Source: Deltaproteobacteria bacterium
GTDB taxonomy: Bacteria > Desulfobacterota > Desulfarculia > JACQYL01
DNA: 64,000 bases
Reading direction: 5' to 3'
Assembly: GCA_016208165.1 (NCBI GenBank)
Contig: JACQYL010000119.1
Span: forward strand, 62,947 to 126,946
The notes beneath the pieces were generated by a model. The model searched no databases. It was given only the letters and a program-made list of their open reading frames with translations, and was not told the origin of the DNA. Shown here piece after piece: positions 1 to 64,000 of this stretch; within the stretch, counting starts at the first letter, position 1; each line of letters begins with the position of its first letter. A program made the translations under genes and the position numbers.

Positions 1-877
1 CTTTTGATTTTCCAAACCGACCGTATGCCGATCCCAAGAAAGGAAGCGTCGGTGTTATGGGTTACCCTCGTCGGCACTACAAAGCTCAATATCGATCGGA
101 AACGGGTTACAATTGAATTCTCGAAGATCTCGGACTGCATTTCAGCACTCGGCGACGTTTCGAGCCTCCGGAATTCCGATCGATAAAGCAGTTCCTTCAA
201 CAGGACATGATGAATTCGCCGATGATCGGTACCCGGATCATGGGCGTCAAGCTCACGAGTACGAGATCCGATGCAATCGACTACGAGGGCGGCGGGCTGA
301 ATTATGTCAGTATATCAGAAACCATGCCTGATACAAGGTACCGGCTGTTCCAAATCACACGCCGGCTGCAAATGGATTATCCTTATCCCCCAATCCGTCG
401 ATGGCTCTTTCCTCCATACCGGCAGGCAAACCAGGCTTCGTCCGTACTCCGGGTTAGAACGGACATTGCGCCCGGCTTTCCCGGACCCGAGCTTAGCCCA
501 ACGTGTCGGCCGACGCGCTTGGGCTACGTTCCTCCATCCGAGGTCGTGGCCGGAATCCGGCCTCCGGCGGATAGGGAGGCTCCGACTTCGGAACCGGTTT
601 CATCGCTTCGCCTCCGCAATTTGAACCGGCTTATCCACGAGTTCCTCAGGCGACCACTTCCAACCGCCAACCCGGTTACAACCAATGCCGTCATACGATG
701 TACGATCTAAATCGCCCACTTTTGTGCTTGAAATCCCCGGCGGGTTTGTTACATCATAGCCCATTATTACAACGGAGATCAGGGCTCACGAAGGGCGGCC
801 GGCGCGCCGTCTTTTTGATGACGGGCAAAATCCAACCGTATCGGGGCTTCTCCTCCAGGAATGAAGAGGTACCCTCT
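1..877. other. Noncoding stretch
   Basis: No convincing gene on either strand. The open frames here are short, mutually overlapping, lack ribosome binding sites and show no recognisable protein motif. No tRNA cloverleaf, CRISPR repeat or long inverted repeat was seen. The window starts inside this stretch, so it may hold the end of an upstream untranslated region. Confidence 0.5.
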
Positions 878-1204
878 ATGGCCGTGGAAGTAAGGACCAT
901 TAAAGAACTCAAAAGTGCGATCCAAGGGCAGAACATGGAGATTCTCCTCGCAGACCCCGATCTGTCTGACAAGATCTCCAGATTCAAACAGCTCAAAGAT
1001 ATCACCGTGCCCAAGCTGGTGGACGGTATGACGGCGTATCTGTCGCCCGCCGAGAATACAATCATTCAGACCGTTGCCTACATTGGAGTGGGCGAGCTGT
1101 TTGAGCTATATGAACGCTACGACATTGAAGAAACCAATGAAATGGACTCCTCGAAAAACAGGCAACAGGCCATTCAAAAGTTGAGAAGAAAGAAGCCCGA
1201 CTAA
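878..1204 (+). CDS. Small hypothetical protein (108 aa)
   Basis: A 108-residue acidic, probably mostly helical soluble protein beginning MAVEVRTIKELK. I do not recognise the family. I chose the ATG at 878 rather than in-frame codons further upstream because a purine-rich GAAGAGGT (863-870) sits just before it and the upstream extension looks noncoding. No signal peptide, membrane segment, Cys motif or nucleotide-binding loop is visible. The C-terminus is basic (KLRRKKPD). It stands alone, with noncoding DNA on both sides. Confidence 0.6.
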   Translation: MAVEVRTIKELKSAIQGQNMEILLADPDLSDKISRFKQLKDITVPKLVDGMTAYLSPAENTIIQTVAYIGVGELFELYERYDIEETNEMDSSKNRQQAIQKLRRKKPD

Positions 1205-1555
1205 GTTCGAGTCGATTCCTCGGTGATCCGCCGGACTGCCGCCACTTGCCTTGGGAAATCCCGCGGCTACCCAATAAGAGCCGGCGCGCTCTTCACGCTG
1301 AGACTACAATTCTTTCGCACACGGCCTTCCGGTGTATAAAAGTAGTTCACCGGCCGGACGGCCCCCTATTTCCGGCCTTTTCCGTTACGACATAAACGGA
1401 CCTCTCTTCCATCCGAACTCCACAAAAACGCTCAAGTGTTCATCGGATTCGCCGATAAAAAACGATAGTTTTTGTCGAGCAGAAGCCGGGAAACACGGCG
1501 CCGGCGGGGTCATGCCGCCAAACAACGGAACACTTCCACCAGACAAGGAGCGACG
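1205..1555. other. Intergenic region before secreted repeat protein
   Basis: No gene seen. A TATAAA-like hexamer lies near 1335, but no good -35 element is at the right distance, so no promoter is called. The last 10 bases carry the AAGGAG ribosome binding site of the next gene. Confidence 0.4.
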
Positions 1556-3103
1556 ATGATGAAGGGTAACTGCTACAAGGCAGGAATATCCGTAGTATTG
1601 GTTCTATTCCTGGCTTCGTTTTCATGGGCCGCAAAGCCTTTCGCCGCACCGGCCCAATTTGATTTCGGCGCCGGCTCCAGTTCGTTTAATGTGCAGATGA
1701 CTGTGGAGGGAGGATTACAGAGCACCTTGCCCGTGTCTTTCAGCCCCATGCCCGTGCCCATCACCGGCATATTGAAGGTGACCCAACTCGAAACGGCAAC
1801 CGGTTCTTTTTCGGGCGCCATCAAACAGCTTGGAGGTCAGACGACCGCATCCGTGACCGGACTGCCTTCGTTCAGCGTGACCCTCACTCTGGATGGGGGC
1901 GTATCAGGCGTTTTTAGATGGAGTTCCAATTCGGTTTTCATCTACCCCACGAGTCTCACGGCCACACTGGACCTGGGCGTTGCCTCCTATGCGGTCCCCA
2001 TTTCCGCCCTGGTCATCAGCGGCGATTACGACGACGGGCGGATGTACGTAAACGCGGAGATGTCCGCTTCGGACACGTTCTCCGGCCGAACGTTTTCCAT
2101 TCAGCTGGCCATCACCCTCGAGGCTTTCCTCGAAGAGCTGAACGAAACCCCGGAAGAGCCCACTCCGTCCGACGATTTTTCAGGAATCTGGAACGGCACG
2201 TGGGTCAGTTCCATGTACCCGGGTGACGGCGGGCAGGTGGACTTCCTGCTATGCCAGTCGGGGATCCACGTCTCCGGAGACTCCTTTGTCACCGATACGG
2301 ATTGCGGCGACGTCCAAGTGCCCGTCACAGGCATCGTAGACGGGGATACCATGGCCGTGTCCATGGAGTACATATGCGCGGGAATAAATGCAACATCGGA
2401 TTATACTCAGGCCACCCGCGACGACGACACCGTCACCGGCGTCTATAAGGCCTGGACGGACGGCCACAACCTGTACGATGAAGGTACGTTCTCCTTGTTC
2501 CGAGAGCCTCCGAAAACACTTCAAACCAACGGGTTGTGGAAAGAGGAGGGTGGATCCTGGTTCGTGCAAAAGTATTCCGACGGCGGAGCCCTGGTGATCT
2601 ACAGCGCCGATCTGAAGGCCTTTACAGTCTATGGAATCGATTCCGCCTCAGGACTCAAATGGACCTCCAATCCCGACATGGGAACCGGTCGGTACTCGAT
2701 TGAAATCACGTTTCAAACACAAGGCCTGGCGAGTGTAGCGATAAGGGACAACGTATCGCAACAGACGGAAACCCGCGCCTTGAACCTGTTTTCTTCGGCC
2801 GTGCTCCAGGATTCGTTCAAGGAGGCGGACGGCATCTGGAAAGGAGCCGGTTCCTGGTTTGTCCAGCGCTACGACAACTGCGGCGCCCTGGTAATCTATA
2901 CAGAGGATATGAGCAGCTACCGCGTGTATGGGATTGATTCCGCCGCAGGCGAAAAATGGATTTCCGATCCGGACTTGAATAGCGGTCAGTACTCGGTGGA
3001 TATGACCTTCAGCAGTCCCGGCACGTGCACATCCGTTGTACATACCGTAGGCGGTTCCGCTTCCGAGACCCATACCCTCTCGAAATTCGCAGGAACGGAA
3101 TAG
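1556..3103 (+). CDS. Secreted protein with two GxWK/FVQxY repeats
   Basis: A 515-residue exported protein. The start is the ATG at 1556, 5 nt after AAGGAG (1545-1550); a second ATG follows immediately. An N-terminal signal peptide (KAGISVVLVLFLASFSWAA) ends near residue 24. Residues about 30-200 are beta-rich and residues 210-320 form a domain containing the motif FSGIWNGTW. Two tandem copies of a roughly 60-residue module follow (about 326-384 and 426-484). Each reads G[IL]WK, then SWFVQ[KR]Y, then GALVIY and VYGIDSA. The same module type occurs twice in the protein at 17730. Function unknown; probably periplasmic or cell-surface. I do not recognise a named family. Confidence 0.75.
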   Translation: MMKGNCYKAGISVVLVLFLASFSWAAKPFAAPAQFDFGAGSSSFNVQMTVEGGLQSTLPVSFSPMPVPITGILKVTQLETATGSFSGAIKQLGGQTTASVTGLPSFSVTLTLDGGVSGVFRWSSNSVFIYPTSLTATLDLGVASYAVPISALVISGDYDDGRMYVNAEMSASDTFSGRTFSIQLAITLEAFLEELNETPEEPTPSDDFSGIWNGTWVSSMYPGDGGQVDFLLCQSGIHVSGDSFVTDTDCGDVQVPVTGIVDGDTMAVSMEYICAGINATSDYTQATRDDDTVTGVYKAWTDGHNLYDEGTFSLFREPPKTLQTNGLWKEEGGSWFVQKYSDGGALVIYSADLKAFTVYGIDSASGLKWTSNPDMGTGRYSIEITFQTQGLASVAIRDNVSQQTETRALNLFSSAVLQDSFKEADGIWKGAGSWFVQRYDNCGALVIYTEDMSSYRVYGIDSAAGEKWISDPDLNSGQYSVDMTFSSPGTCTSVVHTVGGSASETHTLSKFAGTE

Positions 3104-3537
3104 GTCCGATTGCAGTCATCTTACGGGGGAGGAACTCAGAAAGGGTTCCACTCCCGCAAACCCATCCTATCCCTCCTTTCCATGCCCGTTTTTCATGCTG
3201 TTGGCGAGGATTCGGACGAGCATTACAGCTTGACTCGGGGATGCAAGGGAGTTATCTTTTTTTTGCATAGGAAATATCTGCACGTAATTCTGTGCAGACA
3301 AATTGGACACCATCTCTTGCCGCCATGTTCCCTCTGGAGGGGTCTTACCTTTACCGCTTCATGATCTCTTTCACGCAGCGGTCCTGAACGTCTGTTCACC
3401 AGAAAGGCAAGTTCCGATCCCACAAGAAGGCCGTGGCAGTAGCCGACGAGCCTGTGGGTTCAAATCCGTTTAAAAGACGGAAGTGAAACCGCCTCCTCGT
3501 CAAATATCTGCAAGCGATTGGAAAGAGGACCTATTTC
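3104..3537. other. Leader region of molybdopterin gene cluster
   Basis: No gene seen. It contains a sigma70-like promoter candidate (3230-3258, listed separately) and a small hairpin at 3277-3298 with 7-bp arms (TCTGCAC / GTGCAGA). A TTCAAAT near 3457 resembles a T-loop, but its flanks do not pair into a tRNA. Confidence 0.4.
3230..3258 (+). promoter_or_regulatory. Candidate sigma70 promoter, molybdopterin cluster
   Basis: TTGACT (3230-3235) and TATCTT (3253-3258) are separated by exactly 17 bp, about 280 bp upstream of the oxidoreductase gene. The -35 matches 5 of 6 bases and the -10 matches 4 of 6. Support is sequence-only. Confidence 0.35.
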
Positions 3538-5628
3538 ATGAAGAAAAGTGTGTTCAGCATTTGCGGCATGTGCACCGTCCGCTGTCCTATTCGCGTTGAA
3601 GTGGAAAACGGCGTTGCCACATGGATCGAAGGCAACCCTCACATACTCGGGCGATCGTTGTGCGGCAAAGGCTCCGCGGGTCTCGCTTTTCATTACCAGG
3701 AATACCGTCCGCAAGGCCCCATGCTCCGCCAAGGGCTCAGGGGCGGCGGCCAGTGGAAGCGTGTTACCTGGGACACGGCGTTGGACTATGTGGCCGATAA
3801 ATTGGGCCGCATCCTGGACCGATATGGACCGGGCAGCACCTTTTTGAGTTGCAGGGGAGGCCCGTTTCTCGACTTGCCCAAAACGTTTTTGAAAGCCCTT
3901 GGGTCCCCGAATTTTACCAACCATGACGCGGCATGCGGAAGAAACGTCCACCACGCAAGCCTGTCTCTGTACGGTTTGGGGCGTAAGGATTTCATTTACG
4001 ATCTCAAAGAGTGCAACCATTTGGTGCTCTACGGGCGGAATATGCTGGAATCCCTGAAGGTCAAGGAAGCGAAGGACCTGATGGAAGCCCTTTCCAGAGG
4101 GATGAGGATGACCTACATTGACGTGAGGCAGACCGTCACCGGCAGCAAAGCCTCGCGATTCTGGATGGTTCGCCCCGGCTCCGATTATGCTTTGAACCTG
4201 GGAATCATCCACGCCGTCATCAAAGAAGGCGTTTACGATGCGGAATTCATCCGGAAGTGGACGACCGGATTCGATGATCTGGCGAATATCGTTCAGCCGT
4301 ACACTCCCGAGTGGGCCGAGGAGCAAACCGGCGTTCCTGCCGCTGAAATCCACGAGTTCGTTCGCGAAATCGCCTCGGATCGACCCAAGGTGGTATTTCA
4401 CCCCGGATGGATGTTGGCCCGATATCGGGATTCCTTTTACGCCAGCCGCTCGACCCATATACTCAACGTTCTGATGGGCAGCGTGGAAGTACCCGGCGGC
4501 CAGATTATAGCCAAGGGCCCCAAAGACTATGGGAAGAAGGACCTGAACAACCTGGGGGATGGTGTTCCGAAACCTACCGAAAAACGGGCCGACGGGGTCG
4601 GATGGAAGTATCCCCATTTTGACGCGGGACCCGGACTGTTTCAGCTTTTCTATCCCGCCATACTCACCGGGCAGCCTTATCCCATCAAGGCGTACGTGTG
4701 TTACCGTCACGACCCTCTCACGGGATTTCCGGACCGTGAGGCCCAGAGAGCGGCTCTGGACCGGTTGGACCTGATCGTGGCCTTGGACGCCAAGTTCGGG
4801 GAAACCACGTGGTACGGCGACGTGATTTTGCCGCTTTCCGGTTACCTCGAGAAAGACAGTCCCATCGCGTCCCAAAAAGGCAAGACCCCTCGATTCATTG
4901 TACGCCGTCAGGCCATCGAACCCCTGTACGACAGCAAGCCTGAATGGTGGATTTTCAAGGAGCTCGCCAAACGCATGGGTCTGGACAAATACTTTCCTTA
5001 CGAATCCGTTCAGGAACTGTGGGATTTTCAGCTGAAGGGAACCGGGTTCAGCATCGCGGATTTTGAAGAAAAGGGTTTCGTGGATCCGGCGGATAAAGCC
5101 AAGCTGTTCGACAGGGAAAACGGACTTAAACTGAAAACGGGTTCCGGAAAAATCGAACTTGTTTCCCCTTCTCTGGAGAAGGCGGGATTCCCCTCCCTCG
5201 ATATCTATCGCGAGAGAGAGCCGTTACCCGCCGGTACGTTTCGCCTTGTATTCGGACGGCATGCGATCCACGCCCACGGCCACACTCAGGACAATCCGCT
5301 GCTCCACGAAGTTTTCCCGGAGAACAATCTCTGGATCAACGACCGCGTGGCGGCGGATCTCGGGATCGCCGAAGGGGACAAGGTGGAAATATCCGCCAAC
5401 GGTGTCACGGCCGAGGTCAAGGCCCATATCACTCCTTTCATCCATCCGGAAGCGGTGTTCACGGTTCATGGGTTCGGCAGAACCGTTCCTGTGTTGAAGC
5501 GAGCCTTCGGCGTGGGGTTCGCCGATCAACGAATGGCCAAAGGCTGTCTGGAACGTTTCGATCCGGCGGGCGGGGGAATCGCGTACCTCGAGTGCCTCGT
5601 GACCGTTAGGAAGGCGGAGGAAGTCTAG
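3538..5628 (+). CDS. Molybdopterin oxidoreductase, PhsA/PsrA-like catalytic subunit
   Basis: A 696-residue member of the Mo/W-bisMGD oxidoreductase family. The N-terminal [4Fe-4S] site is visible as C9-x2-C12-x3-C16-x25-C42. C133 in DAACGRNVHH sits where a metal-ligand Cys is expected. The C-terminus carries the usual MopB dinucleotide-binding fold (RHAIHAHGHTQDNPLLHE). No twin-arginine signal is present, so a cytoplasmic location is likely. It is followed 1 nt later by a four-cluster ferredoxin subunit and then a GltD-like flavoprotein, with no membrane-anchor gene. The substrate cannot be told from sequence: thiosulfate or polysulfide reductase, acetylene-hydratase-like and other members all share this fold. 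Confidence 0.85.
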   Translation: MKKSVFSICGMCTVRCPIRVEVENGVATWIEGNPHILGRSLCGKGSAGLAFHYQEYRPQGPMLRQGLRGGGQWKRVTWDTALDYVADKLGRILDRYGPGSTFLSCRGGPFLDLPKTFLKALGSPNFTNHDAACGRNVHHASLSLYGLGRKDFIYDLKECNHLVLYGRNMLESLKVKEAKDLMEALSRGMRMTYIDVRQTVTGSKASRFWMVRPGSDYALNLGIIHAVIKEGVYDAEFIRKWTTGFDDLANIVQPYTPEWAEEQTGVPAAEIHEFVREIASDRPKVVFHPGWMLARYRDSFYASRSTHILNVLMGSVEVPGGQIIAKGPKDYGKKDLNNLGDGVPKPTEKRADGVGWKYPHFDAGPGLFQLFYPAILTGQPYPIKAYVCYRHDPLTGFPDREAQRAALDRLDLIVALDAKFGETTWYGDVILPLSGYLEKDSPIASQKGKTPRFIVRRQAIEPLYDSKPEWWIFKELAKRMGLDKYFPYESVQELWDFQLKGTGFSIADFEEKGFVDPADKAKLFDRENGLKLKTGSGKIELVSPSLEKAGFPSLDIYREREPLPAGTFRLVFGRHAIHAHGHTQDNPLLHEVFPENNLWINDRVAADLGIAEGDKVEISANGVTAEVKAHITPFIHPEAVFTVHGFGRTVPVLKRAFGVGFADQRMAKGCLERFDPAGGGIAYLECLVTVRKAEEV

Positions 5629-5629
5629 T

Positions 5630-6127
5630 ATGAGTGATTACATCATCTTTCAGGATGTGGATCGATGCATCGGCTGCTATTCGTGTGAAATTCACTGTAA
5701 GGCCAACAAGAAACTTCCCGATGGTCCCCGTTTGTGCCGGATTTACCAGTTTGGTCCCAAGCTCGTGGATAAGGTCCCCCGAATGGCCTTCAGCTTTCTC
5801 GCCTGTTTTCACTGCGAAAAACCCTGGTGCGTCTCCGCCTGTCCCTCGAAGGCCATGCAAAAGCGTCCCAAAGACGGAATCGTTTACGTGGAAGCCGAGA
5901 AATGCATAGGCTGCAAACTGTGTCTCTACGCGTGTCCCTGGGGAGTGCCCCAATTCATTCAGGAAGATTGCGTCGCGGTCAAATGCGATCTTTGCAAGGA
6001 TCGTATCGACCAGGGGCTTCAACCGGCTTGCGTTACCAAGTGTATTACCGGTTGCCTCCAGTTCGGCAGGAGAGAACTCATGCCGGAGGAACAGGTGAGG
6101 CGGTATGAATTATTGGCTACCCCCTAA
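5630..6127 (+). CDS. 4Fe-4S ferredoxin subunit, PhsB/NrfC-like
   Basis: A 165-residue electron-transfer subunit with sixteen-cysteine architecture. Visible motifs are CIGCYSCEIHC near residue 14, CFHC...CVSACP near 61-75, CIGCKLCLYACP near 92, and CDLC...CVTKC near 118-135. This is the standard four-[4Fe-4S] beta subunit of molybdopterin oxidoreductases. It begins 1 nt after the catalytic subunit with a GGAGG ribosome binding site inside the end of that gene, so the two are translationally linked. It presumably wires the molybdenum subunit to the GltD-like flavoprotein encoded next. Confidence 0.85.
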   Translation: MSDYIIFQDVDRCIGCYSCEIHCKANKKLPDGPRLCRIYQFGPKLVDKVPRMAFSFLACFHCEKPWCVSACPSKAMQKRPKDGIVYVEAEKCIGCKLCLYACPWGVPQFIQEDCVAVKCDLCKDRIDQGLQPACVTKCITGCLQFGRRELMPEEQVRRYELLATP

Positions 6128-6165
6128 ATACCATACGTTGTGTACGAGTTTTCGAGGACATCAAA

Positions 6166-8043
6166 ATGATCAAAACCGTTCAGGAACCGGCGCCCGCTCC
6201 GTGCCAGAGCGCATGTCCATCGGGAATCGATGTGCCCAGTTATGTGGCCCTGATCGCCCACGGAAGATACAGGGAAGCGGTGGATCTCATACGAAAAGAC
6301 AATCCTTTCCCCTGGGTGTGCGGGCTGGTTTGCCCCCGTCCCTGTGAAGGGGCCTGCGCCAGGAGGGCCGTCGACAAACCCATCGCTATCAAGGCTCTCA
6401 AAGCCTTTTCCGCTTCTTATGTAAACGACATGCTGGACGAGCATGTATACCGGGCTCCAGACCAGATCCTTGAAAAAGTCGCCGTCATAGGCGGGGGCCC
6501 GTCCGGCCTTTCGGCCGCCTATTTCCTGACTAGAAAGGGGTACCAGGTAACGGTCTTCGAAGCCTTACCCGTGGCGGGCGGCATGATGTCGGTGGGTATT
6601 CCCGAATACAGGCTTCCACGTTACGTGGTTAAGAAAGAAGTCGAACGCCTGGAAAAAATGGGCGTCACCATTCGGACCAACTCCCCCATCGGAGGGGACT
6701 TTAACATCACTAAACTGCGGCAGGAAGGTTTTCGGGCTTTTTTTGCGGGGATAGGCGCCCATCGAGTGAACAGGATGCGCATTCCGGGAGAAACCGACTT
6801 CCCTCAGGTTTTGGACGCCCTGACGTTCCTTCACCATCATTTCCTTGGAGAACGAGGCAAGGTGGGAGAGAAAGTCGCAGTGATCGGCGGGGGCAATGCA
6901 GCCATGGACGCTTCCCGCATTTCCCTGCGGCTGGGCACCAAAGAGGTGCACATACTCTACCGCCGAAGCCGGAACGAGATGCCGGCCCTGAACGAAGAAA
7001 TCAAGGAAGCGGAGGAGGAAGGAATCCAGTTCCACTATCTGACCATTCCCACCCGCATTGTGGGAGAAAAAGGAAGGGTGACCGGGGTCGAGTGTATGAA
7101 AGCGGAACTGGGAGAACCGGACGCCACGGGCCGGCGCAGACCTGTTCCCGTTCAGAACAGCGAGCATTTCATCGAAGCCGACGCCGTTATCGCTTCCATT
7201 GGTCAATCCCCTGATATCTCCTGGATAGGAGAAGAATACCGGTTGGAGGTAAGCCGCTGGCAAACCTTGGTGGTCAATCCATTCAGCATGCAAACATCCA
7301 CGCCGGACGTCTTCGCAGGCGGCGATGTGGTAACCGGCCCGGCCACGGTGGTCGAGGCCATTGGAGCAGCGAAGCGGGCGGCGGCGGGTATCGACGCCTT
7401 CCTTAGAGGCAAGCCTGCCCCGGACCGAGTTATTCCGATCTTACCGCGAATGAGGGTCGAACCTGTTCAGATGGAAGCCGCCGAGAAGATCATGATCCGC
7501 CCCTACGAACCCCCACGCGCGCCTCTTAGCAGGCGCAAATCCACGTTTGATCGGGTGGAATTGGAGTTCGACGAAGCGTCCGCCCGTCAAGAAGCCAAAC
7601 GATGTCTCCGGTGCGATCTTTGCGCGGGATGCGGCGACTGCGCCGAAGTCTGCCGTAACCAGATGGGAATTTCAGCGATCCAGTGCGTGGGCGGCTGTGA
7701 CGATCGCTGGGTGCTGACGAATCTGCTTCGCCCCGGACAGGAATGCGTGGGAGGCGGGGGTTGCGCGAACGCGTGTCCCCGAGGGTGCCTCGAAATGATC
7801 GACGAGGGTGGGGAACGGCGGCTGGTCTGGTGTGGAACCGTGCTGGCCCGCTTCAGGTTGGCCAAATGCGAAGGCTGTGGCAAGTACTTTGCGCCTTTGA
7901 AACTCCTCGATTATGTAAAGCGGGTCGCCGACGTAGATCAGGCCGTGCAAGTGGAACGGTCTCAGTGTCCGGAATGCGCGAGAAAAGCCAAGGCGGCGTC
8001 CATGGCGTCGTACTCCCGGTTCTTTCAAAACGCATCTCACTAA
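6166..8043 (+). CDS. GltD-like FAD/NAD(P) oxidoreductase with Cys-rich C-terminus
   Basis: A 625-residue flavoprotein of the glutamate synthase small-subunit (GltD/NfnB) family. The N-terminus has the Cys-rich ferredoxin-like domain (CQSACPSGID; CGLVCPRPCEGAC). An FAD-binding GGGPSG lies at 109-114 and an NAD(P)-binding GGGNAAMD starts at 241, followed by the family motif YRRSRNEMPA. Beyond the usual end of GltD there are about 140 extra residues rich in Cys pairs (CLRCDLCAGCGDC; CVGGGGCANACPRGC; CEGCGKYF; CPEC), likely additional Fe-S or zinc sites. It follows the oxidoreductase and ferredoxin genes, suggesting an NAD(P)H-linked soluble three-subunit enzyme. The direction of electron flow is unknown. 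Confidence 0.8.
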   Translation: MIKTVQEPAPAPCQSACPSGIDVPSYVALIAHGRYREAVDLIRKDNPFPWVCGLVCPRPCEGACARRAVDKPIAIKALKAFSASYVNDMLDEHVYRAPDQILEKVAVIGGGPSGLSAAYFLTRKGYQVTVFEALPVAGGMMSVGIPEYRLPRYVVKKEVERLEKMGVTIRTNSPIGGDFNITKLRQEGFRAFFAGIGAHRVNRMRIPGETDFPQVLDALTFLHHHFLGERGKVGEKVAVIGGGNAAMDASRISLRLGTKEVHILYRRSRNEMPALNEEIKEAEEEGIQFHYLTIPTRIVGEKGRVTGVECMKAELGEPDATGRRRPVPVQNSEHFIEADAVIASIGQSPDISWIGEEYRLEVSRWQTLVVNPFSMQTSTPDVFAGGDVVTGPATVVEAIGAAKRAAAGIDAFLRGKPAPDRVIPILPRMRVEPVQMEAAEKIMIRPYEPPRAPLSRRKSTFDRVELEFDEASARQEAKRCLRCDLCAGCGDCAEVCRNQMGISAIQCVGGCDDRWVLTNLLRPGQECVGGGGCANACPRGCLEMIDEGGERRLVWCGTVLARFRLAKCEGCGKYFAPLKLLDYVKRVADVDQAVQVERSQCPECARKAKAASMASYSRFFQNASH

Positions 8044-8166
8044 GGAGGCGATACGCCGCCTGATGAACCCCACTCGGAAGTTTCGGGCGGGCGTGGGGAT
8101 TGCTTATCCGAAAGGGCTCGACAAGCACCCTGAGATTGGACGCCGCCGGACGATGGAAGCCCCGTC

Positions 8167-9162
8167 ATGAAAGAAATCTGGGTTAACGCCGATCCCTGGA
8201 AAGCGGAACTGGTGACCGCCGCGTTGGAGGCGGGGGCCGACGCCGTCGTCGTCTCTCCGGACAAGGTGGCTTCCGTCAAGGGATTGGGCCTGATCAAGAC
8301 CGTGTCGAGCACCGGCGATATCCGCTGGGGAGAAGACGCTTTCAGGATCAGGATTTCCTCCGCGGAGGACGAAGAACAGATCGTCCGGCTTGCCCGAAAC
8401 CACAAAAAGGTCGTGGTGGAAACCGCGGACTGGAAGATCGTGCCGATCGAGAACCTCATTGCCCGGAACGCTCGAGTCTTCTTGGAAGTGGCGGACATGG
8501 ACGAGGTTCGAACCGCCTCCGGCATCCTGGAAAAGGGTGTCCACGGTTTTGTCATCACGAATCCGGAGCCGACCCGGGTCCGGGAGATGATCCTCGAATT
8601 GAAGGCGGAGCACGGCCGTATCGAGCTGACGCCCCTCGAAATCCGTAGCATCCGGCCTTTGGGCATGGGAGACCGGGTCTGTGTCGACACATGCAGCCTG
8701 ATGGGCGTCGGCGAGGGATGCCTCGTGGGCAACAGCAGCCGGGCTTTTTTTCTGATCCAGGCGGAAAGCCTGGACAATCCCTACGTATCTTCCAGACCGT
8801 TTCGCGTGAACGCGGGACCGGTTCACGCGTACATTCTGGCGACCCAGGGTCGGACCCGATATCTTTCCGAACTCGAGTCCGGCGACGAGGTCCTGCGGGT
8901 GGACGGATCGGGCCGGGCCTCGCCGCTCGTCGTGGGACGCATAAAGATCGAACGGAGGCCCCTGCTGCTGATCGAGGCGATTGGACCCGGAGGACCGGCA
9001 ACCATGATCTGCCAGAACGCCGAAACCGTGAGACTCGTGACACCCGCCGGGGATGCGGTTTCCGTGGTCGAGCTGAGATCGGGCATCGAGGTGTGGGGGC
9101 ACATCGAAAAGCCCGGGCGACACTTCGGACACAACATTCGGGAAACGGTCCTCGAGAAATAG
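8167..9162 (+). CDS. aroB': 3-dehydroquinate synthase II
   Basis: A 331-residue protein matching the archaeal-type 3-dehydroquinate synthase II family (MJ1249-like). That enzyme makes 3-dehydroquinate from 2-amino-3,7-dideoxy-D-threo-hept-6-ulosonate and is an alternative first step to AroB. Characteristic stretches are the opening KEIWVNADPWK and, in the middle, GDRVCVDTCSLMGVGEGCLVGNSS, seen around residues 166-195, then FRVNAGPVHAYI. It is somewhat shorter than archaeal members. The partner aldolase (aroA') is not in this window. The nearest upstream gene ends 123 nt away, and no strong ribosome binding site precedes the ATG. The family call is confident; the reaction is inferred from the family. 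Confidence 0.85.
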   Translation: MKEIWVNADPWKAELVTAALEAGADAVVVSPDKVASVKGLGLIKTVSSTGDIRWGEDAFRIRISSAEDEEQIVRLARNHKKVVVETADWKIVPIENLIARNARVFLEVADMDEVRTASGILEKGVHGFVITNPEPTRVREMILELKAEHGRIELTPLEIRSIRPLGMGDRVCVDTCSLMGVGEGCLVGNSSRAFFLIQAESLDNPYVSSRPFRVNAGPVHAYILATQGRTRYLSELESGDEVLRVDGSGRASPLVVGRIKIERRPLLLIEAIGPGGPATMICQNAETVRLVTPAGDAVSVVELRSGIEVWGHIEKPGRHFGHNIRETVLEK

Positions 9163-9241
9163 GACGGTTCCTTCCCCGCGGCTTGGCCCCCTAGACGGCT
9201 TCTCTATATGTACAAACTCAATCGGGTCACGCAAAAAAAAC

Positions 9242-9270
9242 TTGAAATCAGGAACGGAATCAGCCATATT
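9242..9270 (+). promoter_or_regulatory. Candidate rpmB promoter
   Basis: TTGAAA (9242-9247) and CATATT (9265-9270) with a 17-bp spacer lie in an AT-rich patch about 90 bp before the rpmB start. Each element matches the sigma70 consensus only partly. Confidence 0.35.
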
Positions 9271-9356
9271 ATTTTTTTGCGAAAAATTGAGCAGTGAACG
9301 TTCATACCGGCGTTTGTCACGCCTCAACATAGTGGTTCGTCACGAGGAGATCAAAA

Positions 9357-9578
9357 GTGAGCAGATCATGCGATATATGCGGTAAAAAGCCCATGGTGGG
9401 ATTCAATGTGAGCCACGCCCACAACAAAACCAAAACCCGATGGGAACCCAATCTGCAAAAAGTGCGCGCGCTGGTTGACGGCAGTTCCAAACGCCTCACC
9501 GTGTGCACCCGCTGCCTTCGATCCGGCGCCGTCGTTAAACCCACCAAGCGGATTACGGCCCAGCCGGACACGAAATAG
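9357..9578 (+). CDS. rpmB: 50S ribosomal protein L28
   Basis: A 73-residue large-subunit ribosomal protein. The sequence opens [20 protein letters not shown] and contains the L28 signature [14 protein letters not shown]. Paired CxxC motifs (CDIC, CTRC) indicate the zinc-binding form. The start is GTG at 9357 with GAGGAGA 7 nt upstream. It stands alone, convergent with the rel gene on the other strand. Confidence 0.95.
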
Positions 9579-9966
9579 ACGCCCGGGGCCATCGTCTTAA
9601 CTCGCGCAGCTATTCCCATTCCCGAATTCAGCAAACGGGCCTTCCCGAAAGGCGGGATCGCGATCCGGCCACGCGTTGGATGTAGCGGAAGGTGCTCCGG
9701 ATTATACGGGGACCGGGTTTAGATAGAACCACCCTCACCCCGGCCCGGAGGGAGTGGGAAAAGAATCATCGTGGCAAGCGGATCTCGGGAATCCATCCCA
9801 ACTCCCCCGTCGGGGGCAGGTGTGAGGGGCGCGCATGCACAGACGCCGCCCATCTGCGAGCCACAATCACCCTTCCGGTACTACCCCCCCTCGGCATAAC
9901 GCATGCGGGCGATGCCCTCCTCCGGCTGATCGGGTACGTGGCGAAAGATCTCGTGTTGGATCCGGG
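9579..9966. other. Convergent intergenic region rpmB / rel
   Basis: No gene seen. It includes a 12-bp perfect palindrome GGATCGCGATCC (near 9655-9666) and a G/C-rich segment around 9730-9830 that looks like scrambled copies of dispersed CCCTCACCCCGG-type repeats. No hairpin followed by a T-run was found for either flanking gene. Confidence 0.35.
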
Positions 9967-12123
9967 CTAGGCATGGACCCGGTTCACCTGCAGGACTTCC
10001 TTCAGTTTCTTCAAGGCCACGATCAACCGATCCAAGTGCTTCTTATCCCGGACCTCCACGGTAAAGTCGCATACGGCCTTCTTGTCCACGGTGGTTGAAA
10101 CATTGGCCCGCGTGATATTCGCATCGCTCTTGGCGAACACGTTGCTGATCGTGCCCAATAGACCGCGCTTATCTTCCGACACCACCTGCAGACGCACGGG
10201 AAAAACGGAGGTGTCGTCCTCACGATCCCAGAATACGTCCACCCGGCGCTCCGGATCGGCTCCAAGCACCTGTGTGCAATCCGACTTATGGACCGTAACT
10301 CCTCGTCCGCGCGTCACATAGCCGGTAATGGGATCCCCGGGAAGTGGGTTGCAGCACTTGCCGCTATGCACGAGGACATCCTGAACCCCGCGCACGCTGA
10401 TCCCCTCGCTGCTTCGACGAGCGATCTTTCGAATAGTCCTTTCAACCAGGCCAGCCTCTTGATCTTCCTTGTCTTCTTCTTCGGAAGTCCTTGGTGCGAC
10501 TTTGGTGATCACCTGCCGGGGAGATATCTTGCCGTACCCCACCGCGGCATACAAATCCTCCACGGTTTTCAGAGAGAGTTCTTCGGCGGCGCTCTGAAGT
10601 TTACCCTCTTTGGCGAGCTTGGGCAGGGAGAGGTGTCTTCTTCGGAGCTGCTTATCGAGCAGGTCTTTGCCGATGCTCACGCTCCGGACGCGCTCTTCCT
10701 GCCGGACCCACTGTCGAATTTTGGCCAAGGCCTTGGGAGTCCTAACAATTTTCGTCCAGTCCTTACTGGGCGTAGCCTTGGGATTGGTCATGATTTCGAC
10801 GATGTCTCCGTTGCGAAGATGCGTCTTCAGGGGAACCATCTTTCCGTTGACTCTGGCGCCCACGCACCGATTTCCGATATCGGTGTGAATCTTGTACGCA
10901 AAGTCGATAGGGGTGGCGCCGCCGGGCAGCTCCAAAACCTCGCCTTTGGGTGTGAATACATAGACTTCGTCCGGATACAGGTCGACTCGCAGGCTTTCAA
11001 GAAACTCACCGGGATGCTCCATGTCCCTTTGCCAGTCGAGCAGGGAACGTAACCACGCGTACCGTTCACCTTCCGCTTCCTCTACTTTGCCCCCTTCTTT
11101 GTATTTCCAGTGCGCCGCAATCCCTTCTTCTGCAATGAGGTGCATTTCATTCGTTCGAATCTGGATTTCCATTTTCTGAACATACGGCCCCATGACGCTC
11201 GTGTGTAACGATTGATACCGGTTGGCTTTGGGAACGGCGATGTAGTCTTTGAAGCGGCCGGGAATGGGTTTCCACATGGAATGAATCATGCCCAACGTCT
11301 CGTAGCACTCGGGCATGGTATTCACAACGATCCTGAATGCGATGAGATCGAACACTTGATTGATGTTGATGTTCTGCGCCACCATCTTCAGATAGATGCT
11401 GTAGATATGCTTTACCCGCCCCTGCACCTCCGCCTCGATGTGGTGTTCCTTCAGTTTTGACAGGATGACTTCCTTCAGCTCCTCGATGATCTTTTTGCGT
11501 TCGGCTTCCTGCTCGGCTATGCCCTGTCGGATGGCTCTGTACTTCTCGGGTTCGAGGTAATAGAACGACAGGTCTTCCAGTTGTCTTTTCTTGTTCCCCA
11601 ATCCCAGACGCCCGGCAAGCGGCGCATAAATATCCAGCGTTTCCTGAGCGATCCGTTTTTGTTTGTCCTCCCTCAGGTAGCCCAGAGTCTGCATGTTGTG
11701 GAGCCGGTCCGCGATTTTGACCAGGAGCACTCGAATATCCGAGGCCATGGCCACGATCATCTTACGTATGGTTTCCCCTTTGTGCTCCTCCCGGGTTCCG
11801 AAACGTAGCTGAGTGATTTTGCTCACCCCGTCTACGATATTGGCTACGTCGGACCCGAACATCTCTTCGATCTCCTCGAGCGTGGCGCTCGTATCTTCCA
11901 CGACGTCATGGAGAATGCCCGCTATGATGCACACATTGTCCAATTTCATGTCGGCAAGAATGCCGGCCACTTCCAGCGGATGGGAAAGATAGGGCTCACC
12001 GCTCATGCGGGTCTGGCCCTCGTGAACCTTGGCGGAAAACACGTAGGCCCGCTCGATCATGGTCAGATCCACATCGGGATGATACGCCACCACCCGGTCC
12101 AGTATGTCGTTCAGACGAATCAT
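9967..12123 (-). CDS. rel: Bifunctional (p)ppGpp synthetase/hydrolase, Rel/SpoT family
   Basis: A 718-residue stringent-response enzyme. The HD hydrolase domain is intact, with H48 and the H72-D73 pair in GILHDVVED, so hydrolase activity is expected. The synthetase domain (about 235-345) shows RFKDYIAVPKANRYQSLHT and EIQIRT. A TGS domain follows near 385-445 (VYVFTPKGEV), and a C-terminal ACT domain spans about 645-715. It overlaps the stop of proS by 4 nt (ATGA), so the two are cotranscribed and probably translationally coupled. Presence of both active sites points to a bifunctional Rel/SpoT rather than a synthetase-only RelA. Confidence 0.93.
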   Translation of the reverse strand: MIRLNDILDRVVAYHPDVDLTMIERAYVFSAKVHEGQTRMSGEPYLSHPLEVAGILADMKLDNVCIIAGILHDVVEDTSATLEEIEEMFGSDVANIVDGVSKITQLRFGTREEHKGETIRKMIVAMASDIRVLLVKIADRLHNMQTLGYLREDKQKRIAQETLDIYAPLAGRLGLGNKKRQLEDLSFYYLEPEKYRAIRQGIAEQEAERKKIIEELKEVILSKLKEHHIEAEVQGRVKHIYSIYLKMVAQNININQVFDLIAFRIVVNTMPECYETLGMIHSMWKPIPGRFKDYIAVPKANRYQSLHTSVMGPYVQKMEIQIRTNEMHLIAEEGIAAHWKYKEGGKVEEAEGERYAWLRSLLDWQRDMEHPGEFLESLRVDLYPDEVYVFTPKGEVLELPGGATPIDFAYKIHTDIGNRCVGARVNGKMVPLKTHLRNGDIVEIMTNPKATPSKDWTKIVRTPKALAKIRQWVRQEERVRSVSIGKDLLDKQLRRRHLSLPKLAKEGKLQSAAEELSLKTVEDLYAAVGYGKISPRQVITKVAPRTSEEEDKEDQEAGLVERTIRKIARRSSEGISVRGVQDVLVHSGKCCNPLPGDPITGYVTRGRGVTVHKSDCTQVLGADPERRVDVFWDREDDTSVFPVRLQVVSEDKRGLLGTISNVFAKSDANITRANVSTTVDKKAVCDFTVEVRDKKHLDRLIVALKKLKEVLQVNRVHA

Positions 12124-13850
12124 AGCGAGTGTTTCAGGCCCTCGGTCAATCGGTCCGAAATCATGTTTACCGCATCGTTTACGGGAACCAGCTCCGTGTT
12201 TCCATCCTTCCTGAACCGAACCTCGAGGAACCCGGCCTTCAGGTTCTTGGGGCCTACTGTAACCCGGTAAGGTATACCCATAAGATCCGCGTCCTTGAAC
12301 TTGACGCCCGGTCGCTCGTCGCGGTCGTCCAGGATCGTTTCGATCCCTCTGGCTTGAAGCTCCCGATACAAAGCCTCGGAAGCCTGCGTCACCTGAGCAT
12401 CTTTCGGGTGAATGGGAAGAACATAGACCTGGAAAGGAGCTATGGGCAACGGCCAGACAATGCCGTTCTCGTCATGGTTCTGCTCGATGGCCGCCGCAGC
12501 CGTGCGGCCCACGCCGATTCCGTAGCATCCCATGACCATGAACCGCTCGTTTCCTTCCGCGTCCAGGAAAGAAGCTCCCATTCTCTCGGAGTACTTGGTC
12601 CCCAACTTGAACACATGCCCGACTTCGATACCCCGATGAAATTGGAGTGTTCCGTCGCAGCGGGGGCAGAGATCCCCCCTCTGTGCGGCTCTCAAATCCG
12701 CAAAAGCGGTCACGTGATAGTCCCTGCCGCGATTGGCGTTTCGAATATGGCTGTCCATCTCATTGGCGCCCACAACGGCGTCGATCATCTCTCCGATCGC
12801 CCAATCCGCGAAAATGGGCACATCCAGTCCTATGGGGCCCGCAAATCCGGCCGGTGCGCCGCTCACCTCCTCCACCAGTCGCGCGTCCGCCATTTCGATG
12901 TGCGAGGCGCCGAGCGCGTTCCGGATCTTGATTTCATTGGCTTCGTGGTCACCTCTCACCAGAACGGCGACCGGCTTGTCGTCCGCGGAAAAAATCAATG
13001 TCTTGATCAGTCGCCGCTCCTGGATGTGCAGGAATTCCGTGACCTCTTCCACTGTGCGCATGTTGGGTGTCCGCACTTTTTCCGGGGCGTGAAAGAGGCT
13101 CTCGTCAAGTTGAGGCGCCGCATCATCCGGAGCCCTGAGCTCCGCCTTCTCGAGGTTGGCCGCATAGTCGCAATGGGAGCAACTCACCACGACGTCCTCG
13201 CCGGTTTCAGCCAATACCATGTACTCATGAGAATACCGGCCTCCGATGGCGCCGGTGTCCGCGTCAACGGCTCTGAACTCCAGCCCGCACCTGTGGAAAA
13301 TACGGTCGTAGGCCGTTCGCATGGATTCATAGCTGGCATTGGCGCCGTCCTGATCCGCGTCAAAGCTGTACGCGTCCTTCATAATGAATTCGCGGCCTCG
13401 CATAAGTCCGAAGCGAGGACGGATTTCATCACGGAACTTGGTCTGAATTTGATAGAGATTCAGAGGTAACTGGCGGTACGACCGAACCTCGTTTCTCACC
13501 AGGTCGGTAATGACCTCTTCATGCGTCGGACCAAAGCAGAAGTCGCGTTCATTGCGGTCGCGGAAACGAAGCAACTCTCTGCCGTATTCCTCCCACCGCC
13601 CGGTTTCAATCCAGAGCTCGGCAGGCTGAACGGCCGGAAGGAGCACTTCTTGAGCACCGGCGCGATTCATCTCTTCCCGAATGATCTGTTCGATCTTTTT
13701 AATGACCCGGACCCCTAGAGGCAAATAGGTGTAGATTCCAGCCGCCACACGGCGAATCATTCCCGCCCGTAACATGAGTTGATGGCTTACGACCTCGGCG
13801 TCGGAGGGCACTTCTCTTAAAGTAGGCACGTACAATTGGGATAGCCGCAT
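12120..13850 (-). CDS. proS: Prolyl-tRNA synthetase, bacterial type
   Basis: A 576-residue class II aminoacyl-tRNA synthetase charging tRNA-Pro. Motif 2/3 regions and the INS editing insertion typical of the bacterial long form are present (residues about 220-390). Characteristic pieces are GIYTYLPLGVRV, FCFGPTHEEV and RDEIRPRFGLMRGREFIMKDAYSF. I chose the ATG at 13850, where the family alignment begins (MRLSQLYVPTLREV) and AAAGGA lies just upstream. A longer in-frame extension to 13922 has no family similarity. Downstream rel overlaps by 4 nt. Confidence 0.95.
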   Translation of the reverse strand: MRLSQLYVPTLREVPSDAEVVSHQLMLRAGMIRRVAAGIYTYLPLGVRVIKKIEQIIREEMNRAGAQEVLLPAVQPAELWIETGRWEEYGRELLRFRDRNERDFCFGPTHEEVITDLVRNEVRSYRQLPLNLYQIQTKFRDEIRPRFGLMRGREFIMKDAYSFDADQDGANASYESMRTAYDRIFHRCGLEFRAVDADTGAIGGRYSHEYMVLAETGEDVVVSCSHCDYAANLEKAELRAPDDAAPQLDESLFHAPEKVRTPNMRTVEEVTEFLHIQERRLIKTLIFSADDKPVAVLVRGDHEANEIKIRNALGASHIEMADARLVEEVSGAPAGFAGPIGLDVPIFADWAIGEMIDAVVGANEMDSHIRNANRGRDYHVTAFADLRAAQRGDLCPRCDGTLQFHRGIEVGHVFKLGTKYSERMGASFLDAEGNERFMVMGCYGIGVGRTAAAAIEQNHDENGIVWPLPIAPFQVYVLPIHPKDAQVTQASEALYRELQARGIETILDDRDERPGVKFKDADLMGIPYRVTVGPKNLKAGFLEVRFRKDGNTELVPVNDAVNMISDRLTEGLKHSL

Positions 13851-14106
13851 ACGGATTTCCTTTGTTGGGAATAAGTGGGTCAGATACCGGCAAAACAGAA
13901 TGGACGCCGCAACTCGATCCATTCGGGCGCAATGGATACGGCGATCGGCGTTCTAAACGAATCGTGAGGACCGGGAGGCATTGAAGCTCCGTTGCGTGAA
14001 AGTCTTTTCCCTGGATTCGCCGGACTCGTGAAAAACCGTCTATCTTCCGAGGCATCCGTGGGATGACCGGTTAAGTTGCGCGAAGAAGAAACAGGCGGCA
14101 CAAGGC

Positions 14107-15186
14107 TCAAGCGGTTCGAGAGCGCTCCTTTTCGAGGGCTTCCACCTCGGAAATCAGAGTCTTGACCAACTCGCTCTCTTTCACTTTTTTGACCGGCTCG
14201 CCTCTCCTGAACAGAATTCCTTTCCCTCTGCCGCCCGCAATGCCGATGTCCGCTTCTCGCGCTTCGCCGGGGCCATTTACCACACAGCCCATAACAGCGA
14301 TTTTCATGGGGGTGACGACATGCGCCAACTGTTTTTCCACCTGATCCACGATGGAGATCAGATCGACCTCGCACCTCCCGCAGGTCGGACAAGATATCAG
14401 CTCCACACCCCTCTCGCGAATCTTCAGGGCGCGGAGTATGGCGTACGCGGCCCGGATTTCCATGACGGGCGGAGCCGTAAGGGAGACGCGAAACGTATCC
14501 CCTATGCCTTCGGACAGCAACATTCCTATGCCCAGGGCGGATTTCACCGTCCCGTCCATTAACGTTCCCGCTTCGGTTACGCCTACATGGAGAGGGGCGT
14601 CGGTCTTTTCCGACAGCAGCCGATACGCATCCAATGTGGTCGGCACGTCGGAGGACTTGATCGAAATCTTATAGTTGACAAATCCCCGGTCTTCCAGGTC
14701 CTCCGCATAGCGCAAAGCGCTCTCTACCATTCGCTCGGCCCAGGGACGGTCGCGCTGCGCCAGCAGGTCCTTCTCGAGCGATCCGGCGTTGACCCCGATC
14801 CGGAGCGCCAACTCTCCCTCGGAGGCGCGATCGACGATCTTCTTCAGTTGACCGCGACCACCCAGATTTCCCGGGTTGATGCGGATGCCGTGCGCGCCGT
14901 GATCTGCGGCCAGCAACGCCAGGCGGACATCGAAATGGATGTCCGCTATGATGGGCGCCGGCACCTGTTCTCTGATCGAGGAGATGGCTTCCGCGGCCTG
15001 CCTGTCCGGCACCGCCACCCGGACCAGTTCGCATCCCGCCGCGACGAGTTCGCGGGCTTGAGCCACCGTGCTCGGCACATCGCGGGTATCGGTGTTCGTC
15101 ATGGACTGGACGGCTACGGGGGCGTCCCCGCCGATGGCCACATCACCTACGTGAATTCCCCGAGTCCGCTTTCTCTGAATGCGCAT
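14107..15186 (-). CDS. ispG: 4-hydroxy-3-methylbut-2-enyl diphosphate synthase (IspG/GcpE)
   Basis: A 359-residue enzyme of the MEP isoprenoid pathway that reduces methylerythritol cyclodiphosphate to HMBPP using a [4Fe-4S] cluster. The N-terminal TIM barrel begins RKRTRGIHVGDVAIGG and SMTNTDTRDV. Cluster ligands lie in ISCPTCGRCEVDL and in MGCVVNGPGEARE near the C-terminus. The ATG at 15186 is preferred over a TTG at 15222 because it matches the usual family start. It is divergent from the rhodanese selenoprotein gene, and proS lies 256 bp downstream on the same strand. Confidence 0.94.
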   Translation of the reverse strand: MRIQRKRTRGIHVGDVAIGGDAPVAVQSMTNTDTRDVPSTVAQARELVAAGCELVRVAVPDRQAAEAISSIREQVPAPIIADIHFDVRLALLAADHGAHGIRINPGNLGGRGQLKKIVDRASEGELALRIGVNAGSLEKDLLAQRDRPWAERMVESALRYAEDLEDRGFVNYKISIKSSDVPTTLDAYRLLSEKTDAPLHVGVTEAGTLMDGTVKSALGIGMLLSEGIGDTFRVSLTAPPVMEIRAAYAILRALKIRERGVELISCPTCGRCEVDLISIVDQVEKQLAHVVTPMKIAVMGCVVNGPGEAREADIGIAGGRGKGILFRRGEPVKKVKESELVKTLISEVEALEKERSRTA

Positions 15187-15366
15187 GCGAGATAGTATCC
15201 CCCAGCGTCCCCTGTTTGTCAACGCTGCGCCATGGACGGAGATGCGCGGAAAATGGCGCCGTGCCCGGACCTCTTTACCGCCTGAGACTGTGTGTGATCT
15301 CAGAGGCGGCGATGGAATCTAGGTTTGTTCCCGCAAATCCCATCACGTTTTCGACCTCGGTCCTGC

Positions 15367-15395
15367 TTGACCAGACGACAAGTGATTCTTATAGT
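15367..15395 (+). promoter_or_regulatory. Sigma70 promoter of rhodanese selenoprotein
   Basis: TTGACC (15367-15372) and TATAGT (15390-15395) are spaced by 17 bp. Each matches 5 of 6 consensus bases. The element lies 70 bp upstream of the selenoprotein start codon, in the divergent region with ispG. Confidence 0.6.
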
Positions 15396-15465
15396 CATCA
15401 TGTTTAAACATATTCTTCTTAATAGGGGCGGAAGATCTTCCGCACCAAAATCCCAGGAGGTGACT

Positions 15466-16833
15466 ATGCCAAGCACCATTGTGGGCTTTCGCCGGAAAGC
15501 CCTGCTCGTGTCCGCGGTTCTGCTCGTAGCGACCGCAATGCTTTTCGCGCCCGATTCCCGGGCGGAGAAAGGTCAACTTTTTGACCCAAAGTGTCTAAAG
15601 TGCCATACGGAGTTCAATAAATTGGACAATGCGGTGGCCGGTGACTTCGACAGCATCTCGGATAAGGCCATGTCGTTTCAGGTGAACGTCGGAGACAAAA
15701 TTCAGATCGTCAAGTTTACACCGGAAACCCAGGTCGAAAACGTCGAGGCAATAAAGAACTTGCAGAAGCCCATCCCCGTGTTGGTGAGCTACAAGCAGCA
15801 AGGCGCGGACCTGGTGGCCACCAACATCAAGGCCAAACCCGTGATCAAGGTTCCCGAGGACAAGCAGCTGTCCGTGGCGGATGTCGAAAATCTGCTGAAA
15901 AAACCCGGCGCCTACACCCTGGTGGATTCGCGACCGCCCATCAACTATCAGGAAGGACACATCCCCACCGCCATCAGCATGCCTTTCGGCAACATGCCCA
16001 CCCTGATGGACAAATTGCCCAAAGACAAGAATAGCCTTGTGGTCTTCTACTGCGGAGGATTCAGGTGAGTGTTGTCTCCCATGGCCGCCAGGTTGGCGGA
16101 AAAGAATGGATACACCAATGTAAAGGTCTTTCATGCCGGCACGCCCGAATGGATCAGTAGCGGCAATCCGGTCCTCACCACCGCGCAGTTCGTCAGCGAT
16201 CGCATGGGTTATATTGTCATTATCGATGCCCGAGGGGCCGAAGAGGCCAAGAAAGGTCACATTCAAGGCGCCGTGGCCATGAAATTGGACCAGATCGTAA
16301 AAGAGAAGGATCAGTTTCCTCTGGATCGAAAAGCATACATCATCTTCTATTCCGACGATACGGACATGGACAAGCTTGCACCGGTGGTCAAAGAAATCAC
16401 CACCTGGGGATACCAACGCTTGTTCATCCTGGATGGGGGATACAAAGGGTGGCTCGCCTCCAACGGCCCCATCCAAAAAGACATGGTGCGCACGACCATT
16501 TTCTATCTGCCCCGCCCGCATCCCGGAGAAATCACCGGCGACGAGTTCATGAATATCGTGAACAACCAACCCCCGACCAAGCTGATCCTCGATGTTCGAA
16601 CCCAGGCCGAGATCGCGGGCGGCATGCTTCCCGGCGCCGTCAATATCCCTGTGGACCAGCTTCAGGGCCGTGTCGGGGAATTACCGAAGGATAAGGAGAT
16701 CATTGCGCACTGCCGTACCGGCCTCCGCGCGGAGATGGCCTACAACATCCTGCGAAACGCAAAGCTCAATGCCCGTTTCCTCAACGACAAGGTGGAGGTT
16801 CTGGAAGGAAAGATATTCTGCTGCTTCAAGTGA
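15466..16833 (+). CDS. Selenocysteine-containing triple-rhodanese exported protein
   Basis: A 455-residue protein if the in-frame TGA at 16066-16068 is read as selenocysteine (U201). The start is the ATG at 15466 with AGGAGG 5 nt upstream. A signal peptide ends near residue 33 (DSRA|E). A single CLKCH motif (C43, C46, H47) could bind one c-type heme. Three rhodanese domains follow (about 135-225, 235-335, 355-445). In the first, the TGA falls exactly at the catalytic Cys position (YCGGFR-U-VLSPMA). The second lacks a Cys in its loop (FYSDDTD). The third has C416 in AHCRTGLR. Both sides of the TGA align to one continuous rhodanese domain, and a SECIS-like hairpin follows at the right distance. 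Likely periplasmic sulfur or selenium transfer; the substrate is unknown. Confidence 0.85.
16066..16099 (+). promoter_or_regulatory. UGA Sec codon and bacterial SECIS hairpin (rhodanese)
   Basis: The TGA at 16066-16068 is followed by a hairpin with perfect 6-bp arms CCGCCA (16085-16090) and TGGCGG (16094-16099) and apical loop GGT. The loop starts 22 nt after the UGA, within the range usual for bacterial SECIS elements read by SelB. The G/GU at the loop start is also typical. Confidence 0.75.
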
Positions 16834-16863
16834 TCCCCACCTAATTACCTAACACGGACGCAA

Positions 16864-16911
16864 GGGGCGGGTTTGTCGCAGATCCTGAGCTTGTCGATGG
16901 AAACCCGCCCC
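16864..16911. repeat. Inverted repeat downstream of rhodanese gene
   Basis: Arms GGGGCGGGTTT (16864-16874) and AAACCCGCCCC (16901-16911) are perfect 11-bp complements with a 26-nt loop. It lies 30 bp after the selenoprotein gene and resembles the dispersed AGGGGCG...CGCCCCT hairpin family; another member is at 49111-49138. It may stabilise or terminate transcripts, though no T-run follows. Confidence 0.6.
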
Positions 16912-16946
16912 TATCACAAATCCCCCCATGAACCGCGATCCCGTTC

Positions 16947-17291
16947 CTACGGCGTGTGTCTGGGCCAGTACATGATGACCAAAACCCCGATCATACAGAT
17001 AACACCTCCAACGATATCGTACCTGTCAGGGACCATCTTGTCGATTTTCCAACCCCAGAGTATGGACAGCACAACGAATACGCCTCCATACGCGGCGTAG
17101 ACTCTTCCAAAGTTCGCGGGCTGTAAGGTGGGAATGACGCCGTACAGAAAGAGAATCAGGCCTCCCAGGATTCCGATTGCAGCGTCTTTGCCGTTTCTCA
17201 GCCAGAGCCAAACCAGATAGCCTCCGCCGATCTCGCAGAGGCCGGCGGCAACAAAGAGCACCATGGATTTGAAGATGGAACTTGCCGTCAT
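16947..17291 (-). CDS. YnfA/UPF0060 family small membrane protein
   Basis: A 114-residue integral membrane protein with four hydrophobic helices. It matches the UPF0060/YnfA family by length and by motifs [49 protein letters not shown] and DRYDIVGG. The family belongs to the DMT superfamily and is thought to be multidrug-transporter-like; the substrate is not known here. The ribosome binding site GGGAGGTGAAT lies directly before the ATG. It is convergent with the selenoprotein gene, with the inverted repeat between them. Confidence 0.9.
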
Positions 17292-17729
17292 GATTCACCT
17301 CCCGATTCTCCCAAGTACCACTCACCTCCCTGCCGGGGCCATAGGACCCGAACTATAGAGGGCGACCGGGAGGCTTCGCGCCTTGCCAGTCGTCGCTTCT
17401 TCCCGAGACCCATATCGCCGGGTGAATCACGACGAGTGAAGAGCAGGCTTCAGGAATGCTTTGACGACCGTGTAGGAAAGTTGTAACCTATTCGAAGAAC
17501 AGCGAAAATCCGTCTCCTTAGCGGCATGCTGCAGGAAAAGACGCACATCGGCCCTGGGAAGGTGGCGACAGGATTCACTCCTCGTTTCCGACTCGCCCGG
17601 GAATCGAAACCGATGTCTTGAACAACGCTTTTCAGGCACGGGGCGCACCATTCAAGCTAACGGGAGCGGTGGAGGCTGTCAAGAACGTTTTCCCCCGTCA
17701 AGATTAGGGTTCTTTCTTTGGGAGAGGTT
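17292..17729. other. Divergent intergenic region
   Basis: No gene seen. It presumably holds the promoters of the YnfA-family gene (left, minus strand) and the secreted PLA2-like gene (right). I could not identify convincing -35/-10 pairs. Confidence 0.35.
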
Positions 17730-20528
17730 ATGCGCCGAGGGCAATGGGGCATGTGGGCCGTGTTATCGGCCCTTCTATTGATTGCGGTGCACGATACCGC
17801 TTCACGGGCTTCCGTCACCTGCAGCTACTTTGCGGAGGATTTCTCGGGGCTTTCCGCCCACACCTGGTCCTACTCCGACGGAACCTGGAACGACGCGGCG
17901 GGATTACTCGAGGTCTCCGACGTCACGGCCGGTAAGATGGCCATAGCCGAAACCGCTTTCTCGTCGCCCGAACCGTTCTTCATCGACGTGGATATCCAGT
18001 CCGTTTCCATGACCGACTCGATCGCGGCATACGCCATCTATCTGTACACTTCGGGAGATTTCTACCTTACCGTGGACGGCCGCACCGTGGACGGAGTGGC
18101 CGCTTTCGTATTTCCGAATCTGAACCAGGCCCTGCTTTCGGCCTGGGACGTCGTGGAAGGGGAATGGCACGATTCCGCCTCCACAACGCCTCCATCGGTC
18201 GTCGACTCCATCGGCCTCTCGTTCACCGGCGAAGGAGTCATTCTGAGGCTGAACCGGCAAGATACCTCCATCCGCTTCACGGGAGATTTCAGCCTCGCGA
18301 GCACGTTGCTCGATACGCTCTGGCTGATCGCCCAAGGCAACGGAACACGGCTTCGTTTCGACAATGTGTGCGCCGCTCCCCTCGGAGCGGACGGGATCGG
18401 CGACTACGACGGCATCTGGAAAGACGCCGCGGCCACGATGAACTTCTATGTCCAGACGTACACGCCGGGATCGGCGATCATTATCGGAACTCCGGATGCG
18501 AAGACGTTCTATGTTTTTTTAGAACCGGACGTTTCCGACGGGGTGGACGTCCTCGACCTGGCGGGAAAAGGCCATCGACTCGTCATGGACTTCGCTTCGG
18601 ATTCCCAGGCCTCGATCACATTGTCCCCTGCGAATGCTCCATCGAAGTCCTATTCCGTTACAAAGGCCTTCGGAATCCCCGGGGCCCCTTCCCATCACGG
18701 AATATGGAAAAGCCCGTCGTGTCAGTCCGCCACCATGAACTACTACGTGCAGACCTATGACGCCGGCTCCGGGATCGTCATTGTCACTGCAGACCTGTCG
18801 ACAATCTATGTTTTCCTGGACTCGGACGCCTCCGACGGCATGGACGCGTCCGCATTGGCCGGGACCGGGGAACGGCTTTGCATGACCTTTGAATCCGGCG
18901 GCTCGGGGGAGACCGTCGCTCGCTGCGTCGAAGCTCCCCACGGCGGGTCGGGAGGCGTCGTCAGCGCCTTCTGCACGCTCTCGAAGCCCTCGCCGGGAAC
19001 AGTGATCCTTGACCCACCCGGGCCGGACGGAACGGTCTCCGGCGCCCTGACCGGTCTCTCCGGCGGCACAAAGGTGATCTTCACCTCGACGCCGCAAGGA
19101 GAAGGAAAAGCCACCGCCAAGTATCAAATCGAAGGCGACGCCAAGGAACTTCTGGTCGAGCTTACCGCTCCGGATGCGGGAACGATCCGGTGGAACGGAG
19201 TTTCCATGGATGGGTTCGGCGCCCTCGCAGGTCCGGAGCAGACCGCATTGTCGGATCTGGCTTCGAGTCCCCTGGCAGACGCGGTGGCCCAGGTTCCCCT
19301 GGAGCTCGGATGCAACGAAAGGGAGATCGACTCCGCCTCCCTTGCGGCTCTGCTCATGCCATGGCAGATGGTGCTCAAGTATCTGACGGCGGACAGGGCG
19401 GGGGAATCCGTCCGTGTAGCGGCCTTGACGCCCTGCGGATATTTCCAGCCGGGAGACGAGACGGCGGCTTCGGGTGATGGAAGTTCCAACCAGGGCGGGG
19501 TGCTCCTCCTGGCTTATGACGCTCCCATACCCGTGGTGTTCGGCTTCTTCCCCTTCGACGACGTCGGCGCCGCGGGCGAAGCGGCCTCGAGTTTCGAGGA
19601 GACGGGTTTCACGGAATCGCAGTACGGCCCCTGCGCCGCCAAGTGCCGGGGCGCCTGCGGCGCAGACTGCGCTACGGGCAATAATAAGGCATGCAAGCCG
19701 ATCAAGACGGAAATCGAGTGCCTCAAGGATGAAACAACGGATGAATACAGCGGAATGAGCCAGAAGTGGGTCACGTACGAGTGCGGATCCCACCCCGGCT
19801 GCCGGGAACATGACGATTGCTTCGACACCTGCAACAGAACCTACGGATGCGGGAGCTGGCGGGCCGGGTTTTGCCGGCACAACACCTCCACAAATTCTTA
19901 TATTTCCGGGTGTGACACCCTGGCCTCTCAAAAGTGGGGAGCCATCAATTGCATTAAGTGGGCCCAAGGCTACGAAGGTTTGGAGAAGTTCGATCGCACG
20001 GACACTTTCGTCTATAAGGAGGGACAACCTGTCGAGGATCCCACCTGCTCGGCCAGGTCGTACAAAGGATCGGGAGCCGCTTCCATCTCCGTGGACGTCA
20101 GCGCCGATGGAGAGCACTGGGGGAATTGCTCCTCGACCGGGGGAAGCGCTTCGTTCTCGACCACCATCGAGCCCGGCAAGCTGCTCGTGCTGAGCGTGCG
20201 CCACAGTCTTTCCTGGGAATTCGGGCCTGACGGCGTTCTCTGCGACGCCAACTCCTCCTCCATGACCTACGGTCCGAATCCGGAGTACCTGGGTGTCGCC
20301 ATGCCGGACGGCGCGATCCAGTTCAATACCGGATACGATACGAACGACAACTATTCATGGAGCGGGAATTGTCTCTTTGATGAAACGCATTTCGAATGCG
20401 GAATCTCGCTGAGGCTGGGTCCCACCCACGGAACCAGGGACTGGTGGCCTTACGGCCCGGATGAATACGACTATACGTCTACGTGGACATTCCAGTTCAA
20501 CATTCCCGTTGAAGCCACGAGTAACTGA
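17730..20528 (+). CDS. Secreted protein with GxWK/YVQTY repeats and phospholipase-A2-like domain
   Basis: A 932-residue exported protein. The ATG at 17730 is preferred over an upstream TTG (17718) because GGGAG sits 5 nt before it. A signal peptide ends near residue 28. Residues about 30-215 form a beta-sandwich-like domain. Two copies of the GIWK...FYVQTY...YVFL module follow (about 228-287 and 324-387), related to those in the protein at 1556. Residues about 640-735 are Cys-rich and contain C685-GSHPG-C691-RE-H694-D695-D-C697-FDTC. This closely follows the phospholipase A2 active-site His/Asp signature, with only the first Cys of the CC pair replaced by Gly. The C-terminal 170 residues are beta-rich. 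The function as a secreted lipase is inferred. Confidence 0.75.
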   Translation: MRRGQWGMWAVLSALLLIAVHDTASRASVTCSYFAEDFSGLSAHTWSYSDGTWNDAAGLLEVSDVTAGKMAIAETAFSSPEPFFIDVDIQSVSMTDSIAAYAIYLYTSGDFYLTVDGRTVDGVAAFVFPNLNQALLSAWDVVEGEWHDSASTTPPSVVDSIGLSFTGEGVILRLNRQDTSIRFTGDFSLASTLLDTLWLIAQGNGTRLRFDNVCAAPLGADGIGDYDGIWKDAAATMNFYVQTYTPGSAIIIGTPDAKTFYVFLEPDVSDGVDVLDLAGKGHRLVMDFASDSQASITLSPANAPSKSYSVTKAFGIPGAPSHHGIWKSPSCQSATMNYYVQTYDAGSGIVIVTADLSTIYVFLDSDASDGMDASALAGTGERLCMTFESGGSGETVARCVEAPHGGSGGVVSAFCTLSKPSPGTVILDPPGPDGTVSGALTGLSGGTKVIFTSTPQGEGKATAKYQIEGDAKELLVELTAPDAGTIRWNGVSMDGFGALAGPEQTALSDLASSPLADAVAQVPLELGCNEREIDSASLAALLMPWQMVLKYLTADRAGESVRVAALTPCGYFQPGDETAASGDGSSNQGGVLLLAYDAPIPVVFGFFPFDDVGAAGEAASSFEETGFTESQYGPCAAKCRGACGADCATGNNKACKPIKTEIECLKDETTDEYSGMSQKWVTYECGSHPGCREHDDCFDTCNRTYGCGSWRAGFCRHNTSTNSYISGCDTLASQKWGAINCIKWAQGYEGLEKFDRTDTFVYKEGQPVEDPTCSARSYKGSGAASISVDVSADGEHWGNCSSTGGSASFSTTIEPGKLLVLSVRHSLSWEFGPDGVLCDANSSSMTYGPNPEYLGVAMPDGAIQFNTGYDTNDNYSWSGNCLFDETHFECGISLRLGPTHGTRDWWPYGPDEYDYTSTWTFQFNIPVEATSN

Positions 20529-20811
20529 CGCGACGCGGTCGCCCGGGTCCGTCCCATCATAGCAGGATGTGTTGCTTCTTGGGCAGGATTAGCAGGCGCA
20601 AGATGTAGGGGGCAATGGTGAGGATAGCGACGCTTGTCTGCAGTTCAACGGGTGATGTTGGCTTAATAAGAGTCAAAACGAGACTTGACCCCTTTACACA
20701 TAGTCCTTGCATTCCCGGTTCGGACAGAAACATTTCTCAAATTCGGTCATCGATTGCCTCCGCATGAAAGGTAAATTCACTCTTAAATAATCATAATCAG
20801 GATTCTTTCAA

Positions 20812-21669
20812 ATGTCAACTAAATGGGGACACAACCAACTGATTGATAGGCTTAAGGAACTCAGAGAATCGCGCGGTAAGAATTGCGAGGCGATCGCGAA
20901 TTTCCTTGTTAACTTTGGTAAATGTGCAGCCTTAATACACAAGTGTCTTCCCATAGTTGGAAAGGATCAGACCTTAATCGACCAGCTCAAGAGATCCTAT
21001 GTGGTCTCGCTTGTCTCTATTTTAGAGACCTTTTATCGTGATCTTTTGGTGCAAACGTGCAACGATGAGCCTGAACTATTAAAAGATGCGCTGCTTCATG
21101 CCAAGAAAAAACCTAAGCCCATCCCAGAGGAAGTTAACAGCTCTCAGGAATTTGAAATCAACGCTCCAGAATGGCTTGTCTTGTATCTGAATCTTCAAAA
21201 TTTAGACCAAATAAAATACGCCATGAATCCTTTATCCCCTGGTGGAAACTACTTTGATGCCCTCGATTTTTACGAAGGGACATGGTGTGTTCTAAAAAAA
21301 AGTCCCGAAAATAAGGCTCATATTGAATTCCCGAACGGCTGGAGAAACGACTTCAAAGAGTTATTTCATGAACGACATAGGTATGTACACGATGGTAATA
21401 GCCCATGCACTATGAGCAACGATAGGATGGCGCTAATGGAATTTCTAGTTCTACTTATCGCGCAAACAACTGCAATGCTTCTCAAGATAAAGTTTAGGAA
21501 GGGGGGGGTCTTTATGTCTAGTCTTGGGGTGCCGGCGTTTTGGACGGTAGATGCCTTAATAAGCGACGATTGGGTGGCGTTGGACGACGAGCCCGGCGGT
21601 TCTGGAGAGGCAGACTCAAACGTTGAGAACAAGGATTGCAGGGCGCCAGCCGTTTGGTATGAGATTTAA
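20812..21669 (+). CDS. HEPN-like hypothetical protein, probably horizontally acquired
   Basis: A 285-residue soluble protein. Its composition is clearly more AT-rich than its neighbours. R188-x4-H193 in ERHRYVHDG fits the Rx4-6H motif of HEPN nucleases, in a helical context like the RiboL-PSP-HEPN and MAE_28990-type families. No start-site alternative is competitive; a weak AGGA lies upstream. No antitoxin or nucleotidyltransferase partner is adjacent, unlike the usual HEPN/MNT pairs. The last 50 residues are acidic and low-complexity. An RNase or stress/defence role is inferred from the family only. Confidence 0.6.
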   Translation: MSTKWGHNQLIDRLKELRESRGKNCEAIANFLVNFGKCAALIHKCLPIVGKDQTLIDQLKRSYVVSLVSILETFYRDLLVQTCNDEPELLKDALLHAKKKPKPIPEEVNSSQEFEINAPEWLVLYLNLQNLDQIKYAMNPLSPGGNYFDALDFYEGTWCVLKKSPENKAHIEFPNGWRNDFKELFHERHRYVHDGNSPCTMSNDRMALMEFLVLLIAQTTAMLLKIKFRKGGVFMSSLGVPAFWTVDALISDDWVALDDEPGGSGEADSNVENKDCRAPAVWYEI

Positions 21670-22187
21670 TTGGCAAAATCAGAGGCACCTGCTTTGGATT
21701 CAAAAAGCTGCGGTTCCCTCGTTTGTGTTTTTCTCAATCCATCCGCCAAAAAACACATAATCCACTGTGAATTTTTCTCAAATCGCATTCCAGGCCATCT
21801 CCCCCGAATTCCTTGCCCTGAGCCCATTTCAACCTTTTTCAAGGCTTTTCAACTTTTCTCAAACCATCCGTCTCCTCACAATGGCCACCGGTTTGTTCGG
21901 CCTGTCGTTATCCTCGCAATAACAAGGCCGGAAAGACTCCTCGTCGATCATGGGAAGCACCAAGCGCCGGAACGGACCGGCCCATGTTTTCTCCAATCCC
22001 TCGATCCTGGTGGCGGGAAGGCAGCTATCGTGGTCGAAAATGGTCTTTTGCGTTCTCTTGAGCCGGAACAAAACAACCCCCCCGTAGGACATATTGTTAA
22101 TTAAATCAGATACTTATTATACAAGGCCCAAAAAAAAATCAACCCCTAAATACCACTTTTACTCATATTTTCAACTAGATAGCTTTG
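21670..22187. other. AT-rich noncoding stretch after HEPN-like gene
   Basis: No gene seen. The composition stays AT-rich, with T-rich patches around 21725-21860 and A-runs near 22120-22150. The corrinoid-protein fragment on the minus strand should continue into its left end but does not. Confidence 0.4.
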
Positions 22188-22514
22188 CTAAGAGGTTTTT
22201 ACGAACTCAACAAGCTTGTGGTGATCCGACAGGACACAGATGGCCATCTTCGGTTGATTCTTCCTGGCGGGATCCGCGGGAGGAAGAATCTCGTCCACCA
22301 GGTCTTCGCAGATTCGTCCGGCCATATAGACTTGCGATAAAGCCACGGTTCCCTCCTGCCATCTTGTACCGATGCGCTCAAGTGCAGCAATAACAACCTG
22401 CTCAACGAAATTGATCGGGGTAGCCCGGTTCCTTTCGGAATCCAGTATGTGTTTCGCCGAGAGTTTGTCCAGGATTAGGAGCGCAGCCATAAAATCATCG
22501 ATACGGTTAGCCAT
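22188..22514 (-). pseudogene. Truncated corrinoid (B12-binding) protein
   Basis: A 108-residue protein with a good ribosome binding site (AAGGAAGG). It matches the N-terminal helical cap of methyltransferase-type corrinoid proteins: ALERIGTRWQEGTVALSQVYMAGRICEDLV. It then enters the B12-binding domain at KMAICVLSDHHKL and stops. The D-x-H-x-x-G cobalt-ligand motif is broken (DHHKLV) and about 100 residues of the Rossmann domain are missing. It is therefore very likely a remnant, although the cap alone could still be translated. Confidence 0.65.
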
Positions 22515-22583
22515 GATTCCCTTCCTTGAAATCCATTCACTTTTGCTTCTTCAATTATCGTCAAATTTCCAATGATCTTGAGG

Positions 22584-22925
22584 CTAATGACGTGCAACTC
22601 CTCCAATATTCATGGTGGAGGACTTGTTCGATGAATGCAAGGCCCGGACTGAAACGTCCCCCGTATGCTCCATACCTCCTTCGGCCGGGATCTTGCCGTC
22701 CTCGATCAGCGATTGACCGAGCCTGTCCCTTTTCTTGCCAAGGTCCTGGAGTTTCTGCCAGTCGGCAAAAAAGGCTGTCATGGCTTCGTTATATCCCCGT
22801 GCGGCCTGGGCCGCCGTGTCGATTTGACCCAGGTGTTGTTTCGTTCGAGTGATTTTTCGCAACTCCTCGAGTTTGGCCTCGACGGCCCGGAAATTTTTTT
22901 CCCCTTCGATAGAGAACGCCGATGT
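22584..22925 (-). pseudogene. Chemoreceptor sensor-domain fragment
   Basis: An open frame lacking a credible start codon that reads EGEKNFRAVEAKLEELRK, then LGQIDTAAQAARGYNEAM and FADWQKLQDLGKKRD. This pattern (EKNF followed by long amphipathic helices with AxxYxxAF) is typical of the helical periplasmic sensor domain of methyl-accepting chemotaxis proteins. The transmembrane, HAMP and signalling regions are absent on both sides, and a stop lies immediately upstream. I read it as a deletion remnant. Confidence 0.4.
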
Positions 22926-23127
22926 CCCTTACGGCTCAGGAAAGCCAATATACAGGAATCACCCGATTCAGCTCATGTGATCCTTGTGCGACCATTGGGC
23001 TGAAAAAGAGTTGGCGGAGCGCATCGACGCGAGGACTCAGGTTTTGACGGTAACGGCGTTTCGGCAGGCAGCAAGCGCAACGCAGCTTGCTCCCGCCCGA
23101 TGGATCGAAGCGCCGCCTTCGAGTCCC

Positions 23128-23143
23128 CTCTCCCGCGGGAGAG
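23128..23143. repeat. 16-bp perfect palindrome
   Basis: CTCTCCCGCGGGAGAG is a perfect palindrome 40 bp before the multiheme cytochrome start. It resembles dispersed CCCTCTCCCGCGGGAGAGGG repeats common in GC-rich genomes. It could form a hairpin in the leader RNA. Confidence 0.5.
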
Positions 23144-23181
23144 CGGGAGTTTGCCCTAAATATGTTTTGGAGGAACAGCCC

Positions 23182-25047
23182 ATGAATGCGAAGCATCTTT
23201 GTATGGTGCTGCTTTGCTGCGCCCTGATCTCCGGCCTCTCGGTCGCGGCCCAGGCAACGCCGTCGGTCCCGACCTTGTGCGTGCAGACGTTCGGGACGAA
23301 GGTATACGTTTCCTGGAACGTGGTGGAAGGTTTGAGCAAGTACGTTCTTTCATACGCCCCGGCTCCCTATACGGGCCCGGCGTCCATCGCAAGCGCGGAC
23401 ATGGGCGGTGGAGTCGGCGTGTGGGCCGACCTCTGGCCGGGAGCTTCCTTTTATTTGGCGGTCCAATCCAGTGACGGCGTTGAAATGGGCAACTACTCCA
23501 ACATCGAATATTTCGCTCTGCCGGCGTCGGGTTCGGACGCCTACCAGGTGTTCGCTTTCAATGACCTCGGAATGCACTGCTACGACTCGGACTTCTCGGT
23601 ATTCTCCGTTCTTCCGCTCTTCAACGTGCTTCATGCCCAAGTCGTCCAAAAAGGAGATCCGCCCCGGATTGTGGGCGACTCCGTCGACGTCATGTACAAG
23701 TCCCTGGCCGATCCGTCCGGATCCATCAACACCACTAGCATAGGAAAAACGAACTTCTGGGACTACGTATTTGCCCTTTTCGGCTTGAACCCGCCGCCCG
23801 ATGAAGGAGTGTTGGGCGCAAGAATGCCCGGAGCCGGCAATGCGGCCCAGCCCTTTGCCTGGGCGAACGGTCCCAAGAACTGGTTTTCCGCGGAGGGCAT
23901 CCCCATCACGGCGTTTGACGACAATTCCCAACTCAACTCGTATGCTTTGATGAACGTTCAAGCATCCAATCCGGCCGATGGGACGGTGCTTTCCTCTCTG
24001 CCCGTGGTTATTCCCGCCTCAGACGAGGTGTCCTGTGACGCGTGCCATCTCACCGGGCAGGTCGCCGCTGCGCTTTCAGGCATTGCGTGGAGCCGGAACA
24101 GCGATCCGTCACGCCAATCCAGGGAAAACATCCTGCTTCTGCACGATTTCAGGAACGGGACCAACTTGTTCAACAACCAGCCCGTTCTTTGCTCGGCCTG
24201 TCACTATTCCCTTGCACTGGATCTGGCCCAACAAGGGCCGCAGGGACCTCAGCTGCAGAACCCATACATGTCCCGGGCCGTCCACAATTGGCATGCTTCC
24301 CGGATCACGGAAGTTCCCCCCAGCGGGAATGTCTGTTTCTATTGCCATCCGGGTGAAAAGACACAATGCGCCCGCGGCGCCATGGACACGGCGGGTCTCG
24401 TTTGTCTGGACTGTCACGGAAACCTGTTTGCCGTGGGTAGGGCCGGCCGGCAACCCTGGATCGACCTGCCCAAGTGTCAGTCCTGCCACACCGGAGACGC
24501 GCTCAACAATGTCGATGGTCAGATGATCCGGCGAACGGCCTACACGGACAGCCCCAACGTCGCCACCCCCATTGTTGCGACCAATCAGCGGTTTGCCGAG
24601 CAGACCGACACCTTGTTCCGCAATAGTCTGGGGCACAGTGGTGTGGCGTGCGAGTCCTGCCATGGAAGCCCCCATGCGATTTGGCCGAGCCGGGAAGCCA
24701 ACGACAACCTTGCTGCGACCCGAATTCAGGGACACGACGGCATGATCATCGAATGTACGGCCTGTCACGGAAGCGAGCTACCGCTCACTCTCCAGGGTCC
24801 TCATGGTATGCACAACGTGAACAGCCCGAACTGGGTCTATCGCCATGAGGAGATAGCCGGCCAGCAAGCCTGCGGAACCTGTCACGGCGCCGACGGCAAC
24901 GGAACGGTCCTTTCGAAGGCCGCGGCGAACAGGACGTTTTCAGTCGAGGAAGAAGACGAAGACAACGACAGGGCGACTGTCGGCATCCTTAAGGGGACGC
25001 AGATCGGATGCGGTCTGTGCCATGAAAATAAGATTACACACGAATAA
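23182..25047 (+). CDS. Nine-heme secreted c-type cytochrome
   Basis: A 621-residue exported protein. The start is the ATG at 23182 with TTGGAGGA upstream, not the longer frame, which lacks a ribosome binding site. A signal peptide (VLLCCALISGLSVAAQA) is followed by a fibronectin-III-like domain (about 28-115) and a region containing FNDLGMHCYDSDFSVFSVLP. Nine CxxCH motifs occupy the C-terminal half: CDACH, CSACH, CFYCH, CLDCH, CQSCH, CESCH, CTACH, CGTCH and CGLCH. Distal His ligands are abundant. It probably carries electrons in the periplasm or at the cell surface. No partner oxidoreductase is adjacent. Confidence 0.85.
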   Translation: MNAKHLCMVLLCCALISGLSVAAQATPSVPTLCVQTFGTKVYVSWNVVEGLSKYVLSYAPAPYTGPASIASADMGGGVGVWADLWPGASFYLAVQSSDGVEMGNYSNIEYFALPASGSDAYQVFAFNDLGMHCYDSDFSVFSVLPLFNVLHAQVVQKGDPPRIVGDSVDVMYKSLADPSGSINTTSIGKTNFWDYVFALFGLNPPPDEGVLGARMPGAGNAAQPFAWANGPKNWFSAEGIPITAFDDNSQLNSYALMNVQASNPADGTVLSSLPVVIPASDEVSCDACHLTGQVAAALSGIAWSRNSDPSRQSRENILLLHDFRNGTNLFNNQPVLCSACHYSLALDLAQQGPQGPQLQNPYMSRAVHNWHASRITEVPPSGNVCFYCHPGEKTQCARGAMDTAGLVCLDCHGNLFAVGRAGRQPWIDLPKCQSCHTGDALNNVDGQMIRRTAYTDSPNVATPIVATNQRFAEQTDTLFRNSLGHSGVACESCHGSPHAIWPSREANDNLAATRIQGHDGMIIECTACHGSELPLTLQGPHGMHNVNSPNWVYRHEEIAGQQACGTCHGADGNGTVLSKAAANRTFSVEEEDEDNDRATVGILKGTQIGCGLCHENKITHE

Positions 25048-25265
25048 GTGAATCACGGACGGGGGCGTCTTCCGGCAACGGGAGACGTCCGCAACCTGTT
25101 GATCGCGGCAAAAAGGTTGCTCACCCGTAATTTTTGAAAGGAGCCCGCCGCAAGTGACGGCGGCCGGGTTCCACCCTGCGCGCCTCCTTGGTTGCTCCTC
25201 GAAACAGGTGAAGTTTGGCGGGAGGGTCGAAGAAAACCATCTGACTCATCCGGTGAGCGCTCTTT

Positions 25266-28200
25266 CTACGTCGTTCTATGTCGTTTAGACCGACCGGCCA
25301 GGAAGGTCTGCAACCGGTCCATGTATACGTAGAAGACGGGGGTCACGACAAGAGTCAGAAACTGGGAAAAGAGCAGTCCTCCCACGACCGCCAGGCCCAA
25401 AGGCCTGCGTGATTCAGCCCCGGCGCCAAAACCCAGCGCGATGGGAAGCGTTCCCATGAGGGCCGCCATCGTGGTCATCATGATGGGCCGAAACCGGACG
25501 ACACAAGCCTCGTAGATGGCATCCACCGGCCCTTTGCCCTCTGTTCGTTGGCTCTCGATGGCGAAGTCGATCATAATGATGCCGTTCTTCTTGACGAGTC
25601 CCACGAGCATGATGATGCCGACGAAGGCATAGATGCTTAATTCCACGCGAAAGAGATAGAGGGTGACCAGGGCGCCGAAGCCCGCAAAAGGAAGGGCCGA
25701 CAGAATCGTGATCGGATGGATGAAACTCTCGTAGAGAATTCCCAGCACCATGTAAATGACTAGAATGGCCAACAGCAGGAGGAGTCCCAGGCCGCTCACC
25801 GAGGAGCGAAAAGCCTCCGCCGTTCCTTGGAAGCTCGTGGTGATCGTGGCCGGCAGGGTTTCCCCGGCTAGCTTCTGCACTTCACTCACCGCCTGGCCCA
25901 GGGGGAAGTCCGGCTTCAGGTTGAAGGACAGGGTCAACGAAGGGACTTGACCCGTGTGGTTGATGGAAAGCGGCCCCAAACCCTCACTCATGTTCGCAAC
26001 GGCTTTGAGCGGGACAAGGCGGCCGTCCCGAGAACGGACGTACAGCAGGGACAAGGCGGAGGGGTCGCGTTGGTAGCGCGGCTCCACCTCGAGAATGACT
26101 TCATAGGTATTGGTTTGCGTGTAAATGGTCGAGACCTGTCGGGAACCATAGGCGTAGTAAAGCGCGTCCTCGATCTGCTCCGCCGTTATGCCCAGAGTGG
26201 CAGCCTTGTTCCTGTCGATGTCCACGACCACCTGAGGGTTTTTGATCTCCAGATCGGTCGTGACGTCCTGCAGCCCGTCCAGGGCGTGCATCTTCTGCTC
26301 CAGGATTTGGCCGTACTTGTACAACTCCTCCGTGTCCGAACTCTGGAGCGTCAGCTGGTACTGGCTCTTGGTCAAGCGCCCTCCGATATTGATGGGCGGC
26401 GGGTTCTGTAGAAAAACCATCATTCCAGGGATCTTGGACAGTTTGGGGCGGAGTTCCTCGATGACCTCGTCCGCTGAAAGCTCCCGCTGGGATTTGGGTT
26501 TGAGGTGCATGAACGCAATGCCGGTGTTGCTGCTCGTGTTGCCTCTGGCGCCCGCGCTCGAGAAGAATCGCTCCACGTTCGGATCTTTCTGAATCACAGC
26601 GGCCACGGCCTGTTGATGCTCGAACAACGCCTCGCTCGAGATCCCTTCCCGGGCCTGGGTGAACGCTACGATGGCCGACCTGTCCTCGTTGGGCAGGAAT
26701 CCTTTTGGGAGGACCATGAAGAGACCTACCGTCGCGAGAAGAACTACGGCTGAGAAGATCATAACCGGCAGCGGATGCCGAAGGCTCCATTTCAGACCCC
26801 ACTCGTACAGACTCAGCATTTTATCGAACACCCGCTCCGAATAGTTGTAGATCGCACCATGAGAAACCTCGGACTTAGGCTTCAGGAACCGGCTCGAAAG
26901 CATGGGCGTCAGGGTGAGGGAGACGAAACCGGAGATGAGAATGGCGGCCGCGATGGTAACGGCGAATTCGTGGAAGAGACGGCCGATGATCCCGCCCATG
27001 AGCAACACCGGGATGAAGACAGCCGCCAGAGAGAAGGTCATGGAGAGGATGGTGAAGCCGATTTCACGCGACCCCTTGAGGGCCGCTTCGAAAGGCCCTA
27101 CTCCCAACTCCATGTGCCGGACGATGTTTTCCAGCATGACGATGGCGTCATCCACCACGAAGCCCACCGAGAGTGTGAGCGCCATGAGGGAAAGGTTGTC
27201 GAGGCTGTACCCCAGGAAGTACATGACCGCGAAGGTCCCTACGATGGACAAGGGAAGAGCGAGGCTGGGTATGACGGTTGCCGACAGGTTTCTCAGGAAC
27301 AGGAAGATGACGAGAACTACGAGAAACAAAGTGAGCAATAACGTGAACTGGACGTCCCGCACCGAGTCCCGGATGGATTCCGAACGGTCGTAGAGTACGT
27401 AAAGCGATACGGACGCCGGAATCTGCTTTTCAAGAGTGGAAATAAGGCCGCGCACGGCGCCCGCGACCTGGACCGTGTTAGTGCCGGGTTGTCTCTGTAT
27501 CGCCAGGATGATCGAGCGGTCATTGTGAGCGGCGTCCACGTACCATGCTGCGGTCTTGTCGTTCTCGACGCTGTCGAGGACAACTCCGAGGTCCTCCAAA
27601 CGGACGGGACCGCCGTTTCGGTAGGCCACGATAAGGGGCCTGAACGCGGCGGCGTCCTCGAGCTGGCCCGTGGCCTGCACCGTGTATGCCACATGCGGTC
27701 CATAAAGGGTTCCCGTGGGCAGGTTCACGTTTCCTTCCCCGACCGCAAGGGCCACTTCATCCAGCCCGATGCCTTTGTTCGCGAGGCTGTTGGGGTTCAC
27801 CTGGATACGAACCGCGTATTTCTGGGAGCCATAGACCAACACCTGCGCCACCCCGCTCACCATCGAGATGCGTTGGGCCAAAATCGTCTCACCGTATTCG
27901 TCCAAGGTGGAAAGGGGCAAGGTGGAGGATGTGAGGGCGAGGTACAGGATGGGCTGAGCCGCGGGATTCACCTTCTGATACGAAGGCGGGCTGGGCATGT
28001 CGTCCGGAAGCTGCTTTTGCGCCACCGAGATCGCCGCCTGGACATCCTGAGCCGCTGCGTCCAGGTCCCGGCTCAAATTAAACTGGAGAGAGATGTTGGT
28101 GGCGCCGAGCCGGCTTGAAGAGGTCATCGAGTCCAGCCCGGCGATGGTGGAGAACTGCTTCTCCAAAGGAGTCGCCACGGCCGAGGCCATGGTTTCCGGG

Positions 28201-28367
28201 CTAGCTCCCGGCAGAGACGCGGTCACCTGAATGGTGGGGAAATCCACGTTAGGCAGGTCGCTCACGGGAAGCAGTCGGTATCCCGATATACCGAAAAGGA
28301 GACAGGCCACCATGACAAGGGTGGTCATGACCGGCCGCTTGATGAATATGTCCGAGAGGCCCTTCAT
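25266..28367 (-). CDS. RND efflux permease (AcrB/MdtB-like)
   Basis: A 1033-residue inner-membrane resistance-nodulation-division transporter. It has twelve predicted membrane helices in two halves with large periplasmic loops and begins with the family pattern FIKRPVMTTLVMVACLLFG. Typical segments are FVVDDAIVMLENIVRHMELG (helix 4 with the proton-relay Asp) and VGLVKKNGIIMIDFA. It overlaps the adaptor gene by 4 nt (ATGA) and is the last gene of the three-gene operon. The hydrophobic-and-amphiphilic efflux (HAE1) class is favoured over heavy-metal efflux. The substrate is unknown. Confidence 0.92.
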   Translation of the reverse strand: MKGLSDIFIKRPVMTTLVMVACLLFGISGYRLLPVSDLPNVDFPTIQVTASLPGASPETMASAVATPLEKQFSTIAGLDSMTSSSRLGATNISLQFNLSRDLDAAAQDVQAAISVAQKQLPDDMPSPPSYQKVNPAAQPILYLALTSSTLPLSTLDEYGETILAQRISMVSGVAQVLVYGSQKYAVRIQVNPNSLANKGIGLDEVALAVGEGNVNLPTGTLYGPHVAYTVQATGQLEDAAAFRPLIVAYRNGGPVRLEDLGVVLDSVENDKTAAWYVDAAHNDRSIILAIQRQPGTNTVQVAGAVRGLISTLEKQIPASVSLYVLYDRSESIRDSVRDVQFTLLLTLFLVVLVIFLFLRNLSATVIPSLALPLSIVGTFAVMYFLGYSLDNLSLMALTLSVGFVVDDAIVMLENIVRHMELGVGPFEAALKGSREIGFTILSMTFSLAAVFIPVLLMGGIIGRLFHEFAVTIAAAILISGFVSLTLTPMLSSRFLKPKSEVSHGAIYNYSERVFDKMLSLYEWGLKWSLRHPLPVMIFSAVVLLATVGLFMVLPKGFLPNEDRSAIVAFTQAREGISSEALFEHQQAVAAVIQKDPNVERFFSSAGARGNTSSNTGIAFMHLKPKSQRELSADEVIEELRPKLSKIPGMMVFLQNPPPINIGGRLTKSQYQLTLQSSDTEELYKYGQILEQKMHALDGLQDVTTDLEIKNPQVVVDIDRNKAATLGITAEQIEDALYYAYGSRQVSTIYTQTNTYEVILEVEPRYQRDPSALSLLYVRSRDGRLVPLKAVANMSEGLGPLSINHTGQVPSLTLSFNLKPDFPLGQAVSEVQKLAGETLPATITTSFQGTAEAFRSSVSGLGLLLLLAILVIYMVLGILYESFIHPITILSALPFAGFGALVTLYLFRVELSIYAFVGIIMLVGLVKKNGIIMIDFAIESQRTEGKGPVDAIYEACVVRFRPIMMTTMAALMGTLPIALGFGAGAESRRPLGLAVVGGLLFSQFLTLVVTPVFYVYMDRLQTFLAGRSKRHRTT

Positions 28368-29539
28368 GGAGTGCTCGCCCCTGACGGCGCCGGCTCGCTC
28401 GTGACGGTCACCTTGACTCCCGGTCTGAGGCGAAGTTGACCGTCCGTCACCACGCGCTCTCCCGCCTCGACCCCCTTCCGGATCACAGTCTGCCCATCCA
28501 CCTGTTGTCCTGTCTCGACGGCGCGCGATTCCACGGTCATGTCCGGTTTGACCACGAACACATATTCCCCCTGCTGGTCTCGCTGAATAGCCTGGGAAGG
28601 CGCGACCACGGCGTTCCGGGTCGTGGCGAGCGTCAGGGTCACGTCCACGAACTGTCCCGGCCAGAGGACCCGGTCACGGTTCGGAAATGTGGCTTTGAGC
28701 AGAATGGTGCCCGTGGTCCCATCCACTTCGTTGTTAATGAACGAGAGATCGCCTCGAAAGCGAGGCCCCGCTCCCGCGGCCAGGGCGGCCTCTACTTCAA
28801 GGGTCCCCTGGGCCGCATAGCGACGGATATCGGCGAGGTATTCTTCAGGAACCGAAAAGCTCACATAAATCGGCGTGATCTGATTGATGATGGTCACCGG
28901 CTGCTGATAGGCGGTAATCATGTTCCCGACCTGTACCAGCACGTCTCCCGTACGGCCGGAGATGGGAGCCTGCACGGTGCAGTAGCCGAGATTGAGCCGA
29001 GCGGTTTTTACGGCCGCTTCATCCGCGGCCACGGTCGCCTTGAGGGACTCGGCGTTCGCCACCACCTGATCGTACTGCTGCGAAGTCACGTAGTCCTTCT
29101 GAATGAGTTCCTTATAGCGCCGGACGTCATCCTCGGCGATTCTCAGCTTGGCCTGATCCCTGGCCAGGTCGGCCAGGGCCCCGTCCAAGGCCGCCTGATA
29201 CGGATGGGGGTCGATGTTGAAAAGAAGGTCTCCCCGCTCAACTTCCTGACCCTCTCTAAAGGCGATGGCGGTGATTTCGCCGCCCACCCGCGCGCGCACG
29301 GACACGGTGTTATAGGGTTCCACGGCGCCGATGGCCTTCACTACCACGGGCACGTTCTTCAACGTCGCCGCTTCGGCGGTTACGGGCGCCGCTTTCGAAG
29401 CCCCTTCCTGTTCAGACTTCCCGGAGCAAGAGGCCAGCAGAAGCAATCCGGCTGCCACCGAAATCAGACCCAACAGGAACAGACGAAAGGACACGGGAGG
29501 TTTCGTATTTGTAAGCCCTGGTCGGCAATAGGCTGTCAT
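28364..29539 (-). CDS. RND periplasmic adaptor (membrane fusion) lipoprotein
   Basis: A 391-residue adaptor linking the RND pump to the outer-membrane channel. The N-terminus carries a hydrophobic segment ending in a lipobox (LLASC|SG), so it is likely lipid-anchored. The lipoyl/barrel-sandwich halves are visible (VSVRARVGGEITAIAFREGQ and LGYCTVQAPISGRTG), flanking the coiled-coil hairpin. AAGGGA precedes the ATG. It starts 8 nt after the outer-membrane-factor gene ends and overlaps the pump gene downstream. Confidence 0.92.
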   Translation of the reverse strand: MTAYCRPGLTNTKPPVSFRLFLLGLISVAAGLLLLASCSGKSEQEGASKAAPVTAEAATLKNVPVVVKAIGAVEPYNTVSVRARVGGEITAIAFREGQEVERGDLLFNIDPHPYQAALDGALADLARDQAKLRIAEDDVRRYKELIQKDYVTSQQYDQVVANAESLKATVAADEAAVKTARLNLGYCTVQAPISGRTGDVLVQVGNMITAYQQPVTIINQITPIYVSFSVPEEYLADIRRYAAQGTLEVEAALAAGAGPRFRGDLSFINNEVDGTTGTILLKATFPNRDRVLWPGQFVDVTLTLATTRNAVVAPSQAIQRDQQGEYVFVVKPDMTVESRAVETGQQVDGQTVIRKGVEAGERVVTDGQLRLRPGVKVTVTSEPAPSGASTP

Positions 29540-29546
29540 GGTTCCC

Positions 29547-31028
29547 TTACTTTGCGGGGCCCCCGCTAGCAGGGCCCGTACTCGAGATGTTCAATGTGCC
29601 TGTATCGCGCGCCAGTTGGGCCAGGGATACGTACCAGTCCGCGTTGGCCTGGACTCTCTGAGCCCTTGCACCTTCGAGAGCGCTTTGCGCCGAGAGAAGA
29701 TCGAGGATACTGCCCACTCCGGCCCGATACCGTCCAAGGGCCACATCGTAGGATTCGGTGGCGCTCTCGAGCAGGTCCTCGGTGGTGCGAACCCGCTGTA
29801 CCGCCGTCTTCAGATTGTAGTAGCTCGTCCATACCTGCAGGACCACCTGCTGTTCGAGACTGCTCAGGCGGGCGCGGGCCGCCTTCTCGTCGGCCTGCGC
29901 CTGGAATACATTATAGGATTGGGAAAGACCCGTGAATATGGGTACGCTCACCTGTATGGAACCGCCGTAATTGCTTCCGGTTACATCGGTGTTGTCGTAG
30001 CGCGTGCGGCCCCAGCTGGCGGCCCCGTTAATGGAGGGGTAGGCTTCGGCCCGCACTCTACGCACGTGGGCCTCCGCCTTCGCGGCCTGGGCGCGCGCGG
30101 CGGCCAGATCCGGTCTCTGTTCCTCGGCCAGGGCCAGATACGTGTCCACCTTCTCGAGGGTTTCCTCGATGTTGGCGGCATTCCTTGGTATCTCGATGTC
30201 GTAAGGCGCGTTGGCCGGGATACCCATAGCCGTCGCCAGGGCCCCCCTCGTGGTCTGGATTTGACCCTCGAGGCTATCCAGGGCCAATTTAGCCTGCGCC
30301 AAAGCGGTCTTGGCCTGCAACACGTCCGCGATGGTGGCCACGCCGGCGTGGTGCCGGTCCCGGGCGGCGTCCAGGTTTGTTTCCGCTTGCCGGTACGTCG
30401 CTTGTTGGGCTTCGAACAGCGCCTTGGAGGAAACGTAGTTGTAATAGGCCGTTTCCACATTGAGCATGACCGTCTGGATCGCAGCGTTGTGGGTCCAGTC
30501 AGCGGCCATGAGAGACAGTCGAGACTCGTCCACCAAAGCCTCGCGTCCTCCGAAATCGAAAAGGAGCCAGTTCAACTGGACGGCCGCGGAATAGCTCCGC
30601 TCCCTGAAGGAAGTCCTCACCTGTTGGGAGTAGTCTTGAAGCCAGTTCGCGTCCCCCGTCGCCCCGATCTGCGGATAATACGCACCCAGCTCACTGCCGT
30701 ACGCCGCAGCGGCGGATCGGGCGTCTTCCCAGGCGGCGGCCGTATCGGGATTGTTGCGAAGAGCGATGTCCACGATGTTGAATAGAGTCAGCGACTTCAC
30801 CGACTTCAGGATGTCCTGTGGCAACGTCGGCGAGGCCTTCGCGGCGGCCGGCTTCATTATGGCCGTAGCCGGCGCCTTCCACGGCGCGGCGGGAGACGGG
30901 GACGTTCCCGGTACGCCATAGATATTCGGCGGGTTTTGAGCGCACCCGGCCAACACCAATACCGCTGCAAGCAGCTCGATGCCGCTTAAGACACGTTTGA
31001 TGGTGCGGCGTCGTCTTTCTCCGTCCAT
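29547..31028 (-). CDS. TolC-family outer membrane efflux lipoprotein
   Basis: A 493-residue outer-membrane factor with the duplicated coiled-coil TolC architecture (for example RHHAGVATIADVLQAKTALAQ and GRYRAGVGSILDLLSAQSAL). The ATG at 31028, with GAGAGG upstream, is preferred over a longer start. The signal peptide ends in a lipobox (VLAGC|AQ), as in OprM/NodT-type channels. It is the first gene of the OMF-adaptor-pump operon. Confidence 0.9.
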   Translation of the reverse strand: MDGERRRRTIKRVLSGIELLAAVLVLAGCAQNPPNIYGVPGTSPSPAAPWKAPATAIMKPAAAKASPTLPQDILKSVKSLTLFNIVDIALRNNPDTAAAWEDARSAAAAYGSELGAYYPQIGATGDANWLQDYSQQVRTSFRERSYSAAVQLNWLLFDFGGREALVDESRLSLMAADWTHNAAIQTVMLNVETAYYNYVSSKALFEAQQATYRQAETNLDAARDRHHAGVATIADVLQAKTALAQAKLALDSLEGQIQTTRGALATAMGIPANAPYDIEIPRNAANIEETLEKVDTYLALAEEQRPDLAAARAQAAKAEAHVRRVRAEAYPSINGAASWGRTRYDNTDVTGSNYGGSIQVSVPIFTGLSQSYNVFQAQADEKAARARLSSLEQQVVLQVWTSYYNLKTAVQRVRTTEDLLESATESYDVALGRYRAGVGSILDLLSAQSALEGARAQRVQANADWYVSLAQLARDTGTLNISSTGPASGGPAK

Positions 31029-31327
31029 GCCTCTCTTCCCACTTTGTGCGGCCTTAAAAAATTGTCCCAAAAGCCCAAGCCACAGGTCCGATCTAGAGGT
31101 CGGGTCACCGACCTTGATTTAGCCCAAAACGGAAGATCCTTCAATACCTATGAGGAACCCCGGATCCGGTGCAAGGTTCGGGAGTGGGTAGGATTCGAAG
31201 CGATGGATCGGCTTCCCGGAGAATCGTAAAACGAGCCGCTGCTCTATCGCGAAAGGCGATGGACGAAGCAGAGACATCCCCTGCCAACGCGAGGTCTCCA
31301 GGGCATGAAAAAATAGTGGAAAACCAG

Positions 31328-31371
31328 TTGACAGCAGATCCGAAGTGAATTAGTATTTAAGCTAATACTAA
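31328..31371 (+). promoter_or_regulatory. arsR promoter with overlapping operator palindrome
   Basis: A perfect -35 TTGACA (31328-31333) and TAGTAT (31351-31356) are 17 bp apart. A perfect inverted repeat, TTAGTATT (31350-31357) and AATACTAA (31364-31371) with a 6-bp spacer, covers the -10 and the expected start site. A repressor bound here would block its own transcription, as ArsR proteins normally do. Confidence 0.7.
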
Positions 31372-31385
31372 ATAGGATGCGCCTA

Positions 31386-31796
31386 ATGGAAAGCAAGCAG
31401 GCTGAGCTATTTAAAATTCTGGGCGTGGACACTCGTATCAGGATCATCGAGCTGCTCAAGCAAAAGGGCCCTCTCGGCGCCAACGAGATGTCGGAGATAT
31501 TGGGCATAACTCCCTCCGCCGTTTCCCAGCACCTTAAGATCCTCAAGCACGCGGGTCTGGTTCGGAACGAGCGTAAGGGGTACTGGATTCCCTATGAGCT
31601 CGACCCAATGGCATTGGAACGATGTGGGGAACTGCTTTCCGGCATTTGCACCTGCGGCTGCAAGGGAACGGGGAACTTTCGAGAGGCCGAACTGAGCCGG
31701 ACCGGAGACAAGGTCGCGCTTTTGGAAAATTACGAGCGGGAGCTTCGGCAGGAGCTTAACAAAGTGCGGACCCTGATCGAGGAACTGAAAAAATAG
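31386..31796 (+). CDS. ArsR/SmtB-family metal- or redox-sensing repressor
   Basis: A 136-residue winged-helix regulator. The HTH reads MSEILGITPSAVSQHLKILKHAGLV, followed by the wing RNERKGYWIPYEL. After the DNA-binding domain comes C80 and a tight C88-T-C90-G-C92 cluster, a plausible metalloid or thiol sensing site, and then a coiled-coil tail (ENYERELRQELNKVRTLIEELKK). The ATG at 31386, 8 nt after AGGA, is preferred over one at 31377. Its likely targets are its own promoter and the downstream Cys-rich peptide and DsrE selenoprotein, which have similar AT-rich dyads upstream. The inducer is unknown. Confidence 0.85.
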   Translation: MESKQAELFKILGVDTRIRIIELLKQKGPLGANEMSEILGITPSAVSQHLKILKHAGLVRNERKGYWIPYELDPMALERCGELLSGICTCGCKGTGNFREAELSRTGDKVALLENYERELRQELNKVRTLIEELKK

Positions 31797-32036
31797 ATCT
31801 CGTTTTTTGCAGGGAAAGCCCTGAAAAAGGTTCTCTTAGACTCTGTTCAAATTCCCCGGGCATTGCCGCCCCGCCTTGGACGGAAGGGAAGGAAGGCCCG
31901 GAAAACCTTCGAGTTTTGAAGCGGAGTGCACATAGGCTCGGACCAACTCAAGCAAGGAAGGGAGCGTTTTTTCCCCGGTTACTTTAGTATATGCTTAATT
32001 TCTTAATAAAATGCCCTGCGAAAGGAGGTGATTCAC

Positions 32037-32147
32037 ATGGCCGACAAGAAACTGTCCGGTTGCGGGTGCGGATGCCTGCCTCTGTCCCAACTAGGCGACA
32101 AGACCGCTAAACCCGATACCAACAAGCCCGAAAAAACCGACAAGTAA
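32037..32147 (+). CDS. 36-residue Cys-rich peptide with GCGCGC core
   Basis: A very small protein starting MADKKLSGCGCGCLPLSQ and ending in a Lys/Pro/Thr-rich tail (KPDTNKPEKTDK). The ribosome binding site AAAGGAGGTGATTCA is close to full complementarity with the 16S rRNA 3' end, which argues strongly for real translation. Three Cys in CxCxC spacing echo the CxCxC of the neighbouring ArsR, suggesting metal or sulfane-sulfur handling. A TTAGTAT half-site identical to the arsR operator half lies at 31984-31990. I do not recognise a family. Confidence 0.6.
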   Translation: MADKKLSGCGCGCLPLSQLGDKTAKPDTNKPEKTDK

Positions 32148-32518
32148 GTCCAACTCTCACCTCGTCCGGATTCTCCAGGGGGCGGACTCTTTGGGAGCGC
32201 CCCCTCCGGACCTTCCAGAAAATTCCAACCGGATAACGATCAACCTGCGGTTTCCGGCGAACCGCTGAACGGGTCGATGACCCGGACGTTGCCGGGCATC
32301 CGGTTTTCCTGAAAGTCTTCTGAAAGCGGAACTCGGTGATTGGTCTAATATTTTATCGGTGATATTAAAATGAATGTGGTGGTATACTCGCATTTAAATG
32401 GGAGGCAGGTCCGCAGATCCGAGAGGAAACCGACAGGCCGAGCCGGGGCTCGGCGTTCCCGGAAGGAGTGTCCGCAGACCTGAGGAGGCATACCCACTAA
32501 CCCGGAAAGGAGCGCATA
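32148..32518. other. Intergenic region with strong hairpin
   Basis: No gene seen. A GC-rich hairpin, AGGGGGCG (32177-32184) pairing with CGCCCCCT (32198-32205), follows the small peptide gene by 30 bp. It may end or stabilise the upstream transcript, but no T-run follows. The right half holds the candidate promoter and dyad of the DsrE selenoprotein gene. Confidence 0.45.
32346..32388 (+). promoter_or_regulatory. Candidate promoter and dyad, DsrE selenoprotein
   Basis: An AT-rich dyad, TAATAT (32346-32351) and ATATTA (32362-32367), overlaps a GTGATA -35-like hexamer (32359-32364). A TATACT -10 (32383-32388) lies 18 bp further on. The dyad halves resemble the arsR operator halves (TTAGTATT), though the spacing differs by 2 bp. 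Confidence 0.4.
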
Positions 32519-32869
32519 ATGGCAAACTTCGTTTTCCTGTTAACCAAGGATGGTGTGGACGCGGCCACCAGGTGTTTTCAATTCGCCAAGGTGGCCCACT
32601 CTAAAGGGCACAAAGTGGCTCTGTTCTTTGCGGACGACGGCGTCCTCTGGGCGAATAACACCCGAGACTTCGACACGGCATGCAAAACCGGGGATCGTCC
32701 AAAGGATTATTTTCCCTATCTGGTGGAGAACGAAGTCCCTGTGAGCGTCTGACCGCCCTGCGCCAACGCTCGTCAGGTTGACGAGGCCAAGTTTTTCCCG
32801 AACATGGTGCTGGCCGGAGCCCCTCACTTCATCGATCTGGCCGCCGAGGGGAAAGTTGTCAGCTTTTAG
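32519..32869 (+). CDS. DsrE-family selenoprotein
   Basis: A 116-residue cytoplasmic protein if the in-frame TGA at 32750-32752 is decoded as selenocysteine (U78). The start is the ATG at 32519 with AAAGGAG upstream. The DsrE/DsrF-like fold shows NFVFLLTKDGVDAATRCFQFA and GHKVALFFADDGVLWA. The motif at the TGA is VPVSV-U-PPC-ANARQ, so the usual CxxC of this subfamily becomes UxxC (U78, C81). After the TGA the frame continues with family-typical LAGAPHFIDLAAEGKVVSF to a TAG. A SECIS-like hairpin lies at the right spacing. It probably acts in sulfur-relay or redox chemistry, next to an ArsR regulator. Confidence 0.85.
32750..32785 (+). promoter_or_regulatory. UGA Sec codon and bacterial SECIS hairpin (DsrE)
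   Basis: The TGA at 32750-32752 is followed by a perfect 7-bp hairpin, CTCGTCA (32769-32775) and TGACGAG (32779-32785), with loop GGT starting 23 nt after the UGA. The A-GGT-T apex is the same as in the rhodanese element at 16085-16099. Confidence 0.75.
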
Positions 32870-32975
32870 GCGAAAACGATTCACGACGGGAACCCTTTTC
32901 GCAAAGGGTTCTCCCAACGCGCCTCGACTGATGAATCTTCTAGCTGATCCGTCTTTCGGATCTCGGTAAAACCGT

Positions 32976-34013
32976 CTATCTGTAATATCCGGCCTCGGTG
33001 TCTTCGGTGAGATCGAGATACCGGTCGTGACCCTCTTTCATGCGGATGATCAGTCGCTTATTACTTAACGCCTGTTCCACCTGCTCCGCCAGATGACCCA
33101 TCCATAGCATGTCGTCCTCGTCGGGATCGAACTCGAACTGGAAATAGAAGCGGAGGGAGCCCAGGGAGTCTTTCCCCCATTTCACGGGGAACCCCACGAT
33201 GGCGCGTACACCTTCCTCAGCCGCCTGCTCGGGATACTGCACGCGCTCGTCCCCTTCCACTTTGGAAAGCACCACAGGTGCTCTCGACTGTAGTTCTCCT
33301 AGACTGGAATGTCGGAACAGGGGGCCTTTTTCCAGATAACGCCGGCTCAAGCCGTAACTGCTGACCAGTTCAAGAACGTCGGTTTCCCGGTTGACGTGCC
33401 ACAGCGCACAACCATAAGCGTGGGCGCCCCTTGCCGCGCTCTCGATAAGCATATCCATCGATTGCTTAAAGGAGTGCACGGAATGCATGCGATGGATTTC
33501 GGAACAGGCGTTCTTCATGGAATCATAGTAGAAATTCTTCTTCAGGGCGTATCCGGCCTGTTTGGCCAGCGCTTCCAGGGCCTTTATTTCGTAAGCCGTA
33601 ACTTCTATCCTGTGGGGAAAATAGACTCTCAAGGAGCCGACGAGGAGTCGCCCCGCGGAAACCGGGAATCCGGCGATGGCTCGTATGCCTTCCTGGCGAG
33701 CGGCTTGAGGGTATTGGACCCTGGGGTCGTTCTCGACATCATTAATGAACACGGGTTTACGCAGTACGGTCTCCTGAAGGCTCTGCCTCGGATCGATAGG
33801 ACCCTTGGACAGATACGTGTCGCTTAGACCGTATGCCGCTGAGATTTGCAGGCTTCGATCACCGGGATTGAACAGCAAAAGCGATGCTCCGCGGGCTTCC
33901 GCGAGCGTTGTGGCGATCTGGACAATGGTGCGCTGGGTTTTCCCCAGGTCAAGGGTTGCGTTAACGGCTCCCATGGCTTCGACAGCCCGGACAAAAAAAG
34001 CTTCCGATGGCAT
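32976..34013 (-). CDS. Tandem GAF-domain protein
   Basis: A 345-residue cytoplasmic protein of two GAF domains (about 12-155 and 180-320) joined by a helix. The two are recognisably duplicated: RGASLLLFNPGDRSLQISAAYGLSDTYLSKGP versus YGCALWHVNRETDVLELVSSYGLSRRYLEKGP, and later DPRVQYPQAARQEGIRAIAGFPV versus DERVQYPEQAAEEGVRAIVGFPV. No kinase, cyclase or HTH output domain is attached. GGGGGTGG precedes the ATG. It may act as a small-molecule sensor working with a partner encoded elsewhere. Confidence 0.8.
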   Translation of the reverse strand: MPSEAFFVRAVEAMGAVNATLDLGKTQRTIVQIATTLAEARGASLLLFNPGDRSLQISAAYGLSDTYLSKGPIDPRQSLQETVLRKPVFINDVENDPRVQYPQAARQEGIRAIAGFPVSAGRLLVGSLRVYFPHRIEVTAYEIKALEALAKQAGYALKKNFYYDSMKNACSEIHRMHSVHSFKQSMDMLIESAARGAHAYGCALWHVNRETDVLELVSSYGLSRRYLEKGPLFRHSSLGELQSRAPVVLSKVEGDERVQYPEQAAEEGVRAIVGFPVKWGKDSLGSLRFYFQFEFDPDEDDMLWMGHLAEQVEQALSNKRLIIRMKEGHDRYLDLTEDTEAGYYR

Positions 34014-34459
34014 AATCCACCCCCCGTTCGCTATGCCCCTGCCGGTTCTACATGTAAAGGTTCACGGTCGGCTTCCCTAGGCGTCGCAAGGGGTGAGCGA
34101 TTTGCTGGAAGCGGGCGAGCACAGGGCCGTCAGAGGATGAAAGCGTGCATTATCTTAGCGAATCGCAGCAAGCGTTCTAGCTGGAGGTTGCCCGGAAGCC
34201 GGCGCGTACGGAAATGGACCTATCGATTTTCACATATCCACTTATTGACCTACATACACCAAAACTGACTTAAAAACTATATTTAATTAGTACATATAGG
34301 TTGTTCAAACATTTTTTTGATAATGCACGCTCTCGGCCCGTGTTCGCACCGAGAGTGGTCGTCCAAGCCGATTCCCTTCTTGCACGCATGGAAAGAAGGT
34401 CTCGCGAGGCGGTCGTTCGTACACCGAGAGACGCGGAGGCCCAATGTCGGATTTGTGCC

Positions 34460-34488
34460 TTGACAAGGCATCAAATGTTGTCTATGAG
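34460..34488 (+). promoter_or_regulatory. Candidate nuo promoter
   Basis: A perfect TTGACA (34460-34465) and TATGAG (34483-34488) are 17 bp apart, about 300 bp before nuoA. The -10 element is only 4 of 6. Confidence 0.4.
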
Positions 34489-34534
34489 TAATACCGTCTA
34501 TAAATTATCTCCCCAACGCAGGCGAGAGTTCATT

Positions 34535-34604
34535 TGATCTTCGAGTTCATATCGCCGTCAGAGCGTTCCTCCGGGAGGCGGAAGCTACTCGACCTTGAAG
34601 ATCA
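34535..34604 (+). other. Imperfect long stem-loop in nuo leader
   Basis: Outer arms TGATCTTC (34535-34542) and GAAGATCA (34597-34604) are perfect complements. Inside them GAG pairs with CTC (34588-34590), and a CCTCC/GGGAGG mini-hairpin sits at the top. It may form a structured leader RNA or processing site; no known riboswitch was recognised. Confidence 0.4.
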
Positions 34605-34783
34605 TTATACCATCTCCTATGCTGCAGGATCCTCATTACAGGTAATCAGTGGTAACTGCGCACCCTTCTCTCGCTGAATCGAAGTCGCCTGCTGAGAGTC
34701 TTTAACCTCAATTCGTTTGGAAAAACCAACGTTCTTGCGGCCCGTTGTTCCCCCTTCTTTCACGGCATTGGGTGGAGGCTGAT

Positions 34784-35149
34784 GTGTTGGACTCTCTTCT
34801 CTCTGATTACGCTTACGTTTTGGCGTTTGTATCCGCAGGTTTTCTGTTCGCGCTGGTCCCGCTGGGCGTCGCCTTTCTAGTGAGCCCCAAAGGGGTCGGA
34901 CTCAAGAAACTGGTCAGTTACGAGTCCGGCATAGAGCCCAAAGGGCAGGCATGGATACAGTTCGAAGTCACCTACTATCTGTACGCCCTCATCTTTCTGG
35001 CCTTTGACGTGGACGTTTTGTACCTCTTTCCCGTGGTTGTGGCCTTTGGCTCTTTTCCTTGGAGGGACCTCATCGAGATCGCTATGTTTGTGGGCATACT
35101 GTCTCTGGCTTTGGCCTATGCGTGGAAGAAAGGAGTGTTCCAGTGGTAG
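34784..35149 (+). CDS. nuoA: NADH-quinone oxidoreductase subunit A
   Basis: A 121-residue complex I membrane subunit with three helices. Family motifs are [24 protein letters not shown] (residues about 44-67) and [17 protein letters not shown] chose the GTG at 34784, which has GGAGG 5 nt upstream; a TTG at 34745 in the same frame has none. It overlaps nuoB by 7 nt and opens the nuo operon. Confidence 0.9.
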
Positions 35150-35703
35150 AAAAAGCCGTGATAGAGCCCATGGTTCAATTCACAACCCTCACCCAAATCC
35201 AGCGGATTTCGCAGGCAAACTCCTTATGGCCGCTGACCTTTGGACTGGCCTGCTGCGCCATTGAAATGATGGCCGCCGGAGCCTCGAGGTTCGATCTGGA
35301 TCGATTTGGCGCAGGAGCCTTCCGTCCTTCCCCCCGCCAAGCGGATGTGATGATCGTGGCGGGGACCATCAGCAAGAAAATGGCCCCCATTATTCTCACC
35401 CTGTATGACCAGATGCCCGCCCCCAAATGGGTCATCGCCATGGGCAACTGCGCCATATCGGGCGGACCTTTTGCTTATCCAGGACAGTACGCGATTGTAA
35501 ACGGAGCAGACAAGATCCTCCCAGTTGACGTCTATGTCCCGGGGTGCCCTCCACGACCGGAGGGACTCCTTCAGGGACTTTTCGAACTCCAGGACAAGCT
35601 CACGCAGGACGGCAAAATCAATTTTCTGAGAAGATTTGAACGCAGGGAAAAAGCTCAAGAGGCAAAGCCCGGGTCATATGGGATTATCAGAGAAGAAACG
35701 TGA
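35143..35703 (+). CDS. nuoB: NADH-quinone oxidoreductase subunit B
   Basis: A 186-residue peripheral-arm subunit carrying the N2 [4Fe-4S] cluster next to the quinone site. Ligands lie in [20 protein letters not shown] and [11 protein letters not shown]. The GTG start at 35143 has AAAGGAG 8 nt upstream and overlaps the nuoA stop. The longer upstream open frame is not supported. Confidence 0.93.
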
Positions 35704-36154
35704 TCTCCTGATCAAGCTTTTCGGACCAGAAAACGTTCAGGAAGAGGATTACGAGCGCTGCGGTTTTCACCTCAGGCTCTCCCTGAGTCCCGTGGAACTC
35801 GCGCCGCTGGGCAACAGCATGCGGGATATGGGATTCGTCCTGGAGTACATAACCGCCGTAGACCGCATCACCCACCTCGAACTAGTCTACATGTTTGGTT
35901 CTTTTGAAGTTCTTTGCCGAATAAAGGTTCAAGTTGCCACGGCCAAGGGAGAAATGGTTCCGAGCCTGATGGGCTTCTTCCGCGCGGCGGATTGGCATGA
36001 GCGGGAAGTGTATGACATGTTCGGCCAAAGCTTTGCAGGGCGGGACCGGATAGAACGCATTCTGTTGCCCGACGATGCCGATTACCACCCGCTCCTGAAG
36101 GACTTTTTCAGCAAGGAGTCGGACTTCTACGAAGCTTTCGATTCGGATGGGTAA
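35678..36154 (+). CDS. nuoC: NADH-quinone oxidoreductase subunit C
   Basis: A 158-residue peripheral-arm subunit. The conserved C-terminal signature is present ([18 protein letters not shown] then [17 protein letters not shown]). The ATG at 35678 overlaps the end of nuoB by 26 nt, so translational coupling is likely. It is separate from nuoD, not fused as in E. coli. Confidence 0.9.
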
Positions 36155-36156
36155 GC

Positions 36157-37272
36157 ATGCTTCCCGGAAAGACACTGACAGGCGACACCTTCTATTTGAA
36201 CCTGGGTCCCCAACACCCCAGCACGCACGGGGTCCTGCGTCTCCTCCTGAGACTGGACGGGGAATGGATCGTCGAGGCCGACCCGATTATCGGATACAGC
36301 CACCGGGCGCACGAGCACATGGCGCAGAACCGGACGTACGCCCAGTTCTTTCCGAATACGAGCCGTATGGATTACCTCGCCGCTCTCATGTACAACCATG
36401 CATACTGTCTTGCCGTGGAAAAAGCCTGCGGTATTGCTCCTCCTCCCCGCGCCGAATACATTCGCATGATCTGCGCCGAGCTCAATCGCATATCCAGTCA
36501 TCTTCTCTGGTTTGGAACGTTCCTGCTGGACCTCGGAGGGATCACGCCTTTTCTGTACAGCTTCGACGACCGGGAAGACATTCTGGATATTCTTGGCGAG
36601 GTAACGGGCAGCCGGTTGACTTATTCCTACTGCCGATTCGGCGGCGTTCGGGACGATATCAACGACCGGTTCATCGAGCGTATTCGTGCGTTCATCCCCA
36701 AATTGCGTTCCAGGTTTAAAGACTATGACACTCTGGTGACCAAGAACGTGATTTTCGTGAACCGGACACGGAACGTGGGGGTCATATCCAAGGAAATGGC
36801 AGGTCAATACGCCGTGACGGGGCCCTGCTTGCGGGCTTCCGGCATACCGTATGATATCCGAAGGATGGAGCCCTACAGCTTGTACCCCGAAGTCGACTTC
36901 GAGATCCCCGTGGGGGAAAAAGGAGATTGCTACGACCGATATCAGGTTCGGATGGCTGAAATGGAACAAAGCCTTCGCATCATAGAGCAGGCGACGGACC
37001 GCATACCTGAAGGTCCTTGCCTTGCCTCGGGGATTCCACTGTATATCAGGCCTCCGGAAGGCGAGTACCATTTCAGCTATGAGAGCCCGAGAGGACATCT
37101 GGGAATCTATTTCGTTTCCGATGGCAGCCGGATTCCATACCGCATGAAATGGCGAACCCCTTCCTTCAGTAATTTGAGCATCATACCCGCCATTTTACCG
37201 GATACTCTGGTTGCGGACACCATCGCGATTTTGGGCAGCATAGATGTCGTGATTCCGGAAATCGACCGTTAG
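36157..37272 (+). CDS. nuoD: NADH-quinone oxidoreductase subunit D
   Basis: A 371-residue subunit related to the [NiFe]-hydrogenase large subunit and forming part of the quinone pocket. The opening [23 protein letters not shown] and the middle [16 protein letters not shown] are diagnostic. The hydrogenase Ni-ligand Cys pairs are absent, as expected for complex I. It starts 2 nt after nuoC. Confidence 0.93.
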
Positions 37273-37280
37273 GACAAGAC

Positions 37281-38300
37281 ATGGGTGACAGCCGCATCGT
37301 TCAATTGGGGGATTCCGCCTACCAGGCCGTTGTCTCATTCCTGGGAATCGATCTCCTTGTGGGTATCGTCGGATTGCTCCTCACCCTTCTGCTCGTCGGC
37401 GTGAACCCGCTGTTCCTCGTGTGGCTTGAACGCAAGGTGTCGGCGCATATCCAGCTCAGGATCGGCCCAAAAGAGGTCGGACCGTTCGGCCTCCTTCAGA
37501 CCGTAGCGGACACCGTCAAACTGATCTCGAAGGAACTCATCACTCCCCGTCCGGCCAGTCGTGTTCTGTTCGTCCTCAGCCCCATTCTCGTATTCGCTCC
37601 CACACTCGCCGCGTTCGTTGTCCTGCCCTTCGGTCAACACCTCCAGGTCCGGGACCTCAATGTCGGCGTTATTCTGATCTTTTCGTTCGCGAGCCTGAAC
37701 GTATTGGCTATTCTGGTGGGCGGCTGGGCGAGCAACAACAAATACGCTCTTCTCGGCGCCATCCGGTCGGTGGCCCAAAATGTGGCTTACGAGATCCCGC
37801 TCCTATTGTCGGCGATGAGTGTGGCCATCATGGTCGGCTCGCTCCGCATGCAGGCCATTGTTGACGCTCAGCAAACCGTTTGGTTCGTATTTTATCAACC
37901 CGTAGCGGCCATCATCTACCTGATCGGCGCCACGGCCGAAACGAACCGCGCTCCCTTCGATATCCCCGAGGCGGAAAGCGAACTCGTGGCGGGGTTTCAT
38001 ACGGAATATTCGGGCATGAGGTTCGCGCTGTTCTTTTTGGCCGAATATACCAACATGTTCATTGTGGCTTCCGTTGCTACGACCTTTTTTTTTGGAGGAT
38101 GGCGCGGGCCCTTTTGGGACGGTCCATGGTGGTTCATCCTCAAGGTATACGTCCTCATCTTTGGAGTCATGTGGGTGCGCTGGACGTTTCCCCGTCTCAG
38201 GTTTGACCAGCTCATGAATTTCGCGTGGAAGGTCCTGATTCCGCTGGCTATGGCAAACCTGCTTGTGACGGGCCTCGTGATGAAGCTGATACGAAACTAG
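37281..38300 (+). CDS. nuoH: NADH-quinone oxidoreductase subunit H
   Basis: A 339-residue membrane subunit with about eight helices, linking the quinone site to the proton channels. Signatures are [41 protein letters not shown] and the C-terminal [17 protein letters not shown]. It follows nuoD by 8 nt. Confidence 0.94.
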
Positions 38301-38310
38301 GTCCTATCCG

Positions 38311-38763
38311 ATGAATGCCGTATTCGCCTATTTTTGGGATATCCTTTCAGGCGCCTGGAGCCTGGTTGCCGGTATGGGCGTGACCCTCCGATACATGTTC
38401 AAACCAACGGTCACGGTTCAATATCCCCGACACAGACTGGAGTTGCCCGAGGCGTACAGGGGGCACATCGAGCTGGTAACATACTCCGACCTCCATTCCC
38501 ACCACTGCGTGGCCTGCGGTCTGTGTTTCAGAATATGCCCGAGCAACGTCATCAAGGTCCAGGGATTCAAAGAACGGGCATCGGACTTGAATCGTGCTCG
38601 CTTCTTCATGATTGATTTTTCCCGGTGCTCTTTGTGCGGACTCTGTGTCGAAGTTTGCCCCGTGAACGCCCTCAAGCTGTCCAAGGTATACGATCAGTCG
38701 GGCAGAAGCCGCTTTTCGGCCGTCATAGACCTTATCGAATTTCAGAAACGATCGGAAGGTTAG
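38311..38763 (+). CDS. nuoI: NADH-quinone oxidoreductase subunit I
   Basis: A 150-residue ferredoxin-like subunit with two [4Fe-4S] clusters, N6a and N6b: CVACGLCFRICPSNVI and CSLCGLCVEVCPVNALKLS. The N-terminus (WSLVAGMGVTLRYMFKPTVTVQYP) anchors it against the membrane arm. nuoJ starts immediately after its stop codon. Confidence 0.93.
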   Translation: MNAVFAYFWDILSGAWSLVAGMGVTLRYMFKPTVTVQYPRHRLELPEAYRGHIELVTYSDLHSHHCVACGLCFRICPSNVIKVQGFKERASDLNRARFFMIDFSRCSLCGLCVEVCPVNALKLSKVYDQSGRSRFSAVIDLIEFQKRSEG

Positions 38764-39339
38764 ATGGGGACCATCAGTCAATACATACGACCCGAGGTGC
38801 TCCAATACGGGGCTTTTGCGTTTATCCTGCTCCTCACCTTCGGTGGCGCCCTTCTCGCCGTTCTGCACAAAAATATCGTTTACAACGTAATGGGACTGGT
38901 CACGTCCCTGCTGGGCGTGGCCGGGATTTTCCTGTTTCTGGGCAGTCCATTCCTGGCCGTCATGGAGATCCTGATCTACGTCGGAGCGATCTGTATCGCC
39001 ATCGTTTTCGCCATCATGCTTTCGCAGCCCATGCATCTGCAAATACCTCCCCGATGGCGTCCAAAGGTTGTTCTTTCATTCCTGATCAGTGTGGCTGTCT
39101 TCGTGTCGTTCAGCGTCATCGTTTTCAAGACGTCCTGGCAGGCGGCGGTGGAAAGAGGGGAAGACTGGAGCGTTGCGAGGATAGGCGTCTTGCTGCTGAC
39201 CCGGTACGAGCTTCTGTTCGAATTGATTTCGCTCGTATTGCTGGTGGCGATCCTGGGCTCCATCATCACGGCCAGAGGGGTCCGCAGTGAGGAAGAGGAA
39301 CGGCCGGAAGTTCCGGGAGAAGGGGGTAAGACCGCGTGA
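38764..39339 (+). CDS. nuoJ: NADH-quinone oxidoreductase subunit J
   Basis: A 191-residue membrane subunit with five predicted helices. The family signature is visible as EILIYVGAICIAIVFAIML in helix 3. It overlaps nuoK by 4 nt (GTGA). Confidence 0.9.
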   Translation: MGTISQYIRPEVLQYGAFAFILLLTFGGALLAVLHKNIVYNVMGLVTSLLGVAGIFLFLGSPFLAVMEILIYVGAICIAIVFAIMLSQPMHLQIPPRWRPKVVLSFLISVAVFVSFSVIVFKTSWQAAVERGEDWSVARIGVLLLTRYELLFELISLVLLVAILGSIITARGVRSEEEERPEVPGEGGKTA

Positions 39340-39644
39340 ACAGCCTGTCTTTTTATCTTTTTGTAGCGCTGGCCCTGTTCGGGATCGGCCTGTTCGGGCT
39401 CCTGCAGCGTCGGTCTCTGATCGGAATGCTCATCAGCATCGAGCTGATGCTCAACGGCGCAAGCATCAATTTTATGGCGTTCAACCGGTTCCTGGCACCG
39501 GATCCGGCGGTCGGGCAGATCCTGACGCTGTTCGTAATGGGGATAGCTGCAGCGGAAGCGGCCATTGCGCTCAGTTTGATCCTTTCCCTCTTCAGGAGAA
39601 TCCGCTCGATCAATATCGAACGGGCAGACCATTTCAGAGGATAG
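39336..39644 (+). CDS. nuoK: NADH-quinone oxidoreductase subunit K
   Basis: A 102-residue three-helix membrane subunit. It shows the conserved pattern LIGMLISIELMLNGASINFMAF with the proton-path Glu, and AAEAAIALSLILSLFR with the second Glu. The start is the GTG overlapping the nuoJ stop. Confidence 0.93.
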   Translation: MNSLSFYLFVALALFGIGLFGLLQRRSLIGMLISIELMLNGASINFMAFNRFLAPDPAVGQILTLFVMGIAAAEAAIALSLILSLFRRIRSINIERADHFRG

Positions 39645-39651
39645 ACGACCC

Positions 39652-41550
39652 ATGACCACGCAAGCTCCAACGGAATTCCAGCTTCTCGTCGTGCTGACCG
39701 CCATGGGTTTGCCCTTGGTTTCCTTCTTTGTCCTCTTCTTCTGTTTGAGAAAGCACACGGCCTCTTCCCTGAGCGTAAGTCTGTTCTGCTCGGCAATCCC
39801 TCTGGTCTGCGCCTATTATCTGTTGATCTCCCTCTGGGACTCGAAGGCGCCCATTCTATTTGAAACGATCTGGATGAGGGGCGGGGAAGCCAGCGTCTCG
39901 TTCGGCTTTTTGTTGGATCCCATCAGCCTGCTGATGCTGTGTATCGTGGCCACTATCAGTTTTCTGGTGCAGGTGTATTCTTTGGGTTACATGGCGGGGG
40001 ACCCGGGCATCACGCGCTATTACAGCTTTCTGTCCATATTCGCCTGGTCCATGATCAGCATGGTGGTGGCTCCGGGGCTGATGCAGCTCTACGTTTTCTG
40101 GGAACTCGTGGGACTCTCGAGCTATCTTCTCATCGGGTTCTGGCATCACAAGTTCAGCGCATCCCAAGCCGGGAAAAAAGCGTTCGTCATGACGCGCCTG
40201 GGAGACCTGGGATTCTTTCTCGGCATTGTCATTCTGCTCCTGAACTTCGGCGACCTGTCCATCCTGAACCTGAATCACGAGGCATTGCACAAGCTCCCAC
40301 CCTCGCTGGTCACCACCTGCGCCGTGCTGATTTTTTGCGGAGTGATCGGTAAGTCGGCTCAATTTCCACTGCTTACATGGCTTCCCGACGCCATGGAAGG
40401 TCCCACTCCCGTGAGCGCGTTGCTCCACTCGGCCACGATGGTGGCGGCGGGAGTGTACCTGACCGGCCGTCTTTTCCCATTCTTCCAAGGGTCTCCCGAG
40501 GCTCTGGCGGTGGTTCTTCTCATAGGCGCCTTGACCATGATCCTCTCCTCGACCATGGCCATGGTGGCAAGAGATATCAAGCAGGTATGGGCGTATTCCA
40601 CGGTAAGTCAGTTGGGTTATATGCTGATGGGTCTGGGCGCCGGAAGCTATTTCAGCGGTATATTCCATCTGACCACGCACGCCGCCTTCAAAGCGCTTCT
40701 GTTTCTCTGCTCGGGGGTCTTCATTCACCATTTCGAGACCAACGATTTTTTTCAAATCTCGAGACGAGGGGGCCGCAGCCTGAAAATCCCCATGATCGCC
40801 ATTACCGTTGCCGGGTGCGGTCTGGCGGGAATATTCCCATTCGCGGGTTTCTTCTCGAAGGAAGCGGTGCTGGGCGCATTGGTCCATCTTCCGAATAAGA
40901 CATGGATCATCGCCGGACTCGCGGGCGCTTTCATGACGGCGTACTATACCTTTCGCCTGCTGTTTGTTCTCTGGCTGCCGCGGACCGGGTCCGATACTTC
41001 CTCCGAACACGGTCACCACGCGTCCGGTCACGCCTCTCACGCGGAAGCCGGTTACTGGGCCATGGCCGTTCCGCTGTTGATCCTGGCGGCGGCTACTGCG
41101 ATTCTGGGATTCACGGGCGGCCCGCTTGAGTCCTTTCTCGTTTCCCACGGCGCACATGCGGCCCCGGCCCATGCTGAATGGCTCGTGTGGGCCTCGATTG
41201 TGCTCGTGGTTTCAGGGGTGGGACTGGCGTGGTTCGAGTTTGGACGGAAAGCCGCGCGACAGGAAGGCTTCTTGAGCCGGTTGCCGTTCCTGGAAAACCT
41301 GTTTATGAATCGATGGTACATCGACCATTTCTACAGGAAGTTCGTTGACTACGCGATTTACGGAGGCTTCAGCCGCGCATTCACTCTGAATGACCGCCGC
41401 GTGATCGACGGGGCCGTTGACGGACTGTCCAAAGCCATCCGCGGAAGCGGTTGGCTTATGAGCTTCAGTCAAAGCGGGAAACTTCAATATAACCTCTTTT
41501 TTCTTGCATTGGGTATCGCTCTGCTGGGTCTGTTTTTTCTGTTCGTATGA
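39652..41550 (+). CDS. nuoL: NADH-quinone oxidoreductase subunit L
   Basis: A 632-residue antiporter-like membrane subunit. Conserved segments are FGFLLDPISLLMLCIVATISF, FWELVGLSSYLLIGFW, KSAQFPLLTWLPDAMEGPTP and HATMVAAG-type SALLHSATMVAAGVYL. A His-rich loop (EHGHHASGHASHAEAG) lies near residue 450. The C-terminal lateral-helix region is present, so it is complete. Confidence 0.94.
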   Translation: MTTQAPTEFQLLVVLTAMGLPLVSFFVLFFCLRKHTASSLSVSLFCSAIPLVCAYYLLISLWDSKAPILFETIWMRGGEASVSFGFLLDPISLLMLCIVATISFLVQVYSLGYMAGDPGITRYYSFLSIFAWSMISMVVAPGLMQLYVFWELVGLSSYLLIGFWHHKFSASQAGKKAFVMTRLGDLGFFLGIVILLLNFGDLSILNLNHEALHKLPPSLVTTCAVLIFCGVIGKSAQFPLLTWLPDAMEGPTPVSALLHSATMVAAGVYLTGRLFPFFQGSPEALAVVLLIGALTMILSSTMAMVARDIKQVWAYSTVSQLGYMLMGLGAGSYFSGIFHLTTHAAFKALLFLCSGVFIHHFETNDFFQISRRGGRSLKIPMIAITVAGCGLAGIFPFAGFFSKEAVLGALVHLPNKTWIIAGLAGAFMTAYYTFRLLFVLWLPRTGSDTSSEHGHHASGHASHAEAGYWAMAVPLLILAAATAILGFTGGPLESFLVSHGAHAAPAHAEWLVWASIVLVVSGVGLAWFEFGRKAARQEGFLSRLPFLENLFMNRWYIDHFYRKFVDYAIYGGFSRAFTLNDRRVIDGAVDGLSKAIRGSGWLMSFSQSGKLQYNLFFLALGIALLGLFFLFV

Positions 41551-41595
41551 GCCGGTGAACCATTTTAGCGTATGTACGGATCGGGTCGTGAAATC

Positions 41596-43062
41596 ATGGT
41601 GACGTCTTTTCCATACTTGTCGGCCATCTGTTATTGCCCGCTAGTGGCGGTGCTGATCATCCTGTTCCTGCCACCCGACCGCAAAAACGCCATTCGCTGG
41701 ATTTCCGTCGCATCGGGGGCGGTGTCCCTGGCTCTGACACTGGCCATCTACGTAATGTACGACAGGAGCGTAGGTGGATTCCAGTTTGTCGAGAGGGCCA
41801 CATGGGTAGAGAGTTTAGGGATTCACTACTACTTCGCCGTTGACGGGATCAATCTCCCCATGGTGCTGCTGACTAGCATCACGTTGCTCACCGGCGTGTG
41901 GACCATGTGGGGACTCGAAACAAGAGTCAAAGAGTATTTTGCGCTGATGCTGTTCATGGTGGTGGGCGTATACGGCGTGTTCCTATCCCTGGACCTGTTT
42001 TTCCTTTTTGTTTTTTACGACGTGTCCCTGTTCCCCATGTACCCCTTGATCGCGATCTGGGGTACTACACGCAAGGAATACGGCGCGTTGAAGTTGACGC
42101 TGTATTTGCTGGCCGGCTCGGCCCTGGTGCTTCCCGGAATTCTTTACGTGTACTTCCAAGCATGGATCTTCACCTTCGACCTGGTGCAGATTGCTCAGGT
42201 GGGCTTGCCGAAGAACGCACAATTGATCGCCTTTTTTCTGTTTCTCTTCGGATTCGGCGTGCTGGCGGGCCTATGGCCATTCCATACGTGGTCGCCCGTG
42301 GGCCACGTCGCCGCCCCCACGGCGGTTTCCATGATTCACGCCGGCGTGCTCATGAAGCTTGGAGCTTATGGAGTTCTGAGGGTCGGCATGTTCCTGTGTC
42401 CCCTGGGGTTGGAGCATTGGGCGCCCCTTATGGCGGTTCTGGCCACAATCGGAATCGTTTACGGAGCCTTTGTCGGTCTGGCTCAGACCGATTTGAAATA
42501 CGTTATAGGCTACTCCTCGGTAAGTCACATGGGCCTGGTCAGTCTGGGCCTGGCCACGGCGACCGTGGGCGGCATCAACGGAGCCGTGTTCCAGATGTTT
42601 TCCCACGGCGTTATGACGGCGCTGCTCTTTTCGAGTGTCGGCCATCTGTACGACAAAACCCACACCAAAATGATCCCGGAACTGGGTGGAATGGCGAAGG
42701 TGATGCCCGCCACCAGTTTCTTCTTCATCTTTGCGGCCCTGGCCGGCATCGGAGTTCCCTGTCTGTCCAGCTTTTGGGCCGAGCTTCTGGTCTTTATCCA
42801 TGCCTTCAGGGTGTATCCGGTATTAGGACTCTTCGCCATTCTCGGACTCGTGGTCAGCGCCCTGTTTATGCTTAGAGTGGCTCAAAAAGCGTTTTATGGG
42901 GAAAAGAACACGCGTTTTGCCGACAAGCCGGACATGAGCCTCATTATGCGATTTCCCCGCGCCATGCTGGCTGGAACCCTGCTGCTCTTCGGACTATTAC
43001 CCCGTCTGATGCTCGATCTGATCAACGGTTCCGTGTCCGTTTTCGTGCAGGGATTGAAATGA
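41596..43062 (+). CDS. nuoM: NADH-quinone oxidoreductase subunit M
   Basis: A 488-residue antiporter-like membrane subunit. Motifs are YYFAVDGINLPMVLLTSITLL, LFFLFVFYDVSLFPMYPLI and WPFHTWSPVGHVAAPTAVSM. In the usual FEWMLIP-type segment the conserved Glu is replaced: FVFYDVSLFPMY has Asp where most NuoM proteins have Glu. An alternative start at 41572 adds eight residues; neither start has a clear ribosome binding site, and 41596 fits the family length better. Confidence 0.9.
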   Translation: MVTSFPYLSAICYCPLVAVLIILFLPPDRKNAIRWISVASGAVSLALTLAIYVMYDRSVGGFQFVERATWVESLGIHYYFAVDGINLPMVLLTSITLLTGVWTMWGLETRVKEYFALMLFMVVGVYGVFLSLDLFFLFVFYDVSLFPMYPLIAIWGTTRKEYGALKLTLYLLAGSALVLPGILYVYFQAWIFTFDLVQIAQVGLPKNAQLIAFFLFLFGFGVLAGLWPFHTWSPVGHVAAPTAVSMIHAGVLMKLGAYGVLRVGMFLCPLGLEHWAPLMAVLATIGIVYGAFVGLAQTDLKYVIGYSSVSHMGLVSLGLATATVGGINGAVFQMFSHGVMTALLFSSVGHLYDKTHTKMIPELGGMAKVMPATSFFFIFAALAGIGVPCLSSFWAELLVFIHAFRVYPVLGLFAILGLVVSALFMLRVAQKAFYGEKNTRFADKPDMSLIMRFPRAMLAGTLLLFGLLPRLMLDLINGSVSVFVQGLK

Positions 43063-43158
43063 CGGGATTTCATCGATGACGAAAAACCGAGGTGCTGACT
43101 CGGACTCAAGTAGTTTCAGGGAATCCGGGGCGCAGAAACATACAAACGGGTCTAAACC

Positions 43159-44592
43159 ATGACTTCGTCGATCCTTCTCTTTCTACCCGAACTGTTCTAT
43201 CTGATGCTGTCGTTGCTGCTGTTCTTTGCATCCTTGAGCGACCATCCGAATCCACGGCGAACGTATCTTGTGCTTCTAGTGTTATCCGCCGTCGGAATCG
43301 TTCTAAGCGCGCTCTCGTTGAACCGGGAAGGCTTCCTGTTCTTCGACGCCTACAGGGTGGACCTGTTCAGCCAGATCTTCAAGTTGTTCCTATCGGTGGC
43401 CTATTTTCTGGTGATCACCGCCTGTAGTGAACTCAAGGGAGTTCGAGAGAGATACCATTCTGAATTTTTCCTGTTTCTGACCACGTGCACCGCCGGCATG
43501 ATGCTCATGGTGAGCGCCGTCGAGCTGATGACCATATACATCTCGTTGGAGCTTTCTTCGTTCTCTCTGTATATCCTCGTGCCCATGCGCAAAGGGAAAA
43601 ACTTCGACGTCGAGGCCGGGGTGAAATACCTCTTTATCGGTATGACGGCCTCGTGTGTCATGCTTTTCGGAATGAGTTATGTGTTCGGAGTAATGCACAC
43701 CACGTATCTTTCCGAGATGGCGGGCAAATTGCCTCTGGTCATACGGGAACCAGGGGCCATGATCGGCCTTCTGCTTCTCTTGTCGGGCTTTCTGTTCAAA
43801 CTGGCGTCCGTTCCTTTCCACTTCTGGGCGCCCGACGTGTATCAGGGCGCGGCCAACCGGGTAACCACTTTCATCGCCACGGTCTCGAAGATAGCCGCAG
43901 TGGCTCTGTTGATCCGGTTGACCTCTCTCGTGGGCGTTCCCAGCAAATACCTTACGGATGCGCTGACCATTCTGGCCGTGGTCTCGATGTCGCTGGGCAA
44001 TCTGGTGGCCATCGTACAGAAGGACCTGAAACGGATGCTGGCGTACAGCGCTATCTCCCATGCGGGATATATCATGGTGGGCATCATCAACATGACCGAT
44101 CTGGGTTACTCGTCCGCGGTTTTTTACATTGCCGCTTACGCTCTCATGAATTTCGCGGCTTTTATGGTAGTCGTACAACTTGCCGCGGAAGGCCAGGATT
44201 TGAGAATTGCGGATCTGGCCGGTTTGAGCCGAAGATCGCCCCTATTGGCCTTGACATTGATGATGGCGTTGTTCTCGCTGGCCGGCATCCCTCCCACGGT
44301 CGGGTTCACAGGGAAATTTCTCGTTTTCGCCGCCGCCGTGGAAAACGACCTCTTGTGGCTCGCGATCTTCGGGATGGTCAATGCCACAATAAGCCTTTAC
44401 TACTATCTGATGGTGATCAAAGCGGCCTACATTGTCGAACCGGAACAGGAGGAGCCGCTGGTTCAAATCAGCGGCCCCATCCGGCTGCTTAATTACACGC
44501 TGATTTCGGCCATGATCTATCTGGGGGTCTTTCCCACGCAGCTGTATGACATCGCACATGAAGCTGTTCGGACTCTGCTTATGGGGAGATAA
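43159..44592 (+). CDS. nuoN: NADH-quinone oxidoreductase subunit N
   Basis: A 477-residue antiporter-like membrane subunit. Motifs are YISLELSSFSLYILVP, KLASVPFHFWAPDVYQGA and RMLAYSAISHAGYIMVGI. It is separated from nuoM by 96 bp, the largest gap in the operon. The end of the gene contains the GGGGAG that serves the next start codon. Confidence 0.93.
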   Translation: MTSSILLFLPELFYLMLSLLLFFASLSDHPNPRRTYLVLLVLSAVGIVLSALSLNREGFLFFDAYRVDLFSQIFKLFLSVAYFLVITACSELKGVRERYHSEFFLFLTTCTAGMMLMVSAVELMTIYISLELSSFSLYILVPMRKGKNFDVEAGVKYLFIGMTASCVMLFGMSYVFGVMHTTYLSEMAGKLPLVIREPGAMIGLLLLLSGFLFKLASVPFHFWAPDVYQGAANRVTTFIATVSKIAAVALLIRLTSLVGVPSKYLTDALTILAVVSMSLGNLVAIVQKDLKRMLAYSAISHAGYIMVGIINMTDLGYSSAVFYIAAYALMNFAAFMVVVQLAAEGQDLRIADLAGLSRRSPLLALTLMMALFSLAGIPPTVGFTGKFLVFAAAVENDLLWLAIFGMVNATISLYYYLMVIKAAYIVEPEQEEPLVQISGPIRLLNYTLISAMIYLGVFPTQLYDIAHEAVRTLLMGR

Positions 44593-44595
44593 TCC

Positions 44596-45423
44596 GTGTT
44601 CAATCCTGACGACACTCATTCGGCCGTTCGGCTCGCCGGCAGTCCGATCGCGGGCATATCGCTGGTGGGCGGCCTGCTCAAGCCGCTTTTCCGGAAGAGG
44701 AAGGAACAGCTCGAAGAGGCCATCCGCCCCGTTCCTGCAAGAAAACCGGCCGGACCCGATTTGAAAGGACCGGCCCACTACACGTTTTGCTCACATCCGA
44801 TGTGCCGTTGCAGTTCAGGAGAGCTTATCGGGGAGGTCCGTAAACAGGCAAAAACCATGGGGCTAAGCCTGACCTTCGAGCCCACGCTGACCCTTTGCTC
44901 GGGCGCCTGTTCCAAGGGGCCCTTTGTCGGAATGCCTGACAACAGAGTATTTTATCACGGATTGAAGCCTCGCCGCGCCCGGCAACTACTCGAAGAAACG
45001 TCCGTTAAGGGTCATATGCTGTTTCCGTTCCTGCTCCTGGACCCCACCACAGTCGCGGACAGCCGCGTGTATTTCGACTGGAGGGAGTCGGTCCTGGTGG
45101 CCATGGAACCCGACTATTGCGTGGTGTCTCTGGTCACCTACCTTTTCGAGCTGAATGCGTCCGAATCCTGCGGCAAATGCTTCCCGTGCAGGTTCGGCGT
45201 ACACAAGTTGGGACGTTTGCTTCGAGAACTTTTGGCAGGAAGAAACGAAGATATCCATATCGAGGAGGTGGCTGAAACGGCCGCCGCCATGAGTAAGGGG
45301 GGGTACTGCGAATTCGCCGAGAAGGTCACGGCCCCCGTGCGCCTGGCGCTCCGGGAGCGAAGAGAGGATTTCGAACGACATCGCACTGAAGGCTGCTCCG
45401 CCGAGGAACGCTTCTTGACGTAG
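44596..45423 (+). CDS. NuoE-ferredoxin / truncated NuoF fusion lacking the NADH/FMN domain
   Basis: A 275-residue protein starting at GTG 44596, 3 nt after nuoN. After a basic N-terminal tail come thioredoxin-like [2Fe-2S] ligands of NuoE type: C65-x4-C70 and C101-x3-C105. The second half matches only the C-terminus of NuoF: ESC192GKC195FPC198RFG plus C238 form the N3 [4Fe-4S] site with family spacing. The roughly 300-residue NuoF domain that binds FMN and NADH, with its Gly-rich loops, is missing. The gene is intact and sits in the operon, so this looks like a designed architecture, not decay. It probably keeps the Fe-S wire while another subunit supplies the flavin. Confidence 0.85.
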   Translation: MFNPDDTHSAVRLAGSPIAGISLVGGLLKPLFRKRKEQLEEAIRPVPARKPAGPDLKGPAHYTFCSHPMCRCSSGELIGEVRKQAKTMGLSLTFEPTLTLCSGACSKGPFVGMPDNRVFYHGLKPRRARQLLEETSVKGHMLFPFLLLDPTTVADSRVYFDWRESVLVAMEPDYCVVSLVTYLFELNASESCGKCFPCRFGVHKLGRLLRELLAGRNEDIHIEEVAETAAAMSKGGYCEFAEKVTAPVRLALRERREDFERHRTEGCSAEERFLT

Positions 45424-45467
45424 CCCGGATCCTTTGGGGCCGGAGGACTACAGGGGAATATCCGCCC

Positions 45468-48400
45468 ATGGAAACGCAGAAAATAACGCTCTTCATAAAC
45501 GGAAAGACCATCGAAGTCCCGGAGGGCTGCACGGTCCTCGATGCGGCGGCGCGGGCGGGCGTCCGGATACCCACACTATGCAATGATGGAAGGCTGGCTC
45601 CGGCTGAAGCCTGCCGGTTCTGCCAGGTCGAAATCGAAGGAAACGAACGGCCGGTTACCGCCTGCTCGACAAAGGCGAGCCAAAACCTCTCCGTCACCAC
45701 CGAATCCCCGACCCTTATGCGAGATCGCAAGACGATCCTATCCCTGCTTCTCGAGGATCATTACGGGGACTGTTTTCCTCCTTGCAGCGAGCGCTGCCCG
45801 GCCAACATCGACATTCAGGGCTACCTGGCCCTCGTAGCGCGAGGACAGTATCTCGAGGCCTGCCGTCTGATTCGGCGCACCAATCCGCTTCCGCTTACCT
45901 GCGGCCGCGTATGCCCCCATCCATGTGAAGCCCAGTGTCGTCGAGGGAGAGTCGACGAACCGATCAATATCAACCATATCAAACGCTTTGCAAGTGATAT
46001 CGCCTACCGGACGCCGGAACTTCTCAACCCTCCCAGGGCCCCGCTCACCAACAAGCGAGTGGCCGTGATCGGCGGAGGACCGGCCGGGTTGACCGCGTCG
46101 TATTTTCTGGCGATGTACGGTCATTCACCCGTTGTTTTCGAAAGCATGCCGCGCTTGGGAGGTATGCTGAGGTACGGCATACCTGAATACCGTCTGCCCA
46201 AAGCCGTTCTCGATCGGGAAATCGATGCCGTTCTTCGAATGGGAGTGGAGGTCCGAACCGGCGTTTCCTGGCCCAAGGATCTCACGCTCGAAGGGCTGAT
46301 CCATCAGGGCTTTGACGCCGTGTTTCTCGCATTGGGCGCATGGACGAACCACAGGCTCGCCGTGGAAAACGAACATCTGTCGGGCGTATTTCCCGGCACC
46401 ATCTTCCTGAATGAGGTGGCCACCGGGCGAAAAACGGACATCGGGCGAAGGGTGGCCGTCATCGGCGGAGGAAATACGGCCATGGATTGCGCCCGTACGA
46501 GCCTGCGACTCGGTGCGGCAACCGTGACCGTATATTATCGTCGTTCGCGAAACGAAATGCCGGCCCAGGACATCGAAGTCGAGGAAGCGATGAGGGAAGG
46601 CGTCCGGATGGAATTCCTCACCGCACCGGAGAAGATTCTGGGGGACAACGGTCAGGTCACGGGCATGGAATTCGTGCGAATGGAACTCGTGGACGCCGGT
46701 CCTTCGAGCCGGCCCCGACCCCGGCCCATCCCCGGCTCTGAAGAACAGGTGGCTCTGGATACGATCATCGTTGCCATCGGGCAGACCCCTGAATCTCATC
46801 TCTTTGGGGAAGACTCCGGAACCCGGGCATTAAGCCTGGACAAACGTGGACTGGTTCAAGTGGACAGTCTGACGGGTCAGACCAGCATCGAAAACGTCTT
46901 TGCCGCCGGCGACCTCACCAGCGGACCGGCTACGGCCGTCGAAGCCATCGGATCAGGACGGCGGGCGGCGGAAGCTATCGACCGTTTTCTGCGGGGATTG
47001 CCCTTGACACCGCCGGCTCCGTTTCTGTTTTCAAAAGGCATTCTCAAAGAGGTGGACGAAGCGAATTTCGCGCAACGGGAGAAGATCCCCAGAGAGAAAA
47101 TGCCCGAACTACCCGTCGAGGATCGTGAAGGGAATTTCCGGGAGATCGAATTGGGTTTGACGGAAGAACAAGCCCGGACGGAAGCCAACCGATGTCTCTC
47201 CTGTGGATGCATGGCCTTTGCCGATTGCCGTATCCGGGATGTGGCCCATCTGCTCGGAGAAACCAAGAAACTTGTCCAAATAAAACCGACCCAGCCGTAT
47301 CGCATCCTGTCAGACCATCCTCACATTGTCATCGATGACAACAAATGCGTGGTGTGCCGCTTGTGTGAACGGGCTTGCGCGACCTACCACGGTCGTTACG
47401 CCGTAACCGTGGAGCTTGAACCGGTCGGACAGTTGGAGGTCTACCGTTCCCACCGGACTCGGATCAACCGTCAGTGCAACGACTGCGGTCTTTGTGTGAG
47501 CGTGTGCCCAACGGGAGCCCTCACGTACAAAACCCTCTGGTCCAAGCGGGGACCCTTCCCCGAGGAAAAGGCCGACACCGTGTGCAACCTGTGCTCGCTG
47601 GGATGCGGTCTCAGTGTGGCTTGCATTGGGGAACATACGTTGTCCATCGATTCTCCGGACCGTCCCCCGAACGTTGGACACCTGTGCGAGCGCGGACGAT
47701 TCGAGCTTTTGTCGTTGCGCGACGGAGATCGGCGGATCACTCGCCCTCTGGTGCGAAGGAACGGCCGCCTCGAGGAGGCGGGTTGGGATGAAGCCTTCGA
47801 CGCCATCGCCGGGAAGATCGGCGAACTGAAGCAAAGCGCAGGATCGAACGCCCTGGCGGGTCTGACGTTCGGGAGAGGCACTCTCGAGGAATTGTACCTG
47901 TTTGCCAAGCTCGTCCGAATCGGTCTGTTCACCGATCGTTTGGACATGGTGGGACCGGGCATGGAGCGGCCCTTTTCCAGGAAGTTTCTATCCGGAGTGA
48001 CCCCGCAACCATTTATGCCGCCTTACGACGAGATCGAAAAGCAGGACGTGGTGATCCTGTTCGGCCCCGCCCCGGAAAACGATCTTCGTCTCCTGGAACC
48101 GGCCTTGCATCGTCTCATTCAAAACGGTGGGAAGCTCATGTTGGCAGGCCGGGAAAACGGTCCTTTTCCGGAGTTCTCGGATCAGGCCGATGTTCGCAAG
48201 TTGCCCGGCGGACTCGCCGCCGTTCTGGAGGCGATTGGAGAAACGGGGGCATCCGACGCGATACACACGAACTCGAGCGAGCGGAAATCCATGATGTGCC
48301 TGGTGAGCGAGGCCGGCTTGACAGAACAGGATGTCGAACCGCTCAAGCGGCTGAACGAGCTGATGAGGAACCGCAGGGGAATGTGGGGCCTGATTCCCGC

Positions 48401-48950
48401 TGCTCCCAACGGCGCCGCCCTGTGGAAGGCCCCGCTGTCCCTGGTGTATCCCTGTGGCGATGACAAGCGGGAACGCAAAAACCGTTGCACTTTAAGAGAC
48501 TTGTGGGCGAGGGACCTTCCGGAGGTAGGGAGCGGTTCCGCGGACCGGATCCTGGCGGAACTTGAAGCCGGGCGCATAAAGGGCTTGGTGCTTCATTCCG
48601 GTCTCAACCCCGAAAAAGAGCGCATCTCCAACAGGCTGAGCGGAGCATTGAACCATCTCGATTTCCTCGTTCTGCTGACGTTCTGTCATGAACCCCTCGT
48701 GGAACACGCTCACGTAGTGTTGCCTCGATGCCTGTGCCTTGAAAGCGAGGGCGCGTTCGTCAGGGGCGACAGCCAAACAATCAGATGCTCTCCGGCCGCG
48801 GCGCCGCCAGCCGGGCTGCTTCCCGATTGGCGCGTTTTGGGTGAGATCCTGCAGCGTATGGATGGTCCGGCGCCCTTCGAAACCCTGGCCAAGGTGCAGG
48901 AAGAGATGAGCGTCCTCGAACGGGAAACAGGCGGGGGGGCACATGGTTGA
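45468..48950 (+). CDS. NuoG with inserted GltD-type FAD/NAD(P) module
   Basis: A 1160-residue fusion. Order: NuoG-type [2Fe-2S] domain (C38, C49, C52, C66); a HYGDCFPPCSERC Cys cluster; a GltD/NfnB-like Cys-rich and flavin module (about 95-600) with FAD loop GGGPAG at 202-207 and NAD(P) loop GGGNTAMD from 333, plus YRRSRNEMPAQD; two [4Fe-4S] motifs (CVVCRLCERAC from 627, CNDCGLCVSVC from 670); the MopB [4Fe-4S] site (C706-x2-C709-x3-C713); then a molybdopterin-like NuoG domain to the end (AHVVLPRCLCLESEGAFVRGD). It directly follows the NuoE/NuoF' gene. Together they look like a complex I input module in which NAD(P)H is oxidised at a GltD-type FAD. Confidence 0.88.
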   Translation: METQKITLFINGKTIEVPEGCTVLDAAARAGVRIPTLCNDGRLAPAEACRFCQVEIEGNERPVTACSTKASQNLSVTTESPTLMRDRKTILSLLLEDHYGDCFPPCSERCPANIDIQGYLALVARGQYLEACRLIRRTNPLPLTCGRVCPHPCEAQCRRGRVDEPININHIKRFASDIAYRTPELLNPPRAPLTNKRVAVIGGGPAGLTASYFLAMYGHSPVVFESMPRLGGMLRYGIPEYRLPKAVLDREIDAVLRMGVEVRTGVSWPKDLTLEGLIHQGFDAVFLALGAWTNHRLAVENEHLSGVFPGTIFLNEVATGRKTDIGRRVAVIGGGNTAMDCARTSLRLGAATVTVYYRRSRNEMPAQDIEVEEAMREGVRMEFLTAPEKILGDNGQVTGMEFVRMELVDAGPSSRPRPRPIPGSEEQVALDTIIVAIGQTPESHLFGEDSGTRALSLDKRGLVQVDSLTGQTSIENVFAAGDLTSGPATAVEAIGSGRRAAEAIDRFLRGLPLTPPAPFLFSKGILKEVDEANFAQREKIPREKMPELPVEDREGNFREIELGLTEEQARTEANRCLSCGCMAFADCRIRDVAHLLGETKKLVQIKPTQPYRILSDHPHIVIDDNKCVVCRLCERACATYHGRYAVTVELEPVGQLEVYRSHRTRINRQCNDCGLCVSVCPTGALTYKTLWSKRGPFPEEKADTVCNLCSLGCGLSVACIGEHTLSIDSPDRPPNVGHLCERGRFELLSLRDGDRRITRPLVRRNGRLEEAGWDEAFDAIAGKIGELKQSAGSNALAGLTFGRGTLEELYLFAKLVRIGLFTDRLDMVGPGMERPFSRKFLSGVTPQPFMPPYDEIEKQDVVILFGPAPENDLRLLEPALHRLIQNGGKLMLAGRENGPFPEFSDQADVRKLPGGLAAVLEAIGETGASDAIHTNSSERKSMMCLVSEAGLTEQDVEPLKRLNELMRNRRGMWGLIPAAPNGAALWKAPLSLVYPCGDDKRERKNRCTLRDLWARDLPEVGSGSADRILAELEAGRIKGLVLHSGLNPEKERISNRLSGALNHLDFLVLLTFCHEPLVEHAHVVLPRCLCLESEGAFVRGDSQTIRCSPAAAPPAGLLPDWRVLGEILQRMDGPAPFETLAKVQEEMSVLERETGGGAHG

Positions 48951-49104
48951 CAGCAAAGAATGGGCTTTGGAAGAACTGGAGCAAGCCAACACCATTTATG
49001 AACCATACGAAGTGACCAACGGCCTGCAGTTGCTCTATGTCATTTGCTGGTTCATCGAGATCGCCGTGATTTCTTATGCGGCGTTCCGTTTTTTTTCGTC
49101 CTGA
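48943..49104 (+). CDS. 53-residue single-helix membrane protein at the end of nuo operon
   Basis: A small protein overlapping the end of the NuoG/GltD gene by 8 nt. It starts MVDSKEWALEELEQANTIYE, an acidic amphipathic N-terminus, and continues into one membrane helix (LLYVICWFIEIAVISYAAF). The start sits next to GGGGGG-rich sequence inside the preceding gene. The overlap and conserved-looking composition argue that it is real. It could be an accessory subunit tethering the unusual input module to the membrane. I do not recognise a family. Confidence 0.6.
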   Translation: MVDSKEWALEELEQANTIYEPYEVTNGLQLLYVICWFIEIAVISYAAFRFFSS

Positions 49105-49110
49105 TTAGCG

Positions 49111-49138
49111 GTAGGGGCGTATTGCAATACGCCCCTAC
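49111..49138. repeat. 28-bp perfect palindrome after nuo operon
   Basis: Arms GTAGGGGCGTATTG (49111-49124) and CAATACGCCCCTAC (49125-49138) are exact reverse complements. The GTAGGGGCG...CGCCCCTAC ends are typical of a widely dispersed bacterial hairpin repeat. It lies 6 bp after the last gene of the operon and may act as a terminator or mRNA-stabilising element. Confidence 0.7.
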
Positions 49139-49346
49139 ATTACGACACGGCGGACCACGTGGGACATGGTCAAACCCCATACCAACAATTGGAGAGGGCC
49201 CGGAAAATCCGGACCGTTTTCACTATTTCATCCGCTCCGCCGAACGCGGTGCGATAACGCTCGAAAAGTTCAGGAGGGGTGTTCGAGGGGAACCCTTTAC
49301 AAAGGATCCCGTCGAGTATTCCTTACAATGATGCGGCTCCTTCGGT

Positions 49347-49922
49347 CTATTGAGCCGGAAACCGGTTTTTGTGGAGCCAACTGAATTCCGGCCTTCTGGG
49401 ACCGAAGGGGTTCTTGTCCCGGGCATACCCTTCCTCTCCCGGCACGCCGATTTTCAGCACGGCGGTGAGCTCCCAATCCTCGGGAATACCCAGAAGCTTT
49501 TCAGCGGTCTTTTTGTCTTCATCCCAATAGAGAACGATTCCGGACCCCAGCCCTTCGGCTACGGCGGCGAGTGTTATGTTTTCAATGCAAAGCCAAAGGC
49601 TGCGTTCCCAGTCGACCTTGTTGCACACGGCCACAATGCCGGCGTTCTTAAAGGACTCCCTCTGGGCTATTCCGGCCTTCTCCAGCTTCGGTCGTTTGGC
49701 GGGATCCTTCAGCGGCGTTCTCATCGTCTGCTCGTACTTCAGCTCCGCCAGGCGATCGATGGTCGAAGGCTCCTCCACAAGGATGAATTCCCAGAGCTGC
49801 TTGTTGAGTGCCGAAGGAGCCTTTGTCCCGGCCAGGATGATCTTACGCAATTGCTCCTCCGTGGCCCCCGCTTTATACACCCGGATCGTTCGCCTCTTTT
49901 CTATGGCCTCGTACAGATCCAT
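49347..49922 (-). CDS. Nitroreductase-family flavoprotein
   Basis: A 191-residue FMN-dependent nitroreductase-like protein. It starts MDLYEAIEKRRTIRVYKAGAT with the conserved RRTIR phosphate-binding segment, then APSALNKQLWEFILVEE, and later GLGSGIVLYWDE and DWELTAVLKIGVPGE. The ATG at 49922, with GGAGG 5 nt upstream, is preferred over one at 49934. The start lies inside the out-of-frame end of a VOC remnant. The substrate is unknown. Confidence 0.88.
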   Translation of the reverse strand: MDLYEAIEKRRTIRVYKAGATEEQLRKIILAGTKAPSALNKQLWEFILVEEPSTIDRLAELKYEQTMRTPLKDPAKRPKLEKAGIAQRESFKNAGIVAVCNKVDWERSLWLCIENITLAAVAEGLGSGIVLYWDEDKKTAEKLLGIPEDWELTAVLKIGVPGEEGYARDKNPFGPRRPEFSWLHKNRFPAQ

Positions 49923-50070
49923 GCGTTCCTCCATGGTAAGTTCCGGTTTCTTTCGCTTGCCCGTTTTCAAACATTTCCTTTTCCATGCCGAGCACGTCGG
50001 AATAGAAGCAGTCGGCAGCATCCGGATGTCTTACGGTTAACATCAAATGATCCGGCCGTTCGATCTTCAT
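49873..50070 (-). pseudogene. VOC/glyoxalase-family remnant
   Basis: A 65-residue open frame whose first 35 residues match the start of vicinal-oxygen-chelate proteins (MKIERPDHLMLTVRHPDAAD, then FYSDVLGMEKEMF). After that the frame runs out of register through the nitroreductase start and ends. The metal-binding second half is missing, so it looks like a deletion that joined a VOC gene to the nitroreductase. Confidence 0.55.
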
Positions 50071-50182
50071 GCGTCTCGTTCCTGTCGCAGAGAACAGCCC
50101 TAACCGCCGGCAACGCCCTTTACTCGATAATGAGCCAAGGATCGTTCTCTCAGGCGCCTGACTCTTTTCAGGCCAATCCGAG

Positions 50183-50611
50183 TTAGTCTTTCTCTCTCTC
50201 GATCAACACCGCCCGGGCCTCGATCAGCTTTCGGTAGTACCGCAATACCTTGTCGCCATCCCCCTTCTTCGTGGCTTTCAGGAGATCTCCCTCGAGTTCC
50301 GCCACTTCGAGCCGCGGATAGTAATCCAGCATCTCCTTCAAGTGCGCCAGGACGATTTTTCCCGTCAGGATGGGATGGTTGTTGGTCACATTGGCATCCG
50401 GAAAGCTCAATCCGTGCTCGAGTTCCACCTCGAGCCCCATCTTGAACTCCTCCACCGGAATCCGGCCCGTTTCCCCGCCGACTTCGGCCTGAATCACCTT
50501 AGCCTCCTCGAGTTGAACCTCCGCCTTGGCCAGCTTCGTCCAGTCCCGAATCCCGAGTTCCCGACAAACCCGCTGCACTTCTTCCTTTGTGATGTATTCC
50601 GGTAATACCAT
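50183..50611 (-). CDS. DUF5661-like protein
   Basis: A 142-residue soluble protein. It resembles the DUF5661 pattern: EEFKMGLEVELEHGL, followed by ANVTNNHPILTGKIVLAHLKEMLDYYPRL. I chose the ATG at 50611, which has GGAGG upstream; the longer frame is unsupported. An HTH-like segment (ITKEEVQRVCRELGIRDW) forms the N-terminus. The function is unknown. Confidence 0.7.
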   Translation of the reverse strand: MVLPEYITKEEVQRVCRELGIRDWTKLAKAEVQLEEAKVIQAEVGGETGRIPVEEFKMGLEVELEHGLSFPDANVTNNHPILTGKIVLAHLKEMLDYYPRLEVAELEGDLLKATKKGDGDKVLRYYRKLIEARAVLIEREKD

Positions 50612-50770
50612 CACTGCCTCCTCGCGTATTGTCTTGCGTTTCCTAATCAGCCTGGATTCGTGTTGCTTTCGTCTATTTGATAGGGAGCGACCACGCACTG
50701 AACATTCGATCTGAGGGAGAACGTACAAGATACCTCCCTCTTGCGGATGATGTTACGTCTATTTCAGCGG

Positions 50771-51280
50771 TTAAACAACAGCCGCATTCACTTCTCGAAT
50801 CTTCAGATTTCTAAAGGCCTTGGCAGGATGCTGGTGGCCAAGGTATGACATGGGCGATTCATTCACATGGGTAGCCGCCTCGAAGGGCGACAGCCCTCGG
50901 CTTCTCAGATAATACTTCGTTTGGAGGATGAGTTCGTTCATGGATCCCAGGACGCTTCGATCTCCGCTCTTGGAAAAGCTGACCTCGTTCATCCGCGGCT
51001 CGATGAATCGTCGAAAGAAAAACTCGTTGCCATCGCCGGCCATGAAGTCGTGCATATAACTGAAAGACTCCCTTAAAAAGCTGTTGTGGCCGGTGACGCC
51101 TCGTCCGGGGAACACGATCGAGTAGAGCGAGGGTGTGTTTGTGAGAATGATATATTGAACTCTCTCGACGGTGAACAGGTGACCGGTCCAGTCTGCAAAA
51201 GGATTCACGTCGGGAGGAAGACAACTCGTGGGCGTCTCCCCGATCTTTTTCGCGAGTTTCTGCGTTAGCCGAAAAATCAT
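50771..51280 (-). CDS. DUF6933-like protein
   Basis: A 169-residue soluble protein opening MIFRLTQKLAKKIG, then NPFADWTGHLFTVERVQYIILTN, the pattern I associate with DUF6933. These proteins often sit near small accessory genes and have no assigned function. No membrane helix or catalytic motif is visible. Confidence 0.7.
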   Translation of the reverse strand: MIFRLTQKLAKKIGETPTSCLPPDVNPFADWTGHLFTVERVQYIILTNTPSLYSIVFPGRGVTGHNSFLRESFSYMHDFMAGDGNEFFFRRFIEPRMNEVSFSKSGDRSVLGSMNELILQTKYYLRSRGLSPFEAATHVNESPMSYLGHQHPAKAFRNLKIREVNAAVV

Positions 51281-51737
51281 GTGTAGACCCTCCGATCTGA
51301 TGTCCAGAGCAGAATGGAGTGTACCACAGGTTCGTCCTCAGCACCACTCTATAGGCCATCCTGTGAATCGTGGTTCCAATGCCCGTTCCGTTGCCACATT
51401 CTATAAAAAGGCTTTTACAGTATGGAAAAAAAGCCGACAGCCCGCCATTGAAAAACCGATTTTCCGGCGCCGATACGGGACGAAAACCCTCTTGTCTTCA
51501 GTACGTTACACAACACACCCCCAGACCCCTCTCTTGGCACATCCGTTGCCTCTTCTCTCCCTAACTCTTGCCGTTCCCGGGACATGGAATTGACGGATCG
51601 TCCCGGCGTGGAACCGGAAGCTGCGATAGTACTTGTTGCTACGAAAGAATTCCGGGGTGAATCACTGGAAGGGAACGAACGCCCCCTGAACGTTCAGAAA
51701 GAGGACACGTCGGTTATTACCAAATGCGGAGGACATT
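51281..51737. other. Divergent region before the transporter gene
   Basis: No gene seen. An AT-richer patch near 51395-51430 (including CTATAAAAAGG) may hold the transporter promoter, but no -35/-10 pair at good spacing was found. GGAGGACATT precedes the transporter start. Confidence 0.35.
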
Positions 51738-53390
51738 ATGAAGCACCATTCGGAAGTTGCAGGAAATCCCGGAGCCGGCATATGGGCGAGCAGGCCGGGA
51801 TACAAACCTGTTTTACTGTTGATCGCAGCACTCGCATTTGCAGTTTTGGTTATCCTGCCACCGCCCCAGAGCATGCTCGACCTGGTAAGCCGGGTCGATC
51901 CGTCGGGCTACAAGCTGTCCCAGGGATGCCAGACCATCACGGACAGTATCAACAAAAAGCTCCGCCCCAATGTTTCGAAACAGGAGCAGGCGGGTGAAGA
52001 GGGAACGCATGGTTCCGGAGAGTTACTCACAAATGAAGACACGGCGCGGATGGCTAAAGTCATGCTGGCCATCTTTGTTGTGGCCGTATTTCTCTGGGGA
52101 ACGGAAGCCCTGCCCATCGGCGCGACGGATCTTCTGGTGGGCGTGTTTTTGTATCTGTTCGCCATACTGCCCATCAACGACATCTCGAAGGCTTACATGA
52201 CGGACGCCGTGTTTTTCATCTTCGGGATCCTCGTTGTGGCCGTCGGTGTCGGGAAGACGGGTCTGGACAAACGCATAGGCCTGATTCTGCTAAGCCGCAT
52301 CAAAAACGCCAAGGCTTTTTCATTCTTCTTTCTGCCGTTCCTCCCGATGGCGGCCAGCTTCCTCTCCGAGCACGCGCTTGTAGCGCTTCTCATTCCCGTA
52401 CTTATGGGCGTGTATAAGGTGACGTGTAAGATAAACGGCGTCGAGAAAGACCGGGCCCTGGCCGTTTTCCTGTTGCTCGGTATCTGCTTCGCAGCGAATC
52501 ATGGAGGTCCGGGATCGCCCGCGGCAGGGGGAAGAAACGCGATCATGGTAGGCTACCTGATGGACTACGGAACTAGCATTTCCTTCCTGAGCTGGATGAA
52601 GTATGGAATGCCTTTTGTGCCGGTGACGGCGCTGTTTATTGGCGCTTACATGTATATTCGCTGCAAGCCGAAACTCCGGGTTCCGGACTTCAATCCCAGT
52701 GAAATCGTGAAAGCGGAAGTGGCCAGAATGCCCAAATTCGGGGGAAAAGAGGCCTTGATGGCCATCATTTTGGTCCTTCTGGTGGCGGCGTGGGTCATCC
52801 TCGGCGAAGAGTCCGGTCTCGGGGGACCTACCCTGTACGCCGTCATGGCTATGTTCCTGTGCCGTATTATCACCTGGGACGATATCCAGGAAGGTGTGGC
52901 CCTTGACGTGGTCGGACTGTACGCTGCGGCCTCCGCCATGGGAGTCGGCCTCAAGTTTACCGGCGGCGCACTTTGGATGGCCGAAGGCTTTGTGAACCTT
53001 TTGCCGGATTTCATGTCCAAAGGAGACATGCTGGCCGTGGGGGTGAGTATACTTACCGGAACCATGACCAACTTCATGAGCGACGGCGCCACGGTGGCCG
53101 CGTTGGGGCCCATCGTCCTTCCCATGGCCACCCTGGCTCAGGTTCACGTGTGGAAGGTCGGTCTGGCATGCGCGTTTTCGTCTTCCTTTGCCAACTTCCT
53201 GGTAGTGGGCACTCCCAACAACGCCATTGCCTTCGGCATGGGAAGAGATCCGGAGACCGGGGAGAGGCTGTTGAGCGTAATGGATTTTATTAAATACGGC
53301 CTGCCCGTAACGATTCTTGCGTGGCTTGTTCTCTGGTTCTGGACCATTTTCGGATACTGGCGGTTCATGTCGTGGCCCGCAATTAACTAG
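51738..53390 (+). CDS. DASS/SLC13-family anion symporter
   Basis: A 550-residue membrane transporter of the divalent anion:Na+ symporter family, whose members carry dicarboxylates or sulfate. About twelve helices are predicted. Family features are TEALPIGATDLLVGVFLYL near residue 120, NHGGPGSPAAGGRNAIMVGYL (substrate/Na+ hairpin) and FANFLVVGTPNNAIAFGMG (second hairpin with a PNNAI motif). A 70-residue soluble insert after helix 1 is unusual. It is followed by a sensor kinase and two receivers, suggesting regulated uptake. Confidence 0.88.
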   Translation: MKHHSEVAGNPGAGIWASRPGYKPVLLLIAALAFAVLVILPPPQSMLDLVSRVDPSGYKLSQGCQTITDSINKKLRPNVSKQEQAGEEGTHGSGELLTNEDTARMAKVMLAIFVVAVFLWGTEALPIGATDLLVGVFLYLFAILPINDISKAYMTDAVFFIFGILVVAVGVGKTGLDKRIGLILLSRIKNAKAFSFFFLPFLPMAASFLSEHALVALLIPVLMGVYKVTCKINGVEKDRALAVFLLLGICFAANHGGPGSPAAGGRNAIMVGYLMDYGTSISFLSWMKYGMPFVPVTALFIGAYMYIRCKPKLRVPDFNPSEIVKAEVARMPKFGGKEALMAIILVLLVAAWVILGEESGLGGPTLYAVMAMFLCRIITWDDIQEGVALDVVGLYAAASAMGVGLKFTGGALWMAEGFVNLLPDFMSKGDMLAVGVSILTGTMTNFMSDGATVAALGPIVLPMATLAQVHVWKVGLACAFSSSFANFLVVGTPNNAIAFGMGRDPETGERLLSVMDFIKYGLPVTILAWLVLWFWTIFGYWRFMSWPAIN

Positions 53391-53531
53391 GCCTGGCGGA
53401 TCCCTCCCAAATACGGAGGGATCCAGGGGCGGGCCGCGTCCGTTCGAGGGCTTTCACCCGAGCCTGTGACCGGACAACGGCCGGCCCCCGAGATCGAGAC
53501 CAATTGCATTGCAGCGACAGGACAACAGCGC

Positions 53532-55193
53532 ATGAAGACATCATTGTACATCAGCCTTCAGAGAAAGATGATGTTCATAACCTCGCTGGTCTCCCTGGCG
53601 CCGATCCTAATCCTGGGAGGCACCATCTTCTACCAGTTCAGCCAGATGTACAGAGAGAAGATCGAGGAGCAGATCGAGTACAGGGCGAGAACACAGGCAG
53701 AGGCTTTGGATTTGTTTCTGAAAGAGCGAACCGCCATTCTAGCGGCTATGGCGGACACGCATTCCTTCCAGTATATGTCTGAAGGAAAACATCTTTCGGA
53801 AATCTTCGAAGTGATGAATCGTCGGGCCGGCGCTTTCGTTGACCTCGGCATCATCGACAGCGCCGGCCAGCATCTCGCCTACGTAGGGCCTTACGACCTT
53901 GTAGGATTGAACTACTATCAACAGCCGTGGTTTGGCGAAGTGGTGAGCAAGGGCATCTACATCAGCGACGTCTATTTGGGATATCGCCGGTTGCCTCATT
54001 TCATTATCGCGGTTCGCCGGCAGGAGAACCAAAACACCTGGATCCTCCGGGCCACCATAGATCCCGACATCTTCGGGAACATTGTCAGAGCCGGGCGCGC
54101 CGGGAAAACGGGAGACGCGTACATCATCAACAAGGAAGGGATCTTCCAGACCGATCGGCGTTTCGGCAGTGGTATCCTGACCTCCTCGGATCTGGACCCG
54201 TCCCGATTCGGCTCGCGAACCACGATAATCGAGAAGAGAAACGGACTCGGTGAGAATCGCCTGTACGCGGGCACCTGGCTGGAAAACGGCAAATGGCTTT
54301 CCGTCATCAGCCAGGAAATTACCGAGGAGATGAGCGGTCTCTTTGCCACCCGAAACGCCGTCATCGCGATCATCGTTTGTGGTATTCTGGCGATCGTTGC
54401 GACCACGTTTATCACGACCCGCTTGACCCTCAACCGGTTTCGGGAGGCGGACAAGAAGTTGAACGAGTTGAACGCGCAACTCGTCCAGTCCGACAAGCTG
54501 GCCGCCCTGGGGAAAATGGCGGCGGGCGTGGCTCATGAAATCAACAATCCGCTGGCGGTGATACTGCAGAAAACCGGTTGGATGGAGGATTTACTGACCG
54601 AAGAGGAGTTCCAGGGCAGCAAGAACCTGAAAGAGTATATCACCTCCGTGAAAAAAATAGAGGAGCATGTGGATCGCGCCCGAAAAGTGGTGCACGGAAT
54701 GCTGGGTTACGCAAGGAGGATGGAACCGAAGCTGGAGGATGTGGATGTCAACCAAGTCATCGTTCAAACCATTTCCCTTCTCGACTACGTCGCCCGGCTC
54801 AGAAACATCCGGATCCAGACGGAATTGGCCCAGGACATGCCCGTAACCGCAAGCGATCAAGCACAGCTCCAGCAGGTATTTTTCAATCTCATCACCAACG
54901 CCATTGATGCTATAGAGAAGGATGGATGGGTCCGAATCACCACGCGTAAGGACGACTCCAATATCCAAGTGGATATCGAAGATAACGGCCCCGGCATGTC
55001 GGATGATATCCAAAAGAGGGTATTCGATCCGTTTTTCACCACCAAAGAGCCCGGCAAAGGCACCGGTTTAGGGCTGTGGGTCACCTATAACATCATGGAA
55101 AAGATGGGCGGCCACGTGACGGTAAAAAGCAGGAAAGGCGAAGGCACAACATTTTCGGTTAACATCCCGATGGTTGTTCCTCAGAAAAAATAG
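53532..55193 (+). CDS. dCache-type membrane sensor histidine kinase
   Basis: A 553-residue kinase. Helix 1 (about 12-32) and helix 2 (about 276-300) flank a periplasmic region with Cache-domain features ([21 protein letters not shown]). Cytoplasmic parts are a short coiled coil, HisKA with H335 in [18 protein letters not shown], and HATPase with N box [14 protein letters not shown]1 DIEDNGPGM and G2 [14 protein letters not shown]. The ATG at 53532 is chosen over an upstream GTG because the first membrane helix follows directly. Two receiver proteins downstream are likely partners. Confidence 0.88.
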
Positions 55194-55317
55194 AAAGACG
55201 CCAACAGACGATCGTCGCCAAAACTGTTCGGCCGAAGCTCATCGAGCCCGGGGCTTAAGAATCGCAATCGATCGGTATTAAATAAAATATTCGCACTGCT
55301 TAGCAGAGGAGGTTCAA

Positions 55318-55779
55318 ATGGATTCCTTTAGGGTTCTGGTTGTTGACGATGAAGAGGATTTCCTTGAAACGCTGGTCAATCGCCTGCAGAAAAGAAGTAT
55401 CGACACCGTCGGAGTCAAAAGCGGAGAAGAGGCCGTGCAAAATGTGAAGGGCAAACTCTTCGATGTGATCCTGCTGGATATCAAGATGCCGGGCGGTATG
55501 GACGGTATCGAAGCGCTCAGGGAGATCAAGAAGATCCAACCTCTCGCTGAAGTGATTCTCCTTACCGGCCACGCTTCAATAGAGACCAGCATCGAAGGAA
55601 TGAAGCTCGGCGCATTCGATTATCTTTTAAAGCCGGTCAAACTGGAAGAACTCTTGACCAAGATGGCGCAGGCCTTTGAAAAAAAGGACGCCCATGACCA
55701 GAAGATCCGAAAGGCTCGACTCAAAGAGCTGATGAGATTTCCGGGCAGAGTGTTCGACCACGAAAAAGAAGATAAATAG
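55318..55779 (+). CDS. Single-domain response regulator
   Basis: A 153-residue CheY-like receiver. The acidic pair D10/D11 and phosphoacceptor D54 (ILLDIKMPGGMD) are intact, with Thr and Lys in LLTGHAS and LLKPVK. The 30-residue basic tail carries no output domain. AGGAGGT precedes the ATG. It lies 124 nt after the sensor kinase. Confidence 0.88.
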   Translation: MDSFRVLVVDDEEDFLETLVNRLQKRSIDTVGVKSGEEAVQNVKGKLFDVILLDIKMPGGMDGIEALREIKKIQPLAEVILLTGHASIETSIEGMKLGAFDYLLKPVKLEELLTKMAQAFEKKDAHDQKIRKARLKELMRFPGRVFDHEKEDK

Positions 55780-55961
55780 CACCATACCGGCAGGCCGTAT
55801 ACATGACCGGCGGCGTACCTCGTCGACCGCCTGCGGGCCGCTTCGGACGGCAAGGTATCTTACGGTCCCGGTTTTCCCGGCTGGAGGCGGCGCCGTCTCG
55901 ACCACCGTCTTTCATCTGACCGGGCGCGTCACCGGATGCATGGAGAGATAAGGAGGACAAA

Positions 55962-56411
55962 ATGCAGGAAATGAAAATGATGTTGGTCGATGACGAGGAA
56001 CGGTTTCTTGCTACAACAAAGAAACTGCTCTCGAAAAAAGGCATCGAAGCGGAAACCGCGCTCAGCGGCGTCGAGGCGCTTGAAAAACTGAGCTCACAAA
56101 ACATACATGTGGTGATTCTCGATGTCAAAATGCCCGGCATGGACGGCATCGAGACATTGAAAGAGATAAAAAAGCGATTTCCCATGGTTGAAGTCATCAT
56201 GCTGACGGGTCACGCCACTGTTGAATCAGCCGTTGTAGGGTTGAAGTCCGGGGCTTCGGACTATTTGATGAAACCCACGGATCTCGATGTACTCCTCGCC
56301 AAGGCGAAAGCAGCGTTCGAGAAGAGGCAACACCTCGAGGAAAAAATTCGCGTGGCCCAAACCCGATCGTCCATGAAATCCGCCTTGGAAATACTGAGAG
56401 AAACGAAATAG
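55962..56411 (+). CDS. Single-domain response regulator (second)
   Basis: A 149-residue receiver similar to its neighbour (VILDVKMPGMDGIETLKEIKKRFP), with phosphoacceptor D54 and Lys in LMKPTD. It has no output domain. AAGGAGG precedes the ATG. The pair looks like a tandem duplication serving one kinase or a phosphorelay. Confidence 0.88.
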   Translation: MQEMKMMLVDDEERFLATTKKLLSKKGIEAETALSGVEALEKLSSQNIHVVILDVKMPGMDGIETLKEIKKRFPMVEVIMLTGHATVESAVVGLKSGASDYLMKPTDLDVLLAKAKAAFEKRQHLEEKIRVAQTRSSMKSALEILRETK

Positions 56412-56522
56412 ATTACGCGCCGCTTCGCGGCCGGAGAGACGGTGGAAACCGCTCTCCCTACTAAGAGGATTCACGTATGCTTATGTAAGGAAACTGCCGC
56501 TACGGGATTGGAAATGATCGCC

Positions 56523-57210
56523 CTATTCTCCGAGCCGCCTGAGATCCATGAGAGAATGGTTGGGAGGACCGCCGATTCTTCCGTAGCGAAATCCGTGCAT
56601 TCTCGCCAGGCGGACCATGTTCTCGTGGCCATGGTTGTACAATGCTTCCTTCTCTGAAATGGCGCCCGCCGCGATCTCGCGGCCGTATCGAGCCGTAAGG
56701 CAGACATGGTTCCAATGATAATCCGATAGAATTCGTTCGACGTCGTAGTTGGCATCTTGGGGCGCGCCCGGAGGACTCTCCTTATCGGCGTACGGGGAGG
56801 AGTGTCCGCCGGCGGAACGGTGTCTTTTTCGGGCCGCATAGTAGGCCGTTCCGTCCGCACAGGCAATTACGGAGGCGTATAAGGATCTGAACGAAAGAAA
56901 CTGCCGCAGGTCCGGACCGGAAAAAGAGACGTTTGCGTGATGGTTGTGAATGATAATCAGACTGTCGGCAGGGTAACCATTCAACAGCGCGCCGTATTCG
57001 GACGGCAGCGCGACTCCGTGCTGTTCTCCTTCGATGGGGGGAAAGATCCTTGTACCGCATCTGAGGTCAAGAACGATCAGACACTCCTTCCCCCGCCGGA
57101 TTCCGAAACCTCGGGCTTCATCCAGGCTCTTTTGGAGCTTCGCCGCCGTTCGGGGCGGAACCCTGGGAACCTTTTAAAAAAGAAAGCGATTTCTTCGCTT
57201 GGCGTTGCAT
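56523..57210 (-). pseudogene. Frameshifted JAB/MPN-like metalloprotease-fold gene
   Basis: A start at 57210 with a strong AAAGGAG gives MQRQAKKSLSFLK and then leaves the coding frame at a T6A4 run (about 57169-57178). One base off, the frame reads KLQKSLDEARGFGIRRGKE, EYGALLNGYPADSLIIIHNH and onward to a stop at 56523. The motif H-N-H-x6-S-x2-D in HNHHANVSFSGPD is like the JAB-domain metal site in phage-related and RadC-like proteins. The total length is 3n+1, consistent with one extra base. It may be a true pseudogene, a sequencing error, or +1 frameshifting. A minus-strand promoter candidate (TTGAAA at 57321-57316) lies upstream. Confidence 0.55.
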
Positions 57211-57610
57211 ACCATGCTCCTTTCCCTTTTTGTGATAGCTCATGCAATATATATGCCTATGGGGATGTTAGACCTTAACGCATTGATATAACATATATAT
57301 TTAAATTGACCGATATTTCAATTCAGACGAACTGCTCAATTTCTGAGCAGTTCCGGATGGAAAACATCAAAAAGCATGAGGATAGAGTCGAGTGGGCCTT
57401 CCGCACAATTGCGGGCGGGAGTCGAGGGCCGAATCGGAAACTCCCCAAAGGACGATGCTTCCGATGGGAAAGCGGGACTTACGGGCAAGCTAAAGGCAGG
57501 GTGATGACGATCGCGTGCACCGCCGCATCGAGCCTGAAAGGGTTGGCCATAGAGGCCGTTGTCGCTGCGCTTCACAGGTCGCATCTTCAGGACGGATAGA
57601 GAAACGGGAT
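57211..57610. other. AT-rich intergenic region with perfect dyad
   Basis: No gene seen. It holds a perfect 10-bp inverted repeat, GAACTGCTCA (57329-57338) and TGAGCAGTTC (57344-57353), with a 5-nt loop, and an AT-rich stretch around 57245-57305. It could be an operator upstream of the JAB-like gene or an end structure for the NarL-type regulator transcript; no T-run follows the hairpin. Confidence 0.5.
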
Positions 57611-58276
57611 CTATATATCTACTATTTTCAGCTTCTTTGCGAACAAGATCAATTTGGGAATGGAGTCCACCTGGAGCTTTTCCATGATATTGGAACGATG
57701 CGTCTTTACGGTGTTCGGACTCAGGCACAGGATTTCGGAAATTTCTTTTGTGGAGCGACCCTCGGCAATCATCTGAAACACCTCTCGCTCCCTGTTGGAA
57801 AGCTCTCCGTACAGCTCCTCCTCTCTCGACTGCTTTTTCAACGTCACGTAGTCTTCGATAACCCGACGCGATATGGAGGGGCTGAGATAGGTACCGCCGT
57901 CCAGGGCGGCGTGGATGGCTTTGATAACGTCCGGGCCGGTGGAGTTTTTCAGGAGGTATCCGGACGCTCCGATTCTGAAAAGCTCGTTGATGAAACGATC
58001 ATGGCTGTGCATGGAAAGGATGATAACTTTGGTTTCGGGAGAGATCTGTTTAATGCGCCGGGTTGCATCGATGCCGTTCAGAATCGGCATTGCGATATCC
58101 ATGATTACGATGTCCGGCTGCAGCCGTTCCACCATGTTCACGGATTCCAATCCATTACTTGCCTGACCGATCACCTTGAAGCCGGGCTCCATTTCCAGCA
58201 TGGTAGACAGCCCTTGCCGCACGATGGTGTGGTCATCCGCGACAATAATGGTAATGGTGCGATCGGCCTCAGACAT
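57611..58276 (-). CDS. NarL/FixJ-family response regulator
   Basis: A 221-residue regulator with receiver (phosphoacceptor D60 in IVIMDIAMP) and C-terminal LuxR-type HTH (LSNREREVFQMIAEGRSTKEI, then LSPNTVKTHRSNIMEKL). The ATG at 58276 overlaps the end of the partner kinase by 8 nt, so the two are one two-component system. Confidence 0.93.
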   Translation of the reverse strand: MSEADRTITIIVADDHTIVRQGLSTMLEMEPGFKVIGQASNGLESVNMVERLQPDIVIMDIAMPILNGIDATRRIKQISPETKVIILSMHSHDRFINELFRIGASGYLLKNSTGPDVIKAIHAALDGGTYLSPSISRRVIEDYVTLKKQSREEELYGELSNREREVFQMIAEGRSTKEISEILCLSPNTVKTHRSNIMEKLQVDSIPKLILFAKKLKIVDI

Positions 58277-60518
58277 TGTCTTTAATGGGTATTTCGATTC
58301 GGATCCGAGTCCCCTCTCCCGGGATCGAGCGCAACGCAAAACTGCCTCCCATCATGGCGGCTCGCTCACGCATGGAAACCAGGCCGAGGCCCTTCCTGAT
58401 GGCGTTTACTTCACTCTCGCTAAATCCCATCCCATCGTCTTCCGATGACAGGATGATATGAGGGTAGCTCTTGATGATATGCAGGCTGAATTTCTTCGCT
58501 TTGGCGTGTTTGAGCGTATTGGTCAGAGCTTCCTGGGATAACCTGTACAGCACTGTCTCCGTTTCGGGATCCAGCCGACCATCGAACCCCACCATCCTGA
58601 AATCGATTTCCAACTCACTGCCTTCCGACACTCGCTGCAACAACGAGTCCAACGCAGGTTCGAGGCCCATGTCGCATAACAACGCCGGATGAAGCCGCTG
58701 CGATGTACGATGCAATTCACAGTAGGTGTGGTCGATCTGATGTTTGAGCAACACGATGCTCTCCGCCAGATTTTCGTAGGGAGGACCTTTCGACAGGCTC
58801 TTTTCGATGGCCGCCAGAGTAAAGTTAATGGCCGTCAAGGCTTGACCGGTTTCGTCGTGCAGTTCGCGCGCGATTCGTTTCCGCTCGAGTTCGATCGAGC
58901 TGAACAGCTTTGCCGTGAGCAGTTTGAGCTGTTCACGATGGTTTTCAATGGTTTGAAGCATTCGCGCTTCTTCAACGGCCGCGCCCAAAAAGTTCCCCAA
59001 AGACCCCAGAAAGTTCAGCCCCTGCTCCGTGATAGTCTGGCTGGCGGGTACATGTAACGCCAGAAAACCATAGGCCTTTTCCTTTGCAGCGATCAAAAAG
59101 CAGGAGAGGTTGACCGAGTTGCCTTCCTTTGAATTCGTGAAAGTGGCTGTGAAAGGAGGATAGATGGGTCTCGGCATCAGGGTAAAATCTTCTTGAAAAA
59201 GGGCCTCTCTGAGCAGTTCATCATGGAGCAGGACATGACAGTTTTCGCCCTTCCCGCTCCGGGTAAGGCCGTGCTGAGCGTTCAGAGAAAAGGTAGACCT
59301 CGACCGGTCAATCAGGAAGATGCCCCCCATGGAAAGTTTTAATGCATCCAGCACCTTATTCAGGGCGGTCATGAGCATTTCGTCCAATTCCTGATTCATG
59401 TTCATGGCCAGGGCCACCCAGTTCAACAGGGACAGTTCCTGATGTCTCTGCTGGAGATTTCGAACCGCGCTGACCCGAGAGGTAATATCTTTAACGATGC
59501 CCTCGTATCCTACGATTTCGCCGGCCGGATTCCGGACGGCGGAGCCCGTTACCAGGCAGTTTAAACGGGTGCCGTCCTTCCGCTTCAAAACCACCTCTAA
59601 ATCCTTCACAAATCCGTCGGCCTCGATCTGCTCCTGAAATTCCCTTCTGTGGGCCGGGTTGGCGTACAAGTTCTTGAGGGAACGCAGGGCTAACAGCTCC
59701 TCCTTGCTGTCGTATCCCAAGAGGTCCACGCCGGCCTGATTGACGTCCTTGAACAGCCCCTCGATGGAAGTGATGAAGACCATGTCCTTGGAATTTTCAA
59801 ACAGACGTCGATATTTCCGATCGGAAGAAACCAGGTCGTCCTCCAGACGCTTCAGAGCGGATATATCGTTGAAGAGCACCACTCCTCCGATCACGTTCCC
59901 GTCGTAACCTTTCAGGAGGGAGGTGCTGCAGATAATGGGGATGGCCTTGCCATCCGACCGCTTGATGGTGAGTTCTCTATTATCGAGGGTTCTCTCGGAT
60001 CGTGCGGAGTTCCTGACCGAGCAGACGGATTCACACAGTTCGGCTTCAAATACGTCCCGGCATTGCTTTCCGATCAAACCGGTGGACGACCGCCCCAGGA
60101 TTTGTTCAGCGGCAGGGTTTATATAATTGATTACCCCTTCTCTATCTACGGTGAAAAGGCCGTAAGGCAGGTTATTAACCACCTGGATGAGGCCGACCTC
60201 GTGGCGAAAGGCCTGTCGGACCACGTCCCGGGTAAACTGCTTCACCTGATCGGACACAAAGTAATTCCACCCACGGGCGTCCGCTTCAGCGTTCAGCTTG
60301 AATACCGGGCAGACCGCACACAACTCCCACTTGTATACTACGAGACCTCCGCTGTGTTCCGTGCAGCAGGTGTCCGGTACGCGCCAGCACGGGGTGTCAC
60401 CCTGGTCGAAAGCCGGGCATTGTGACCTGTCACATCCGAGGATGTTCCAGCACCGGAGGACAGCTTTGGGGACCGTTCCCGCCTTCTGACAGGGCTTCTT
60501 TTCGGCCGCAGATTGCAT
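58269..60518 (-). CDS. NarX/DegS-type sensor kinase with Cys-rich N-terminus, two PAS and GAF
   Basis: A 749-residue soluble kinase; the ATG at 60518 is preferred over a GTG at 60533. The N-terminal domain is Cys-rich: CWNILGCDRSQCPAF, CWRVPDTCC and CAVCPVF. This is the 'two-CW' pattern, likely a metal or Fe-S sensor site. Two PAS domains (about 100-215 and 230-350), a GAF domain (about 370-525), HisKA_3 with the phosphorylated His near 554 (IARELHDETGQAL) and an HATPase with EDDGMGFS follow. No membrane segment was seen. It is divergent from the acs/cdh cluster. Confidence 0.88.
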   Translation of the reverse strand: MQSAAEKKPCQKAGTVPKAVLRCWNILGCDRSQCPAFDQGDTPCWRVPDTCCTEHSGGLVVYKWELCAVCPVFKLNAEADARGWNYFVSDQVKQFTRDVVRQAFRHEVGLIQVVNNLPYGLFTVDREGVINYINPAAEQILGRSSTGLIGKQCRDVFEAELCESVCSVRNSARSERTLDNRELTIKRSDGKAIPIICSTSLLKGYDGNVIGGVVLFNDISALKRLEDDLVSSDRKYRRLFENSKDMVFITSIEGLFKDVNQAGVDLLGYDSKEELLALRSLKNLYANPAHRREFQEQIEADGFVKDLEVVLKRKDGTRLNCLVTGSAVRNPAGEIVGYEGIVKDITSRVSAVRNLQQRHQELSLLNWVALAMNMNQELDEMLMTALNKVLDALKLSMGGIFLIDRSRSTFSLNAQHGLTRSGKGENCHVLLHDELLREALFQEDFTLMPRPIYPPFTATFTNSKEGNSVNLSCFLIAAKEKAYGFLALHVPASQTITEQGLNFLGSLGNFLGAAVEEARMLQTIENHREQLKLLTAKLFSSIELERKRIARELHDETGQALTAINFTLAAIEKSLSKGPPYENLAESIVLLKHQIDHTYCELHRTSQRLHPALLCDMGLEPALDSLLQRVSEGSELEIDFRMVGFDGRLDPETETVLYRLSQEALTNTLKHAKAKKFSLHIIKSYPHIILSSEDDGMGFSESEVNAIRKGLGLVSMRERAAMMGGSFALRSIPGEGTRIRIEIPIKDNV

Positions 60519-60861
60519 GAATGCTTGCTCCACGGCAAGCGTCTCTTGGAACTTTCGCGCTTGTCCGTATTAGCGATATTTGTTTAAACTTATATCGACC
60601 TTGTGCACTTGTCAAATCCACAAACTCAACTCCGATGACTTCATTCGACCGGACGTTTCGAGTATATTCAACTGCATACACGGGGTGTCGTTCACCCCCA
60701 ATCTCACAAAAAATAGTCGGACTTTCGGGAAAAATCACCACTCAGCCGATTGCATTGCTTCCCGACCCGCATCATAATGGTACAGAATGCTCATCAGGCG
60801 TCACGTTCGGAAAACCGGCCAACACTCCCAATAAAACGAAATCCAAGAGGGGACCAAGAGA
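60519..60861. other. Divergent region, sensor kinase / acsE
   Basis: No gene seen. On the minus strand TTGACA (60615-60610) and TATAAG (60594-60589) with a 15-bp spacer could be the kinase promoter. A plus-strand promoter candidate for acsE is listed separately. Confidence 0.4.
60750..60778 (+). promoter_or_regulatory. Candidate acsE promoter
   Basis: TTGCAT (60750-60755) and CATAAT (60773-60778) are separated by 17 bp, 84 bp before the acsE start. The -10 matches 5 of 6 bases; the -35 is weak. Confidence 0.35.
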
Positions 60862-61743
60862 ATGATCTTAGTCGGCGAAGGCATTCACATGATTTCCAAA
60901 AAAATTGGCGGCGCCGTCGATAGACGGGATCCGGAACCGATTCGGGAACTGGCGCGTCTGCAGGCCGAAGCCGGTGCGGATTATCTGGACTTGAATCTGG
61001 GTCCCCTGACCAAAAAACCCGGGGAAACAGCTCGATGGATCGCCAACACCGTACAGGAAGCAGTGGACCTTCCCCTATGTATCGACACGCTCAATCCGGT
61101 GGCCCTGGAAGCAGTATTGGAAGTCTGTAAAAAGACTCCGATGATCAATTCAGCCAACGGAACCCAAAGAAGCAAGGAAACCATCCTCCCCCTTGCCCGG
61201 AAATTCTCCGCTGATGTGATCATGATGACCATTAACGACGAGGGTATGGCCATCGACCCTGATGAGCGCTTGGAAATGGCCATGGAACTTGTCGAGGAAG
61301 CCAATAGCATGGATATCCCCAGCGACAAGGTCTGGGTCGACGCCGTGCTTATGCCCGCCTGTGTGAATCAGGAGGACATCCTGCGCTATTTCGAATTCGT
61401 CAAAATGTTTCCCGAGGCATTGCCTGAAGCAAAAACCATAACCGGTCTGTCCAACATCTCGAGTTGCGGCACGCCCACCGACGTGCGCGGCCTGCTAAAC
61501 CGGACCTTTTTTGTCATGCTCAACCGCTACGGCCATTCCGCCGTCATTGCCGATGTGTTGGACAAGGAACTGATTCAACTGAATCAGGGGGGGCTGCCTG
61601 ATCTGGAAACGCTTATTCATCGCGCGATGGATCAGGAAACCATCGATATGGGAAGCCTTTCCGAGACAGAAATAAACTATGTCAAAACGGTCAATCTGCT
61701 CATGGGAAATCAGTTGTATTCACATTCATGGTTGGAGGAATAA
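60862..61743 (+). CDS. acsE: Methyltetrahydrofolate:corrinoid/Fe-S protein methyltransferase
   Basis: A 293-residue TIM-barrel enzyme of the Wood-Ljungdahl pathway that passes the methyl of methyl-tetrahydrofolate to the corrinoid/Fe-S protein. Family features are AGADYLDLNLGP, LPLCIDTLNP and ANGTQRSKE, and near the end the pattern TGLSNISSCGTPTDVRGLLN. It is the first gene of an acs/cdh run with cdhD 27 nt downstream. Confidence 0.92.
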   Translation: MILVGEGIHMISKKIGGAVDRRDPEPIRELARLQAEAGADYLDLNLGPLTKKPGETARWIANTVQEAVDLPLCIDTLNPVALEAVLEVCKKTPMINSANGTQRSKETILPLARKFSADVIMMTINDEGMAIDPDERLEMAMELVEEANSMDIPSDKVWVDAVLMPACVNQEDILRYFEFVKMFPEALPEAKTITGLSNISSCGTPTDVRGLLNRTFFVMLNRYGHSAVIADVLDKELIQLNQGGLPDLETLIHRAMDQETIDMGSLSETEINYVKTVNLLMGNQLYSHSWLEE

Positions 61744-61770
61744 CGGCTTTGTTAAAAGGAGAGGCCTTTT

Positions 61771-62679
61771 ATGGATTTTGAAATTCCCAAGGAAGCATAC
61801 AAGTCCTCGGTGATGGAGGTCATACTGGGAGGTGGCTCGCATGCTCTCAAAATCGGAGGCGAAACCGCGCCCGCTTTCCATTTCTTCGAAGGAACCTGGC
61901 CCAATCCGCCGAGATTCGCTTTTGAAGTCTTTGATATGCAACCCACGGATTGGGACGCTACCCTCCTGGACTACTATCAGGACGTCATTCACAGCCCATC
62001 GGAGTGGGCCCGAAAATGTGTGCATGCCTACGGCGCCGAGATCGTATGCCTCCAGATGGTCAGCACGGATCCCATTGAAAAGGATACATCGCCGGCGGAA
62101 GCGGCCGATCTTGTCAAAAGCGTTTCCGAAGCTGTCGACGTCCCGATTATTGTCTACGGAACGGGCGCTGAAGCTAAGGACGCCCAGGTCTTGACGAAGG
62201 TGGCCGAGGTTTGCGCGGGGAAAAACCTTTTCCTGGGCCCTGCCTTGAAAAGCAACCTGGACGCGATTGGAGAGGCCGCTCTTGCGTTCGGTCACGGCGT
62301 GGTTGTTCAGACGGCCATGGAACTCCCCGTGGCGAAAGAGTTGAACATGAAACTCGTAAAGAAGGGCTTCCCGGCGGACAAAATCATATATGACCCGCTA
62401 AACCCTCCCCTGGGCTATGGAATGGAATACGCCTATTCCGTCATGGAGAGAGAAAAACTGGCCGCCGCGTCTTTCGGTGACCCGAATCTCCGGATGCCGC
62501 TGTTGGCCAACATGGGCAAAGGATGCTGGGAAACCAAAGAGGCCAGGGAAAGCGGAGAAAAAGGGATCCTCTGGGAGGCCATGACAGGCCTTTCGTATCT
62601 TCTGGCCGGAGCAAACATTTTGATACTAAGACACCCCGAGGTCTACAAGACCTTAAAGAAAATATGTCGAGGTGAATGA
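61771..62679 (+). CDS. cdhD: CODH/ACS corrinoid Fe-S protein small subunit (delta)
   Basis: A 302-residue delta subunit of the acetyl-CoA decarbonylase/synthase complex (equivalent to AcsD), forming the corrinoid protein with the gamma subunit. Family stretches are VILGGGSHALKIGGE, VCLQMVSTDP and IYDPLNPPLGYGMEYAYSVMER. AAAGGAGAGG precedes the start. It overlaps the next gene by 1 nt (TGATG). Confidence 0.92.
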   Translation: MDFEIPKEAYKSSVMEVILGGGSHALKIGGETAPAFHFFEGTWPNPPRFAFEVFDMQPTDWDATLLDYYQDVIHSPSEWARKCVHAYGAEIVCLQMVSTDPIEKDTSPAEAADLVKSVSEAVDVPIIVYGTGAEAKDAQVLTKVAEVCAGKNLFLGPALKSNLDAIGEAALAFGHGVVVQTAMELPVAKELNMKLVKKGFPADKIIYDPLNPPLGYGMEYAYSVMEREKLAAASFGDPNLRMPLLANMGKGCWETKEARESGEKGILWEAMTGLSYLLAGANILILRHPEVYKTLKKICRGE

Positions 62680-64000
62680 TGTCGAAGGGCGAATTTAAGA
62701 AGAAAGCAATCGGGGAAATCATACGCGCCGATCAAAATTGGGAACCGGTCGGGCCGACTCCCATGCCTGACTCGGCGGAACTACGCAATTGGGATTTACG
62801 TCTGATGCAGACGTACAAACCCTTTTATGCCCCTGCTTGCGACCTCTGCTGCTGGTGCACGTACGGAAAGTGCGATCTCACCGCGGGTAAGAAAGGCGCA
62901 TGCGGCATCAACATCTCCGCCCAACAGGCCCGGCAGTTTCTCCAGCAGACCTTGGCCGGCTGCTCGGCCCACGCGGCGCACGCGGCGCACATGATCGATT
63001 ACCTGATTGAAAAACACGGGCCCGATTTTAAGCTCGATCTGGGTAAAGGCATTTCCACCGAGGCGCCGATCATTCGCAATGTCGTGGGACTGAAGCCGGA
63101 AACGTTGGCGGATCTCAAAAAAGCCCTTCAATATGTGGAAGAACAGCTGGTCCATGCCGTTTCCGCCACCCACACGGGGCAGGAAGGATCCGACCTCGAT
63201 TTCAACTCCAAAGCCCTTCATGTGGGCATGCTCGATTTTGTAGCCATGGAAGCCGCGGACCTGGCCCAGATTGCGGCTTATAAGTATCCCTCCTCTGAAA
63301 TCGACACCCCCTTTGTGGACATAGGATGGCGTTCCGTTGATCTCGAGAAAGCGCTGATCCTATGCATCGGCCACAATGCCGCTACATCTAATTCGGTGGT
63401 TGAATACATCGAACAACACGGTTTATCGGACAAGGTCGATGTGGCCGGAATCTGCTGCACCGCGCTCGATACGACCCGGTATTCGCAGAGCGCCAAAGTG
63501 ATTGGTCCACTCTCCCGCCAGCATTTTTACGTCAAGAGCGGACTGGCGGATGTGATTCTGACCGACGAGCAATGCGTGTGGACCGACATGCCGGAGGAGG
63601 CCCGTAAGACGGGTACGCCGCTTATTGCGGCATCCGATAAGGCCTGCTACGGACTGGAAAACGTGTCGGGCAGATCCGCGGAGGAGATCGTTCGAACGGT
63701 TGTGGACGAAGATAAGCAGGTGCTCATCCTGGATCCGGAAAAAGCCGCCCGGGTGGCTGTTGAAGTGGCTCTGCGGAGAGCCCGCTCCAGGAAAAAGGAA
63801 CTGGTGTCTCCGGACCAGGTTCCCATGCTCGCCGAGGCTTGCAAAGGATGCGGTCTTTGCTCCCGTGTATGCGCCAACCTGCTGCCGATCGGCGAAGCCA
63901 TGAAGGCCGCGTCGAAAGGCGACATCGAGCCCCTGAAAAAGGTGTTCGACAAGTGTATCGGATGCGCCAAATGCGAACAGGAATGCCCCAATGACGTGCC
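62679..64000 (+). CDS. cdhA: CO dehydrogenase/acetyl-CoA synthase alpha subunit, archaeal type (partial)
   Basis: The first 440 residues; the frame is open to the window edge. N-terminal cluster ligands read CDLCCWCTYGKCDL then KKGACGINISAQQAR, as in archaeal CdhA and not bacterial AcsA/CooS. Later come ILCIGHNAATSN, GICCTALDTTRYS and, near the right edge, the two ferredoxin-like motifs CKGCGLCSRVCANLLP and CIGCAKCEQECP that mark CdhA. The start at 62679 has GAGGT 5 nt upstream and overlaps the cdhD stop. It oxidises CO or reduces CO2 at a Ni-Fe-S centre. Confidence 0.92.
   Translation, partial: MSKGEFKKKAIGEIIRADQNWEPVGPTPMPDSAELRNWDLRLMQTYKPFYAPACDLCCWCTYGKCDLTAGKKGACGINISAQQARQFLQQTLAGCSAHAAHAAHMIDYLIEKHGPDFKLDLGKGISTEAPIIRNVVGLKPETLADLKKALQYVEEQLVHAVSATHTGQEGSDLDFNSKALHVGMLDFVAMEAADLAQIAAYKYPSSEIDTPFVDIGWRSVDLEKALILCIGHNAATSNSVVEYIEQHGLSDKVDVAGICCTALDTTRYSQSAKVIGPLSRQHFYVKSGLADVILTDEQCVWTDMPEEARKTGTPLIAASDKACYGLENVSGRSAEEIVRTVVDEDKQVLILDPEKAARVAVEVALRRARSRKKELVSPDQVPMLAEACKGCGLCSRVCANLLPIGEAMKAASKGDIEPLKKVFDKCIGCAKCEQECPNDV

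Follow-up and report, generated by a model that had tools for sequence, protein, structure and literature searches.

A nuo operon closed by a trimmed NuoF-like protein and a StnC-type subunit: a putative NADPH-linked variant of complex I in a deltaproteobacterium

Complex I is usually described as NADH-driven. In the 64,000-nucleotide stretch of DNA analysed here (the window, from contig JACQYL010000119.1 of an anaerobic Deltaproteobacteria bacterium) a nuo operon lacks the NADH/FMN domain, which raises the question of where electrons would enter the encoded enzyme. The gene order is nuoA, B, C, D, H, I, J, K, L, M, N (approximately 34745-44592), followed by two genes that we call EF′ (44596..45423, 275 aa) and G′ (45468..48950, 1160 aa); all these genes lie on the forward strand. 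EF′ starts with a GTG codon 3 bp past the nuoN stop, and a spacer of 44 bp separates it from G′. No promoter-like site was found in this spacer, where the promoter/terminator scan did no better than shuffles. Decay or a frameshift of the two genes was considered and rejected: as an earlier note on this DNA had stated, both reading frames are intact, and their Fe-S ligands are conserved among relatives. The same features, together with the conservation of the arrangement, bear out the earlier view of the pair as a coherent input module. The ORFs of the operon include no further nuoE, nuoF or nuoG, which also agrees with that note. In a whole-genome domain search the 51K FMN-binding domain was found in seven copies, none of them on the contig of EF′ and G′.

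The Q and P modules are complete, with NuoA, B, C, D, H, I, J, K, L, M and N all present. The nuoA gene (34745..35149) was recognized as an ORF whose homologues in relatives occupy the same place in the operon, and nuoB (35146..35703) by its ORF and homologues, its N2 cysteines being present by eye. Assignment of nuoC (35636..36154), nuoJ (38764..39339) and nuoK (39336..39644) relied on the ORFs and the operons of relatives; the start codons of nuoA and nuoC are uncertain. The product of nuoD (36157..37272) matches Complex1_49kDa, and that of nuoI (38311..38763) has two intact CxxCxxCxxxC motifs, corresponding to clusters N6a and N6b. The tested pumping residues are intact in NuoH (37281..38300; key glutamates conserved with Escherichia coli), NuoL (39652..41550; equivalents of E144, K229 and K399) and NuoN (43159..44592; equivalents of E133, K217 and K395). 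The exception is NuoM (41572..43062), which has Leu at the position of E. coli K234 and Asp at that of E144. This trait is shared by the canonical complex I encoded on contig C11 of the same genome and by all EF′-bearing operons except those of family f15.

The earlier note had proposed a search of the genome for a separate nuoF, and would have taken a canonical nuoEFG that co-purifies with this complex as refutation. The first half of this applies: a canonical nuoEFG does exist, but it lies inside its own, separate and complete complex I operon on C11 (nuoA, a nuoBCD fusion, nuoE, F, G, and H to N), whose NuoF has a complete FMN domain. In the operon studied here nuoD is a separate gene, in contrast to the nuoBCD fusion of C11; BCD-fused complex I has been reported in four classes of Thermodesulfobacteriota/Desulfobacterota (PMC12361115), which would place the organism in that phylum.

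In Pfam searches EF′ matched the N3 domain of NuoF (NADH_4Fe-4S, PF10589, E 4.8e-18) and, below threshold, 2Fe-2S_thioredx (E 0.034). The scan, extended to E values up to 1, found no FMN, SLBB or C-terminal 4Fe-4S domain, so the earlier statement that the NADH/FMN domain is missing holds. The N-terminal thioredoxin-like [2Fe-2S] domain (C65, C70, C101, C105) with the adjoining linker corresponds to 44773..45045, as judged by a profile match to the HydB N-terminal domain and by ligand conservation. The NuoF-type N3 [4Fe-4S] domain (C192, C195, C198, C238), assigned by PF10589 and ligand conservation, corresponds to 45091..45381. Both sets of cysteines are kept across EF′ homologues, although in six sequences one [2Fe-2S] cysteine sits a few residues away from its usual place; in this alignment the sequence from genome G025 ends at the border of the aligned region, before its N3 part.

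EF′ had originally been described as a NuoE domain joined to the tail of NuoF. We abandoned this description. With a nine-sequence profile, solved HydB-type chains match EF′ in two stretches, the N-terminal [2Fe-2S] domain plus linker and the N3 domain, and a single-sequence phmmer search with EF′ recovered the same two stretches; a separate NuoE was absent among the matches listed. Because the HydB-type chains cover both halves and the linker, EF′ is better read as a trimmed NuoF of this type: from its sequence it looks like a HydB/StnB-type NuoF minus the internal FMN/SLBB and the C-terminal ferredoxin domains. HydB, StnB and BfuB have in common with EF′ the N-terminal [2Fe-2S] domain, the linker and the N3 domain in one chain, whereas the FMN/NAD domain, the SLBB domain and the C-terminal ferredoxin domain, which all of them possess, are absent from EF′. 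The predicted model of EF′ (pLDDT 82, pTM 0.75) was compared with 9mqx_B by VIA-align. The alignment spanned residues 26-554 (Z 15.4, 188 aligned residues), with an rmsd of 15 Å, which indicates that the two domains of EF′ are placed differently than in 9mqx_B.

The Pfam order of domains in G′ is Fer2_4, Fer4_20, Pyr_redox_2, 4Fe-4S, Molybdop_Fe4S4 and Molybdopterin. The [2Fe-2S] domain (45477..45707; C38, C49, C52, C66; Fer2_4, E 5.8e-18) is followed by a GltD-like FAD/NADP(H) module with two [4Fe-4S] sites (45774..46997), delimited by Pfam and by alignment with StnC. A CxxCxC-x5-C site (47193..47228; C576, C579, C581, C587) is conserved in five G′ homologues and aligned in StnC. Two [4Fe-4S] ferredoxin motifs (47328..47519; C627-C637 and C670-C680) and a Molybdop_Fe4S4 site (47568..47702; C706, C709, C713, C740) were identified by Pfam and ligand conservation, and the C-terminal part is a molybdopterin-fold domain (47733..48854; PF00384, E 6.6e-21), presumed to carry no cofactor. 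All checked Fe-S ligands of G′ are conserved in relatives. An AlphaFold prediction for G′ was of low confidence (pLDDT 43) and was set aside.

The earlier reading of G′ as a NuoG with an embedded GltD module is confirmed by this domain order, but the fusion is not a new one. A five-sequence profile of G′ matches StnC of Sporomusa ovata over its whole length (8oh5_C, E 3e-227; profile positions 6-1147 to StnC 3-1099), and likewise subunit A of the bifurcating Nfn-ABC complex of Caldicellulosiruptor (9bov_A, E 1.5e-250); Thermococcus NfnA was matched over most of its length. By these end-to-end alignments G′ is a StnC homologue whose gene belongs to a complex I operon, and the insertion of GltD into NuoG is an already known architecture. 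No full-length StnC-type protein other than G′ was found in the whole genome. At 3538-8043 of the window a GltD-like flavoprotein of 625 aa is encoded in a cluster with a molybdopterin oxidoreductase and a 4Fe-4S protein. StnC and Nfn-ABC subunit A share with G′ the domain order [2Fe-2S]-GltD-4Fe-4S-FdhF-like, the Fe-S ligands, the FAD/NADP(H) module and the lysine that ligates the FAD-proximal cluster. Two differences from StnC were seen. The position of StnC C114 is occupied by Ile in G′, and G′ has an extra cysteine, C145, four residues ahead of the C149/C153/C157 set of the FAD-proximal cluster; C145 is invariant in the five G′ proteins, whereas the solved relatives have Ile or Leu there.

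The lysine bears on the suggestion, made in the earlier note, of a bifurcation-like input. K172 of G′ occupies the position of StnC K170 and is invariant in the five homologues, whereas the NfnB chains of Thermotoga and Pyrococcus, in which the FAD is the bifurcating flavin, have at this position a Glu that serves as ligand of the FAD-adjacent cluster. NfnB-like bifurcation at the FAD of G′ is thus disfavoured. In StnC electrons follow a linear NADPH-FAD-FeS path; NADPH reacts at the FAD, which is described as non-bifurcating, and bifurcation takes place at the FMN of StnB (PMC10482914). This FMN is the very part that is missing here, and the absence of the FMN core makes bifurcation unlikely. 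The other part of the suggestion, entry of electrons at a GltD-type FAD, possibly from NADPH, fares better: the module takes the place of the NuoF FMN site, the NADP(H) motif YYRRSRNEMPA is retained in G′ and conserved in relatives, and R242 aligns with StnC R239. This motif and the fact that its closest characterised homologues, StnC and NfnA, oxidise NADPH make NADPH the likely substrate of G′.

We therefore arrive at a reading to which we give somewhat better than even chances: the operon would encode a 13-subunit variant of complex I, a proton-pumping, non-bifurcating NADPH:menaquinone oxidoreductase with EF′ as a relay or docking adaptor. NADPH would reduce the FAD of the StnC-like G′, and electrons would pass through the Fe-S clusters of G′ to NuoI (N6a/N6b), then to NuoB (N2) and to the quinone, with coupled proton pumping. 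EF′, carrying its [2Fe-2S] and N3 clusters, would have been kept as the adaptor after removal of the NADH/FMN domain, which in Bfu enzymes forms the bifurcating core. We infer the non-bifurcating character of the FAD, menaquinone as acceptor, physical assembly with complex I and the direction of electron flow. The putative exit from G′ to NuoI is weakened by the description of the C1/C2 clusters in the FdhF-like domain of StnC as a non-functional branch (PMC10482914).

StnC works with a soluble, FMN-bearing bifurcating StnAB core, whereas G′ is encoded with complex I and without an FMN subunit. EF′ and G′ could in principle be merely co-transcribed with the nuo genes and work together as a soluble enzyme linked to NADPH, perhaps a transhydrogenase whose FMN subunit is encoded at another locus. 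The soluble nature of the StnC complex (PMC10482914) fits this explanation, as do several NuoF/HydB-type FMN proteins encoded on other contigs of the genome and the occurrence, in genome G338, of a full-length G′ relative at a distance of about 5 kb from the nuo genes. We nevertheless regard it as improbable: the linkage to nuo is found in many families, the nuo operon would otherwise have no N-module at all, EF′ keeps the N3 domain of NuoF without the FMN, and the contig of G′ has no gene for an FMN domain.

The distribution of EF′ was examined in relatives. EF′ was found in 12 of 63 genomes of the same class. When the phylum was sampled evenly, 24 of 395 genomes had it, in most cases at the end of the nuo genes. 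No EF′ was detected at E 1e-18 in 198 genomes of another phylum, a sample without a positive control, and a contig scan with the EF′ profile through one generic NuoF motif returned ordinary NuoF loci. EF′ and NuoN distances are correlated (r 0.86); this fits stable co-inheritance, and the correlation may reflect shared descent alone rather than interaction.

What follows EF′ varies. In at least four other genomes EF′ is the last gene of a nuoABCDHIJKLMN set and is followed by a complete StnC-type G′. Three others have a fragmentary G′, which is split over two contigs (G037), cut at a contig end (G041) or broken (G023). In seven genomes EF′ comes last with no N-module partner after it, and in a further seven the gene after it encodes a plain NuoG-like protein, which in G253 is in two pieces. 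These NuoG partners score as formate dehydrogenase alpha subunits, but at the position of the Mo ligand (Cys or selenocysteine) they have Trp by eye, and a role as active formate dehydrogenase was rejected. In one of these genomes (G338) a 1206-aa G′-like protein ([2Fe-2S]-GltD-NuoG; locus L213, 3285-6905) is encoded beyond the nuo operon ending with EF′ and plain NuoG. In the three genomes of family f95 EF′ has a long, apparently low-complexity C-terminal extension of approximately 230-380 aa, rich in Ala, Glu, Pro and Lys; an extra domain was considered for these long proteins, but Pfam gave none. Nuo membrane-arm genes were not seen beside EF′ in G035 and in family f22. At the four f22 loci EF′ lies between an AICAR-transformylase-type gene and FTHFS, FolD, CODH and HdrA-type genes.

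Genome G210 has yet another layout: NuoE, a NuoF-GltD fusion whose FMN domain is intact, then EF′ and NuoG. The fusion (loci L192/L215, 1858-4968) is a 1036-aa protein consisting of a HydB-like NuoF and a GltD module, encoded between nuoE and EF′. This layout implies that EF′ is more than a substitute for NuoF. Moreover, since EF′ ends nuo operons without any GltD, NADPH cannot be the sole donor of EF′-type complexes.

EF′ may mainly be the place where a soluble one-electron donor such as ferredoxin or flavodoxin docks and delivers its electrons. The NADPH site of G′ would then be a second port, with both feeding the enzyme or with ferredoxin and NADPH exchanging electrons with the quinone pool. 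The closing position of EF′ in nuo operons with plain NuoG, or without NuoG and flavin, is consistent with such a port, and in G210 its place beside a full FMN-bearing NuoF-GltD fusion points to an added adaptor rather than a mere replacement. The C1 and HdrA gene neighbourhood of f22 and the proposal that 11-subunit complexes are docking platforms for various donors (PMC11238625) point the same way, whereas the loss of the HydB C-terminal ferredoxin-type clusters from EF′ and the lack of a ferredoxin gene in the operon speak against it. We consider a ferredoxin port at this locus rather unlikely, yet EF′ as an adaptor for exchangeable donors, ferredoxin included, is a serious rival because EF′ also occurs without a flavin partner. 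Generalized, the adaptor idea would make EF′ a flavin-stripped NuoF by which, in many anaerobes of the phylum, the 11-subunit complex I becomes a socket for interchangeable donors, a possibility that we put forward tentatively, at less than even chances. The donors of such a socket, to be taken just as tentatively, would be the StnC-type NADPH module here, and plain NuoG, NuoF-GltD or unknown soluble donors elsewhere.

The NADPH:menaquinone oxidoreductase reading implies a direction. CODH/ACS (Wood-Ljungdahl) genes are located at 60862-64000 and on the continuation of the contig, 12 kb downstream of the operon; the cluster comprises genes for a pterin-binding methyltransferase, CdhD, Prismane/CODH, CdhC, an ACS C-terminal domain and two DUF166 proteins. 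The enzyme might work mainly in reverse, with the proton motive force driving electrons from menaquinol to NADP+ for biosynthesis or CO2 fixation. Proximity of the CODH/ACS genes, the reversibility of complex I and the presence of a second, canonical complex I for NADH would all suit this alternative. However, nothing in the sequence sets the direction, and in organisms with CODH/ACS the pathway may just as well operate oxidatively, yielding NADPH; we assign mainly reverse operation a small probability.

No published description of the EF′ plus G′ arrangement was found in the open-access literature, and the NADPH-linked variant can be compared with three known types. The canonical 14-subunit complex I has the same Q- and P-module genes; it has NuoE/NuoF and NuoG, whereas the present operon is without NuoE/NuoF and has a StnC-type protein replacing NuoG. 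The 14-subunit Nuo-Bfu of the Geobacter type likewise belongs to anaerobes and has a modified N-module, but a full FMN-bearing BfuABC set is encoded midway in its operon, and its predicted donors are NADH plus ferredoxin (PMC9304861), whereas the FMN domain is absent from the present operon and contig. The survey of Nuo-Bfu was defined by a BfuB with the IPR011538 FMN domain inside a 14-gene nuo operon (PMC9304861), a requirement that excludes EF′. The 11-subunit complex I-like enzymes, e.g. of Desulfitobacterium (PMC11238625), share nuoABCDHIJKLMN without an NADH module but do not have the two extra subunits; the present operon adds both, with an explicit NAD(P)H flavin site. The common electron donor of the 11-subunit complexes is still an open question (PMC11238625).

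In summary, a conserved complex I operon from which the FMN/NADH domain has been removed and to which a homologue of an NADPH-oxidising subunit has been added offers a concrete, testable donor. The N-module appears to be exchanged like a plug-in part, which bears on energy conservation from NADPH in anaerobes and on the evolution of complex I, and suggests that rewiring can open complex I to electron donors other than NADH. If EF′ is indeed a general adaptor, the locus would answer, for one lineage, which donor feeds a complex I without an NADH module.
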